Shown in pieces: positions 1-64,000 of a DNA stretch of 64,000 nucleotides. Source of the DNA: Allacma fusca. Taxonomy: Eukaryota > Arthropoda > Collembola > Symphypleona > Sminthuridae. The first letter of the stretch is position 1. Each line of letters opens with the position of its first letter. The position numbers and the translations under genes were made by a program. The stretch spans positions 50,441,131 through 50,505,130 of the forward strand of contig OX359247.1 of assembly GCA_947179485.1 (NCBI GenBank), written 5' to 3'. Under the pieces are notes generated by a model. The model saw only the letters and a program-made list of their open reading frames with translations, had not been told where the DNA came from and ran no database searches.

Positions 1-278
1 TACAAGACTGAGCTGATAATTACGTGCTACTTCCAGGGCATCCCCGAGTGGGAACACAAGAGGAGTAAATACTGATGATCGTTATTAGTTAAAAGTTTCT
101 CGAGTGCACATAAGCAGGAGCATTCATGGACTGGTGCAGTATGACTTGACTGTGCGAACACTGCACTCAATTCTATGTTGAGTAGAGCTATGTATGTTTG
201 ACAAAGACCCAAACATGGAACCAATTCCAGAGTCCATGAGATGGAAGAAATGTGCTTGATATAAAATGAGTCTTGGCT

Positions 279-280
<2 letters not shown>

Positions 281-344
<64 letters not shown>

Positions 345-347
345 TCT
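281..347. repeat. (CT)n microsatellite
   Basis: Near-perfect dinucleotide CT run of about 65 bases. The long Glu-Arg reading frame on the opposite strand is only the translation of this repeat. Confidence 0.97.
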
Positions 348-3300
348 TCTTAAAATAAAACTACAAAATATATCTAACATGTACATAAATGTACCATTAC
401 GGACTCGGCAGAGCTATAAAGCCGAAGCCTGTGAAGAAGAAAAAGCAGAAGAATAAGAGAGAAGTCTCATAATCATTTATCATAAGAATTGTGTCCTCCA
501 TGTCCCTACTTATGCATGGACTCATAACGAACTACGTGTGCAAGACTTTATAGTTGATAGGGGAATTGGGGGGACGACAACATGACTGTGTCCCAAGAGT
601 AGTCCCCCAGCAAAGTATATTCTTATACCCAAGTGCTTGCACATTCCCAGGGAGTGAATTTTTTGAGAAATGTCCCGTTCCCAGATAAATGATCTTATCT
701 CTTTCACTCTCTACATATTTTTATTTCATAGTATTTACGGGTCCGGGTCCCAAAAAAGAACATTAGAGTCAGGCTCCTTGCAAGGAAAGCTTGCAGTTTT
801 TTAAAGTACTTTCATAATTCATGGTTTTATTAGAAATTTCTAATTTTTTCCCGTGGTTTTGAGCCGTCCATGTAGCTTTGGGGTAATCTTTCGGAGGAAT
901 CTATATTTGATAATAGGGACTTCCTCCCTCCCTCCCCCCCCCAAGGCTGTAGGTCGGGGCGGGCTAAATGCACATAGGAAATAAGGGAAGAGTGAGAGAG
1001 GGGGAGGGGGGAAATGACGGAGTTTCTTAGTAGCAGAGACACAGGGACTGTAATGTGAAAAGTCAGAGGCATTTTTCATTTCTGTTTTGTTGACTCACAC
1101 CCAGTCGACAAACGACGCCGACATGGCAAATGGGAAGCCAAGGAAGGAAAAAGCGGAGAAAAAATAATAGCAAACATTTGCCGATTCTCTTGTACAATTT
1201 CAACAAATGACACACAAGGAATAGGAGTATACAAGTAGATTCTATAGTATACAAGTATATAGTGTATAAGTCGTATCTGAGAATCAGAGGAGGTATCCCC
1301 CAGCCTCCACATCATACTTTTCTTGAAGTTTCCTTTGTAGTTTAAAAACAGTACCCAAAAATATACCATGTGTATAGGAAAAGTTATGGGGAAAAAACCT
1401 CAGGAAAAAAAAAAGTTACTCTTTTTTTAACATGTCTAGATCCATATGTAGAGAAATGTGAAGCCACTTGGTTCCCTTTCGTACATTTCCTATGAGGAAA
1501 TCCCTCCGCACATGTACCCTTAAACTGTTACATGGAGAAACACCAAGTTGTACATGTCAGCTGTAGAGAGCTGTATAACTCCAAGTGTAGATACATGCAC
1601 TGACTTGTATAGAGAGAACCATGTTGATGATTTTTTTTCTCCCTCAACTGGAGAAAGATATACAGCAAATTCTCCCCAATATAATTTCCTCCTTCATTTC
1701 CTCCCTGGCAGAAACCTCATTGACTAACAATAGGAGACCTAGTTTCTTGGAACCCAAAATTTTGGATTCTCTCAACAATGTGTCTCCAAATACATATTCA
1801 TCCTACGTTACTCTCTCTCCTTCGGAAAATTCAGGAGAGAAATATTTTTCTTGCTACATTGATTTTTTTTTTCGTATAAAATATCAAACTCCGATTCACA
1901 TCTATACAGTACATACATATATACATCCCAAGGAGACTTCCATTGAAGAGAGACGTAAGAGACATGTAGAGCCATTCCCTTATGGGGGCAGAGATTTGTA
2001 CATGGAAAACCTTGAAGCTGTTTCGGTTTTTACGGTTTTCGCCCATGTTTGCTGTTGACAACAACATGAGAAGACAAAAAAAAATTCCGGAGATAATGAC
2101 AGAACAAGGAGGGAGATATTAGAGAAGAGGAGAGAGAATGTCAATGAAAATCTTCACTTGGGTATTAGGGCTACCAAAGGATAAAACCAAAAGGATAAAA
2201 GTATTTCCCTTTACGAGGATCATATAGATCCTAAAAATACCGAGATTTTCACTAGCTTTTTATTATAGGAGCGCCGAAACAAGACCTGGATCAAGACCTT
2301 TACTTTCCAAACTTGCTCCACAACTTGTTTTAGCCTTATATAGACAATACGACTTCCAGTATGGGCACACACACATATGTACATACATACATACTTTCTC
2401 CACTCCCAGTCACGATTCCATGGAGGGGATATATACATATATACCAGTACATCTAATGTCTCTATATCGTTATATATGAGAAAAATTTACAAAGGTTTAG
2501 CAGAATGTGCTTAAAGGCTCTGTAGGAATTTTTTGACCACACTAAAAATATTGAATTTCCCAGGAATCAAGGAGATCCCGCTTCCTGTAGTAACTGGCAA
2601 CTTTATTTCTAGATCTCCTGAATCACTACCGGCTATCACGAGCTGGAATTATTTATAGGACGATTCCATGTAACATCTCCTAAGACGCAAATAAGCAGAT
2701 CTGTATTTATCCGAGCAGTATTGTTTATGTGGGAAATTATTACACACAAGGGAATTGGGAAGATTGTAGGTTTGCTTTTTCCTTTCAAAACCTTTCCTTC
2801 GTTTTTTTTATCTAGTATAGGTTGACCTTGTCAGAAATTTTTAGCCGCTTTTAAAAACTTGGAAGTTTTAATTAAAATAATTAGATATAATTACATACAT
2901 ATGTATGTAATACTTAAAAGAAATTCAAAAGCAACTTTAAATTAATTAGTACAAAAATAAAACAGGGGAAATTCCAGCATCGACTACTAAGTCAAAATTA
3001 AACGTATAATATAATAAGTTTGTCTGAATTTGTTTGAGACAAATTCCATAATTTTTAAAAATGTACAGAGAATGGTTCCTTCTATGCTCGACTCAAATGG
3101 GATCTCACACAATCAATAAGTATTAGATTATTTTATTTTCATCCCCATATTTCCAACTTTGTTCTTCATATAATAATACTACAAGTGGATGGATAGCACT
3201 AGCCTTGTATGTGTCTATTTAATAACGAAATTCCGAAGCTTGAGCATCAGCAGTCATTTCAATAAATCACACCTCAATTTTGTATATATTCGTTGCAGGG

Positions 3301-5208
3301 GCAGCCACAAAACTTTGGTCTCATATTAAAATGAATTTCCTACTGAGGATTGGGAGCTCAAAGGTAAAGGTCAAAATATTCCTGAGTTTGAGCCTGGTCA
3401 CATAAATGTTTGTGTCTATAATATGTAATTATTCAAAACTAAATGGATGTTGAGACTGATGGAAGCTACATGGAATTACTCCCCTTGCGGATACCCACTA
3501 TTTGCAGGAAGAATTCCGAACCTAACCAAAGGAACCATCCCCCAAACATGTGTATCAATTGTGGACACAGTAATAAGTATTTGTACCCTTCCCTTGGGCC
3601 TGTCAGTTGCGTTAATTGCAAAACTTTTGTTTCACATTTTCCCAATCCTGGGTATGAGTCTCCCTGAGAAATTATTCCAGACAGAATTTAATATCCGTTT
3701 TTACAACACAAAAAAACTAGCATATCGAATGATTCAACATTAGTTCCAAGGGAGTTCCTCCAAAGGCTCTGATATTAAAAAAATATGAGATGCATTGTTT
3801 CAGAAACAAGGAGAGAATCTTAATTTGAGAAGAGGAATGAGTAAAACAAGAGAAAGGGACCTGACGGGAATAATTCAATCTCAAGAGTAACTATGTATAT
3901 CTATGTATCTATATGTATATCTTCTACGTAAGAAGGGAACACATGCCATCAGAACTAACCATATCCTAAAACTTGAGGCCCTCACACTATATAGCCATGA
4001 AGGGAATACTTTGATCATACGAATTCCGTAATTTCAGTCAAATTCATGGAAGGAAGTGTGGGAGGACATTGTGAGGAAAGAAAGTTTTGGGGGATGTTGG
4101 AGAAACTCATTAAGTCATTGAAACATGCATGATTAAAGTATTATTTTATCCGTTCCAGCATGACATCAAAGCTGGGTCATATAATATTCCCTCATTAATA
4201 ATGATCCGAGATACAGACCATCAAGATGATCGCAGCTGACGCTTTTTTTTCTTCCCCAAGTATTATTCTCACTGTGAAACTACATATGTATGCACGTTAT
4301 CATAAGATTAGTGGGGATGCCTTGGCGCTTCGGAACTGATGGTTACTTAATATGATTTCTTGTCTGGGATGACTTTTCTCAAGAAACAAAAAAAAAGAAT
4401 ATCCTGTTAAGAAGGAAATCCACACTTGGTTGGGAAAAAAGGAGAATTCATGTCCGTTTCAAAAATATACGATAAGACGGGAATTATTGTAGGATAAGGA
4501 GATAGCTTCATAATGATATCTACTCCTATTCAAGACGTGAAGATCCAAATCAAGGGACGGACTTTCCTTCACATGTGGAGACATGCCCTGCTAGTTTACT
4601 CTACTTCCAGAAAAATTCCACCCCATTTGTATATCTATACATAGATATTCTACATATATAGGACTGGAGAGAGAAAAGTTTTAATCTCATCTTCCCATCT
4701 ATTCACATTTCATGTCTTTTATTATGGAGCTCATACACAGTATGCACATATTTATGGACATTAGTAGTATAGGCCCGACAGCTACAATTTTGAAAAACTT
4801 TGTACAACCTATGGATACTTTTATATATATGGAATGTATCTATGGATTTACACATCTATATAGGTATAAGTACTAGCAGTGAGGGACATTGCTTCTAATG
4901 CTATAGGAACGACTCTGATATGAGATGATCTGTGTATAGTGTCCCCGTATGCATGCACATTATGTAGTGCATTTCTCCACAGGCACATACATAAGTAATG
5001 GGAGATCCCTCCTATTATTGGAGATATGCAAGTCAGCCTTTAAAAATGTATTATTTACTGTAAAAAGGAACAGTCCCAGGGAAGAAACCCCCCCAAGTTT
5101 TATCAATCTGGTCGATTTATTACCATATTCGGATATAAAATTCCCTGAAATGGCTACAAAAGCTCACGAGCGGTTTAGGTCACCCTGATTTCTCTCTTCC
5201 CCATTAAC
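348..5208. other. Gene-free block, left part
   Basis: No gene is recognisable on either strand. Reading frames here are short, lack splice structure and match no family I know. The sequence is complex rather than repetitive, with scattered GAATTCC, TGTACAT and TACATACA motifs and poly-T or poly-A tracts. It could be intergenic or a long intron of a gene outside the window. Confidence 0.5.
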
Positions 5209-5218
5209 TACACACACA

Positions 5219-5252
<34 letters not shown>
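5209..5252. repeat. (CA)n microsatellite
   Basis: CA dinucleotide run of about 44 bases with one T interruption. Confidence 0.95.
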
Positions 5253-7035
5253 TTTCTCTGCACAATTCCCCACATACTTATGACTTCTTCGGACAAAAAG
5301 ATCCTTTCTTCCTTCCTTTATATCCAGCTCTCCCATAAGGAACTCAACCCTTTGAAAAGTTTTGAGGACACGTTGGAAAACCTTCCAGGGAAATTCTCGG
5401 AGTGTGAGGAGCTCTTCCATTGAGTATATTTTTAGACCATTGTGTTTGGAGGAATAAACAAAATTTTGCGAGGAGGATCTTGTATGTAATTTGATTTGCT
5501 CACTTATTAAGATTAGCATCCTCCCTCGATACATATAATCAGTGTCTTGCGAAACAAATAAAGTTCCCTCCTCGAGATGTACTGTCCCCACGGAATATTA
5601 ATCCTTATTGCTAAGAATTTCCTTAAATGTTACCACTCTACCCCAAAATATCTGCAGAGTATCTTTTTTGTTTTTACTAAATAACCGAAATGTCTCTTGG
5701 CCACCGTACAAGTTGCCCGGGTGAATTTTCTTAATCATGTTAATTGCACTCTTGCATCACAATCAATGTAATTAACTTGACTTGTGTGCAGACACAGAGA
5801 CAATGAATGTATGTTGGGACGGACCCACACTAGACGATGCACTTTCCTCATTAATAAGAAAGCCCAGCCTTGAATATTAAATGAGCACAACTTCCCATGC
5901 TTTTGTTACTTTTTGAAGCCCAAACTTGGAAAACGTTGTGAGTCTCAACACTTTCAGGACACACCATGTATACATGACAAACACACAACTCTACAAAATG
6001 TAAACAACATATGAAAGATGTAAACAGAGAAACTAAATCAAACACAAGTTATGAATGCCAGGTTTAGTAGGATTTTTAGTGAATTAGTAAAATATGTATG
6101 GATTCCTTTTGCCAACAAGTTTTTTTTAAAGAAATTATTAGTGCTCTTTTAATGAAGGCTGCAAGCAGAACTTTGAAACTTGCAATAACTTTTGGCTGTA
6201 AATTAACTATGCATGTAGATACTATTTTGATGTATACATATGAGTAGTCAAGTCTACATACAAAAGGAAATGGGTTCCTTACCGATTTTGATGGTTTCGG
6301 GAAGGGCCAAACTATTCCCAGGCCAAAGGATACACAGAAGAAAACTTAACTTGAGAAGGTAGGCCATTTTGAACTTATTCCTCCTGAGCATTTTCCGGGC
6401 GAAAGCTTCAGAATTTACACTATGATTTTGAAAACATGAGTTTATTTTTTTAAAATTCCAGTCAAATTAATCTTTCCAAATTTGAATTCCACCAAGTCTC
6501 ACTATACTGTCACTATTTAGTATTTACAAAGGTTTTTTTTGACTTCCTATGAATTTACACGAAACAATTGGACATTTAATTTTAGGACGCACTAAAATTC
6601 TAAAACCATTGAAATACTAGTCTTTTTTTTTTAAATGTGTGGGTGTAAATTGCACGGTTGGACTTTTCAGTTTGTAAAATCCTCGGATTTTGTTGAGTTT
6701 ATTCCTGTTCTAATAAACACACAGGCTTGTATTTGACGTAAAGGGGGGGGGGATTGGGGAGAGATATAGACAGTTTACTCAATATGACTAATTTGTAGTT
6801 TGAAATGGTGGTGGAGCATTTGAAATTAGTTTCATTGTCAACAAGTTTTGGGGGATAGTTGGAACAACTTTATGGGACTATTTTCACCCAAGAATGAGTT
6901 AGTTGAAAACTCTCACATGGAAATTATTTTATCGCACTCTCTTTCCTCTCCTTTGGATTTGTAATAGTATGGAATAAGTGTGGGAGAGGAGCTCAAGTGA
7001 TGATAATGTTAGTCAAGTAGGTTTAGTTACTTTTC
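5253..7035. other. Gene-free stretch with AT-rich motif cluster
   Basis: No gene seen. Around 5755-5790 and 5995-6030 lie TAAT-core motifs (GTAATTAAC) and two TGTAAAC or TGTAAACA motifs, which resemble homeodomain and forkhead sites. Such short matches are expected often by chance. Confidence 0.35.
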
Positions 7036-7114
7036 CACACTCCACACACATGGGCTCCACACACACATACACACACACACATACACACATTCACATTCAC
7101 ATTCACACACTCAC
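7036..7114. repeat. CA-rich microsatellite, interrupted
   Basis: CACA/CATTCA run with several interruptions; it blends dinucleotide CA and hexanucleotide CATTCA units. Confidence 0.9.
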
Positions 7115-7550
7115 GGAGACACAGAGACACAAGAGTTCATTGGAGTTGCTTCTATTTTTTTTTCTAGTTATAAATCCGGACTACGTTCATGAGGGTAAGA
7201 AACGTGGTGTGAGTATAAGTTAAAGGTGGTATATGCTGATGGCTGGTCCTATATTGTTAGATGTTTCCCTCGTATGGAACTTTACATAGGTATAATTTTA
7301 CAGATTTTATAACTACAGCCTGGCAAGTACAGTAGTCACATTGAATATTATGGAATTGTACAGGGCTATATATGACAGAAGAGTGGTTGCTAGTAGTGGT
7401 AGATCTAGAAAAGGAATCGGTGACTCCCAGCTCCCGAACCAACTGACACTGTGGGGAAATTCGCCTATGTTCCAACTATATCAAGTTGACACAGCCAGGG
7501 AATTGTGGTCCACGGCCAGCAGCAGTGTAGTAGCAGAAGCAACAGCAGGA
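7115..7550. other. Short unique stretch between CA repeats
   Basis: Nothing convincing seen. The frames covering it on both strands are uncorroborated and end in low-complexity His-Thr translations of the neighbouring CA repeat. Confidence 0.4.
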
Positions 7551-7563
7551 CTCACACACACAC

Positions 7564-7606
<43 letters not shown>
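7551..7606. repeat. (CA)n microsatellite
   Basis: CA run of about 55 bases with one TT interruption. Confidence 0.95.
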
Positions 7607-7608
<2 letters not shown>

Positions 7609-7851
7609 TCAGCAGATCCACAACATCCCTCCCCGCTTCTTCCTGCACCAGAGTCAGGAGTGTATCCTTACACTTTACTTACCGGGAGTTAGCGGAAAAT
7701 CCTCTATGAACATTGCACTATAAGAGCGAATCTAATATGAACCAATCCAAATACTATTACAAGTATTTTTAGCATTCATCTCATCAATTCTTTACCCTTC
7801 GCGGATGAGAGCGTGGTGATGCTGTAGGAAAACTTTTATACGTGGAGCATT

Positions 7852-7852
<1 letters not shown>

Positions 7853-7895
<43 letters not shown>

Positions 7896-7933
7896 TCTCT
7901 CTCTCTCTCTCACTCTCTCTCTCTCTCTCATTC
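7853..7933. repeat. (CT)n microsatellite, interrupted
   Basis: CT dinucleotide run of about 80 bases with single A interruptions at regular points. Confidence 0.95.
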
Positions 7934-10900
7934 TATTCCCCAGTAAGTTCTCATCCTCGTTGTAACAGCTGCAAGTTTCAAGAAAAAATACAGGACAGGA
8001 ACTGCGAATTAATGAATCAAATCGATCATATGTATTGGACATAGTTTGCCAAATATATCTGAATTATTTTCCAGGCGACGGGCTGCAGAACTCTTGGAGT
8101 GAACACAAGCACTCGGGGAATGTAGAGACTTAATGCCTGCCCTCTAGAAATTCCCAATCTTCCGCTAAGAAGTACAATGAACATTTGGAATAAATTGCTA
8201 AAATGAGATAGAAATTCAGTCATGGGAAGACATATGGGCTCGTCTTCGCCTTTCTGGCAATTTCCAGGTATTAATAGTGTTTGCTTGTTTTTAGTTTATT
8301 CTCTTTCAATGGGTTCAATTTGGTCTCTTCGTCGATGATGCATAATTGTATGCTCACAAGTAGAACATACATAGATAGCTACTATAGCTAAAGTGTGTTG
8401 TTCTATGGATGTAGGAGTGTACACATGTTCCCATGTCTGTTTATTTTGTGAGAGGCTTATATCTGTATATACATAGTTCACCCAATCTGTTATGTCGTGA
8501 GTTGTTGGGATATATAATAATTATTGAAGCCTCTACTGTATAGTCACTGGGGAAGGAGCTACGCGTCAGGAGAGACAAGAGGATTATTTGTAAGGATTGT
8601 TTGCACACACAAGTGTGTTCGTCCAAATGCGGCCTAATAAAGATTGTGTATGCAGGCAGAAATAAAATTGTGACAAGATGGTTCTCCCGGAGTTGGCACG
8701 AGCCTTTTTTTTTTGCAAATTATTACCAAGTTTTGAGGGAGAGAATGAGTCAATTAATTACAAAAACCGAAAACTCCCATTCTGAGGGAAGGGAAATGGA
8801 AGGAAAGCACGTGCCTAATTAGCTCCAAAGGATGAGGCGAAGGGGTTTGACAACAATAAACTTTAATTGAAATGCTCTAGTGCCGTCGTAGTTTCCTCAT
8901 CTCCGTCGGTCCAACATCCCGAGTCATATCCCCAGCTCATGCCGCATCCTTCACCATCTCCCCACACAACACATCTCTTCATATACATATGGAGGAACTA
9001 GCTACGTGATTATGTATCTCCATGTCCCAACACCAGAACTTCCAAGTTATGCAAAATATCTGAAGAGGAGACTTCCCCAGTAAAAATTAACAATGATTAG
9101 AAATCTGACAATTATTAAAATTTCCCGGATGCCCTCGTCGGTGACAAGAGAGAGGCGGGAGGTTGACCTATTAGGCCAGACGTACATAAATTTGGAGTAA
9201 GGATGTACCTGAACGTATGACTCTCCCAGTTAGTACATCCCAGAGGGTCCTCCAGTATGTACATGACTACAGTATATGGGCAATCCCACGGAAATTAATT
9301 ATTTTTTTATACAAGCGTATCTATATCCAATTATCAAGGGCATATAGTACATGATTAGAATGAAGGAGCCTGGGGAGTAGATACATAATTATGTATGTAC
9401 ATACATATGTGCTTGTACTTATAGATACTGAGACATAGGACCCGGCTTCCGTCATCTTCCACAACTCCCAAGTAGATACTGATGGGAAAGTGAAATGTTG
9501 AGGTCTTTATGGGAACAAGTTTTATTAATGAAAGCACTGAGCACACACAGTACTTTCAAAAGTAATGCTCCCCCTCTCCCTGACAGAAAGACATTAAATT
9601 AGAGTAAGGTTGAATTGAGCTGATTGACTTGGACTACTGGAAAAAATTAGGCTTGTACACAAAAGCATTTACAATGTTAATTCTACATGTAAATCCGGAT
9701 CGGGAAGTCTCCTATAGAGTCAATAGGACTGTGATGACGGGAATTAAGTCAGTCCGCGGGATTAAATTGCCCAGTCTACTACACTGTTGAGCCCAAGTTC
9801 TGATCATGCTCCCTATTAAAGACAAGACATGGATCCTACCCACGTGTAATACATACTAAATACATTCTCGAACATACATACATACATAGATACATACAAT
9901 CGTACATAGATGTATCCATACGTAGATCCATACATGCATAATTTACTTATAGATACTTACATCCTCACATTAAATGAAGAGTCGAATCCAAAGGAAAGGA
10001 AAGTGGGATGAGGAGGAGAGAATGGGAAATGAAACAGAATTACGGCTCAAAGTTATGCCATCAAGAAGATTGGATATTTTAGCTCAAGGTCGAAAATTAG
10101 ACCGAGCTCCTCATGAAGGGAAATAATGGGGTAAATACCGTCATTGGGATTCAGTGCATTCTTTTTAATGTTTTTACTCATCCTTCCATATAGATACTCA
10201 ATGCTTACTAAGTAACTCGGCTTTCACTGGGACTACGGCATGGGACGTACACTCAACTGTTTACAATGCTAATGCATTCCGAGGCAATGCTATAGATTCT
10301 ATGAACTCCACTTATTCATGGAGATGAAGCGTATTTATATCTAGTATATGTACATATATCTATAATTGTGTGCATGACAAAGCCCAAGTTGAAACCCGTG
10401 TCAGCATAGGAGAAATGACTGGGTCTCTGACTCCACTGTATCAATATAACGCCAGAAAAATGTGACTGTTTTGAAAATGATAATAATAAAAAGAATGAAT
10501 AACGTCATAAAATACTTGGTTTCCTCCACTTAAGCATGTATAGGATGCGGATGTAGCTAGGGAGTTGCATAGAGTATATAATTACATACACTGGCCGGCT
10601 CAGAAAACTTCTTTCCCATCAGAGTTACACTTTTCATGGTGGAGTAGAATAGACACTCCTTCCTTCAAGGAACGTTGAGGACCGTAAATCGAAATTTTCA
10701 CATAATTTTAAATGTTATTGGAAAAGTTGGGCGATTGAAAAAAGCATGCATGTTATTTCTTTGGGGCCCTTGCTCTGGCCGTAATATTTTTTACCCTTAA
10801 ATGATCAAGTTGAAATCCATAGTCCGATTTCAAATCCCACACTATCTACATGTATGTAATTATGTGCTATGTATGTATGTATAGATATACATGTGTCTAG

Positions 10901-13352
10901 ATATGAAACCTACAAGAAAATCCCCCCTCCAATGAAATACTGACCGGCATGAATTTTTTATTTTATTCCCAGATATATATATACACATGAGTCTATGGAT
11001 ATATAGAACCTGTACGTAAAAATGGCTTCACATGGGTTAAGTTACTACATACAATAGGAAAAATATGCGAAGCCAGGTAACTTTTTGGGGGAACAATCTC
11101 GAGCCAACATCAAGTTATTTTTACCCGAGTACATTTCCATTTTATTTTTTTCCCCCGCATTGGAAAAAATTTGAATAGAAAAGAAATGTAATTCGGCGGG
11201 AAATGTGATAACCACTCTTCCTCCATATCCCAGTAATTTAATCAACTTACGAATCAAAAACGTGTGTAAAATCTCCCAAAAGACTTGGACAGAGTTGATG
11301 TGGTGGAGGATAGTTTCAAGAGAAGGCTCAACAGCAGAGGACTGAATCACAATCAGACTGCCATCCAGAATTTTCATCAGGCGAACATCATCTTATATAA
11401 CATACGCAGTGTGTACTTACTATATATATCGGGATGCTTTAAGACAGGCATGGGAATTATATCCTATACTTCTCGACGGAAAGAATTTTACAATAGAGGA
11501 AACCAAAGGAGGAGGGTATGAGGTGTGTGAAAATTTTCACGAACTTGAGACTATGTATATACATATGTTCATACTGATCTGGAATTGTCCATGCAGGATT
11601 GTATGTACATACGCGTGTGAGTAGATATGTATGTGTGGGTAAAGTAGAGAAACAGGACGTAAGGGGAAGAAGAGACGAAGCAGTAGACATGCGTTTAATA
11701 ACTATTCCGAAGGAACCCTCTTTGGCTTGGACATTCCAATCCTTCAAGTAGTAGCTCTATAGTCTTTTGACACACAATTGTAATGTGCAGAGAACCTCTC
11801 TATATCTATAGATTCAACAACTCAAGTACGGAGAGGTATTTCACGAACTCATCCCCGTACTCCATTTTCGAGTGTTTCCGATGAAACTCAACTCAAAAAT
11901 CCATGTATGCGAAATATTTATACTATGGCCATGCCAAATTTGCCCTCATACTTGTGAGGAAAGTTGAATTTAAGATTTGGCTGCAAAGGTTAATAATTTT
12001 TTAATTAGGGACGCGACAGCGGAGATCCACTCGGAAATAAACTAGGAATGGGCAAACATTTGGCCCGCTGTCTCCCTCCACGTAGAGTTCCACACTAATG
12101 CAGGTCTATAGTCTATCCTATAATTGGTATAGAGGTCTACACTAACAATAAGCATATGGTAGAGGTATCACTGCCTTTTGGAAATGTTTTTCGTAGTGAC
12201 TGTGCTAGAGTTATTTTCAGTAGAATGTACCATAAAAATGAATTGTACTGTTTATTGATCAAATCAATATCCAAAATCAAATTGAGGTGTTTTTTAATAC
12301 CCTGGTTCTTATGTTATATGTACATTATATACATTATGTGTTGTATATAATGATGTTTTTAGGCTATCTGTTGACGTAGCGGGCCAGAATACGTGAGAGA
12401 TATTGCATATCGTCAATTGTTTTGTACCAGCCCCAAGTCGAACTTGAAGTTCGTGTCCGTGACCGTACCCGCTCTCGTTGGGAGCAGTAAATGCGTCTGT
12501 GTATAAATGTGCTGTATGTTTAGAAGAGCATGGGAGTGAGATATACTCAACTATTTATATGAAAGTAGTAGTTCTAAACTGCGAGTTAAAGTCGGGCTTT
12601 AAACCCTTGGAAGTTGTCTGTATTTTGCACCTAAAAAGGTACTTGATGAAGTCAATACAAAAGAAGAATGGAGGGTGGAACAACGAGAGGAAAATTTTCG
12701 AGAGGAGCAGAAGGAAGAATCTGCTGAGAATTGACACGTATCTGATGAAACAAGTCAGGATGGCCAATTTGGACGATTGCTGGGAACCCTGGAAAACCCT
12801 ATCACAAATCCCGGAGGAATTTGAAGTATATATATGTATATATATATAAACGGTCTGCTCACTTGCTGTATCTTTGAATATTGTCTTCATCTGGTGGTTC
12901 TACCTCCCTTTCTCTCTCACATCTTTCCCTCCATCCAGGTTCTCTTGAACTCTCTCCCGGGTTCTCAATTCCTTGTGGGTTTGGGAGTGAGTGTGAGTTT
13001 CGACGGAATCATAACTGTTCCTTAGATATGAGTGGAGTGTGGGATTTAGTCAATATTTTGAGAGCTTATTGGGGACGTTATATCAAGGGAGATATTCGAA
13101 CGAGTGTATATGTATATGCATGCTCTTACCACAGGAATGTTTAATTTTGCCTGCAGCATTTTAATAAGGAAGGAATTTAAGGCACAATTTCTGTCGCTGG
13201 AGGAAATTGCAATTCGAAAAACATCCCGTGATATTTTTGCAGCTCCATTAATTTACGCATAAAAGTATCAAAGTGGAATTTGGACAAGCAATTTCTTAAT
13301 TACTTTACTGTAATACGTCTACACAGCGCTCTATATTATTTATTACTTACAG
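7934..13352. other. Gene-free block, right part
   Basis: No gene could be supported. TACATACA-type runs recur (for example near 9395, 9875, 10870). A frame at 12478-12849 begins with a Cys-x2-Cys pair but has no further zinc-ligand pattern. The texture of the sequence changes near 13.15 kb to the AT-richer, transposon-rich DNA that fills the rest of the window. Confidence 0.45.
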
Positions 13353-13365
13353 TTACCTCTGGAGC

Positions 13366-13494
13366 ATGACTAAAAGTATCAAAATTGGATGCTTATTGAT
13401 ATTGATATCATATTGGTTAAATTTTATAGATTCGTTTGCTGATACAAACATTACGGAAAATATTGATTATACCAAATTATGGGGTAAGCAATAA
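13366..13494 (+). CDS. Possible first exon of a small secreted protein
   Basis: An ATG opens a 42-residue frame that starts with a textbook signal-peptide shape: MTKSIK, then a hydrophobic run (IGCLLILISYWLNF), then a small-residue cleavage zone (DSFAD). The following residues are polar with one NIT N-glycosylation sequon. A good splice donor (GGTAAGC) lies just before the stop, near 13484, and a splice-acceptor-like TTACTTACAG sits 13 bases before the ATG. It may therefore be a signal-peptide exon of a longer gene, or a complete micro-protein. I could not find a partner exon downstream before the LINE fragment. No family recognised. Confidence 0.4.
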   Translation: MTKSIKIGCLLILISYWLNFIDSFADTNITENIDYTKLWGKQ

Positions 13495-13880
13495 CTTTTG
13501 GAATGATAAAAATGAGGCAATTAGGTTAGCTCGCGTAAAATAAACTCCAAGATTCCGACAAGGTAAGGAATATACATACCATTGAAAACAAAGCTTTGGA
13601 ATTGGAGTCAAATTTATACATAGACTTTATTGACACTGCTTCTCAATAGAAATAGCCCTTATGGACTTTGTATACTATTAACAATTTTCAATTAAGTAAC
13701 TAATTAGTATAATTTATGTCTTATAAAGATGATTATTACAAATTAATGCACTGTTCTTAAGAACTAAAGATACTATTTCGTCAATAACTCATTGGTATCC
13801 TAAATCTTTTTAGAAATGATACAAAATAATTTGAAAGTGTTCCTCGTGCCCCAATTGTTCCCTTATTTTTTAAATTGAAT
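13495..13880. other. AT-rich spacer
   Basis: Nothing recognised between the candidate secreted exon and the LINE fragment. A continuation exon of the upstream frame was looked for and not found. Confidence 0.4.
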
Positions 13881-14360
13881 TTTGATTGAAACCAGGGGAT
13901 ACATGGATCATAAATTGATTTCTTCTCTTGATTCACATTTTCAGGCTGGTGAATATCTTATTCGTATTGTTATGGATCTAAAATGTTTCCTTTTTTTAGA
14001 GCTTGGTTCAATAGGAAGGATGTCAACTCTTCTACTTGTTACATTTTTATATTCGCAGTACACTTCTTGGACAACGAATTTATTTTATTTAAATTCTGTA
14101 GCTAACAATGAACGAATGCTGTGATGTCGATTATTACGTAATAATTCACCTCTGGGGCATTTACCAAGGATATGTCCTAAGGTTTCAAACTCATTGCAAT
14201 ATCGGCTATTACCTTGGCTGTAATCCGGATTTGATTGATTAGGCAATACATTTCCGCTCATTTTGATTGAATTTATCCATTTAGATGTAGATAACCCAAA
14301 TTTATTAGTTATCCATTTGTTTGCACTGAGTTTTGATAATATTTGTAAAGTAATACACAT
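13881..14360 (-). pseudogene. 3' end of a LINE retrotransposon (R2-like), decayed
   Basis: On the minus strand, residues after position 14360 run down to a Cys/His block of the type found at the C-terminus of R2-like non-LTR polymerases: a Cys pair region, then FETLGHILGKCPRGELLRNN and RHHSIRSLL. Reading on past a stop near 14085, the next blocks (RRVDILPIEPSS, then SITIRIRYS, then with a frame change EKKSIYDPCIPW) match the endonuclease-like tail of these polymerases. The stop and the frameshift mark it as a dead fragment. The reverse-transcriptase core itself is absent, so this is a 5'-truncated copy. Clade assignment to R2-like rests on family knowledge of the Cys-His and endonuclease tail. 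Confidence 0.7.
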
Positions 14361-14552
14361 AATGTTCTAAGCAATAATTTTAAGTAATAATAATTATGTA
14401 ATTATTACTTAAAATTTTTACTAATGCATAGTTCTACATAGTAAGTTCCTCTGGATTTACTTTACCAACCTAAGCTCGCATTTAGTGCTTTCATCCTATC
14501 AAAATTATTACTGATGATCTCGGTACCCATAATGTAGGCATTATTGTATTTA

Positions 14553-15857
14553 CAGTCGACTCTCCTTATAACGTCTCTCGCTATAGAGTCGCTATCCCTA
14601 TAAAGTCATCCTGAGTTCATCTCAAGCCACATTATATGTTAATTTCTACTTTCTTAGCGTCACTCATCATAACGTCAGTTCCTTTATAAAGTCGTATTTT
14701 TGTTGCCCTAGGTTAAAAAGCGTACCCTCATTACGTCAGGTTGACGTTATAAACCTTGCTAAATAACTTACATACATGTGCTGTCATTTTAAAGTTATTT
14801 TTACTCTTTATTTTCACTCTTTATTTTCACTCTTTATTTTCACTCTTTATTTTCACTCTTTATTTTCACTCTTTATTTTCACTCTTTATTTTCACTCTTT
14901 ATTTTCACTCTTTATTTTCACTCTTTATTTTCACTCTTTATTTTCACTCTTTATTTTCACTCTTTATTTTCACTCTTTATTTTCACTCTTTATTTTCACT
15001 CTTTATTTTCACTCTTTATTTTCACTCTTTATTTTCACTCTTTATTTTCACTCTTTATTTTCACTCTTTATTTTCACTCTTTATTTTCACTCTTTATTTT
15101 CACTATAATTCCATCGGCTTACCACTGGCTTCTATCGGCAACGTTATAAAATACTGGAAGTAACGTTTTAAGGGCATTACACTCTTACGGCAGCGGCAGA
15201 ATGCAAGCTGCTCCACGCAGCTCAGATAATCGTTTCATGTTTTGAAACATTTTGCGAAATATCAACGTTAATGATTGCAGTCCTAATTCTTATTTATGTA
15301 TAGTATAGTGTTTATCAGGTGCAATTTTTGCGGGTCCTTGGACGTTTCTTATGGCGATAGTTGCCTGTTTTTATTCATAATTTGAAATCTGAATTGTTGA
15401 TATCTGTACATTTTCAAGCGTCCATTTTCAACGAAATTGGTTAAGCCCCATACAAGAAAATCCAAATTTTCAAGCTTTGAAATTTAATTTGGCATCCAGC
15501 AAAGAACTGATAGTTATAGTTTAAACGAAATTAATTTTTTGCTGATTGAAAACCGTTGTAAATGATCTGAGAAGTCCCTTATCGAGATTCAGAAAATACA
15601 CTGTTCAATCCTGACTTTTGTTTTTGGTGGATTTTGCTTGGGATAATTTATAAAATATGATTATTTATTATTGAATAATATTAAATATTTTCATTCTCAC
15701 TCTGCATGGATACATTAGTAAGTGGTACTTAAATGAAATGAGGCGAATTAAATTAAACAATTAAACCGGCATTTATTTTGAGCCTCTATAACGTCGTCCC
15801 CCTTATAACGTCGCTTTTTCAGAGATTTATGGATATCGTTACAAAGAGACTCGACCT
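14553..15857. mobile_element. Non-autonomous pogo/Tigger-like DNA transposon
   Basis: The left end reads CAGTCGACTCTCCTTATAAC and the right end, reverse-complemented, carries AGGTCGAGTCTCTTTGTAAC, an imperfect terminal inverted repeat of the CAGTCGA type common in pogo/Tigger elements. Subterminal 'TATAACGTC' and 'TATAAAGTC' motifs recur at both ends (14571, 14597, 15788, 15802). A TA precedes the left end, but the right flank has lost a clear TA duplication. There is no transposase; the interior is largely the 13-bp minisatellite at 14798-15105. Confidence 0.65.
14798..15105. repeat. 13-bp minisatellite (TTTATTTTCACTC)n
   Basis: About 23 head-to-tail copies of a 13-base unit, almost without variation, lying inside the pogo/Tigger-like element. 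Because 13 is not a multiple of 3 and the unit has no stop in any forward frame, all frames stay open, giving spurious Phe/Leu/Ser-rich ORFs. Confidence 0.97.
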
Positions 15858-16991
15858 CCAGGCTTTCTCTTCTTCGTGATTCAGAACAATATTTCCCCCA
15901 AATCTTGTGCGGCTTTTGTTTGGAATGTATTTTATACCTATTCTGATGTTTTGTTTACTCGGGTGTAATTTTGGTTTGCCAATAAAACAACTCGCATATA
16001 GTCACGTCTGATTCTAAATAATATCTGACTGTTTCTGCGGAACTGTGTTCAGAATATTACAAGAATTTAATGACTAGTAGACTAGTGCGTGACTTGAGTG
16101 TGCTGCAAAACATCAACCTTCAGTTCATTCGTACTCCAATATCATTATTAGAATAGAGATCTAGAGATGTGCAGCAGTGTAAAATCCTTAACCTCGTTGC
16201 GCCGTTATTGACGAACGTGTATAAAAGAAAATATTTAATTGTGAAGTCATATTTATTTATAAAGCTATTCTTAAATCCCATATTCCAGTCCCACCATTAT
16301 CAATTTCAATACAATTTCAGATCAATTTCATTTGATGGTTACCTGTGAGTTGTAATTGAAATAAATTTCAAATAAAAATGGCTTTTAAGTTGTTGACTCA
16401 ATTTTAGTTACAAATCAACTATCAATTCAGGCATTATAACTAGGAAATTCCCCAATTTCAGTTTCAAAAACAACCGGGTAACTCCGAAATGGTTTAATAA
16501 ATTGAGCTTGTAACTATTCAGGTATTGCGCATGAAGATATCTCTCTCTCTAGTAATAGTAATAGTAAGAACTCTAGTAATGCATTTCTAAGTGGCCAAAA
16601 CCAGGCCTGGTATCATGTTACCCGATCGGTTTAAAAAAATTAATTTAAGCTCCTAGTATGCCAGTGAACAAGTTTGCATCAATTCCGAGCCTCTAAAGCC
16701 CGTATTTAAGAAATAGCCTGGGGCGTACCACCTCCCTTCATCTCGGGACGTCAATGGGGCTCAATCCTGCCAGCAGTTGCTCATGCCTGGAGGTCACTAA
16801 TTTGTATTTTTGGTTTTTGTTGGAAGCAATATATTTTATGTTGTACCTTGCCACAATAATTATGGACATTTGTTTTTTCATTGAATCTAACTCGAGCAGA
16901 GTGTAACGGCACTGATGTGCTTTAAAATGAGACAAAAAAACATGGTTTTTCAAATGGAGCAAATGAGGCAATCATTCACAATTGTTTGTAA
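15858..16991. other. Spacer without recognised gene
   Basis: AT-rich intergenic sequence. A minor TAGTAA repeat lies near 16550-16580. No gene or element ends were identified. Confidence 0.4.
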
Positions 16992-18380
16992 GGGAGTGTG
17001 CACATATTACATTTCATTTTTGGGGGAGGGAGGGGGTCCTGAAGCTGATGATTTTGTGTGTACCAAGGGGATGTGGGGATAATCTTGCTGATGACGTTTC
17101 ACCCATTCTCACAAAAATGTAAGGAATAAACACGGATAATTGTTAGGCAAGCGTTTTTAGTGACAAACTTTTATTGGTGAAAGACCACTGATACGTTTTA
17201 TAAACATACGCAAGCCGTACATTAGTCCAAATGTCTGACAACCATGAGCATTCCGAAAGCTCATGGCTTACGCAAGAATGGCTACAAAATCCCGTCCGTC
17301 AATTTCAGTTTTGCAAATAATTAGTTTTCATGATCTCAGTTGTTGTCGCCCTTGGCGATGCAACATGGACAAATGTTTAATACAAAATTTTCTCCATGTT
17401 CCGGTGCTCTTTAAGCAGGATTGTTCTGTCGTTCGTAATTGAAAACCTGGACGATTCATCTACCTACTTTGGCTATTTGTTGTCAAATGGCATGCTAAAT
17501 GTCTGGAAATTATTTCCTGACTACTATTGCCCCAGCATTAAAGACAACCTTGAAAGCTAAACCCACCATGCGTGCGATTACTATTTTGTTAGCACCATTT
17601 CATATGAACCCCACAAAAAAGTTTCTCATAGAAATTTGTTAGAAAGCATCTCGAAAAATATTGAATCTGTTGTTCAAAGTAATCAAATGCAATTTTCCAC
17701 AATGCGTCAACCTGAGTATTTGTTGGAAACACCGGTGGAATTTATTGTAAATGTGGCTGACTCGATACAGAGCGAATTTGTTCATATAACTGACGTTAAA
17801 TGTAAATTTTATAATAACAATAGGCTCTTTGCAAACACAGTAATAATTGCAACTTTGCTTTAGTCCGCGAAGGAGAAACCAAAATAAAACGACCGCGATC
17901 TCAAGTTTCCCAACCGGTATTCGTTTACCTTAATTATTTTTTTTCTTCCTTCAAAATTGAATTTATTTTGTTTAAGTACGAACACGTGGACCGATTTCAA
18001 CCAATAACACACTCATCAATATTGAACAAAATGGGTCGAACATTTTCGGAGAAAATTAGTTTTTTTACGCAAGAACACGCTGACCTGTTTCAATCAATAA
18101 CAAACTCATACGAGTTTTCGGCCTACCCAATGATAACTAAAACTTTGAATGGTTTGGTCTAGTAGTTTCGGGGGGGAAACTACCAGACATCACGGACAAC
18201 ACTATCTTATAAGGGGGCTGACGCCGCCCTAAAAATGCTGCGGATTAAACTTATTTTTTCTTTGTTTTTGCTTTGATGACGTTTACAGGGGGGGGTCAAG
18301 GATTAATGACGTTAGGATGACGATAGGGGGTAGGGTCCAAAAATGGTGAAAAAAATGAAACGTAATATGTGCACACTCCC
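16992..18380. mobile_element. Non-autonomous DNA transposon, Harbinger-like ends
   Basis: The ends form a terminal inverted repeat of about 30 bases beginning GGGAGTGTGCACATATTAC, with one mismatch over the first 30. Flanking trinucleotides are TAA on the left and TAT on the right, close to the TWA target preferred by PIF/Harbinger elements. The inside holds only short frames (17636-17863, 17968-18162) that match no transposase I know. A 38-base direct repeat occurs near 17978 and 18072. Superfamily assignment is tentative. Confidence 0.6.
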
Positions 18381-18561
18381 TATGCCGAATTCCTTGGTGG
18401 GAGTTCCATCATATTGTAAATTGAAATGTATACCTGTTCACATTAACAATCCATTTCCAAACCGTTAATCTTAAAATAAAATATATTCAAGTTCAGCAAA
18501 ACAAGTTTGGCCACTGACTTAAATGAATCTTCTTTCCCCAGATATATACTTCAAAAGCAAT

Positions 18562-18897
18562 TAAAATGACGTCGTTAGAGAACACTGTGGATGGGATGAT
18601 TCCAACCATCTATTGTACATATTCGTGCAACATAGTAAGAAGACACCAATCGCGAGAGAGGACATTGTCATTAACGCCATAGATTGCCAGGTTGATTCCT
18701 TTACCGAATCGATTAAACAAGTTTCGGAAATTCTGGAAATGGTAAATGTATAGATATATTTTGTTTTATGATTCAGTAAATATGAGAATTAAATTCAATA
18801 GGTTTTATGATTTGCTAAACGTATACGTTAATTTGTATTTTTAGAGGTCAGCATACGGTTACGTTCTCAAGAGTGGATTCACTGTGTGCCGACATTA
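18562..18897 (+). pseudogene. Possible MAGE/NSE3-type domain remnant
   Basis: From about 18598 a spliced-looking frame reads LLYIFVQHSKKTPIAREDIV, then SFTESIKQVSEILEM, followed by a GTAAATG donor. After a TTTTTAG acceptor near 18842 it continues SAYGYVLKS. The order (hydrophobic helix, basic KxPIxRxDIV, helix ending SxILE, then xFGYxLK) resembles the first winged helix of MAGE-homology proteins such as SMC5/6 subunit NSE3. An ATG at 18566 (MTSLENTVDG) is one base out of frame with it, and a stop follows soon after the second block. If the family call is right this is a broken copy. Recognition is by motif memory only. Confidence 0.35.
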
Positions 18898-18960
18898 ACC
18901 CCACCAACCGTAAAGGTCATTGTCGAGAGGGTGGAAAGAGTATCAGAAGATGGTAATGAT

Positions 18961-19756
18961 TGGTGAGAGTGAAGAAACGTCGAGTAGAGCGAGGGGCAAT
19001 CTAAATGTGAAGAGTCGACGTGGAGCAGCGAGAGGAAAGCGACGGGGCAGTTATACAGCAATGAGTGCTGAACTCTTTTTTGTTCAATTGGTATAATTTT
19101 GAATTGAGTCTTAATTGTTGCAGTTCGATAATTTTGTCAGCATAATAAAATATTTGAATAAAGATGGGTTCTATTATCCATTCTGATTGCGTGATGCCCA
19201 TTGTCATAAACCCAAAGGAGATCAGATCAGGTCTATTCTTCATTGGAAAGGAACTTTTCGTGAACTCGGATTATACCATTTTAAAATATTCAACACGTGG
19301 ATAAAATGCAAATTGAGAAGAATTTATGAATAATGGTCAAACTTATAGCAATATATTTAAAATATTTATATTCTGGTACTTACTATCAGTTGTTTAAAAA
19401 TTTTAAACTACAACCATATAGTTCCACAAAACATGAAAACGCTTATCTGTTATCAATAACGCATCAGAAAGAATTCAGCGCATTGACAAATATATAGTAA
19501 CGTATTAATTTATCTTTGTCAATATTAACTAATAGTAAGGTGAAAGCAACATTATCAAACCATTTTTTCTGTAGGGGCACAAATGCATAGGTAATGTATG
19601 CATGGGTACAGTCGTGCAGTAGCCGAAGTCCCACAATCAGTGACATTAATGATTCTCCTCGAGCGCGCCTAATAATTAGCTCAGAGATTCTTTTGCACTA
19701 TAGGAAAGAATTGTCTCCAAAACTAAAAACTTCGATTCTGCTTTCATAATACGGCG
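18961..19756. other. AT-rich spacer
   Basis: No gene or element boundary recognised; frames on the minus strand here are short and unsupported. Confidence 0.4.
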
Positions 19757-20309
19757 CAGAGGTGTGCAGGGAGAAGGCATCCTTCAAAGGGGAAAGGTAA
19801 ATTTCTTAACGTTGCAGTAGGAATGGAAGGTTGGCGATACTTTTTTCTGAAGGCTTAAGGAAGCCTTCACAAAAACTAGCAATGAAGGACTGTGAAGTAA
19901 GGGGTCCCTAAATATTAGCCCTCTAACGCCGTGAAAGCTTCCAGGAACACGAAATATCTATAACTTGAGATCATAGCACGCACACGCATTGACGTTTTGC
20001 TGCTACCGAAGAAATACAGCCAATTTATGAACTCACAACTGACATTGTGTGCCAGCTGCAAGCTCTATTCACTCCTCTATATCGTGCTGGTGCAAAACGT
20101 TTTTAAGCGGGTTGTAGTTGTAAAATTGAATGAAGGCTATTTTTAGAGGAAGGCTGAAGGCTAAAATGAGTTTATGTCATTCGGAAGGAAGGGTGAATGC
20201 AGGCAAACTTTTTAGAGGGCTTCATTCTAAGACATTTTAAAAGGAAACGTTTTACTAAATTTTAGCCTTTGAAGTCTTGAAGGAAGGCTGTTTCCTTTGC
20301 GCATCTCTG
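19757..20309. mobile_element. hAT-type MITE
   Basis: Ends are CAGAGGTGTGCA on the left and, reverse-complemented, CAGAGATGCGCA on the right. These fit the hAT terminal consensus CAGRGNTGNNCA and are followed by matching TCCTTCAA subterminal bases. Flanking octamers (ATACGGCG, TTACGACC) agree at five of eight positions, so the target duplication has decayed. It has no coding capacity; GAAGGCT/AGCCTTC motifs repeat inside. It sits at the 3' end of the Gr pseudogene at 20255-21795. Confidence 0.65.
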
Positions 20310-21795
20310 TTACGACCGGTATTTAAATTTGGGTTTGCGTAGCACACATTATTACAGCGATTGTTCGTTCTTGAATTTTTGCACGATGTTTCAACAAACC
20401 TCACTTGAAATATGAATATGGTTCGGGTAAAAATAGCTCCCAAAATCTAAAAAGATACAGTGGAGTCTTAACACGCATGCTTGAATATTTTCACTTCAAC
20501 TTCAAGTACAAACTGAATTATATTATCCCCCTGTTATACATAGATTCAAAGTTTAGAAATAACAGGTCTGCGGAAAGCTTCCATTTCCATTCTACAAGTG
20601 ACACACAGCAAATCTTCCAACTCTTTGAGCACTGGAAGTAGATGATTAATGACCAATAATTCATATTATAAGCATGTAATTCCAGAACTTACGGTTGTCA
20701 AAATGTAATGCTTCAATAATTGTTAATTAATTAACATTAAACTTTTATAACTGCATGATTTTTACAACCATCTGTAATATTCAATAGCTTATCATAAAAC
20801 TGTCTTACCTTCCCTATGCATTGTAATCTATTGACTTGGCTGCCCAACTCCGCTTGGTTCCTTATGATCTGCCATGTTAACATTAATAATAAATCCAAGG
20901 ATATCTCACAATCTAATAATGTTTTACAACTATTTCATCTTTGTTTTTCTCACATTATTTTGCATGAATTCCCCCAGGACTGTGCACAAAAGGATAACGA
21001 TCATTAGAAAAACCAATAAGAACAGAATAAGAAATTGTCTTGGATCCTCCAAGAACTTGTTTAGAACGATGGGTAATTATATTGACCACTATTGTGACCA
21101 CAATTTCTAAACAGTACCATCTCACAAAATTTGAGTAGGAAGTGTATGCAAGTTTTAGATTTTTAATCAATTCCCAGGATTCGTCTATATTCCTTTTCGG
21201 GATTATTTGAAAAGCCTGCTCACTTTCTTCCCCTAAATACTCAAAGTTGAGGAGCTTCTTGTGACTCCGGATTTTCTCCCCTACTCCTGAAAAAATACTC
21301 GAGGTTCCTCAGAATACTCTTGAACATGCTGTTTTGTATCTCCGTTACATTACAATCGGAAGTCAGGACATATAATTGACAAATAACGGGCTTTTCAAAA
21401 CGGCGTCAAAATGCTGTAGGATCGTTGTAACATTACTTCCTTGACTGCTCGAGTTACTATATAACAGAAGTTGAACAAAATAAATGTAAATATCGCTACG
21501 TACCTTTCAGTGGTATGTTCAATTGAGCTCCCTGGGGAGCTACGACGAAGACTACTATCTTGAATAATACACATTGTTTGACAAACCGTGATTGTTGACT
21601 GGCAGTTGAACACATCAATGTATTAGAAAAGGATAAATACTGATATTTTAGCCGAAGCTCTGCTATACAAATAGAGCTTGTTGTAGAGAGAGCTTTCTGC
21701 AGCAAAGGGAAGTATGTACGTTACTGTAAATGAAGTCTCCACAAGCGAAGAAATAAAGAACCGTCAAAATAATACTTCCCAAATATATCGGATCA
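20255..21795 (-). pseudogene. Gustatory-receptor-like pseudogene (inverted copy of 46383-48150)
   Basis: Several exon remnants line up with the (+) Gr gene at 49162-55174. Near 21490 the minus strand reads ERYVAIFTFILFNFCYIVTR. Near 21150 it reads IKNLKLAYTSYSNFV, matching LIQNLKAVYVLYSDVA of the live gene. Near 20550 an exon contains EWKWKLSADLLF, matching EWKWKSTAGNVF. Near 20440 the last exon contains RTIFIFQV, matching FTIFLFQV. Frames are broken between blocks and there is no usable start. The last exon runs into the hAT MITE at 19757-20309. A nearly parallel set of blocks in the opposite orientation lies at 46383-48150, including intron sequence, so the two are a segmental duplication. 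Confidence 0.75.
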
Positions 21796-22593
21796 GAGTA
21801 CTGAAGCTAAAGTTTGGCAGGTTTCGCCCAAGGATTTTTTACCGGAAACTGCCCAAAAATTGCACTTTCAGGAATAATTATCCTCATGAGGATCTCTCGC
21901 ATTTTAGAAATCTTGTGTTGTACTCAATATCTGACTGTTATTATCTAGCCATGCAGCTTATTCTTAGCACTGTCAATTGTTATTACATGTATTTTAAACT
22001 ATAATTTAGACTGTCTCCTTGACGTACGTAATTCATAAGGAGTTCACGTTACTTTCGTATTTGGTTCCAGGATCGACTGTTGTAGTTTGTGTAGTGTTTA
22101 GTCTTGCCCGGAAAAAGTTATTTATAGTTCTGTTTGACAGCACAACTTTTGTCACAGTACCAAACTATGGATTTTCCAGAAAGCTGCGTCATACTGTACA
22201 ATCCTTTAGCAGTAGGAATTGCATTGACACACAACTCATTAACATGCTCATAAATTAATTGTAATGCCCAATTCAAATGGGTCAGCATGGCCCCGCGTTC
22301 GCAAGCATAGCACGGGTGAAAGTGTGAAAGCACAAATATTTATTGTTGGGAATCAAATAGTGAACATATTTTTGCAATAATAATAATTTCATATTTTAGA
22401 CTGGAAGTTTGAAATGATGATTTCACAAGATTTTATCAGTTCAAATTTTTACAGTTGTAATGTCGATGGATGTATCCCATATGTAAGTAATTACATATAT
22501 CTCCTTCTATCTAGTGAGGTCCCTGCAAATAATGAAGCCAACGTACATAATATACAACTAACAATTCATGATTCAGCCTGGGAAAGTTCAAGT
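21796..22593. other. Spacer, nothing recognised
   Basis: AT-rich sequence between the Gr pseudogene and a tRNA-like fragment. No supported gene. Confidence 0.4.
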
Positions 22594-22662
22594 GGAGTGC
22601 AACCAGGAACCGAACCCGATTGAATACCAAAGATCAGCATTAGTTACTAACTGGAGCATTAC
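22594..22662 (-). other. tRNA-like fragment (tRNA pseudogene or SINE head)
   Basis: On the minus strand the bases follow a tRNA layout: an A-box-like CCAGTTAGTAACTAATG, an anticodon-arm-like TGATCTTTGGTATTCA, and a B-box-like GGGTTCGGTTCC. The acceptor ends do not pair and the anticodon stem is imperfect, so a functional tRNA is unlikely. No poly-A or LINE-like tail was identified next to it. Confidence 0.3.
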
Positions 22663-22967
22663 AAAACTGTACAAACCATATATACTATATATACATAGAA
22701 CGTGTTCTATTGTGAATACGAATCCCAGCCATTGTATTGAAAATTGTCGGCAGCACTTACAAATAGCAGTCACTCACAATCAGTAGAACTGAAGTTGTAC
22801 ACTACTGACACTAAAAATAATTATTGCTGTCAGATTTTAATTTGATTTTCAGAACCAGTACGTGACATAAAAGGTGTAGAAGATTTGCTATCTGACAACA
22901 TCTCAGATACATATATTTATAATTCTTAATTACATACAAAGCTTCAATCATTCCCCTGGAATCCATA

Positions 22968-24114
22968 TCATTCGTCAGTTGAATAGTAGTGAACACCGAG
23001 TGTGTCCTCATTCTGAATTTGTCGTCGATATCCACAGACTGTCCAAATACAGAAGCTTTGCACAATTATTAAGGGAATGAGACCAACTGCCGTCCATAAG
23101 ATTTGCATTTTTAGATCCCTAAATGTAAAGAGGGACCACAGAATAACCATTGCTATCCAAAAGGTTAAGCAAATAGAAGCCGCTACAATCCATACATTCA
23201 GCAATTTCGGACTAACCTGAATAAAATAGATAAAAAATACAACTGCCGATTAATATTTGACTTCTACTACTCTATTTTTAACAACACACTCGCAGAACTT
23301 TTCTATAAAAAAAAACAATTACATCATATGTCCCTTTGAGTAGCACCAGCGATACTATGAACCCGAGAATTCCAAGAGCCATTGCTGCTGCCGACACTAC
23401 TTTTATATTGTGTGCTATTTAGAAATCAAACAATCGGGATAGTTATAGTTGAGAAACTTTGATTATCCATTTTTTATTTGTTTTTTATTACCTTACGAAA
23501 ATACTGTATTATTGCCTAATTGCCTATACATTACCTTCAGTCATTAAAATATACGCCGCATCCGGCGTCATGTTAACTCCCCTGTCCACCAAATCCCAAG
23601 GGACCATTCCGATACCAGTCCCCAGACGAACCGCAAAGGAAAGTGCAACACAGGCATAACCAATCTGCAAAAATCAGTATTGTTATTTTGTTATATTAAA
23701 ACTACGGTAAATTCAGTACAATTAACTGTTTCACAAATAATTGTTTATGAGGTAGGGGCCACTATACAGAATCAGAGAATTTTAGGAATACAAGTGAATC
23801 AGTAATTGGTACTGAATTTTTATAACACACTACCGTTATTGACAGTCGTTGGGAATTTTTTAAATAGCATAATTTAATGTTTGTGAGGTCAGTCATCACC
23901 ATACTAAACAGATATGGATACTGGAACACAGAGCTTTTTTATTACAGATTTTTTGTTAATACATACAAATCCACCTGCTGAAGTCAAAAAGATTTGACAG
24001 TCGTAACTATCAAATGCAATAATTAAGAGTCAAATTCTCAAGATTACTTACTGTCTGAAGCCACGAAATGAATTTTGTCCAATTCTTAATTCCACAGCAC
24101 TGATTCCTATCCAT
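22968..24114 (-). CDS. Four-pass membrane protein, family not recognised
   Basis: Four exons with consensus splice sites join into 177 residues: 24114-24052, 23664-23535, 23414-23323 and 23216-22968, with phases matching at every junction. The protein starts MDRNQCCGIKNWTKFISWLQ, giving a CCG motif followed by a first hydrophobic segment. Then come an extracellular-looking loop with Asn-Met-Thr, a hydrophobic segment rich in Ala/Leu (exon 3), two more hydrophobic segments in exon 4, and a polar tail ending YYSTDE. The layout (short Cys-containing N-terminus, four membrane segments, under 200 residues) is like the small insect four-pass families such as DUF4728/LAPTM-like proteins, but I cannot place it. 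No breaks are seen; it is probably a working gene, transcribed away from the Ly6 gene. Confidence 0.75.
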
Positions 24115-26056
24115 TTTGATTGTTCTGGAAACAAGTTAGAATAAAATTGCAAGTGAAGGAAATGAACTTTTCCAGTTTGAATTTTCCATCACAATATGGA
24201 TAGAGCTTGTTGTTTATGACGAGGAACCCACTCATTAAAATGTCATTAGGAAGTAACGAGCAGGTTGATGACATCCTAGAAGAGAACTGTATTTATGCAT
24301 TCAGCTTCTAACTATACGTACATACATATGCTATTATGAAGTAAACATTTCTAGTTAAATACTTGTACTGGAATCGTTCGAGGGTGGGATATATTTACAA
24401 CACGAGTTTCAATAGAACGTCACCTCTGACCTCAAAAAGCACATATGTACATTTGTACGGAAGTGCTTATGTAGTATAATAAGCATACCTGTTAATAGCT
24501 CGCTATTTGTCATTCGCTTTCACAATTTTGTAATTACCTAGTTTGCTAATTAAGTAATAAGGTGCCTGAAAACGTAAATGTCCATTTTAAAACTTACATT
24601 TATTACCTAGCAGGTTTAATCGCCTGCTTCGCTGGTAAACGATTCTGCGTCCAATTTCAGTGTAAAGGAAAAACCATTCAAATTTTCGGTGAAAATTAAA
24701 CAAGGCATTATTTTTAGGGCCATATTGTGGCCTATACCGTTATAGATGAGATGCCACAAATTTGCAGGGATTTCTTATGTTTTGCACCCATTTTGTCAAC
24801 ACAGTACTCTGTAGTAAGAATAAGTTACTCTGGAAAAGCTTCCCGTACTTTTTAGTTGTAAGGTTGGCTAAAAAAAGTTAAACTAAAAAATAACATTTCC
24901 CTGTTCGCCTCTTACATTAGTCACTGTTTTTACAGAGTAATTAGTAACAGATTAAGTTCTGCGTATAATGGTAATTATCTGAATGGAGTCAATTGCTTTG
25001 ATGAAATAATTTTGCTTCAACGATCAGAGGAAAATGACTCCATGGATGGAACCCAAGTAGGTGCAGCATATATAAATTAAAAAGGGCACTAAAGTAATGA
25101 AATCTACTCACGTCAGTAATAGCGTAAATTATAATTATCTGTAATGAAGCACAAATTAAAAAGACAAGTTCTGTAGAAATGGTGTACTTAATGTTTATAC
25201 ATCAAACATTTCTAAAAGCATAATTTTGTGCATATCCTTTGGACAAAGGTTGCTATCGTTGGCAAAATTGAAGTCAAATCTTCGCTACCTCTGGGTTGCT
25301 GCAGACGTGTAGACTGGAAACTCCAAAAAGGTAGTTTATAATTATATAGAAGTTGTAATCTTGCGAATCACTTACACGCTACTGACAGTCAAATCTAAAA
25401 GTTACTTTTCCCTTGAAAATAAACCTGTTGACTGTCAGTTCATCAATTTCCAATTCCTGTTCATTATCAGGATTTCGGCATGATGTTCATTATGTGAATT
25501 ATTTCTCATTTTTCAGTATACTGGGAATTTATGCTGTCGGCGCGACTGGCTGCACTTTATTGAGAATTTATTAATTTTTTACCAACTTTCACAAGCTGAT
25601 TTTGTACTATATTTAAAAAAAATAAATGACATAACGTATTGCTTACTGTGTTATGTTTATAAATTTTATCGTCCTTCTTCCTAATATTATTTATAACTTT
25701 TTGCGCTTTTAATAGTAATTTAGCTGACCTTACGAGTCAGACTACCAACAGTACCAACCGAAAGAACGGTTCAAGATAGAACATTGAACAACCCATAATA
25801 ATTTTTTATAATTCCTTTTGTAGTGCATAAATTACATCTGCATATAAATTTGTCTCCTCATGAGTGTAAAACCCGTTGGAGCTACAGCTTGCAGCAATCG
25901 GATTTCCGAGCTTTTTACTTTGTTAAGACTCTAAGCAGGGGTACATATGTGTACGTACAGTTTTTTGATGAAGCTTTAATTTGGGGTTCAAAAAATTCAA
26001 TTCTACAACTTAAATATTGATAATACATACATGCTCTACATTCTACTAAACAAGCA
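24115..26056. other. Intergenic region between two divergently transcribed genes
   Basis: Separates the four-pass protein gene (-) from the Ly6-type gene (+), so it should hold both promoters. No coding exon, element end or strong motif was identified. Confidence 0.45.
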
Positions 26057-26771
26057 ATGAAGGGCACATTTACTTCAATAACTGCGATTGTAGCAAGTCT
26101 TGCAGCATTTAATAGGTATCACCCCACAGTTTAAAATTTACCAAACTAAATTCTCCATTTTACATGAATAATTATAATAATGTGCCGTGACAATGGATCC
26201 ACTATCCGTCGTTTCGTCTTCTGCCAGTTATAGACAAGGGGTTTCCTCAGCCCAAATCACCTGCTACGACTGTGTCCACACCGATTCAAAAGTACTGACT
26301 GAATTGCTGAATCTGGGTCCTAACAATAACAATCGATGCATTTATCCTCAAGATTTTGAGGCAAGGACTTGCACATTAACAAACAAGAATTCATGCTGCA
26401 GCGCGGAAGCCATTATAAATTATCCTGGTGTAGAAGCCAAAATTAAATTCCGACGTTGCTGCCAAAACCATCAACCAACCGGAGGAAAATGTCGGCGTGA
26501 GGATAATTATCTCATAAATTCAGTAGATATAAACAACGAAACAGTCATTCAATTTCAAGGTTATCCTCCAACTCCAGTGATTCCTGGCGGTCAGTCTCCA
26601 GTCACAACTCTTGAGAAAATTGCAGTCTGCTACTGCAAGGACCATAGTAACTGCAATTCCCAGCCATTTGCAGAGATGCCAAAGTATTCTGGTGCACATG
26701 ATCCGGGTCATTTATTTAGCTCAATTTTGAATGTTGCACTAATGAACATGGTGAACCTTATTTTAAAATAA
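26057..26771 (+). CDS. Ly6/uPAR (three-finger fold) GPI-anchored protein
   Basis: Two exons, 26057-26115 and 26228-26771, joined in phase across a 112-base intron (donor GTATCA, acceptor CTGCCAG), give 200 residues. Exon 1 encodes a signal peptide (MKGTFTSITAIVASLAAF); mature protein probably begins near QITCYDC. The body carries the Ly6 pattern: CYDC at the start, paired Cys in the middle (NSCCSA, RRCCQN), and CYCKDHSNCNS at the end, the CxC...NCN closure typical of the family. A hydrophobic tail (LFSSILNVALMNMVNLIL) fits a GPI-attachment signal. In arthropods such proteins act at the cell surface in septate junctions, sleep/channel regulation and neuronal signalling; the exact role here is unknown. 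The longer frame starting at 26187 is an intron artefact. It is convergent with the next gene, about 140 bases away. Confidence 0.85.
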
Positions 26772-26912
26772 TCACAAGTAAAGTGAAGAACTACAATTAA
26801 ATATAAAATGGATATATTTATAAATCGATTATGGATAGCTCCTTCTTACAAATTGAAACTAAAATAATGGTAAATTATTTAATTCCATTGTTCAACTAAG
26901 TGAAAAAAAAAA

Positions 26913-28651
26913 TCATCTTGAGGGAATGTACAATCCATGTGTGTAAATTGGTATGGTATTTTGAAAACGAACCCGTGTGATTTCTGTCATATCCTGAGCA
27001 TTTAAAAATAATAAGAAGTGAGGGGAGCCCTTCCGTGTAGCGCAGACACCACAAATAAGAACCCCATCATCCTCCTCATGTCCCTCAGGGTTAGGGACGA
27101 AGGTGGCCTCATTAATAACACAATTCTTTTCCTTCCAAATTCGATGCTCTTTTTCCTCCACATCAAATTTAATCAAGGAATTCGCATAAGGCCCTCTTGT
27201 AATATTACCAGTACCATAGCAGTACCGGTACTTCCTGGTTACATACTCATGATTCGGACAAACTCCCGTCACCCCACGCTCGGAAATTGTTTCCGGTCTG
27301 AGGATAATCTCTTCCGGAACCTCCCTTTCAGAGCGATAATCATTAAAATCTAACACCGGCTCCAGAGGGATTTTAAACCTTTGAATCGCACCTTGCTCAT
27401 TAGTTCGAGCCACAGGAAGATCATTGCGAAGGTTCGACACTGTCGTGTTATGAATAGGTTCCATACCTGGGGCCGTAACCAAATCAATGACAATATATCC
27501 GTCATTGGTCTCATAACAGTTGATGTAATGAATGTAGACGAAGCCTGCGTCCGACACAATCTTACTCCGAAGAACTTTCCCAGTGTGTCTGTCAATAATA
27601 TGAAACTGATTCCTAAAGTCCGGGAACCAATCCGCAAGGTCCAAGAGACAGTAGTGACTTCCCGTCAGAAGGTAACTCACGTACTTGCCCAGATTCAGAA
27701 ATGCGGGGGATTCTATAACAATAATGAAATTGTCAGTTATACCAAAACTAGTGCAAGAACTTAGGAACATGGGTTCCTTGCTCCCAGGGACTCTTGTTAT
27801 TATTTCTGCCCTTTTGAAAATATCTTCGTCCCTAGGATCTGGACTGATTTTCAAAATGACATGACGAGCTCCTATTGTGGCTCCCGCTTCGACCCCAATG
27901 TTAAAAATACTTCCGTCCTTGCCCACATAAGGATGAGCCGCAAAGGATTGGAGATCAAATAGTTTTTTTGAACTGTACTTCTTTTTAATTTCTAGTGTGG
28001 TTTTGTCAATGCTGAACAAATACGTTTGACCATTGGAGACGAAGATTTCCTTCCCAAGGGTGAAAATACCATGATTGGCATTGTCGGATATTACTGGTTG
28101 CTGTCAGAACAAAAAGAAATCTGTATTAATAATTTGTCTAAAGAAATAATACGTGATTTTACGCGTTAAATATCCTGGATTGGATATTTACAAGTAATAA
28201 AAAAACTCACTGGAACTTTGAACTTGGAAAGGTACCCTTGGGTAGGGTCAGAGGAGGATTTGGTCCCATATTCCGGTAGAACAGTCCTTCCAGCTTGGGA
28301 AGCTTTTTGATAGGCATCCGATTGTACAATCGTCTTGTAAAAACTGACTTTATCTCTGCCAATGACAAATTTCCCAACTACTGCATAGCCATCAGCTATA
28401 TGGTTCACAGAAAAATTTTCCGTTATATCAAAAACACCAGGACCGTTGAATAGAAATGTTCCTTGAAGCCACTTGGGAAGCTTTTCTTTTAAACTGATAA
28501 TTTCAGGTTTTGGCATATCTTTATGACTCTGAAAAATATTTGCAAATGTGAAATTACTTGCTTGGGCCATTGTCACTTTAAAAGATATGGGGGGATTAAG
28601 AAGTTTTCTACTGAATGGAAAACTTCGTAGAATATGCTCCACTTGATTCAT
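26913..28651 (-). CDS. Carotenoid-oxygenase-like protein lacking one iron-binding His
   Basis: Two exons, 28651-28211 and 28100-26913, joined in phase 0 (donor GTGAGT, acceptor TTCTGACAG), encode 542 residues, the usual length of the BCO/RPE65/NinaB family. Family landmarks appear in order: LFNGPGVF and NHIADGYAVV near the N-terminus; AHPYVGKDGSIFN (first iron His); IHYINCYE (third His, HxxN form); EATFVPNP..EEDDG (second-shell Glu and acidic loop); and THGLYIPSR at the end (fourth His). The second His, normally in a HSFG(L/M)T motif, is replaced: the protein reads SCTSFGIT, with Thr at that place. Enzymes of this family cleave or isomerise carotenoids or retinoids with a four-His non-haem iron. 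With three His left, activity may be lost or altered. It is divergent with the paralogue at 29949. The start is the first ATG in frame; a GTG lies just upstream. Confidence 0.85.
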
Positions 28652-29948
28652 GGTCACTCGTATTTCACTGACTGGAGATAAGTCAGTTTGAGCATAGTGA
28701 AATTGTTCGTATTAAATCCAAGTAATTTTTTTTAATACAGGTGTATACAGTGTAGGGATATGTGGCAATATCATTTAAGAAATCCGGTTTGGAGACTTGA
28801 TAACGAGCCTTGCTCCCCCATAAAAAAGCAGCAAAAACGCTTTTATGCATTCTATCATATTGAGACTGTGAGAGCGCGATATTTATTTAGTACATATTAA
28901 ATTCAGAACATTGCACAGTGTGGGCAAAAACTCATAGTTTTTCCACGATGAAGCAATGCACGCACAAACATACACTTAAATGAACCTTATGTTGCTTGCA
29001 GCTCTTTTCATTTTGATTGCTGTAATCATCATATCTGTAAGACTTGTTTCATGTAATTTCTGAAGTTTCAATTTTCAGATATTCCCAACATACATAAGCT
29101 GCCTTGGTTTGGTGTGTATGAGTATCAAGGTTTCACAACAAAGTTATGCGATACTTATTAAAGTATCTACATATATATTTTATAATCTATGATGATTACA
29201 GAGTTGAGTTTTAGGAAAATATGGCGAATTCCTTGAAATATTACACAAAAAAATCAGAATAATTCCGAACTAATCTGCACGAACTACACTTATCCAATCC
29301 TATTTGTTCGTGTATAATGGAATTAACCGCAGGTGTACATCCTAAGTACTCTAAATTTTCCCTTCAAAATCAAGGGTTGCATCGTTCCTTTAGGACTCGT
29401 TAAAATATATCATGAAGTACCTTGAAAAAATGCAATTATAATTAATTAAAACTTATATGGTTCGATGGCATTCACTTTTCCCGCTTCCACTCACTTCCTG
29501 CTTCCTGCGTCACTTTCCCCCTAAAAATATTTTTGTTGTATAACCTTACTTATACTTGAATGAACCATGAAAACAAGATGCCTCAGGGATGATAAGATTG
29601 CTTGACTTAATTTAAATAAATCATAAAAATTGTCTCAAACAATATTGAATGTAATCAGGCCTTACCTGAGAATTCTGTATAAAAAATGAGAGTATCTATC
29701 AATGAACCTCGCTCTTGGATTCTAATTAAAACTTGGCCAGTTGAAAAATTTTCCTCACTAACAATAACTGGTTGATTCCTTTTTGATGACTCATGGGTGA
29801 TTAAATTAGTTCCGACCACAGTAGTAGGCAGCGAGAGAATAAGTTTCATTTTAAAAGTCACAGGTTATTGCATGTTTATAATTCAGCTAGAGACACACCC
29901 CGCATTTTCGTACCTCCATTACGAGAGCTCAAAATTTATAGACAAAAA
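28652..29948. promoter_or_regulatory. Shared upstream region of two divergent carotenoid-oxygenase genes
   Basis: About 1.3 kb between two head-to-head paralogues, so it must contain both promoters. Part of it (29245-29440) is a dispersed repeat also found around 55675-56740. A splice-acceptor-like AAGTCACAG lies near 29863, so the (+) gene may have an untranslated or alternative first exon here. No specific binding site can be named. Confidence 0.45.
29245..29440. repeat. Dispersed repeat, copy 1
   Basis: About 195 bases closely similar to 55675-55750 plus 56592-56720. In the second copy the sequence is split by an 841-bp hAT element; here the corresponding site (near 29305) is unoccupied. 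Confidence 0.75.
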
Positions 29949-31853
29949 ATGGAGGAAGCGGCATTTGATTCCAGTTTTTTATTCGCAAATGAAGAGGAAA
30001 CTGGGGATGAAGGTGAAACTGTGGAAATCCAAGGGAATTTTCCTGATTGGGTGAAGGGGACAGTTTTTACTTCGGGACCGGGAAAGTTTCACTTTAAAGA
30101 TTCGGGATTTTCAGTGAACCACTTTAACGACGGGTTTGGCATTATTTGCAAGCTTGCAATTTCTGAGAAAAAAATAACTATATGGAAGAAATTGGTCCAG
30201 TCAGATGCATTGAAAAAGGCAAATGTGGCTGGGAAGACTGTTTTAGCTGAGTATTATACATCGTCATCCACGGATGTGACCAAAAGTACTTTTGGGAGGA
30301 TTGTGACTCTAGTAGGTTTGATTTAGACTTGTTAAAAGAATTAAACTAAAACTTCAGCAAAGGAATCTTAAATTATGTGGAGCCAAATATATGGAGACAT
30401 TTCAAGTCCTAAAATCATTTCGTATTTATTCCTTTTCATATTTTTACACTATTCCCTCAGATACTGTTTTTATGTTTAGAACTTTGCAGAGTTGTTATTG
30501 GGTGAAGAAATTTGTACTCTGGAAAATTATTGCTGATATTACGTATTACTCAAACAACAATACAAAGTATTGGAACATTTTTAAAGTATAGGGTAATGCA
30601 TACTTATTTTGGATAATATTTTAAATAATATATTTATTTTATTGTCACAGGTGCCAGAAAGCACTGATAATGGGAACCACAGTATGTGTTACTTTGGGGA
30701 CCGAATTTACACATTAAATGGACTGGAATATTTTAGAGAGATTTGTCCCACAACTTTGTCCACTGGGACCAAGTACAATACCAACAAATTTGGATTGATG
30801 GGTCAGTCCCCTCATCCATTGGTGGATTACGACGGTACAATGTACAACCTTGGAACCATCATCACATCCACTGGATCCAAGGTGAAAGTTTTCAAATTCC
30901 CAGCTGTCAAACCGGGCGAGAACTTCAAGGATAATATAAAAAACATAAAAATGATTGCAACGTTGCCATCAAGTGGAATCACCTACGCCAGTTTCCAACA
31001 TACCTTTGGAATGTCTGAAAATTATTTTGTCGTGGTAAAGCAGCCGTTTGTTATCAATGCGAAAAAACTCTTTCGCTCTGTACTCACTGGAGGAGCTTTT
31101 AAATTTGAGGATTTTAATGAATGGCATCCCGAAGCAATTATTAATAGGTTTATTATTGTGGAGAAAAGTACCGGTAAAATTCACAGAAGAAAGATAATTT
31201 CATCGGAGCCGTTTTTCTTCCTTCATATTACTAACTGCTACGAGGAAAATAATCAATTAATACTGGATCTTCTGGCGCAACCCGACGATTCGGATGCTTT
31301 AAGAATGTTTCTAAAACCCATTATAGAAGGGGAATGTTGCAATGTAGTGCCCAGTGGAACACTCAAAAGATTCGTTTTACCATTGGCTGAGAATTTACAA
31401 GGTAGATTTGGGTCCGAAGCTTGTTTAGGGGCTGATGGAACTGTGACTGTCACAGGTGGTTGTATGTCTAAAAAAGGGTTGCAACACAGTCTTACCATTA
31501 ATCCAAATTATCGATTTAGAAAATACCGCTATGCTTATGGCAGCGCTGGGTTTTTCTTCCAAGGTCCGTATGCTAACAAAATAACCAAAATAGATTTGGT
31601 AACGGGGAAGGAGAGTTCGTGGGGAATAGGGGAGGATTGTATACTTGGGGAGGTCATTTTCATCCCTAATCCTGACGGTGTCGACGAGGACGATGGGATC
31701 TTGCTTTCAAGCGTTGCTACTGGCTTCCGTAATGGCGGTCAGCGTTATCCCGTTTTCATTGATGCAAAAACCATGGTAGAGGTCGGAAGAGCAGAATTGA
31801 AAAACCCGGTTTCTCATTATTGCCACAGCGTCTTTATTCCATCAATATTTTAG
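29949..31853 (+). CDS. Carotenoid-oxygenase-like protein (BCO/NinaB/RPE65 family)
   Basis: Two exons, 29949-30311 and 30651-31853, joined in phase 0 (donor GTAGGT, acceptor TTATTGTCACAG), encode 521 residues. All four iron-ligand His motifs are visible: SPHPLVDYDGTMYN, SFQHTFGMS, LHITNCYE and YCHSVFIPS. GEVIFIPNPDG..DEDDG supplies the conserved Glu and acidic loop, and RKYRYAYGS the strand before it. The expected function is oxidative cleavage or isomerisation of carotenoids/retinoids. The family's usual 'TE' second-shell Glu after the GD-Y strand is not evident in either paralogue (TLNGLEYF here), so this is a divergent branch. The ATG at 29949 was chosen because the longer frame upstream only opens at a TTG. 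An AATAAA lies near 32061, downstream of the stop. Confidence 0.88.
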
Positions 31854-32168
31854 AAATCCTCTTTACAAAAAATGCTGTTTGAATGATGGGGGGTTGAAAT
31901 GTCGTTCGTGGAGTTCCGTTTCGTTAAAATATTTTATTTTATTTTGAAATATCATCCCAATACTTAATTTTAACTATTTAGTATAACGATAATGTATTCT
32001 AGATCTTATAGCGTTGCCTGTCACTGGATATCATAGCTTTGCTTTGTGTTGATTCGACGGAATAAAACTATTAAATTTCATTAATACTCAAATAGATACA
32101 TACAATAATTTTCTGATTGTGAGTTTTACTTTTCTCGACCAGAAATCCTGTACCATCTCATGTACCAC
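31854..32168. other. 3' flank of the carotenoid-oxygenase gene
   Basis: AT-rich sequence with an AATAAA near 32061, probably 3' UTR and poly-A site of the upstream gene. It ends in the left target duplication of the hAT element. Confidence 0.5.
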
Positions 32169-32957
32169 TAGGCATTGGCATACCGATATAGCCATACGAT
32201 ATTATCGTCCATATCGTACATTTTTAGAAACGATATTGAACGATAATTATCGTAAACTTTGAACGATCTATCGGTCAGTTTCCATATCGTAAATACATGG
32301 TTCAATTTACAAAAACGGTTCACTAATGCGCTCACACGACCGCACTTGAAAACACATGCCTTGTAAACGTTAACTGCATCCTTGAAAATGCTAGGAAAAA
32401 CAATTTTAACGGTATTTAGGTACTTATTAAAAGGAGAACAGGAAGCACAGTGAACAGCGCAAATGTATATAGACCAGCGCGCGTGATTCTTTTATTCGCA
32501 TTAGTCAACGCTGCTGACGTGTCACTGGAAATAAAAGTGCTTTTATTTTGGTTCTGTCCTAATTAAATTAAAATGTCTACCCGAATTCGGATAAAATTGC
32601 AGTTTAATGCAACATCGTTACGTAGCAACTGGTTTCAAACCTGAACTATTCTGTTGACACAGCAACGAGTGGAGTCTCCGTTTTTATTGCTGAGCCATTA
32701 ATGAGCTACATTTTAATTTTAAAATTTAAAATTGGTGAGTATTACCAGTGACAGTATCATTACCTATGACAGGGAAATATCAAAGGGAAGGGATTTAGTT
32801 TTACGAACAGGGATTTTTAAAATCGGTGATCTTTTTTGGGCAGGGATTTTCAAATTTATTGACGTGTTTCAGGGAAATTTGTTATTCAAACGGATATTTA
32901 GATTGATTGTCCTAACTTGGCAGGGATTTGACGTCTTGTAGGGAAATTATTTTATTC

Positions 32958-33957
32958 CCCAGTCACTCGAAATGTATAGGATCCTACATGTAAAATCTAT
33001 AGGATAAAAGTATCTGATCTGCGGACGATATCTCAAACGATTTTCTTACAGGATCCTATACTATCCCATAGTTACTAGTCCCAACCTCGCATGGGATTTT
33101 CTCTAGTTGTCCTATAGTTGAAAATTTATTATTATCTTATGCGCTTCTCTACTTCTACTCCATTTTCCTCCAAAATTAAAACTACATAACCATCTTTACT
33201 ACAGTTAGCTTAATTTTTAGGCAATTGTAAATATTCTAAATATTTACAATTGTCTAAACAATTAAGCTAACTGCCATTACCGTTTTCATACATATACATC
33301 TCCTCAAATTGTCAATAGTAATACACCCTACACTGCAGTTCTATGTGGAAACAGCATGTAACACTACAAAATAAAATTGCAGCCACAAGTAAATAATTTC
33401 ACGTATAAATTGAAAAAAAGAACAATAACAATCACACACTGGTTATATTTTCCGCTTGTCTTACTGTTACTAATTGTAAGTTCAAATTGAAACAATCCAA
33501 AGAACAGGTAAGTCGATTTGGTGTTCATCACAACCAAAGAACATGTGAATGACAACTGCTGTTGATTAAGTATGGCGAATTTGGCGGTTATAATATATGT
33601 CTTGTACAAACGATGAGGAGCGCAGAATCCTTGTCAAAGCAAGTACAGGATTTTTTTAAAAATGTCCTATGGTACCCGAAACCATAGGACTTTTCTGAAA
33701 ATGTCCTATAGTACTCGAACTTGCAGGATATGCGGCACCCAACTTATAGGATTTCTTTAAAAACTTCCTATGGTACCCCCAGCTTATAGGATTTTTCTGA
33801 AAACTTCCTATGGTACCCTATCTTATAAGAATCGCGTGCCAGTTTCTGACGAGCTGAATGATTTCTATAAGATCCTATATGGCTTGTGGGATTTCTGGTA
33901 CATTTTCTCACAGAACTTGCATCCTATAGGAATCCCATACAGTTTGGAGTGACTGGG
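32958..33957. mobile_element. Nested MITE with CCCAG ends and 2-bp duplication
   Basis: The left end CCCAGTCACTC is the exact inverse complement of the right end GAGTGACTGGG, and matching TGTATRGGAT follows inside. The dinucleotide TC flanks both sides. The outer hAT sequence resumes on either side with its CAGGGA motifs. The inside has many CCTATAGG-like motifs, a hairpin at 33203-33272 and about four imperfect 50-base repeats (33646-33830) containing TCCTATGGTACCC. The CCCAG terminus and 2-bp duplication match the two large elements at 49468 and 57070. Confidence 0.8.
33203..33272. repeat. Near-perfect hairpin (inverted repeat)
   Basis: Arms of about 32 bases, AGTTAGCTTAATT...CAATTGTAAATAT and its complement, separated by about three bases, in the middle of the CCCAG MITE. 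It has no run of T after it that would suggest a terminator. Confidence 0.9.
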
Positions 33958-34277
33958 TCAGCAGGGAAAATCAGAAATGATCTTCCAGGGAGATTTACAA
34001 AAACCCGACCCCTGCCAAAGTTCTTTGATAATATTTGGACCAATGAATTTTAGTGGAACGTTTTATCAAAAATATTAGTAATAAAGCGAGTACTTAATTA
34101 ATCACTAATACTTCGGCAGTTTTGGTCGATTATTTTTGCATTTTCTATTATTAACCGTCGCGTTTCAAAGTGAAACAAATATCGTTATATCGTCCTTCGA
34201 TATCGTTATCGTCATTTTTGGTGTGAACGATAACGATATTAACGATATTTCAAAAATGACCGATATGCCAATGCCTA

Positions 34278-35384
34278 TGTACCACACAACTGGCATATAA
34301 CCAAATAAAGCCAATTTACCACAGAAAGCTCGCATATTGCAAAAAACTTGTATAGTGAATAAATTTTTACGTAAACCAAAGATATGACTGAGCATACAGT
34401 ATTTTTATATTTTTGAATTTATGCGAGCATAACCAAAATTAATACATTTTAAATGGGATATAAAAAAGATGTTTAAACTTGCATTTACCAAAGTGTATGC
34501 ATGTACTTATTTCGCATACCAACATGCACGAATCCATACTATCTATAATGCATTGTATGTGACCTTTTTTACCTACGGTATATTCAAAAGCGTAAAATAT
34601 TTCATGTTTGTAAATTATGGACCCAGATGTCACTTTGGACTAAGATTCACTAATATCAAAATATATATACATAGTATCAAACTGGACTTACCAAAACCTG
34701 TACATTCTTCTTGATTTTTTATAAACATTTAAATTACTTATAGTAATTATAACAATTTTAAAAATTACAACACTAAATGAACAGGCAATTAATTGCAGAA
34801 TTGTGCAAGTAAAATACAAACTGTCACATGATTAAACGGAGGTAGCGATTGAAACAATTAACCATACTTTGTAAGAGAACAATGCACATAAGGTCTACAG
34901 TGTGTACAGGGACAATCCTCGTGATTATTACTGTATATACTCTACAGCTATTAAAGCCTAATGGCTTTTTGGGACATCTTGTTTTTAGTGCCTAAATGTG
35001 AACTTGTTGCAGTTTACAATAAAATCGGTAAGTAGTGAATTATTATAACTTTTTTACGGCAAGTACTTACTGCAATTGCATGTGTTACAATTTCTGTCGA
35101 GCTTAACTTGTACTTGCAAGCATTTAAATCATTTCGAATTGCAGGTATTAAGTGAACAGAAATAATTGAACTTGCACCAAAAATCTAACAGTAATTACTT
35201 GGGCTTTAAATTTAGTGTAATAAGTATTTACTAAATTTAAAACTAAAGTGATGGCTCGCTCGACTCTATGCTGGTTGCAATAGGTATTATATTGAGTGTC
35301 ACATATGTACATATACGTAGATACGTCGATATATGAAATCAATACGCGGATATGTACATATTATTTAACCCTTCGAACCCTAAT
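34278..35384. other. Intergenic region 3' of a Gr gene
   Basis: No gene. The part from about 35186 is duplicated at 56726-56931 downstream of the paralogous Gr gene, so it belongs to the same segmental duplication. Confidence 0.55.
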
Positions 35385-36954
35385 TTAAAGGTTCTTGATT
35401 TGAGCCAAAACAATGAAGTAAGTGGTGACAGTTGCGGCAACCTGAAATATTAATTAAGCATTCTAAATTAAAAGTTGCTCATAAGCTCATTGCAATCAAA
35501 GTATAAACTTACAGATGTTATAAACCCTCTATTCAAGGTATAGAACCCTGCAGGCGAAATCCTGGGGGGTGATGCCGAAATTTTTGTGATCAGTAGTTGG
35601 AGCTGAAGATCACAACATGCACGCAATTTAATACATCGAAATTAATAATGAATATTATGGAATTTTGTTAACTAACATTTTGTGCCACCCGTTCAGGCTG
35701 TTTGTTCAAAGCTTCTATTTCCGCTATATCCAACAGATTCAAAGCCTGAATATCGTACAAAAATACAGAACTTCACCGTGCATGTTCGATTTAAAACAGA
35801 AATACTCAACTGAAAGGCTGTCAATAATATAAGAAATTTACTAAATTTAAAATAAATAATTTTACCTCTTCTTCCATACTACTACACACATTGCATATGG
35901 AATGTAATAGGTATATACAGATCAATAATGTTAGGAACTGATGTGGAACAATAGAATAGGAAATACTTGGTGCGGATGTATTCTGATTTCTAGACTGAAC
36001 TATCACGAATATGAAAAAATAAATTGTAGCCAGAATGGAATACATAAATGTCGGAATTTGGGAAAAAAGTCGAAACCCGAAGGTGGAATTTGCTTCTTTG
36101 ACTAGTTTTAAACACTTATCATAATTTGAAAAAAACTTTGTAAAGTCGTCATCACCGGTTGTATGCTCAGAACGTTTCATGAGAAGCTCGGCCAAGATCT
36201 GGTTTAATTCATGCAGAAACTTTTGAATGATTTGAAAACATATTGTAGCTAGTAAAGCCTGAAAGAGGTACATTGCGAAGGCAAAATTCCAAATGTAATT
36301 GAGAGTAACATTTGCTACAGATATATCGCCATCTCCAGGGTGTTTCGTCGTAAGAGTTCGCAGTAATGCACCCACCATCAGCACAAGAAAAGTAGTAAAT
36401 ACGATCATTATTATTTTGCTCTTCGATTGCATTTGACTTTTAAAGGTCAAGCGTTGATTTTCATTACAATATATGTCCTGGTAAAGTGCTTCTAGATTTG
36501 TCCAAAACCTTCGAAAGGATTCTCGAGAGTAAAATAAATTGATGGTGACAACAATATTGTTAATTAGAAATACGACACCTTGACTTGTGATAACCAAAAT
36601 ATCCAGAGTTACTTCAGTTATGCTAGAGACCCAGTTTTGGTTGGAATTGAAAAACCAAAAAAATCTTAAAACTATAAACAAGTTAAAGAAAACAGTGTAC
36701 CAGGCAGCAAAACTCCTCAGAGTAAAGACCAGCTCGGAACAATTTTCCCTAGTATTAACAACAGAAAATGGAAACTGTCCACAAATTTTGAGAATAGAAA
36801 ACGCAGGATTCATTACTCTAAACATGTACTTTGTTTCCTCAGAAGCTATTGATACTTCTGGGCTTTTAAAACTATTACTCATTTTCCAGGCGGCAATTTC
36901 CTGAACATGTGTAAAGGTTGGTTTTGATACAGTTGAAAATGCTTTGGGCTTCAT
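35385..36954 (-). CDS. Gustatory receptor (insect 7TM chemoreceptor superfamily)
   Basis: Four exons, all phase 0: 36954-35866, 35745-35677 (69 nt), 35602-35513 (90 nt) and 35441-35385 (57 nt), with consensus splice sites, giving 434 residues. The long exon carries at least six hydrophobic segments (for example FFNLFIVLRFFWFF, IIMIVFTTFLVLMVGALL, LFQALLATICFQII, FMYSILATIYFFIFVIV). The short exons supply the Gr C-terminus: GFYTLNRGFITS, then VAATVTTYFIVLAQIKNL, which has the TYhhhhhQ signature of the family. Gr proteins are ligand-gated cation channels of taste neurons with an intracellular N-terminus; the ligand here is unknown. The ATG at 36954 (MKPKAF) was chosen because it is shared with the paralogue at 63787; upstream in-frame codons lack ATG until a TTG. 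It is intact and nearly identical to the gene at 56932-63787. Confidence 0.88.
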
Positions 36955-37718
36955 GTCTACTCTATTCAGCAGTCTAAAAGCGGTTGTATATGAGCTAGTG
37001 GGGAAAGAATTATTCAGACAGAGTAGTAACAACAGACACTTGTCTATGAGCAGTTCCTCCTGGTAATATTGAACTATGATTATTAGGAAGTGCATGAACT
37101 TAGCTGATGGATAAATTTGAATACCATTATGTGCCAGTGAGTGTTTAACGTATAAATATTGCAACTTAAGTTGATCAATATGTTCTAAGCATGAGTCAAT
37201 AATACATGCTCTAAGAAATTAGTTTCATCACAATGATTTATTCCGACAAAATTCTCTTATTTTTGGCCGATTTTCTACGATTCAAATTTGTAGACACAAA
37301 TAGAAGAAAAACTGGGCATGAATTGGAAACAATAAAACATTCAAGGTAATGTACTGTAACAGTTCTACTCCATAGGTTCACGCTTCTACGTATGTATACT
37401 TATTGCTCTGAGAAATTAGTTTCACGACGATGACGAAACAGCAAATCAAGTAAACAATTAAGTAAAAGTTTAAAACATAATTCTGATTGAACCCCTGTGA
37501 TGTTCAGACTCTACGTTTGACTTTGTCGGGCTTTTCATCCATGAATCTTCGAGATTATTTTCATCAACTTCTGTGTGCTCTGCATTCATAAACGTATAAT
37601 TACATGTACGCACCCGGGTAATTGTACTCCCAATTTTGATGCAGGTGTATACATTTCTTCGAAAATAATAAAATTATTGTTTTTTAAATACTTGTTGTAC
37701 AAAAAACAACCTTCAGAA
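36955..37718. other. Intergenic spacer between two Gr genes
   Basis: Upstream of the Gr gene at 35385 and downstream of that at 37719. The first 200 bases stay open in the receptor frame and are also conserved beside the paralogue (63790-63900), which recent duplication alone explains. Confidence 0.5.
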
Positions 37719-40700
37719 TTATTCACGTTTGAACTGAGCCAAAACTATGAAGTACGTTGTTTCAGTGGCTGCAACCTAAAATATTAGAATGATCTTTTGA
37801 CAACATCTTATAAATTATGAAATTCCAATAAATTAGAAAATCCACTGCTTCTCACAATGCTAGAATATACACGGCGAATAAATACATGCTGAAAATGACA
37901 TTATTTATTAATTGATGTAATCACTTACGGATGTGATGAATCGTCTATTCAAAGTATAAAACCCTCGGGGTGATATCCCCAGACGGGATTTTGAAATCTT
38001 GCCAATCAACATTTGGAGCTGAAGGATATATTTTGTAAAAATTTTGCTTGCAATTTTGTAGGAATTGTATAATGGAAGCAATTGCTTAAAATAAGATATA
38101 CACTAAAGTATGGGTATACGCGCATTCCTGTGTATCTCGCTCCTTTTTCTAACTCAATTGGGGTATTTTTATTATGGGGATGGGGGACACCTAATGCGTT
38201 AGAAATATGTGGGCTTTATAGTTTTGTCAGGGACACAGGCGAATTTGTGTATTAGGAGTAATGTCAAATTTATACGTGAAGGATAGGGAGAACTATGCGT
38301 TAGGGTTAAGGGAACTTTATGGGTTATGGATAAGGGGAGCTTTACGCATTAGAATTTTTAGCTTTAGAAATGTTCTCGTTTTAAGTTACATGGGAGCCTT
38401 TTTAGTTGCTAATCGTGGGTGACTTTTTGATTTACATACGTATAGCTGGTGCTGTTTAGGTTACGGATATTCGCATGAATTTTACAGGTAGAGTATTCTT
38501 ATCTTTGATGTTCATCATTGGAGCCCACCCGTTCTTCGAATGGCAGGAACAGTAGAACAAAATTATCACACGCTTGATTTTCGTTAATCTCACTCAGTGC
38601 TCGGACTGGGTACGGGTAATACTCGGGTAAATGAGTACGGGTACAGGTATGGGCAGGGTTGCACAAATGAAAATGCCCTCGATTTTATGCCTGCCCTCCT
38701 GAAAATGCCCTGAAAATGCCCAAAACGCCGAAAATGCCCTGAAAATGCTTTACTCTGAAAATGCCCGGCATTTTGGGCATTTTCGGCAGGCATTTTGGGC
38801 ATATTGGGCATTTTTACAGAAACTTATACACTAGGGAGTTTTTCATAGTATAATCAAACCCATCCAGTTTTAGAAAATGTTATACTTGGTTTAAAAGAAA
38901 GAATTTAATTCGTCTAATTCCCTAATGGCTATTTCAATAAGCCCCAACGGAGTTGCAAACTTTCAACGCTGTACATTAAAAAAACTTTTGGATTTGGAAA
39001 AAACAATTTGCACAGTGCCAGCATAAATTCCGTATTTTGATAATGGCTTGTAAAGTATAGAAAATTTCACACACTTTCATTAGATACATAAAATGCGACG
39101 GTTATAATAAATGTCAAAACTTGGAGCTTCCGTGGCAAATTTTGTGTCGACTTTGAAAACTGCATTTACTCAGCCGTAGTAAACCAGTGTAATAATTCTA
39201 GGACTTCAAAATGTAACAATAAATACATTTAGATGACGAGTTTTGAAGCTCCAAAACAATGATATTGTTAATCTTTTAACAACTATTTTATTATTTTGTG
39301 TTGCAGCTTTGCCCGAATATGTTTGTTCTTGAAATCTAAATAATAATTACAGACACGGTGTACAAGCGAATTTTTGCAACAAAATAAGGAAAATAGAATT
39401 ATTATTATTTTTCCATAAATATGTCTATATCAACTGGCTCCAGGTTTCAACCTTTTTGGAAACAGTTTGTTTCTATAATTTTATCATGTAATCCAGTTGA
39501 ATATTAAAATTATTTGCAACATACTGTTTTGACACTTATTTTGCAAAATTAGCAGGTAGCTAAAGTCATATATTTAAAAAATTGGAGTGAATATGCCGAA
39601 AATGCCTGCCCTAGGCTGAATATGCCCAAAATGCCCAAAGTGCCATAGATGCCCAAAATGCCATGAAATGAAAATGCCCAAAATGCCCTGGCATTTTGGG
39701 CAGGCATAATGCCGAAAATGCCATGGCATTTTCAATTGTGCAACCCTGGGTATGGGTACTACCCGGGTACAGAAGTTGCGTACTCGCAAGTACGCGGGTA
39801 CTACCCGGGTACTCTTGATTTTAGGAAATAAAGTGGGTACAGGTACGGGTACGGGTATGGGTACTCACTCAGTGGCAATCGGGTAGTACCCAATGGGTAC
39901 GGGTATCACTATGTAAAATACCTGTACCCGTGGGTGCTGTACCCGAGTATTTTTGGGTACTTTAAGGATTCCTGATGAGATGGATTACTATGGTTAACAA
40001 TAAGACCTACCAACCGTGGAGTTGCTTATTTCGTAGTATACAGATACTTGTGTTAGTGACAGAGCCAAGTGGCTTCGTCTCATCTATGATTACGTGGTAG
40101 TTGCAATCTAACGCTTCTAATAATTCTTCCAAGGAATCTAATAAAGAAATAGAGCGTAGAGTCAGTGAAATCATCTATTTAACGACTTAAGTAGTGAAGC
40201 TCATCAACAAAGAATTTCAAGGGGGAGGTTCTTGGGATTCAATTTAATTAGCTTCATTGGGAGCGTAACATTACAATTATTTGAAGACGTATTACGAGAT
40301 AAGATCGCAATAAATATACATTTATTAGCAGATCCATTTCTTAACGTTACAAGTACCCAGGGTTGCCCATTTGAAAACGCCAAGGCATTTTATGCAGGCA
40401 ATTTGAGCATTTTCAATTCTGGGTATTTATGACACTTTGAGTATTTATGGAGGTAATATTTTTAACATTTTAGAATGAAAAATATCATTCCTTGCACGCA
40501 ATATTTATAATTCAGTCTTTTTGATTAATCTTGATAATTTTGATGTTAAAAGAACTTGACAGACATCTGAACTTGGCGTTCAAAACTTCCATGGGGTTGC
40601 ATTTTAGTCCTATTTTGCCTGCATTTTTCGAAAATCTCCGTCTCGGGCTTCATAAATGTGAGAGACAGTTTACGAATGTTTGTTTTATAAAGCTGTAATA

Positions 40701-43469
40701 TAAAATGAATATTCAATATTGCCTCCCACATTTATTTCCTAAAACCGCAATATTTGACATGGAAAAATTATGATCAACTCAATTTTTCCGTATAACATTT
40801 TCTATACACAGTGTTCAATTAGCCGTAAACGATTAGCCAAAAAAAAATTGTTTCTTGTTCTCCAAGTTGAAAAGCAAGTTATGGAGAGCTTAGTATTAAA
40901 GAATCCGTCCCAATTCCAATTAGCGAGAATGTTTCATTTCATTCAGCAGGTTATTATTTTGGGGCAGTAGGATTTGAATTTCTTCAGTGTTTATTAAAAA
41001 AATCAGAATGCCTTAAATAATTTTTTCAAAAAATTCAAATAGGATGTCTTTAACACCTAGGGAAAATTCCCAAAATCCCGGACACTTTTAATGGAGGTCA
41101 AAAAATTGACAAATTAAAATTTTTTAGCTGGGCAAGCTAATGTCGTCGGGGATTTTAAATCGGCTTAACTTCCAGTACCCGGGTAATACCCGGGTACACA
41201 CAATAGATACTCGGGTACTGGTACAGGTTTTGGGTAAATTACGGGTACGGGTAAATTGTGGGTACAGGTACTACATTGTATTTTCAGGTACGGGTACGGG
41301 TACTGAAATAATTTACCCGGGTACTCGGGAATGGGGTACGGGTATAGGTACAGCATTTTGTAGTACCCGATATTCGGGTACTGGTATGGGTACGGGTACA
41401 CGGTTTCTGTACCCAGTCCGAGCACTGATCTCACTAAACGTGAGACACAATTTATTGATAGATGGGGATCTATCGTTAATATTTAAAAACTGCTAACTCA
41501 CGTCACAGTTAGTAACATCGTTCATTTTCAGCTACAAATGGTTTTTCAGAAAAAAATTATTTGAACTCATTTGATGAAATGCCACACTAAAACATAACTT
41601 AGACCTGGAAAAAATCCAACAACTTGAAAAGTTATATTTTTACCAGGTCTTGTAATTGCAAAATTATCATGTGTAAATCCATCTAATTTTTTTTCGCATA
41701 TCACGAATTCTTTAACTGAAATTCGACCAAGTGATTATAAAAGTAACACCCCAACCAAAGAGCCCATACTTTTTCGCACAAATTTCAAATTTAACTTTCA
41801 TAGATTCAACTTTCAAGATCGGACCATATTCCAACACATCGTGAGAAACGTTTCTACTTTTACCCCATATTGAAGAAATTCTGGTCCTATGGAACTGTAT
41901 TCACAATACGGAAGAGCTGGATCTATAATATTTTGCAAGAAGTTACCTTCTAACATGAAATTTCATGAAATAAGCTCACACAAATCTATTTGGAGTACCC
42001 TTTGTAAGCTAAAAGAAAAACGTTTTTTTCGGCTCTAGTGACAAGAGTGCATTGTAACGAGGTAAATCATAATAAACAATAATGTTCATTTGGCCTGCTG
42101 TTACGTCCGTTCGCGAACAGACGGGCTCTACTGGTTACTTCATTACATTCTAATTAAATAAATTTACAAGTCCTTACAATAATTATAGTTGGTTTGGGCA
42201 GACTGCTTAAATATTCAACATTTAATATATCGGAAGTCTTCAAAGCCTGAAATCGAATAACAATTCCTAATTCTTTTCAAACATTAGCGCAGTGCTTTAT
42301 CCGTCATGAATTTAACGGTATTATGATAGCAGATTTAAAATATTACAAATTATATAATGCATCAGATACGAAACTAAGCATTTGCTTACCTCATACATGA
42401 TGGCGTCACAAATATTGCACAATGAAAAGAGCAAGTAAATGGATAAAATTCCAAGTGGAAGGTGAGCTCGAGAAATTTTGTTAAAGTTGTCCAAACTTGG
42501 CTTAGTTTCAGGGAGGAAAGAAAATAGGAAAAAATAAATCACAGCTAGGAGAGAATATATTAAAAACCCAACTTGAAGGAGAAGCCGAAACCCAAAGGCA
42601 GCATTCGCATCCTTTACTAGAAGGAGGCATTTTTCATATTTTGAAGCCAATTTAATGTATTCTTCACGTTCAGCGAACTGATTGTCACAGGAACCAACCA
42701 AATGAAAATCTGAACGTACTTTCGTCGAGCTCCGATTCAATAGCTCGCTCAATTCTTCGTTGAGTCGATGTAAAAACTTATGAATGACGTGTAGACATAT
42801 TGTGACAAATAGTGTCTGGAATATGTAAAACATACTCACCAGATTCCACACGTAATCCAGCACAGGCATTAAAGTGTTTGCCATTTTAAATAAAAATAAC
42901 TCCCACATCATTCCCAAATTCGAAATACAAGCTAACCCTACTATCGTAATCATTTTTATACTTGTGTATCGTATTTTGCGTTTGAGATGGAGTCGCTTGT
43001 CCTCACTACAAAAACATTGCTCATAAGCCAGTTCTAAATTGAGCCAGAAATCCAGAAAACGCTGTCGGGAGTAGAATATGTCAATTGTTACGAGGATGTT
43101 AATAATTACAAACGTAAAACCTTGTCCCAAGAAAATAGCTAAGTCTAAGCTCAACGTAAATGTATGTACCATAGTCCTACGGTTAGGAAGGAAAATCATT
43201 TTTAAGAGCATCAAAGAATTAAATGCTATGCTGTACCAAGCAAGGAACCCTTTTAGTGAGAAAACAAGCGTTGCCTTTCCTTCTATAGTTCCAACTAAAA
43301 ATGGAAACTGGCCGAGGATTTTCAAAATAATTAAAAATTGGTGCAGAATTGTAAATACGTTTTTGGTCCCTTTAGTTGAAGATTCAGTTTTTTCTGTATT
43401 ACTAGTATTGCAATGAATTATTTTGCAAACTGAAGATTTACAATCTTGGATGTGGGGTGGTAGTGACAT
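37719..43469 (-). CDS. Gustatory receptor with a 4-kb intron full of hAT elements
   Basis: Exons 43469-42390, 42246-42178 (69 nt), 38018-37929 (90 nt) and 37775-37719 (57 nt), all phase 0, give 431 residues. Exon sizes and phases equal those of the Gr at 35385. Hydrophobic segments include LLMLLKMIF, FVIINILVTIDIFY, MFYIFQTLFVTICLHV and LIYSLLAVIYFFLFSFL. The C-terminus reads GFYTLNRRFITS then VAATETTYFIVLAQFKRE, a full TYhhhhhQF signature. Sequence identity with the other (-) Gr genes is moderate, so it is an older paralogue. Intron 2 (38019-42177) holds the nested hAT elements at 38595-41427; splice sites are unharmed. The ATG at 43469 (MSLPPHIQDC) was chosen; the frame before it opens only at TTG. 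Confidence 0.87.
38604..38653. repeat. Degenerate GGGTA array, left arm
   Basis: Repeats of GGGTA with C/T/A spacers, directly inside the left end of the outer hAT element. Confidence 0.85.
38654..39748. mobile_element. hAT-like element nested in another hAT-like element
   Basis: Inverted repeat CAGGGTTGCACAA(A/T)TGAAAA at both ends, flanked by the identical octamer GGTATGGG (38646-38653 and 39749-39756), which is itself part of the outer element's GGGTA array. AAAATGCC repeats fill about 150 bases inside each end, in opposite orientation. No coding capacity. Confidence 0.92.
39749..39965. repeat. Degenerate GGGTAC array, middle
   Basis: Continuation of the outer element's left GGGTAC array after the nested insertion; it changes orientation to GTACCC near 39880-39955. 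Confidence 0.85.
40357..40424. repeat. Short degenerate copy of the nested hAT ends
   Basis: Begins CAGGGTTGCCCATTTGAAAA and ends CATTTTCAATTCTGGG, resembling both ends of the element at 38654-39748 joined with almost no interior. It is probably an old, internally deleted copy. Confidence 0.5.
41174..41408. repeat. Degenerate GGGTAC array, right arm
   Basis: Array of GGGTA(C) units with ACCCG interspersed, adjoining the right terminal repeat of the outer hAT element. Confidence 0.85.
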
Positions 43470-43672
43470 TTTCAAAATTCTTTTGGAGTTCTTTAAGCTT
43501 CGTGTTCAGGAAATAAATTAGAGCTCGAACATGAAGCCTTACTAATTAGAGGAATAATTAGAGTAATGGAGTGTTTGGAAGAATATTTGCTATTTCACCG
43601 CTAATTTGACTTATGAATGCTCGTGCTCACGAAGAGAAGGGAGTGAAATATTTGCTTGTACAAACATTAATG
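43470..43672. promoter_or_regulatory. Short upstream region of a Gr gene
   Basis: About 200 bases between the Gr start codon and the hAT element at 43673. If the gene is transcribed from its own promoter, either it lies here or the element now contributes. No core motif is recognisable. Confidence 0.35.
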
Positions 43673-45903
43673 CAGGCGCATAGCCAGGAACTGGCCAAGG
43701 GGTGGCCAACATAATTAGAACGTACATAATATGACATATTCAATGGGAAATCCAATTAACGAATGTAAAACGCATCAAATTTTGCAAACTGAATTTCAGA
43801 TTTTTGTATAGTTCACGTTTTACGATTCCATCATATTTGAATGCTTCGTTTGCTAATCTTTTGACCAGTCGGTCAGTCAGCCCAAACCCTCCGCCGCAAA
43901 CCAAAGAACCAATCTTTCTAACGTGCCCTTTAACAATGTTATCTTGCGGTGCAGTACCTGCCTGGTACAATGAATTTATAACACTGTACAACCTACTACA
44001 AATTCCACAACATGTACAGGGTATTTTGCCTGGTGCGTCCCAGTGGAAATTTTATATAATATACCAGATCTAATGTACAAAATCGGGAAATTTTGAACAA
44101 AATAAAACTCAAGTTTTTGAAAATATTTTTTGATATGTTGTTAATCAGAGAGAAGGAAAATTTACAAAGAATACAATGTGACTAGGGGAATTGACTAGAC
44201 GGATTTGACTAGACTTGACTAGGTAGGCTGGCGGGCGAGGAAAATAGAAATCGTTTGATTTCGCAATGCATTCAATTCACCCGCTAACAAGTAACCCTCG
44301 CCCCATACCCACTCGGGATCGGAATGAAATTTTGTGGGAGCTTGGGTACCTGGCCCAATGTCCCAGCAAGACCAAAAGTTTGGGCCATCTCGCCCTGGTT
44401 TGCGCGGGAAATCGCACAGAAGTTTTAAATTTTAATTCATGAGCATGGGGTCCCCCATGTCCAACTTAAATTTTCCAATGTTAAATCCCATAAGGAAACT
44501 TCATTTTCAAATTTCACAAAAAAAATAAAGTTGCTAAAAATGCATAAAAGCTCATTAATATCCCTTGTAACACAACATTAGCATGTTTGCAAACTTGGTT
44601 TGGGCCATCTCGTCCTCGTTTCCGGTGGAAACCGGATTTACGTTAGAAATTTTTAAAAAAGATAAGGTTCCCTCCCCCCTGTACAACTTACATTTTCCAA
44701 CGTTAAATCCCTTAAGAAAACTCCATTTTCAAATTTCGTGAAAAAAATAAAAATGCATAAAAGTTCATTAATATGCCATACAACATTGTATTAGCACATG
44801 CTAGCCAACTACACCAATAGGACTATTAGTACAAACGTCTTTACTGATTTTAATTTTATACTGTGTGTTATGTTACAATAGTAATTACATTGGAAGCTGC
44901 AAGTATTAACGGTAAAGTATGTTTCAAATTCAATTCAGATTACTGCCACAAATGCTCTTCTATGGTAATTATTATTTGTAGTCATTATAAAGAGCACCTT
45001 TGTTTTGTTCACTTTTTTGACTTCCATTATCACGAATAAAAGAGTACCATAAAATTGAAATACAATTATTATTTTGCCACACAAATATTCGTTCAACATC
45101 GCAACAACGCATTTTTAGCAACTTTATTTTTTTTTGTGAAATTTGAAAATGAAGTTTCCTTATGGGATTTAACATTGGAAAATTTAAGTTGGACCCTATG
45201 CTCATGAATTAAAATTTAAAACTTCTGCGCGATTTCCCGCGCAAACCAGGGCGAGATGGCCCAAACTTTTGGTCTTGCTGGGACATTGGGCCAGGTACCT
45301 AAGCTCCCACAAAATTTCATTCCGATCCCGAGTGGGCATGGGGCGAGGGTTACTTGTAAGCAAGGACGCCCACAATAAAAATATATGCTGTTTATACTCA
45401 CAAGCAAAGTCAAAACGATAAATTTTTACAAAAGCTCTTCGCTTTAATAATGTAATTACATTAACACGTACATACGCGCTAAAGCACGTGCAGCGCTGAT
45501 TGTACATACACTTATGTATAGTGACATGTCTTAACAATGGTTTGGATTTTATTCGAGTTGCGAAAATGGATTTTTCTTATGGGATTTAACATGCAAAAAT
45601 TCAAGCGAGGAAGGGTCAACTTTCAAAAAAAATCAAACTTTCAGATGTCCTACTGCCCGAACCCAGAGGAGGTGGCACGAACTTTGTGGTTTGTGTCAAC
45701 ACTATTAGTAGTGTCTACAATTCCACCAATTTTCATTTAGTTCTGCAGTTTACATCGGAAGACTTTGCTTGTCAGATATTTACATGGGTTACTGCATATG
45801 TTGAGTTTCGCAGTGATTTTACTGTTTACAAATATAAAAAAAGTATTTTATTTCGAAGGGGGGTTCCAAATTTCCCCCATTGCCCTCATTGACTACGCGC
45901 CTG
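43673..45903. mobile_element. hAT-like element upstream of a Gr gene
   Basis: The ends share CAGGCGCRTAGYCA as an inverted repeat. Flanking octamers CATTAATG (43665-43672) and CATCAATG (45904-45911) match at seven of eight positions. No transposase is recognised; a minus frame at 43740-43991 matches nothing I know. The middle is occupied by the large foldback structure at 44287-45357. Confidence 0.75.
44287..45357. repeat. Foldback structure with about 245-bp arms
   Basis: The sequence from 44287 to about 44536 returns in inverted, near-identical form at about 45110-45357, starting ACAAGTAACCCTCGCCCCAT in both arms. A third, more diverged direct copy of part of the arm lies at about 44592-44790. 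An RNA crossing this region would form a long double-stranded stem. Confidence 0.9.
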
Positions 45904-46382
45904 CATCAATGCATTGTATTGTTTACACTTTCCTTCATCGGTTTCATTTCATTGCACTTACAGTATTTGCTTGTAATAAATATTTATTCGTCGTTTATTC
46001 AATTTGTGGACTTCATCGAGAACAAATAATGAGCAAAATTAAGTTATTTATAATTTGTCCATGAATGCAGCAATATCTTGATTGCGGCGGAACGAAATTT
46101 ATGCACTCACCTTTTTAGTTTTCAGTGTTTAAATTTTGGCTGTATAATAAATTGTAAATTTGTAAATACAATAATCTCAACAATCTAAGCCTTAGGGACA
46201 ACTTCAGGAAATTTAAGCTTTATTTTTCTATAAAATTATAAAAATCATATTATTTAGTATACGGAATTACTACAGTCCACATGTAATAGGATAATAAAAT
46301 AATGTATAATAAATTTCAATTTTGTTATTTGATACAACTGAAGTCAAACATCCGATGAATATCACCGAACTACACCTTCCGA
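45904..46382. other. AT-rich spacer
   Basis: No gene or element recognised between the hAT element and the Gr pseudogene. Confidence 0.4.
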
Positions 46383-48150
46383 AATATATTTCGGAAGTAT
46401 TATTTTGCCGGTTCTTTATTTCCTCGCTTTTCTTTCCTCGCTGAGACCTCGTTTACAGCAATGAACTTAAATGAAATGAAAATGAATAACAGTACGCCTG
46501 CTTTTCAATAATTATTACACTACAGTATTGAACTGCAAGTCAGCAATCAACATTTGTCGAACAATGTGCAAATATTCAAGAAAGGCTTCATCGTATCTCC
46601 CCAGGGAGCTCAAATAAGCATACAACTGGAAAGTATGTAGCCATATTTACATTTATTTTATTCAACTTCTGTTATTTGGTAACTCGCTTATGGAGACTTC
46701 ATTTACAGCAACGTACTTCCCTTTGCTGCAGAAAGCTCGCTACAACAAGCTCTATTTGTATTGCAGAGCTTCGGCGGCAATATCAATATTTATCCTTTTC
46801 TAATACACTTCTGTGTTCAACTGCGAGTCAACAATCACGGTTTGTCAAACAATGTGCATTATTCAAGTTAGACTTCGTAGTATCTCCCCAGGGAGCTCAA
46901 TTGAACATGCCACTGGAAAGTACGCAGCCATATTTACAATTATTTTGTTCAACTTCTGCTATTTGGTAACTCGATCAATCCAGGAAGAAATTTACAACGA
47001 GACTTCAACATTAGTATAGACACCGTTTTGAAAAGCACGTTAATTTGTCAATAATAGGGCCTGGTTTATGATTGTACTATCTGCTACAAAAGTTGGGATG
47101 ACAGCCGGAATGATGCTGGTAATTACGCAAGTATCAGTTGGAGGACTTCTTTTAACTGAGCTGCAAAACAGCGTGTTCAAGAGTATTCTGAGGAACCTCG
47201 AGTATTTTTCAGGGGTAGGGGAGAAAATCCGGAGTCACAGAAAATTCCTCAACTTTGTGTATTTAGGGGAAGAAAGTGAGGGGGCTTTTCAACTATTCCT
47301 GAAAAGGAATATAGACGAATCATGGGAATTGATTAAAAATCTAAAACTTGCATACGCTTCCTTTTCAAAGGTTGTGAGGTGATACTGTCTAGAAATTATG
47401 GTCATAATAGTAGTCAATATACCCATCGTTCTAAGCATGTTCTTGGAGGATCCAAGACAATTCCATAATCTGATCATTTCTCCGTTGCTAATGAGTATCA
47501 TTAGCTTATGTGCACAGTCCTGGGGGAATTCACGCAAAATATTGTGAGAATAACAAAGATGAAAGAGTTGTATAACATTATCAGATTGTGAGATATCCTT
47601 GGATTAATTATTAATATTAACATGGCAGATCATGAAGAACCAAGCGGAATTGGGCAGCCAAGTCAATATATTACAACACCTGTGGAAGTTATGACCATTT
47701 TTAAGTTGATAAATATATTTTTGAATAATTTGGATCGTTTTGAAAACCTTTGGCTATACAATTTTAAGGGTAATTCGTTAAAATTAGTGAAGCATTGTAT
47801 CCTAAAGAGTTTTCATAACAATTTAACAAACTATAACTTCCAGAACTAGAAATATTAAATATTGGTAATTAATTAATCGTTTATTTCCAGTACTCATAGA
47901 GTTGGACGATTTGCTGTGTATCACTTATGGAATGAAAATGGAAGCTTTCCGCGAGATACTTGTTTTTTCTAAACTATGAATCTATAACAGGGGTAAAATA
48001 TAATTCAATTTGTACTTGAAGTTGAAGTGAGAATATTCAAGCGTGCATGTTAACACTCCACTGTATTATTTCAGATTTTGGGAACTATTATTAACGGTAC
48101 CATTTTTGTTTTTCAAATGATGGTGGCTGAAACATCATGCAGAAATTAGT
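46383..48150 (+). pseudogene. Gustatory-receptor-like pseudogene with internal tandem duplication
   Basis: Blocks match the neighbouring (+) Gr gene in order. GKYAAIFTIILFNFCYLVTR lies near 46915; LLLTELQNSVFKSILRNLEY at about 47150 matches VTECQQLVYESILSKMEY; ESWELIKNLKLAYASFSKVV at about 47320 matches ECWELIQNLKAVYVLYSDVA. An in-frame stop follows, then MFLEDPRQF matching IFLEEPGDM. A broken exon lies near 47895, and a last exon near 48085 reads GTIFVFQMMVAETSCRN before a stop. A part of the first exon is duplicated with a period of about 287 bases (46528 and 46815). Stops and frameshifts make it non-functional. Its inverted twin is at 20255-21795. Confidence 0.78.
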
Positions 48151-49161
48151 GAACAAACAATCGTATTAATGAACGCTATGCAAACCCATATTTGAATATC
48201 TATCGTATTATGAAAGCAAAGTCAAAGTTTTTCATTTTGCAGACAATTGTACTTGTCGTGTCGTTAAATTAAAGAGTAAAGTAACACTGACATATGTACA
48301 CCCCATTTTTGTCCCTGGAGAAAGCGTTTTTACTGGGTGGTACTTTATAGATTGAGAACATACTGTGTATACACTCTACAGTACTATAACTGTATACTTA
48401 AAATCTTTCTTGAAAACTTGTCATTGAAAAGTAACACGTAATTGTGAATCTAAAAACAACTTCAATAAAATTTATTCGACAGCAAACATTGACAAAAACC
48501 TCATTAAAATGATGAGTAAGGAATTAAAATTGGTGAAATACTGTTACTCAATAATTCTCCTTTCAAAGTAAGACTTCTTCAAGTTCTGTTCGAATGCTAC
48601 AAGATATGCTAGCATATTCATAGTTTGCTTCGCTGACAGAAAATATGCTCTGATTACTCATTCGCAGGCAAATACCTTTTGTCCGTTAAGTGAATGCTGA
48701 ACTTCGATTTAACTGAAGGTGACTCATTTATTACTAATTTTGCTCAGACCCACACAAGTTTGATAAAAGAAGCACACCACCCAGTAAATTGCTACAATAT
48801 AGAAATAGCACCTATAAAATACATACACTAAGTTGTCACATCCGCTCTAGAGACTTAAGAGACTCGGGAGAAGACCACAATGATTAGACAACTTGATCAA
48901 TTTCCAATTAAATGCCATTTCTTAAACAAGGTTCTCTCAACGACAATTTCAGATCGTTAACTGTCATCCCAATAAGATAGCTCAGAATATTGAGGTGGCT
49001 TACAAGCAGAGCTAGTGCAATTAGTGCTGTATTTATTTCAATTATAAATACTGGTTGTATTATTTCCGCACATTTTACATGAAATATTCCCAGGCATACA
49101 TACAAAATTGAATGTAATTTTCACATCACCCGCTCTCATATTTTGAAACGAAGCCTTTGAC
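48151..49161. other. Intergenic, upstream of a (+) Gr gene
   Basis: No coding sequence recognised. It should contain the promoter of the Gr gene beginning at 49162; no motif can be named. Confidence 0.4.
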
Positions 49162-52100
49162 ATGGGAGGATTTTTTTTCCGAATTTTTGCTGTGATCGGC
49201 GCCCTCCAGGGAATATTTCCAGTTACAAATCCATGGGCGAGACCCGAGCGTCTTAAATTCAAATATTATCACCCGATATTTCTATTTAGTATTTCCCTGC
49301 CCACTCTTTATTTAGTTCTCGGATGGGACATAATCCGGAACAATCCTCCAAAATATCTAAATATACAAGGATCAACATATTCAAGTATCATGTACTACTC
49401 CGTATTAGTTTCCTCACTAGCTAATGCATTTTTGTACCAACTCAATGGTCAAAGAATGTGCAAGCCACCCAGTCTGAAAAACTCAAGCGCCCAAATATCA
49501 CGTTTAGGGCGCCCGTCATTTCAGTGTTCGCCGTAGCCCATGGGTAAGCTACTACATTACAGACGATGTCAAAGCGTCCATTATGGGCAAACATAAATAT
49601 TGGTCGCCTGTTGGCGTCAAATTGACGTCAAAATGCTTCGGATTTTCTTACGTCGCCCCAATGCTCGCATATTGCTTCCAAAATCATACCGCCCCGTGAT
49701 ACGGAAGGGCTACCACAAACGCGCACAATAAAATGATATCTAGGCGACATAAGCCAAGTATGCAGCTTTTAACGCTCACTTTTAATTAGACAGTATTGGT
49801 CTGGTGAACGTAAGTCTAACAACATGTCCAGTATTTCTAAAAGCACTGGAAATAAAACTTTTTGCAGTAGTTATATTTGGTGGCAGTGACGAGGCATCAA
49901 TTGTGCCTGTCCGTTGGTTGACTCATGATCATTTACAGTGTTATTGGCAAGATTTTGTTGGATCCAAATTGCAAAAGGCAGTCGTGAATCCCAATTTAGC
50001 TCCGCATAAAAGCTGGGAACTGCACAACGTTCAAGTTCGCGGGAAATATAGTAAGTTGTTTAAACAAACTACACGCCACATTTAACTCATATTATATATA
50101 TAATACATTAAAATCATAATTTTAAACTTCGCTTGATTTTTGCAGAGACTTTAAAGTCTTCTCGACAAGCTGAGGAGAAGTCCCTGTACACTTCTGCTGT
50201 TGAGAGTGATTCGAGTGAAACGGAAAGTGCGGATGTATCTCCTTCAACGAAATCAAGGGCCAGAACCAGAAGTCATCGTCGGCACAACCTGCGAGTCGAT
50301 TCGGAAGAACGGGAATACGGAGAGGAACGGGATAATCTTATTAACCAACCTCTTGTAATCCCTGATCTAGAGTTATTTCAAAGTAAGTATTTACTTGTGA
50401 AGACTATGTAAAGCAGTACAAAAATTTACGTTAAGATTTGATTTGAATCCAATCATTCTCAGGTAATTTTTCAGGAAATTCGAGTGGTGCTAAGGAACAA
50501 GCTGAAGCTTCTACAAGCACAAACGAGGTTCCAGGCTCAGCGCCAGTATTTTTGACAAGAGATTTGCAAAGTGACCAGATCTTGTTTCAAATACTCTTTC
50601 AAAATGATTGTGTGAATTCATCAGAGGAGAAAATTGATGCATGTACTCAGACTACTTGGAAGGATTATCATGAAAGTAAGCCCACAAATTGTAAATAAAC
50701 AAAACAGTTGTAGTACTCATTATGAAGCTTGTATTTATGTAAGTAGTTTTACATGAGAAATAATTATTAGAGGGCTAATTTTTTTCAGAGTTCCAGGAGT
50801 TGGTACAGAAAAAACTAGCAGATATTCAATTGACACAGGAAAGGATTCTGGTAGTTGTTGGCCAAAACAAGACAGTTAATCTTGAAGATTTTGAATCACT
50901 GCCGATCCCATGTGACTCAAAAGAAGATTTTGATGCTTTGGAGCAATTTGTGGAACGTAAAGAAGAAAAAAGCAAATTTGTTAGTTGTTATTACTTTCGT
51001 AAGAGCCTCATACTATTATTGCGCCAAAGTTCGTTAATATATATTTATTGGAATCAATGGAATCTGGAAATTGTTTTGGAATATTTTTAGGAGAGGTATC
51101 TTTCGTTGCTGGGTGGAGCTACTCTTAAGAAAACAGTGAATAGCATTATAAAACGGATTCTGACGGATAAGTTTGCCATCAGTGTGAGTTTTTCGGGAAG
51201 AGGAAACGCTGAGATGGCATTTGAACATTTTGTAAATGTTCATCAAACGGTGATAAGTATGTTAAAATTTTAATAGTTTTGAACGAGATTGTTTTTACTA
51301 TCACTGGAATTGTTATTAGAGCAGTGGCCGAAGGTTATTCATGCCCGATACCTTCTAAATAATTTGACCATAATATATTATTTATGTTTATGCTATCATA
51401 GGAGCAACCCGGAAGCATGATTGTTACCAGAGCGCAACGTTGGAACAGATTAATAGCAATATAGCTGAGTGGTTGCGTTTGGCAAAAGATGGATCAACAG
51501 GAAGATCACACAAGAAGAAAGGAGAATAACTTTGAGTGGTTATTAATTGACATGTAGTTATAATTATTAGTGATTAAAAATTGTCTTAGATGGCAGGATG
51601 TTCTAGAAGCGTTAAGTACAGAAAGGTATCTGCATTATATCAGTCAATGTTAAGCGAATTAGGTTCTAATCCAAAAAGCAAACTCCTATGCATAGTTGCA
51701 GAAAAGAAACCTGATTTAGTCTGTAGCACAAAGGCAAGTGAAATCGAAGATTTTGTTGACCATTCGAATTTTCATGCTGTAGATCTAGAATCTGACACTG
51801 CTTCTGTAACGGATTCGAATGAAAAAATATTGGAGGTTGAATCCAGTAGCAACGATGTCAACGCATCGAGCAGTGACAGCGATATTGCACACCACCAGTG
51901 CGATTTAAGAGACGATCTGCGCATTTGGCCAGTTCACGGAAATATTCCTTGTGACCACGTTAACAACCTTCTCGGTGTTTTAATAAAACATTTTCCTGAT
52001 CGAAATCTCCCTAAATCAGCTGCAACACTGCTTAAAACCCAGGTAAAATATAATATACAAGAAGTGGCTGGCGGGCAATACTACCATTTTGGTCTAAAAA

Positions 52101-55100
52101 GCAGTCTCCAATCGGTTGAAAAATGTTTTCAAAATTATACAGTCAACCAAATTAATTTGATTGTGGGTATTGATGGTCTTCCACTGAGTCATAGCAGTCC
52201 CAAGTGTTTTTGGCCAACACTTGGTTGTGTTAAAAGTTTAAACGTTTGCCATACCTTCGTTATTGGTATTTATTATGGAGAGTCGAAACCAAATAGTGTG
52301 GACGATTTCTTGTATCAGTTTTGCTTAGAATTCAAAGACACTTAAACACAGGGAATCTTGTTGAATGGGGAAAAGTACAACATTATATTTGATTGTGTAA
52401 TTGCTGACGCACCTGCCAGATCGTTTCTAAAATGTTGCGCTGCTTACAATGGGTACTTTGGTTATGAGAGATGTGTGGTAAAAGGCAAATTTTGCGGAAG
52501 AGTAATTTTTTCTGATAATAAGTGCCGCAAACGAACGGGCTCTTCTTTTAAATTGCTACTAGATTCGGGTCATCATAATGGAGAATCTCCACTTGCTCGT
52601 CTCAATATTGATTTAGTTTCCCAAGTTCCTCTTGACTACATACATATGATTTGCTTAGGAGTTATACGCAAATTGCTACGAGGGTGGGTAAAATTGTCAA
52701 AACCAATTAGCTTAAACCGTAGAAGTATTCAAATTTTAAACGGAGGTTTGCAACGTATTAAACCTTTTATTCCTAGAGAATTTTACAGGAAGCCAAGAAC
52801 TGTTTTTGAAGTAGATAGGTACAAGGCTACAGAACTCAGTTCTTTTTTACTTTATTACGGCCCAGTGGTTTTACAACAAGTTTTGTGCGCAGAAAAGTAT
52901 TAAGATTTTATGATGTTGAGCGTTGGAACCTATATACTTCTGAGTGAAAAAGCGCAGGATAAAGTATGGAATGATCCAGCTAAAACCCTCTTGGTCAAAT
53001 TTGTTTCCAGAATTAGTAGACTTTACTCAAAAGAGTGACTCGTGTACAACGTGCATAGTTTAATACATCTAGCAGATGACGATTTAAAATTTGGGCCACT
53101 GGACAATATTAGTGCTTTTAATTTTGAAAACTTTTTGCAAGGGTTAAAACGGATGATTAGAGGGCGGCATAGCCATTTAGCACAGTGTATACGCCGGATA
53201 TCTGAACTAGGTATACAGTCTTGCCAGATTACATCGTGTCAACCAGAAATGTCAAATCGTCAGGGAGACGATACATTTTTAGACCATAATGGTGATGTGG
53301 TTCAAATTAAAGAAAGTTATGTGACCAATACGAACAACACTAAACTTGTGAAAGGGGTCAAATTTTTAAATGTAAATGATTTGTTCATTATTCCTGTACC
53401 CAGCTCTCTGCTCTCCATTTATCTAGTAAACCATACTAAAGTTACATCCTTGTCAATATTAAATACCGTTAATCTGGTAAGAAAATGTGTTTTTGTACCG
53501 CTAGAAGATCCGCATCATTTTGTTTGTATTCCTATGGTTGCTAATTGTTTAAATAAACGCGTTGTAAAGTAAAATAACCATTATTTTCTGCAATTTCTTA
53601 TTAGCCTCGCCTAGGCATACAAGTGCATATATAAATATGAATCGCCCACAAATTACATTTTCTGCGCCGGCATTACAAAAATTAAGCGCCTTCTGTACTA
53701 ATAATAAACACCCAGGCTACAGATATTTTTCAGCGACGTTACAATAGCCCCGTTCTGGTAGCGACGGTTAAATGATCTCGTTCTGATCCCGGGGCGACTA
53801 TCTGCTGGGCATATGCAATCCTGACCCGCAGGCAGTCCCACGGCTAGCATTGAAATAATGTCACGAAGCGAACATCAAATTGCTGTCGCCCACCCATTTT
53901 CTTCTGACTGGGCAAGCATCCAAATGTGTCGGATACTTGTATTTATTCAAGAAAAGCTCCGCTACGGATCCCCAAAAGAATGGTTCAAACCCTTTAGAGT
54001 GAAATATTTATTATTATGTTCCGTGTCAGGAATTTACTTTGCTTTTGTACTGGCGCATGTGATAAAGGACGGACTTGACGGCCATCTTAATTCGTTTAAC
54101 CATCTTCCGCTGAGAAGCAGTGTTTTTGGGAGCAACCATACCAGTTTGCTGAACTTTGTTATCTGTGCTACTAAAGTACTTTTTAGAACCACTACTATGA
54201 CAGTATTTTCATTATTGATCATTGGCGGAATCTGGGTCACTGAATGCCAACAGCTTGTTTATGAGTCCATCCTTAGCAAAATGGAATATTTTTCATCGAC
54301 ACAGGACACATCCCTATGCTGTGCCTGCATACCCCGTAACCAATTCATCATTGTGACAGGAGGCAGTGGAGTAAAGATGAGGGGAGGAGTTCAGGGATGG
54401 GAGTCAATGAGTAGTGAAGAATGCTGGGAATTAATTCAGAATTTGAAAGCTGTTTATGTTTTGTATTCCGATGTGGCAGGTTCGTACTTTTTAGTGGTAA
54501 TCACTAGTGGAATTCTTTCCTTCACAGTGGGTCTGAGCATTTTCTTGGAAGAACCAGGGGATATGAGTGGTCTGAATTTCATGCTCACTGCAGGAATTTT
54601 TATGGGCGCATCTATAATTTTGGGGGAATTTATGCAAAATAGTGTAAGTTTATACACACCGCCATCAGTGTGGTATATTCTGTCAGTAAAAATAAATATA
54701 GATATTATGATCATTCTTAATTTTTACTAGATCAATCAAAATCAGCAGAGCTTGAAGAATAGAATCGACTTTTTGTCTATGGAAGGGAAGGTATTTTAAA
54801 TTATTATAAGTATATGAGAATTTCGTATAATAATTACACATATCCTTGTATTTAAATTTGAAAAATCTGTAGTGAGCTAATAAGTTGTAATTAATCTGAT
54901 TTTAAAATTCAGTGCCCCAAAAGTTGGAAGATTAATTGCTGTTCTACTTTTACAGAATGGAAATGGAAGTCAACGGCCGGAAATGTTTTTAACATGGATC
55001 TGAAGCTAGTAGCTGGGGTAATATACAACTTCGAAAGGTACATTTATTAACCCAAGACCAATAGTTTAGAGGATTTACTAGAATGTATTATGATTATAGG

Positions 55101-55174
55101 CCTCGGGCTCCATATTTACATTCACAATATTCCTCTTTCAAGTTCGAACTAACGATGGAATACACTGCCAGTAG
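49162..55174 (+). CDS. Gustatory receptor interrupted by a 4.3-kb transposon
   Basis: Exon 1 begins at 49162 (MGGFFFRIFAVIGALQG) and stays open for exactly 102 codons up to the transposon at 49468. Beyond the transposon the receptor frame resumes from about 53822 to 54643 with hydrophobic segments (YLLLCSVSGIYFAFVLAHVI, TMTVFSLLIIGGIW, YFLVVITSGILSFTVGL). Then follow exons 54731-54790, 54913-55017 (ending FNMDLKLVAG) and 55100-55174, which has TFTIFLFQV, a variant TYhhhhhQF signature. Later exons all join in phase 0. The two sides of the insertion differ by one base of frame, and the left-hand frame meets a stop soon after 53812. Either a small mutation accompanies the insertion or a short intron lay here. 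It belongs to a subfamily distinct from the (-) genes; the two pseudogenes are its closest kin. As it stands it cannot encode a full receptor without removing the insert. Confidence 0.78.
49862..51529 (+). pseudogene. DUF4806-type accessory protein of transposon copy 1
   Basis: Six exons ending at 50050, then 50146-50382, 50475-50675, 50789-50979, 51091-51256 and 51402-51529; all later phases agree (308 codons from exon 2 on). The N-terminal block FAVVIFGG..VPVRWLTHD..CYWQDF and VRGKY is the FAVVEF...WL..CYWPP module that precedes DUF4806 in many arthropod proteins. A Ser/Arg-rich linker with acidic patches follows (SAVESDSSETESADVSPS, RARTRSHRRHN). The C-terminal part has LSLLGGATLKKTVNSIIKRI..FSGRG, the DUF4806 core. 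No in-frame ATG precedes the first block (the frame opens at GTG after a stop at 49783-49785), so the start is lost or lies in an unseen exon. Its role in transposition is unknown; by position it is an accessory protein. Confidence 0.7.
51590..53572 (+). pseudogene. Transposase_21-like transposase of copy 1, three nonsense codons
   Basis: One continuous frame of 661 codons from MAGCSRSVKYRKVSALYQ, broken by stops at 52343-52345, 52901-52903 and 53037-53039. Family blocks in order: INLIVGIDGLPLSHSS..FWPTLG (first likely catalytic Asp), FVIGIYYGESKPN, CVIADAPARSFLKCC (second Asp), YFGYERC..GKFCGRVIF (zinc-like Cys pair), HHNGESPLARL, VPLDYIHMICLGVIRKLL and YNVHSLIHLADD. These match the invertebrate branch of CACTA/EnSpm-type (Transposase_21) proteins as I know them. 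Gene length equals that of the copy at 59471-61450, which shows the stops are mutations rather than introns. Confidence 0.78.
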
Positions 55175-55750
55175 AATATATAATAGAATATAATATTTAG
55201 TCATTATGAATGTCTTGCAATAAAATTCTTCAATCGTCTCTCAAATAATCCATTGTTTGGTACTTGCGGTTGCTATCAAATGATAATATAACTAATAGCT
55301 AATATGACCGGCTATGGTTTCTCGACACAGTTGTATTACCACACCAAGTGAAAAACTTAATCTACAACATTTATTTTTTAAATACAAAACCAGGATGAAT
55401 TCCTTTTAATATGCATCATTCTTTAAGAACTTCAGACATTACAATATGCCCATTTAACAAAGGACTACCAACAATGGGATTCTGTAGCATTTTAGGGTAG
55501 CAAAAGAATTATCAGAATTGAAAAAAGCTTTTAATATATAACTAATAAACTGAAGCCTGTATCTACAACCAAAATTTCTTGGCAAGAAGTAAGCAATTCA
55601 TGTAATTATTAAATGCAAAGTGGTAGGGTCAACAAATTGTTTGATCATGCCAAAATTCCATTTCAACTCAGGATCATCACACAGAAAAATTAAAATAATT
55701 CCGAACAAATCTGCACGAACTACACTTATTCAATCCTATATGATCGTACA
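55175..55750. other. 3' flank of a Gr gene and start of a dispersed repeat
   Basis: Tail-to-tail region between two Gr genes. From about 55675 it is copy 2 of the dispersed repeat at 29245-29440. Confidence 0.5.
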
Positions 55751-56591
55751 CAAAGGTGGGCAACTGGTTTTCCTCGCCTGAAACCTTACCTCTACAATGT
55801 AATCTCGATTGTCCTTCCTAATACCCTTCCTAAACCGGACTTTTGCTGATTTCCTTTTTCCTAAAAATGGGCAAATAATTGCCCTTACTATTTCCTTGTC
55901 AGATTATTAAATTGCCTAGTAGGGCCTAAAATGCCTAGTTCAGTCTGAATTGCCTTTGTTCAGCCTTAAAGTTGGTTGGGTCAAAATTGTACATTTCTTT
56001 ACGAATAGCGTTGAGAAACAATATACATTAACATAAGAGGGTAAATATGATAATTGTCATCATTTAAAATGTATATTGTTAGACGAACACATGATAAGTT
56101 CCAAGTTTGGATTGATTTTCTGTAAGATATATTTTAAGGTAAGCAGCATTCAGAATATTAATGTACTAAAAATAAACCCTGTTCACAGCACACCATGAAA
56201 TCTACGGAAACACCGATTCTAGACGTCTAACTATTAGTGGGGTCCATATGGGTGGAATTTCTTCACAGTTTGTTTTTGTCTTTTATTCAAAGTTATGCGG
56301 TCCAATACAAATAACTAGGAGAAATCATACAAACCGGTTTCATCTCTTGCCGCTGGTTGGCATCAAATATGTCTTCCCGGTAGTCCTTCCAGGATCCTTC
56401 CAATTCCCTCACCCTTCCTATGAACTTGCCTATTATTTTACATATTCTCAGCCTTCCTATTCTATTTCCTAGTTTTGACATAAATTCTACAACCTTCCTA
56501 GTTCCTTTCCTAAAAACCTATCCGTTTTGCTTTCCTTCCTTCCTAGTTGCCTATTTACAAGGCCTAGTTTCAGGCGAGGTGCCCACCTTTG
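55751..56591. mobile_element. hAT-type MITE with 8-bp duplication and empty paralogous site
   Basis: Ends CAAAGGTGGGCA in inverted orientation, with CTCGCCTGAAAC just inside both. Flanked by the identical octamer ATCGTACA (55743-55750 and 56592-56599). CCTTCCTA/CCTAGT motifs recur within. It splits a dispersed repeat whose uninterrupted copy is at 29245-29440. No coding capacity. Confidence 0.92.
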
Positions 56592-56931
56592 ATCGTACAT
56601 AATGGAATTCACTACGGGTGTGCATCCTAAGTACACTAAATTTTCCCTTCAAAATCAAGGGTTGAATCGTTCCTTTAGGACTAGTTAAAATATATCATTA
56701 CGAAGTACTTGAAAAAATTCTACATCTAACAGTAATTACTTCGGCATTAAATTTAGTGTAATAAGTATTTACTAAATGTAAAACTAACTTCCAAATGATG
56801 GCTCGCTCGACTCTATGGTGGTTGCAATGATATTATATTTAATGCCACATACATACATACATACATATGTGTAGATATATGAAATCAATACGCAGATATG
56901 TACATAATATTTAACCCTTCCAACCCCAAAC
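56592..56931. other. Repeat remainder and 3' flank of a Gr gene
   Basis: 56592-56720 is the second half of the dispersed repeat. From about 56726 the sequence parallels 35186-35384, the 3' flank of the paralogous Gr gene, including a TACATACA run. Confidence 0.6.
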
Positions 56932-59900
56932 TTAAAGGTTCTTCATTTGAGCCAAAACAATGAAGTAGGTGGTGACAGTTGCGGCAACCTGAAATATTAA
57001 TTAAGCATTATAAACAAAAATTGCTCATGTGCTCAATACAATTCAAAATATAAACATAAACTTACAGATCCCAGGTAACACATCATCCTATAATATACGT
57101 TTTTTAAACGTTGCTAGCAAGGTTTAAAATTAGTTTAATAAACGTTGATAACTGGTTCAATTGTAGTTTAAATTTAGGAGAAATGTCCGGCTTAGAATAC
57201 GTTTAAAAAACGTTTATACACATCCCAATTTTCGATGTAATTTGAACGTTAGCAATTTTCTTTTTCTTTCAAAAATATTAAAATTTATTTTGTCACCAGA
57301 CTAGATGATTCCTTTTAATTTTATATTTATGAATAAAGAACCGAATATTGGTTATATGGCAAACACCATTTATGCAAATTATTTATTCAAAATTGCACAC
57401 TAAACGATAAATTTCATTAAAAATGAGACAAACAGAAATAATGACCACTAATTACAGATTGATTGCTAAATTTTTATACAATCACATACATGCAATTATA
57501 AACTACAAACACAAAAAACAATTGTAGGGCTATGGGAATTCGAAAGTAAATTTTAACAATCACAATTTTCGGTTGTCTCCTGCTGCTGTTCAGAAATTAA
57601 TCCGCCGCCACTAAAAAAAATAAGTAGTATCAAATAATTAATATAAGCAAAATAAAAGCCTTGTAAAAGTGATGTTATAGGAATACATCAATAACAGTGA
57701 CTATAAATCAGAAGAAAACCATTACTTTTTTCGGTAAGGAGCTTGCTTAAGCCAATCTTTGATTGCTTTCTCAATGTTGGTTAAGCTCTGCTTTCGTTTG
57801 TAAAACTCAAAAACCGACCCTGTATAACAAAATCACGAATAACGTAAAATATTAGTTGTTATTAGGTTAACTTGATTTATCAAAATGTGTTTTATTTGTA
57901 TATTGTGTATTTGTATGTATTTTGTATTTCAGCGTCGATTCAATTTGACCTGTTTTACTAAAATTCTCGACCTTTGTCAATTTAGCAAATTAGGAAAAAT
58001 CTGAAATGGAATTGTATTTTAAAATGGGGAAGCTTATTTTTTGCATAATACCCATCGTCTATTGCATTTATTGTTGTGAATGTACAACGTATATAAATAT
58101 TTTACTGGAAAGAGTTTGACAAATCCGAAAATCCGAAAATCCCCGTTTTTCTATGCCTCCTTGCTTGTTTCCCCGTCCTTTCCAGTTAAGGTTTGCAGCC
58201 ACATTGTTTGACACAAGTTTGGCTAGGCAATTACGCGTCGTATCCCCCACACTATTTCCTCCAATTCCAAAAAGCAAACAATACTGCAACATGACATATT
58301 ATACTAATTAAATATTGAATTTTAACATTTTCCAACGCAAATAGTTGACGGAGAATCACCAGTTCGGCCTCAATGTCATCATTTGTCATGGCTCTTTCAA
58401 GTTCGTCCAATTCAGTCATAGTTCTCAGTGGCAGTTTGATCGCCTGAGTACGTTTTTCAGGTAAACCCTGTGGCATGTGGTCAAGTTTTGAACTTAAAAA
58501 CTCCAGCAAGTCACCATAATGCTTTTGACGAACTTTGATAAGCTCCACAGATTGAACTAATGTTTGAAGAGTTTCTGCAAAACATTTATGAATATTTTAA
58601 AGTTAACTACACATTTTCTAAATATAACATCAATAAGTAATTTTCGTGCGAATCATACCGAATGAAATTGAAACAAAATTTTGTGAAGTTTGGGGTCTTT
58701 CAGTTGAGCAAGAAGCGACCGGTGAATGAAGACGCTGCGCAGACGTACGTCCGGGTACGGGAACAGTATCGATCGCATCATCCAACTCTACTGATGTTTC
58801 TCGTGACCTACCACCCGAACTTCGGATCAAATTTGGACCTCGTGGATTGTTAAAAATACCTCCGAAATTGGTCTCAATACCGGTCGGGCTTTTCAGAGTT
58901 GGAATTTGAAGTCCGGCCCCCACAGTATTATTATTAGTGTCAGACTCGGATGATGAGAGATTATCTTTGAGTTGCTTGCGTTTTCGTATTTTCTTCGGAG
59001 AAGATGCTGGTAGATTCGTAGTTCTTTTTCGTTTGCCGCGACCTCTTTCACCAGAACTAGATATGTCCGTGACTTTTTCCGAACGATTGGCCTTCTGCCT
59101 GGCAAGTAAATAACTTTCTGGAATTTCCGAAAGACATCGTTAAAATGTTGAAAAGAGTGAATTTGTAATGAAACTACAACTCTGTAATTAATAATAAGAG
59201 TTACATAAGTTAATTACCATACGGTCCCCAAAATTTGCAGACGCCATATTTTGGCCATTTGTCTTTATCTGGAATTTTCATGGATTTAATTGCTACTGTT
59301 ATTTGGCTTATTGTCAGTTTTTCCGGTGGAGGCCAATAACAATTTTTGTTGCTATCAGTTAACCATGATTCTGGAACTGCTTCAACCTCACGAACACCCT
59401 TTCGGGATGAAAATTCGACAACTACGAACATTCTAATTCTAAAGAAAAATAATAAGTTAAAATAATTTCATTAGGTATGTAGTAATGGCATAATTACAAA
59501 ATACATAGAGCTAAAAGGCAACGCTATGCATTTTTTGGAAACATCACTAATTTTCCTCAGGACAACACGGTAACTACGAATTTTAATTTTATAAGTACAT
59601 AGCACTGTTGAATTGCATGGCACGTTGTAAAGTTTTTGCCTATTATCATAAAGGTTACAAACTATGTACATGTCTTCTATTTCGTCGCCGGCAATATTTA
59701 TTATTGACACAATTTCCCCCGAGGTAAGATAGCAGTAGCTGTCTTTGTTATTGCATTTTAAACAGTAGTTCTTCAAATTGACCTTTTTGAATTGCATTTT
59801 AAACTGACGATTTAATGTTGGTCCGGTGTGATGCAATCCCTCATACGTTATTTGTGAGTAACACTTGTAAGTTTTAATATTATTTAATTCTTGTAGCCGT

Positions 59901-62900
59901 CGTGCAACTTGTTGCAGCGGTTTATGTTGTGACCTTACAAGCTTCTTTACTTGTTGAAGATGGTTTTCGAAAGGGAACCCACTGAAATTTTCCAGTACAC
60001 CAAATCGTTTACATTCTGCGGGAAGATGAAGAAGCCCGTGTACGTTAAAGCTGAGATTTTCTTTTCCGTAAAAGAAATCGAATTTGCTGACAAAGTATTG
60101 AAGCAACTCTCCTGCAAATTCTACATAGTTATCAATAAGAGTTTGATTGGATAGTATCGTAGCAGCTACATGAAGCGAAAGAAAATGTTGATAGTATTCT
60201 GGATCCAAACTCTTTAACACAAGCGGTCCGTAGTACAGCAAAAACGCCCGTAGCTCTGTGGCTTTCCAGCGATCTAATTCCTTCAAACTTCTGGGCTTTC
60301 GCGAAAATTCACTACACACATATTTGCTGAAATTCAGGAGAGCTGCAGATATCTGTTTCCGCTGTGTCATTGAAAGTCTGCATTTTGCGAAGTTTCCTCT
60401 TGTCCACATTATCAGTAATTTTCGCGTAACACCAAGATAGAGTAAATGCATTGGATCATGTGGTAATTGGGACACCATTCCGACTTTCAAATTTAATAAG
60501 GCGGACACTCCATTATGGTGAGATTTTTGCTGCTGTATTTTGAATGAATGATTCGTTCTCAATGTGCTCATTGAACTTGATTAAACTACTCGTCCTTTAT
60601 AGTAGCAACCTTTTTGGATACATTTGCCGCATCCATAGTAGGCGTTATGTCCCTTAACATTTGCTATGAATGCCCGTGCGGGAGTGTCGCAAATAATTTT
60701 AGAAATGCTAACTGGAATTTTGCAGTTTTTACTTGTTTCGAAGCCTTGTCGTTGTAGATTCCGAACATCGGCAATGAAATCTTTCAAATATTCATTAGGA
60801 CAATTTGGCTTCTTATTTCCATGGTAAATTCCAACCAAAAATGGTTTAGCGTTTGGAAGGTTTGCGATTCGACATTGAATGGGCCAGAGTTGGCTACTGC
60901 TGCTTCTACTAATAGGAAGACCGTCTACATTTACATCCAAAAATATGTGCTGCAAATCCTGCATGTCTTCAATAATTTTTTCCAAACTGCACGTTAATGG
61001 GAAATGGCAGTAAACCCCAGGGCAAACTTCTCGCTCTTGAATATTACGAGGTGTCTTTAAGAGGCAGCGAGCATCGTTTGGCAATCCAGTTGAGCTTAGC
61101 GAAGAATTTAAAACTTTAAGTAGATCCGATACTGCACAATGGGTAACATTATGAGTTAGAGCCCAGCTTCGTAAATTCGCCACTAAATTATTAGTTTTGG
61201 AACCACCGAACGCCTGATCTTCTTCATCATCAAAACTGTCACTACGATCATTCTGTGCTGAAGGACTTCGGTTAGGAATTTCAGTCGCGTTATCTTCAAA
61301 ATCGGTGCCCCACCTATTATTCGGTATTGCATCACTGGGTAATACTGCCTGATCATCTGGTCTTTGAAATGACCCACCAGTTATTATTTGGAAGCTCCTT
61401 AAAGTCTGAGCTACAATGCGCCGGTGGTGCCTTGACTTTTTGCGAAGCATGTTCAACAATATACATATGTAAACTACAATGAATGTATTTGGAGCCCTGA
61501 AAAACTTACAATGATCGAATTCTTCTCCGGTTTTCTCCACTCCAGCTCTCCACAATTTAAATATTAAAACTTAGGTCTGTTTAAAGTATAAAAGTTAAGT
61601 TCACAATAAAATCAGTCGAGTTGCTTCAATCACAGTTTTCAGATTCCTGAAGATGGATGCTCTACGATAGGATCCTGTCCGCCTACCTTATATGAAGACT
61701 TTGAACTATCTGCAGTACGCTTGTTGAAAACAATGCCATTGTCCGTTGTTCTTCCATCATACGCGCCAAAGAAATCCCTCGCAAAATTTGATCACTAGAG
61801 AATTCAAAGCTCAGTCTTGTCAGTTTCAATGCACGCATTTTGCTCTCGCTATTAAGACTTTGTCATACATATTCATGAAATACCTTATTTATAGGGTCAT
61901 CATAATTGAAATTATCCATACATGTGCTGTTACACTGAGAATACACTGCATGTTTAAAATGTGTTAGTTTCCATAGATGTAGTTACCTATGTACGTTTGG
62001 AGAGTAAAATCGAGTCCTTGCTATAATAATTTCTTTTAATATATAGGAATGCTTTGATTTTACGTGAATCTCTCACTACATACAATGAAAAATATTTTTT
62101 TCAATAGCCTGAAGACAATAACCCGAAAAGAAATGCACAGAATTTTATTCAATCAATCTACTAGTAAAAGTAGTAAATAAAAATATGCAATGGTATATAT
62201 TTCACAGATACTAAACAAGTTTAAGAAAATCGCTTAATTAACGTTTATACTATACGTTCAAATTGGGGACTTATTTGGACGTGTTTTTAGCGTTATTATT
62301 TGGGTGATTCACAAACGTTTTCAACTTCACCGGTTCTGAAACGTTTAAAATCAGTAGATGTGTTACCTGGGATGTTACAAACCCTCTATTCAGGGTATAG
62401 AACCCTGCAGGCGAAATCCTGGGGGGTGATGACGAAATTTTTGTGATCAGTAGTTGGAGCTGAAGTTCACAACATACACGCAATTTAATACATCGAAATT
62501 AATAATAAATATTATGGAATTTTGTTAACTAACATTTTGTGCCACCCGTTCAGGCTGTTTGTTCAAAGCTTCTATTTCCGCTATATCCAACAGATTCAAA
62601 GCCTGAATATCGTACAAAAATACAGAACTTCACCGCTCAACAAAAAATACTCAACTGAAAGGTCAGGGCTGTCAGTAATATAAGAAATTTACTAAATTTA
62701 AAATAAATAATTTTACCTCTTCTTCCATAGTACTACACACATTGCATATGGAAAGCAACAGGTACATACAGAGTAGTAGTGTTAGGAACTGATGTGGAAT
62801 AATAGAATAGGTAATACTGGGTACGAATGTATTCTGATTTCTAGATTGAACTATCACGAATATGAAAAAATAAATTGTAGCCAGAATGGAATACATAAAT

Positions 62901-63787
62901 GTCGGAATTTGGGAAAAAAGTCGAAACCCGAAGGTGGAATTTGCTTCTTTGACTAGTTTTAAACACTTATCATAATTTGAAAAAAACTTTGTAAAGTCGT
63001 CATCACCGGTTGTATTCTCAGAACGTTTCATGAGGAGCTCGGCCAAGATATGATTTAATTCATGCAGAAACTTTTGAATGATTTGAAAACATATGGTAGC
63101 TAGTAATGTCTGAAAGAGGTACAAGGAGAAGGCAAAATTCCAAATGTAATTGAGAATAACATTTGTTACAGATATATCCACATCTCCACGGTGTTTAGTC
63201 ATAAGAGTTTGCAGTAATGCAACCACCTCCAGGACAAGAAAAGTAGTAAATACGATCATTATTATTTTGCTCTTCGATTGCATTTGACTTTTAAAGGTCA
63301 AGCCTTGATTTTCATTACAAAATATGTCCTGGTAAAGTGCTTCTAGATTTGTCCAAAACCTTCGAAAGGATTCTCGAGAGTAGAATAAATTGATGGTGAC
63401 AACAATATTGTTAATTAGAAATACGGCACCTTGACTTGTGATAACCAAAATATCCAGAGTTACTTCAGTTATGCTAGAGACCCAGTTTTGGTTGGAATTG
63501 AAAAACCAAAAAAATCTTAAAACTATAAACAAGTTAAAGAAAACAGTGTACCAGGCGGTAAAACTCCTCAGAGTAAAGACCAGCTCGGAACAATTTTCCC
63601 TAGTATTAACAACAGAAAATGGAAACTGTCCACAAATTTTGAGAATAGAAAACGCAGGATTCATTACTCTAAACACGTACTTTGTTTCCTCAGAAGCTAC
63701 ATATATTTCTGGGCTTTTAAAGCTATTATTCATTTTCCATGTGAGAATTTCCTGAACATGTGTAACGGTTGATGCTTTGGGGTCCAT
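56932..63787 (-). CDS. Gustatory receptor carrying a 5.3-kb transposon at its exon 3 edge
   Basis: Exons 63787-62717, 62602-62534 (69 nt), 62459-62372 (88 of the usual 90 nt) and 56988-56932 (57 nt). The protein is nearly identical to the Gr at 35385-36954: hydrophobic segments FFNLFIVLRFFWFF, LFQTLLATICFQII, FMYSILATIYFFIFVIV, then GFYTLNRGFVTS and VAATVTTYFIVLAQMKNL with TYhhhhhQ. The frame is open throughout. A transposon (57070-62371) lies 2 nt before the exon 3 end, with target duplication AT. Reading the coding strand into it gives TCC CAG|GTAACA, so a strong donor supplied by the terminal repeat lies one codon past the normal end and in the same phase. Splicing there to exon 4 would add a single Gln. 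The start ATG (MDPKAS) matches that of the paralogue. Expression or function is not shown. Confidence 0.85.
57722..59431 (-). CDS. DUF4806-type accessory protein of transposon copy 2, intact
   Basis: Five exons, 59431-59218, 59117-58659, 58574-58360, 58283-58106 and 57819-57722, total 1164 nt (387 residues) with every junction in phase. The N-terminal module reads MFVVVEFSS..VPESWLTD..CYWPPPEKL, then KYGVCKFWGPYG. The middle is basic and disordered-looking (GERGRGKRKRTTN, SPKKIRKRKQLK), suggesting nuclear localisation and DNA binding. The C-terminal DUF4806 region has PLRTMTELDELERA, FGIGGNSVGDTTRNCLAKLV, AANLNWKGRG and FEFYKRKQSLTNIEKAI. The donor at the end of exon 3 (GTGATT) is the least certain. 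DUF4806 proteins are abundant in arthropods and cnidarians and usually uncharacterised; here one is physically part of a transposon. Confidence 0.82.
59471..61450 (-). pseudogene. Transposase_21-like transposase of copy 2, one nonsense codon
   Basis: A single 660-codon frame from MLRKKSRHHRRIVAQTLRSF, interrupted once by TAA at 60581-60583, where copy 1 has Phe in GRVIFS. Blocks: IFLDVNVDGLPISRSSSSQL..WPIQC, FLVGIYHGNKKPNCP, KIICDTPARAFIANVKGHNA, YYGCGKCIQKGCYYKGRVV, HHNGVSALLNLKVGMVSQLP, DPMHLLYLGVTRKLL, FNVHGLLHLPAECKRFGVLE and FPFENHLQQVKKLVRSQHK. The Asp residues in VDGLP and ICDTPARA are the likely metal ligands of a DDE/D site. It is otherwise undamaged, so inactivation, if the stop is not suppressed, is recent. 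Family naming is from memory of the invertebrate CACTA/EnSpm-type proteins. Confidence 0.78.
61451..62371. other. Right subterminal region of transposon copy 2
   Basis: Non-coding. AAACGTTT-type motifs near 62240-62350 and the terminal repeat at its end. It presumably holds the promoter of the transposase gene, which reads leftwards from 61450. Confidence 0.5.
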
Positions 63788-64000
63788 GTCTACTCTATTC
63801 AGCAGTCTAAAAGCGGTTGTATATGAGTTAGTGGAGAAAGTATTATTCAGACAGAGTAGTAACAACAGACACTTGTCTAGGAGCAGTTCCTACTGGTAAT
63901 ATTGAACTATGATTATTAGAAAGTGCTGAACTTAGTTGATTCCTAAATTTGAATACCTTTATGTGCATGTGAATGTTTAACGTATAAATGTAGCAACTTT
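63788..64000. other. Upstream flank of the last Gr gene
   Basis: Closely similar to 36955-37170, upstream of the paralogous Gr. It stays open in the receptor frame without an ATG for about 26 codons; the duplication continues past the window edge. Confidence 0.55.

Follow-up and report, generated by a model that had tools for sequence, protein, structure and literature searches.

The window, by which we mean the whole 64,000-nucleotide stretch of Allacma fusca DNA that was analysed, holds at its right edge an insect gustatory receptor (Gr) gene interrupted by a DNA transposon, the minus strand being the sense strand of the gene. Its exons, all on that strand and in phase 0, were fitted by eye to an intact paralogue and then translated. 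Exon 1 spans 62717..63787, exon 2 spans 62534..62602 and exon 4, which carries the TYFIVLAQ motif, spans 56932..56988; exon 3 spans 62367..62459 and measures 93 nt (88 host nucleotides plus CCCAG) if it ends at a splice donor in the terminal inverted repeat (TIR) of the transposon. The intact paralogue lies 27 kb away, its exons 1 to 3 and the start of exon 4 covering 35441..36954 on the minus strand, with the end of exon 3 at 35513 and an intron 3 of 71 nt (35442-35512). Joining the TIR donor to exon 4 gives a predicted product of 429 amino acids that contains no stops and one extra glutamine (Gln), which agrees with the first-pass annotation, according to which removing the element together with old intron 3 would add one Gln to a gene otherwise free of stops.

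Over the whole protein, the 7tm_7 profile (PF08395, cut-off 26.6 bits) matches both the product of the paralogue, called P here (103.1 bits), and that of the interrupted copy, called I (86.2 bits), the difference between the two scores owing partly to other substitutions; despite the extra Gln, the interrupted gene is by descent a member of the insect Gr family. Protein searches with Gr exon 1 and with the full P protein returned no matches. The interrupted and intact genes differ with a dN of 0.042 and a dS of 0.087 (41 and 23 changes), and the ratio was rejected as a sign of function, most of the change predating the insertion. Identity between the paralogues (35513-36954 and 62372-63787) is patchy, with stretches of 100% beside others of 86-89%, a pattern that gene conversion might leave. 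Elsewhere in the window, two carotenoid-oxygenase-type candidate genes were recognised by eye on opposite strands at 26913-31853, together with an inverted repeat of about 1 kb and 81% identity (20311-21347 and 47153-48207) and an inverted pair of 94% identity (44283-44543 and 45109-45361).

The inserted transposon

The transposon is 5302 bp long, occupies 57070..62371 (minus strand) and carries two genes in the orientation of the Gr gene; its limits are set by the TIRs, a target-site duplication and the empty site in the paralogue. Its ends, CCCAGGTAACACATC and GATGTGTTACCTGGG, form perfect 15-bp inverted repeats. The upstream TIR (CCCAGGTAACACATC, 62357..62371, minus strand) contains the donor CAG|GTAACA, from which the intron would begin at 62366, and the downstream TIR (57070..57084, plus strand) repeats this CAG|GTAACA on the other strand; whichever way round the element inserts, its upstream end therefore offers a donor. 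Comparison with the empty site identifies an AT duplication on the minus strand, with its upstream copy at 62372..62373 and its downstream copy at 57068..57069, and the flanks, when joined without the element, give the sequence of the paralogue with one extra AT. Beyond the element lie the displaced last two nucleotides of exon 3 (CT, 57066-57067) and the old donor GTAAGT, which starts at 57065 (together 57060..57067, minus strand). On the coding strand, the junction reads ...GTA ACA T|CC CAG|GTAACACATC, where the paralogue reads ...ATA ACA TCT|GTAAGT, and with its first five bases the element completes CAG|GTAACA, giving exon 3 the ending GTA ACA TCC CAG.

A DNA transposon jumped into the last codon of Gr exon 3. 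A 5.3-kb insertion with terminal repeats, its distance of 2 nt from the exon end and the two contrasting junctions had all been reported in the first-pass annotation and were recovered here, with one correction: the CAG ends at 62367 and not at 62366, which is the first base of the intron. Retention of the reading frame is by itself less striking than the TIRs, the duplication and the existence of a second copy, given that the three exons that bear donors offer 1227 points of insertion, of which 407 would keep the frame; the net change would be two codons or fewer at 12 of these 1227 points.

The transposase frame (59471..61570, minus strand) consists of 329 + 369 codons with one in-frame TAA at 60581-60583, and in a relative on contig C48 the transposase is one open frame of 698 codons. 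A probable second transposon gene of several exons follows at 57722..59438 (minus strand), its structure drawn by eye and its product bearing a weak resemblance to DUF4806 (14.5 bits, against a cut-off of 25). With a transposase whose relatives are DUF1258, DUF4218 and Transposase_21, the element appears to be a DNA transposon with two genes and kinship to the CMC (CACTA/EnSpm-like) group, and it resembles CACTA/EnSpm and other CMC elements in an apparently related transposase, its second gene and its subterminal repeats. It differs from CACTA/EnSpm in its CCCA ends, its 2-bp duplication and a predicted BAH-like fold at the C-terminus of the transposase, a reading which, together with a RAG1-like one, comes from a further Foldseek comparison. 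CACTA elements proper duplicate 3 bp of their target, whereas the duplication is of 2 bp in all three full copies of the present element (AT, AA and TC). The termini of CACTA elements proper are given as CACTA...TAGTG in the accessible text of PMC4158355, whereas the element described here ends in CCCAG...CTGGG. Foldseek returned no match at E<=0.001 for the transposase half, only two matches to the transposase appeared among solved structures (E 0.22 and 0.31), viral-contig scans for it yielded no relatives, and an Rfam scan gave no matches. At 51590-53572 (plus strand) lies what is apparently a decayed copy of a second related transposase, in frames 51590-52345, 52358-52903 and 53042-53572, its kinship judged by eye from shared motifs; no convincing terminal repeats were found there.

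Copies, age and the ends of related elements

A copy identical at 5302 of 5302 bases, including the transposase stop, stands at G000:C9:6017535-6022836 and is flanked by the duplication AA instead of AT, and C48 has a third full copy, with 95.4% identity and the duplication TC. The upstream 400 bp of the element are found at no fewer than four places in the genome, namely the three full copies and one 75% match, a fragment without the end. That this was a true transposition, beyond what chance could arrange, is shown by the combination of perfect inverted repeats at the ends, the target-site duplication and another copy bounded by a different one (AA). Next to the full copy on C48, units repeated in tandem every 4746 bp (G000:C48:228800-245600) each include a cut copy of the transposon, and two of these units differ at none of 4279 compared bases.

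The absence of any difference in 5302 bp sets an upper 95% bound of 0.057% on the divergence between the Gr-gene and C9 copies, or about 100,000 generations at a Drosophila rate. Since the two copies are identical over their whole length, their parting is, by this measure, very recent. A very recent insertion into the Gr gene is likely, not proven: identity dates the parting of the copies and not strictly the insertion, and the Gr-gene copy could be the source and hence older. Another bound comes from the comparison of the transposase with its C48 counterpart (658 aligned codons, one stop codon left out), which gave a dN of 0.020, a dS of 0.067 and a ratio of 0.30 (30.5 nonsynonymous and 26.5 synonymous changes). 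At this ratio, a neutral stay in the Gr gene would be worth at most about 2% divergence, on the assumption that all the nonsynonymous change fell within that stay. The Gr paralogues have diverged by 8.7% at synonymous sites, against this maximum of about 2%. Selection that acted before the insertion would thus mainly account for the frame being still open in the interrupted copy, and this openness is no proof of present function.

The transposase half has 111 scored matches in the genome among 1252 candidates, many of them with frames of at least 640 codons, and the best 30 of the 111 were oriented and aligned all against all for a comparison of their ends. Among these best 30, a left end could be recognised at 21 loci, which fall into eight other groups; three loci are the subfamily itself and six (L035, L040, L044, L045, L046 and L049) gave no left end. 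The left ends of the eight other groups, from which their inverted repeats were inferred, are CCCATGCAGCAC (two groups), CCCAAGCAGCAC (two groups), CCCAGCCAGCAG, CCCAGCCCGCAC, CCCAGCTCGCAC and CCCAGCTAGCAC; the left limit of L024/L026 is ambiguous in the alignment and was set at CCCA. None of these eight resolved groups, among the best 30 of the 111 matches, has a GT within the first 12 nt of its left end, and the best donor score at their left ends is 3.0 (23-35 nt scored). The closest of them, CCCAGCTAGCAC, differs from CCCAGGTAACAC at two positions, and the two differences together make the donor. A terminal donor common to the whole family was therefore rejected, all eight of the other resolved groups being without it at the left end. 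Among the groups seen, the donor is particular to this subfamily and would most simply be a chance product of end drift. An abundance of such ends in the genome was likewise rejected: CCCAGGTAACA was counted 51+37 times and its reversed pattern 85+92 times, most matches look like chance, and none of the eight short loci given with these counts holds an element match. Several transposase pairs among loci L020-L049 are 99.8-100% identical over 3.8-4.0 kb, which suggests recent activity of several transposase subfamilies.

A more far-reaching scenario, which we consider improbable, is that the TIR of this subfamily, one of a large transposon group that is still mobile, changed from the CCCAGC type of its relatives to CCCAGGTAA, giving it donors at both ends, five bases in, that would soften hits near exon ends and may aid persistence. 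On that view, the Gr gene would show an intron in the course of being extended, within about 100,000 generations if the Gr-gene copy is the younger of the identical pair.

Splice sites and the fate of the transcript

Under fly-like splice matrices, not trained on this host, the TIR donor scores 7.39 against 4.86, 6.36 and 3.94 for the native donors, and it falls in the top 1.57% of all GT sites in the window, on both strands. Its predicted pairing with U1 (-8.0 kcal/mol, against -5.4, -6.9 and -1.5 for the native donors) belongs to the top 1.07% among 1500 sampled sites. By both measures it surpasses all three native donors, which bears out its initial description as an in-frame, near-consensus 5′ splice site; four GT sites within the element (61686, 61377, 61313 and 58811) outscore it. 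The TIR donor is probably recognised. The junction and these scores show that the old donor now lies 5.3 kb farther downstream and that the TIR, a predicted stronger 5′ splice site, has come to stand in nearly the same place; with the TIR donor in use, intron 3 is lengthened and a new intron position is not created.

Correct splicing would require that the acceptor of a 71-nt intron be found 5.4 kb away, past better-scoring AGs. The native exon-4 acceptor scores 5.05 and ranks 36th of the 282 AGs between 30 nt past the new donor and position 56900. The nearest high-scoring decoy, TTATTGTCTTCAG|GCTATTG (exon-side start 62099..62108, minus strand), scores 7.76 by the same matrix and lies at 62108, 258 nt from the TIR donor; joining the two would add ten codons and then a stop. 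Six AATAAA motifs stand in sense within the element (62149, 59702, 58072, 57896, 57387 and 57289), the first of them 222 nt in. Long introns are routinely spliced, and a low acceptor score need not mean disuse: at 5.1 and 3.8, the remaining acceptors of the gene are no stronger than that of exon 4, whose score is therefore ordinary within this gene.

The effect of the extra residue can be judged from related receptors. The two other Gr copies in the window agree in the length of the segment that precedes TYFIVLAQ and in the place of its intron. P aligns ungapped at the Gln site with MhOR5 (38.3 bits, E 6.5e-9), with Gr43a (18.5 bits, E 0.0069) and, weakly, with a third Gr (14.0 bits, E 0.15), whereas the predicted product of the interrupted copy needs a gap at Gln against MhOR5 (26.0 bits) and has no match at E<=10 to Gr43a or the third Gr. 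An ungapped S7b segment leading into TYhhhhhQ is accordingly present in P and in the third paralogue of the window, and is lost from the predicted product of the interrupted gene. When placed in P at the junction, Gln lowers the 7tm_7 score from 103.1 to 94.0, a cost of 9.1 bits, against costs of -1.6 to 3.9 (99.2 to 104.7 bits) at six other places, all of them loops or soluble helices and none in a membrane helix core. In the accessible text on BmGr9 (PMC11100771), the TYhhhhhQF motif lies in S7b, the helix that forms the lining and the gate of the pore; two hydroxyl rings, made by T429 and T436, are able to stabilise cations, and altered packing of S7b disturbs gating. Counting back from the motif, with support from the alignment to the third Gr, we infer that the Ser before the junction is at the position of BmGr9 T429. 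The extra Gln of the predicted product enters the pore helix S7b, and on this placement it would stand between the two hydroxyl rings and turn one against the other, although one added residue in this helix might be tolerated.

In the course of events that we propose, the transposon lands in the final codon of exon 3 and displaces the old donor by 5.3 kb, upon which the spliceosome would end exon 3 at the TIR donor. A contest of partners would follow, in which the native exon-4 acceptor, 5.4 kb off, would yield a receptor with Gln in S7b, and acceptors or poly-A signals within the element would yield truncated products without the TYhhhhhQ pore motif. Correct joining is expected to be minor, or its product impaired, and the allele to be probably null or weak. 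We regard this reading, with the TIR donor used and the outcome poor, as on balance probable.

The reading that comes next, and is possible but rather doubtful, denies any rescue by the TIR donor: exon 3 would be skipped or transcripts would end in the element, leaving a plain null allele. Exon 3 is only 93 nt long and now borders a long intron, skipping from exon 2 to exon 4 keeps the frame at the loss of 30 exon 3 codons before the TYFIVLAQ helix, and the first AATAAA, at 62149, comes early in the element; nevertheless, the TIR donor outscores the donors of exons 1 and 2. Efficient joining of the TIR donor to exon 4, by which old intron 3 and the element would be removed as one and the receptor, longer by one Gln, would still work, seems unlikely. 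This is close to what the first-pass annotation had proposed, namely that the element survives as an instant intron and the receptor may remain functional. That proposal is supported in part. In its favour are a strong in-frame donor, an intact native acceptor and a product without a stop, and intronised transposons have been reported in the accessible texts of PMC5432752 (Ds1) and PMC9860276 (an Aureococcus introner). Against it, an open frame says little at the probable young age of the insertion and does not support the step to a working receptor, better-scoring decoy acceptors and same-strand AATAAA motifs intervene, and the Gln in S7b disturbs a spacing that three solved OR/GR relatives share with the two other paralogues in the window.

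Removal of the element from the mRNA by animal SOS splicing, through pairing of its ends and without the spliceosome, is very improbable. The two 120-nt ends do pair at -46.4 kcal/mol (shuffles: mean -24.2, minimum -39.1, n=100), and such pairing is what the pathway requires, but the perfect repeat is only 15 bp and clean removal would leave one duplicated AT and a shifted frame. The pathway itself is described in the accessible text of a review (PMC13247085). An assembly artefact, for which no support was found although a single assembly was used, is scarcely credible in view of the clean 2-bp duplication, the perfect ends, the differing duplications and flanks of the three copies, and the lack of an empty-site copy of the gene in the assembly, where both DNA matches are the interrupted gene and the paralogue.

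Relation to known transposon-derived introns

If the splice is used, the locus offers a chance to watch a transposon end replace a 5′ splice site, with the paralogue as control and an identical transposon copy elsewhere; if it is not, the locus holds a loss-of-function allele within a receptor cluster. Both outcomes carry the warning that function cannot be read from an open frame next to an insertion of probably young age. Transposon ends that serve as splice sites are already known from Ds1 and the introners, and on its predicted splicing the Gr-gene case belongs with them. A literature search that lay mostly outside subscription papers named no insect in which an end of CMC type serves as a donor.

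Ds and Ds1 belong to the hAT family, and their insertions into maize exons are said to be spliced as introns, in studies attributed to Dennis 1988, Wessler 1991 and Giroux 1994 and cited or mentioned in PMC3260210 and PMC5432752. An exonic Ds1 can supply both donor and acceptor sites, according to the accessible text of PMC5432752. The likeness to the Gr gene lies in a DNA transposon within an exon, with donors at the beginning of the element and a host acceptor that may serve; unlike the Gr-gene insertion, a 5.3-kb CMC-like element with predicted splicing, Ds and Ds1 are small elements backed by RNA evidence.

SOS splicing of animal DNA transposons is not known to use GT-AG sites. It shares with the present case that an exonic transposon could be removed from RNA, and differs from it in that the GT-AG model proposed here keeps the frame.

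Introners, as described in the accessible text of PMC9860276, likewise have cut-and-paste ends with a target-site duplication, and the element brings one splice site and borrows the other; the Aureococcus introner adds four residues when spliced. The Gr-gene element, too, carries at least one predicted splice site. Introners, however, form many introns genome-wide (PMC9860276), with many copies acting as introns in many genes, whereas the upstream end of the present element was found at four or more places, one of them a decayed fragment, and the insertion would lengthen an existing intron.
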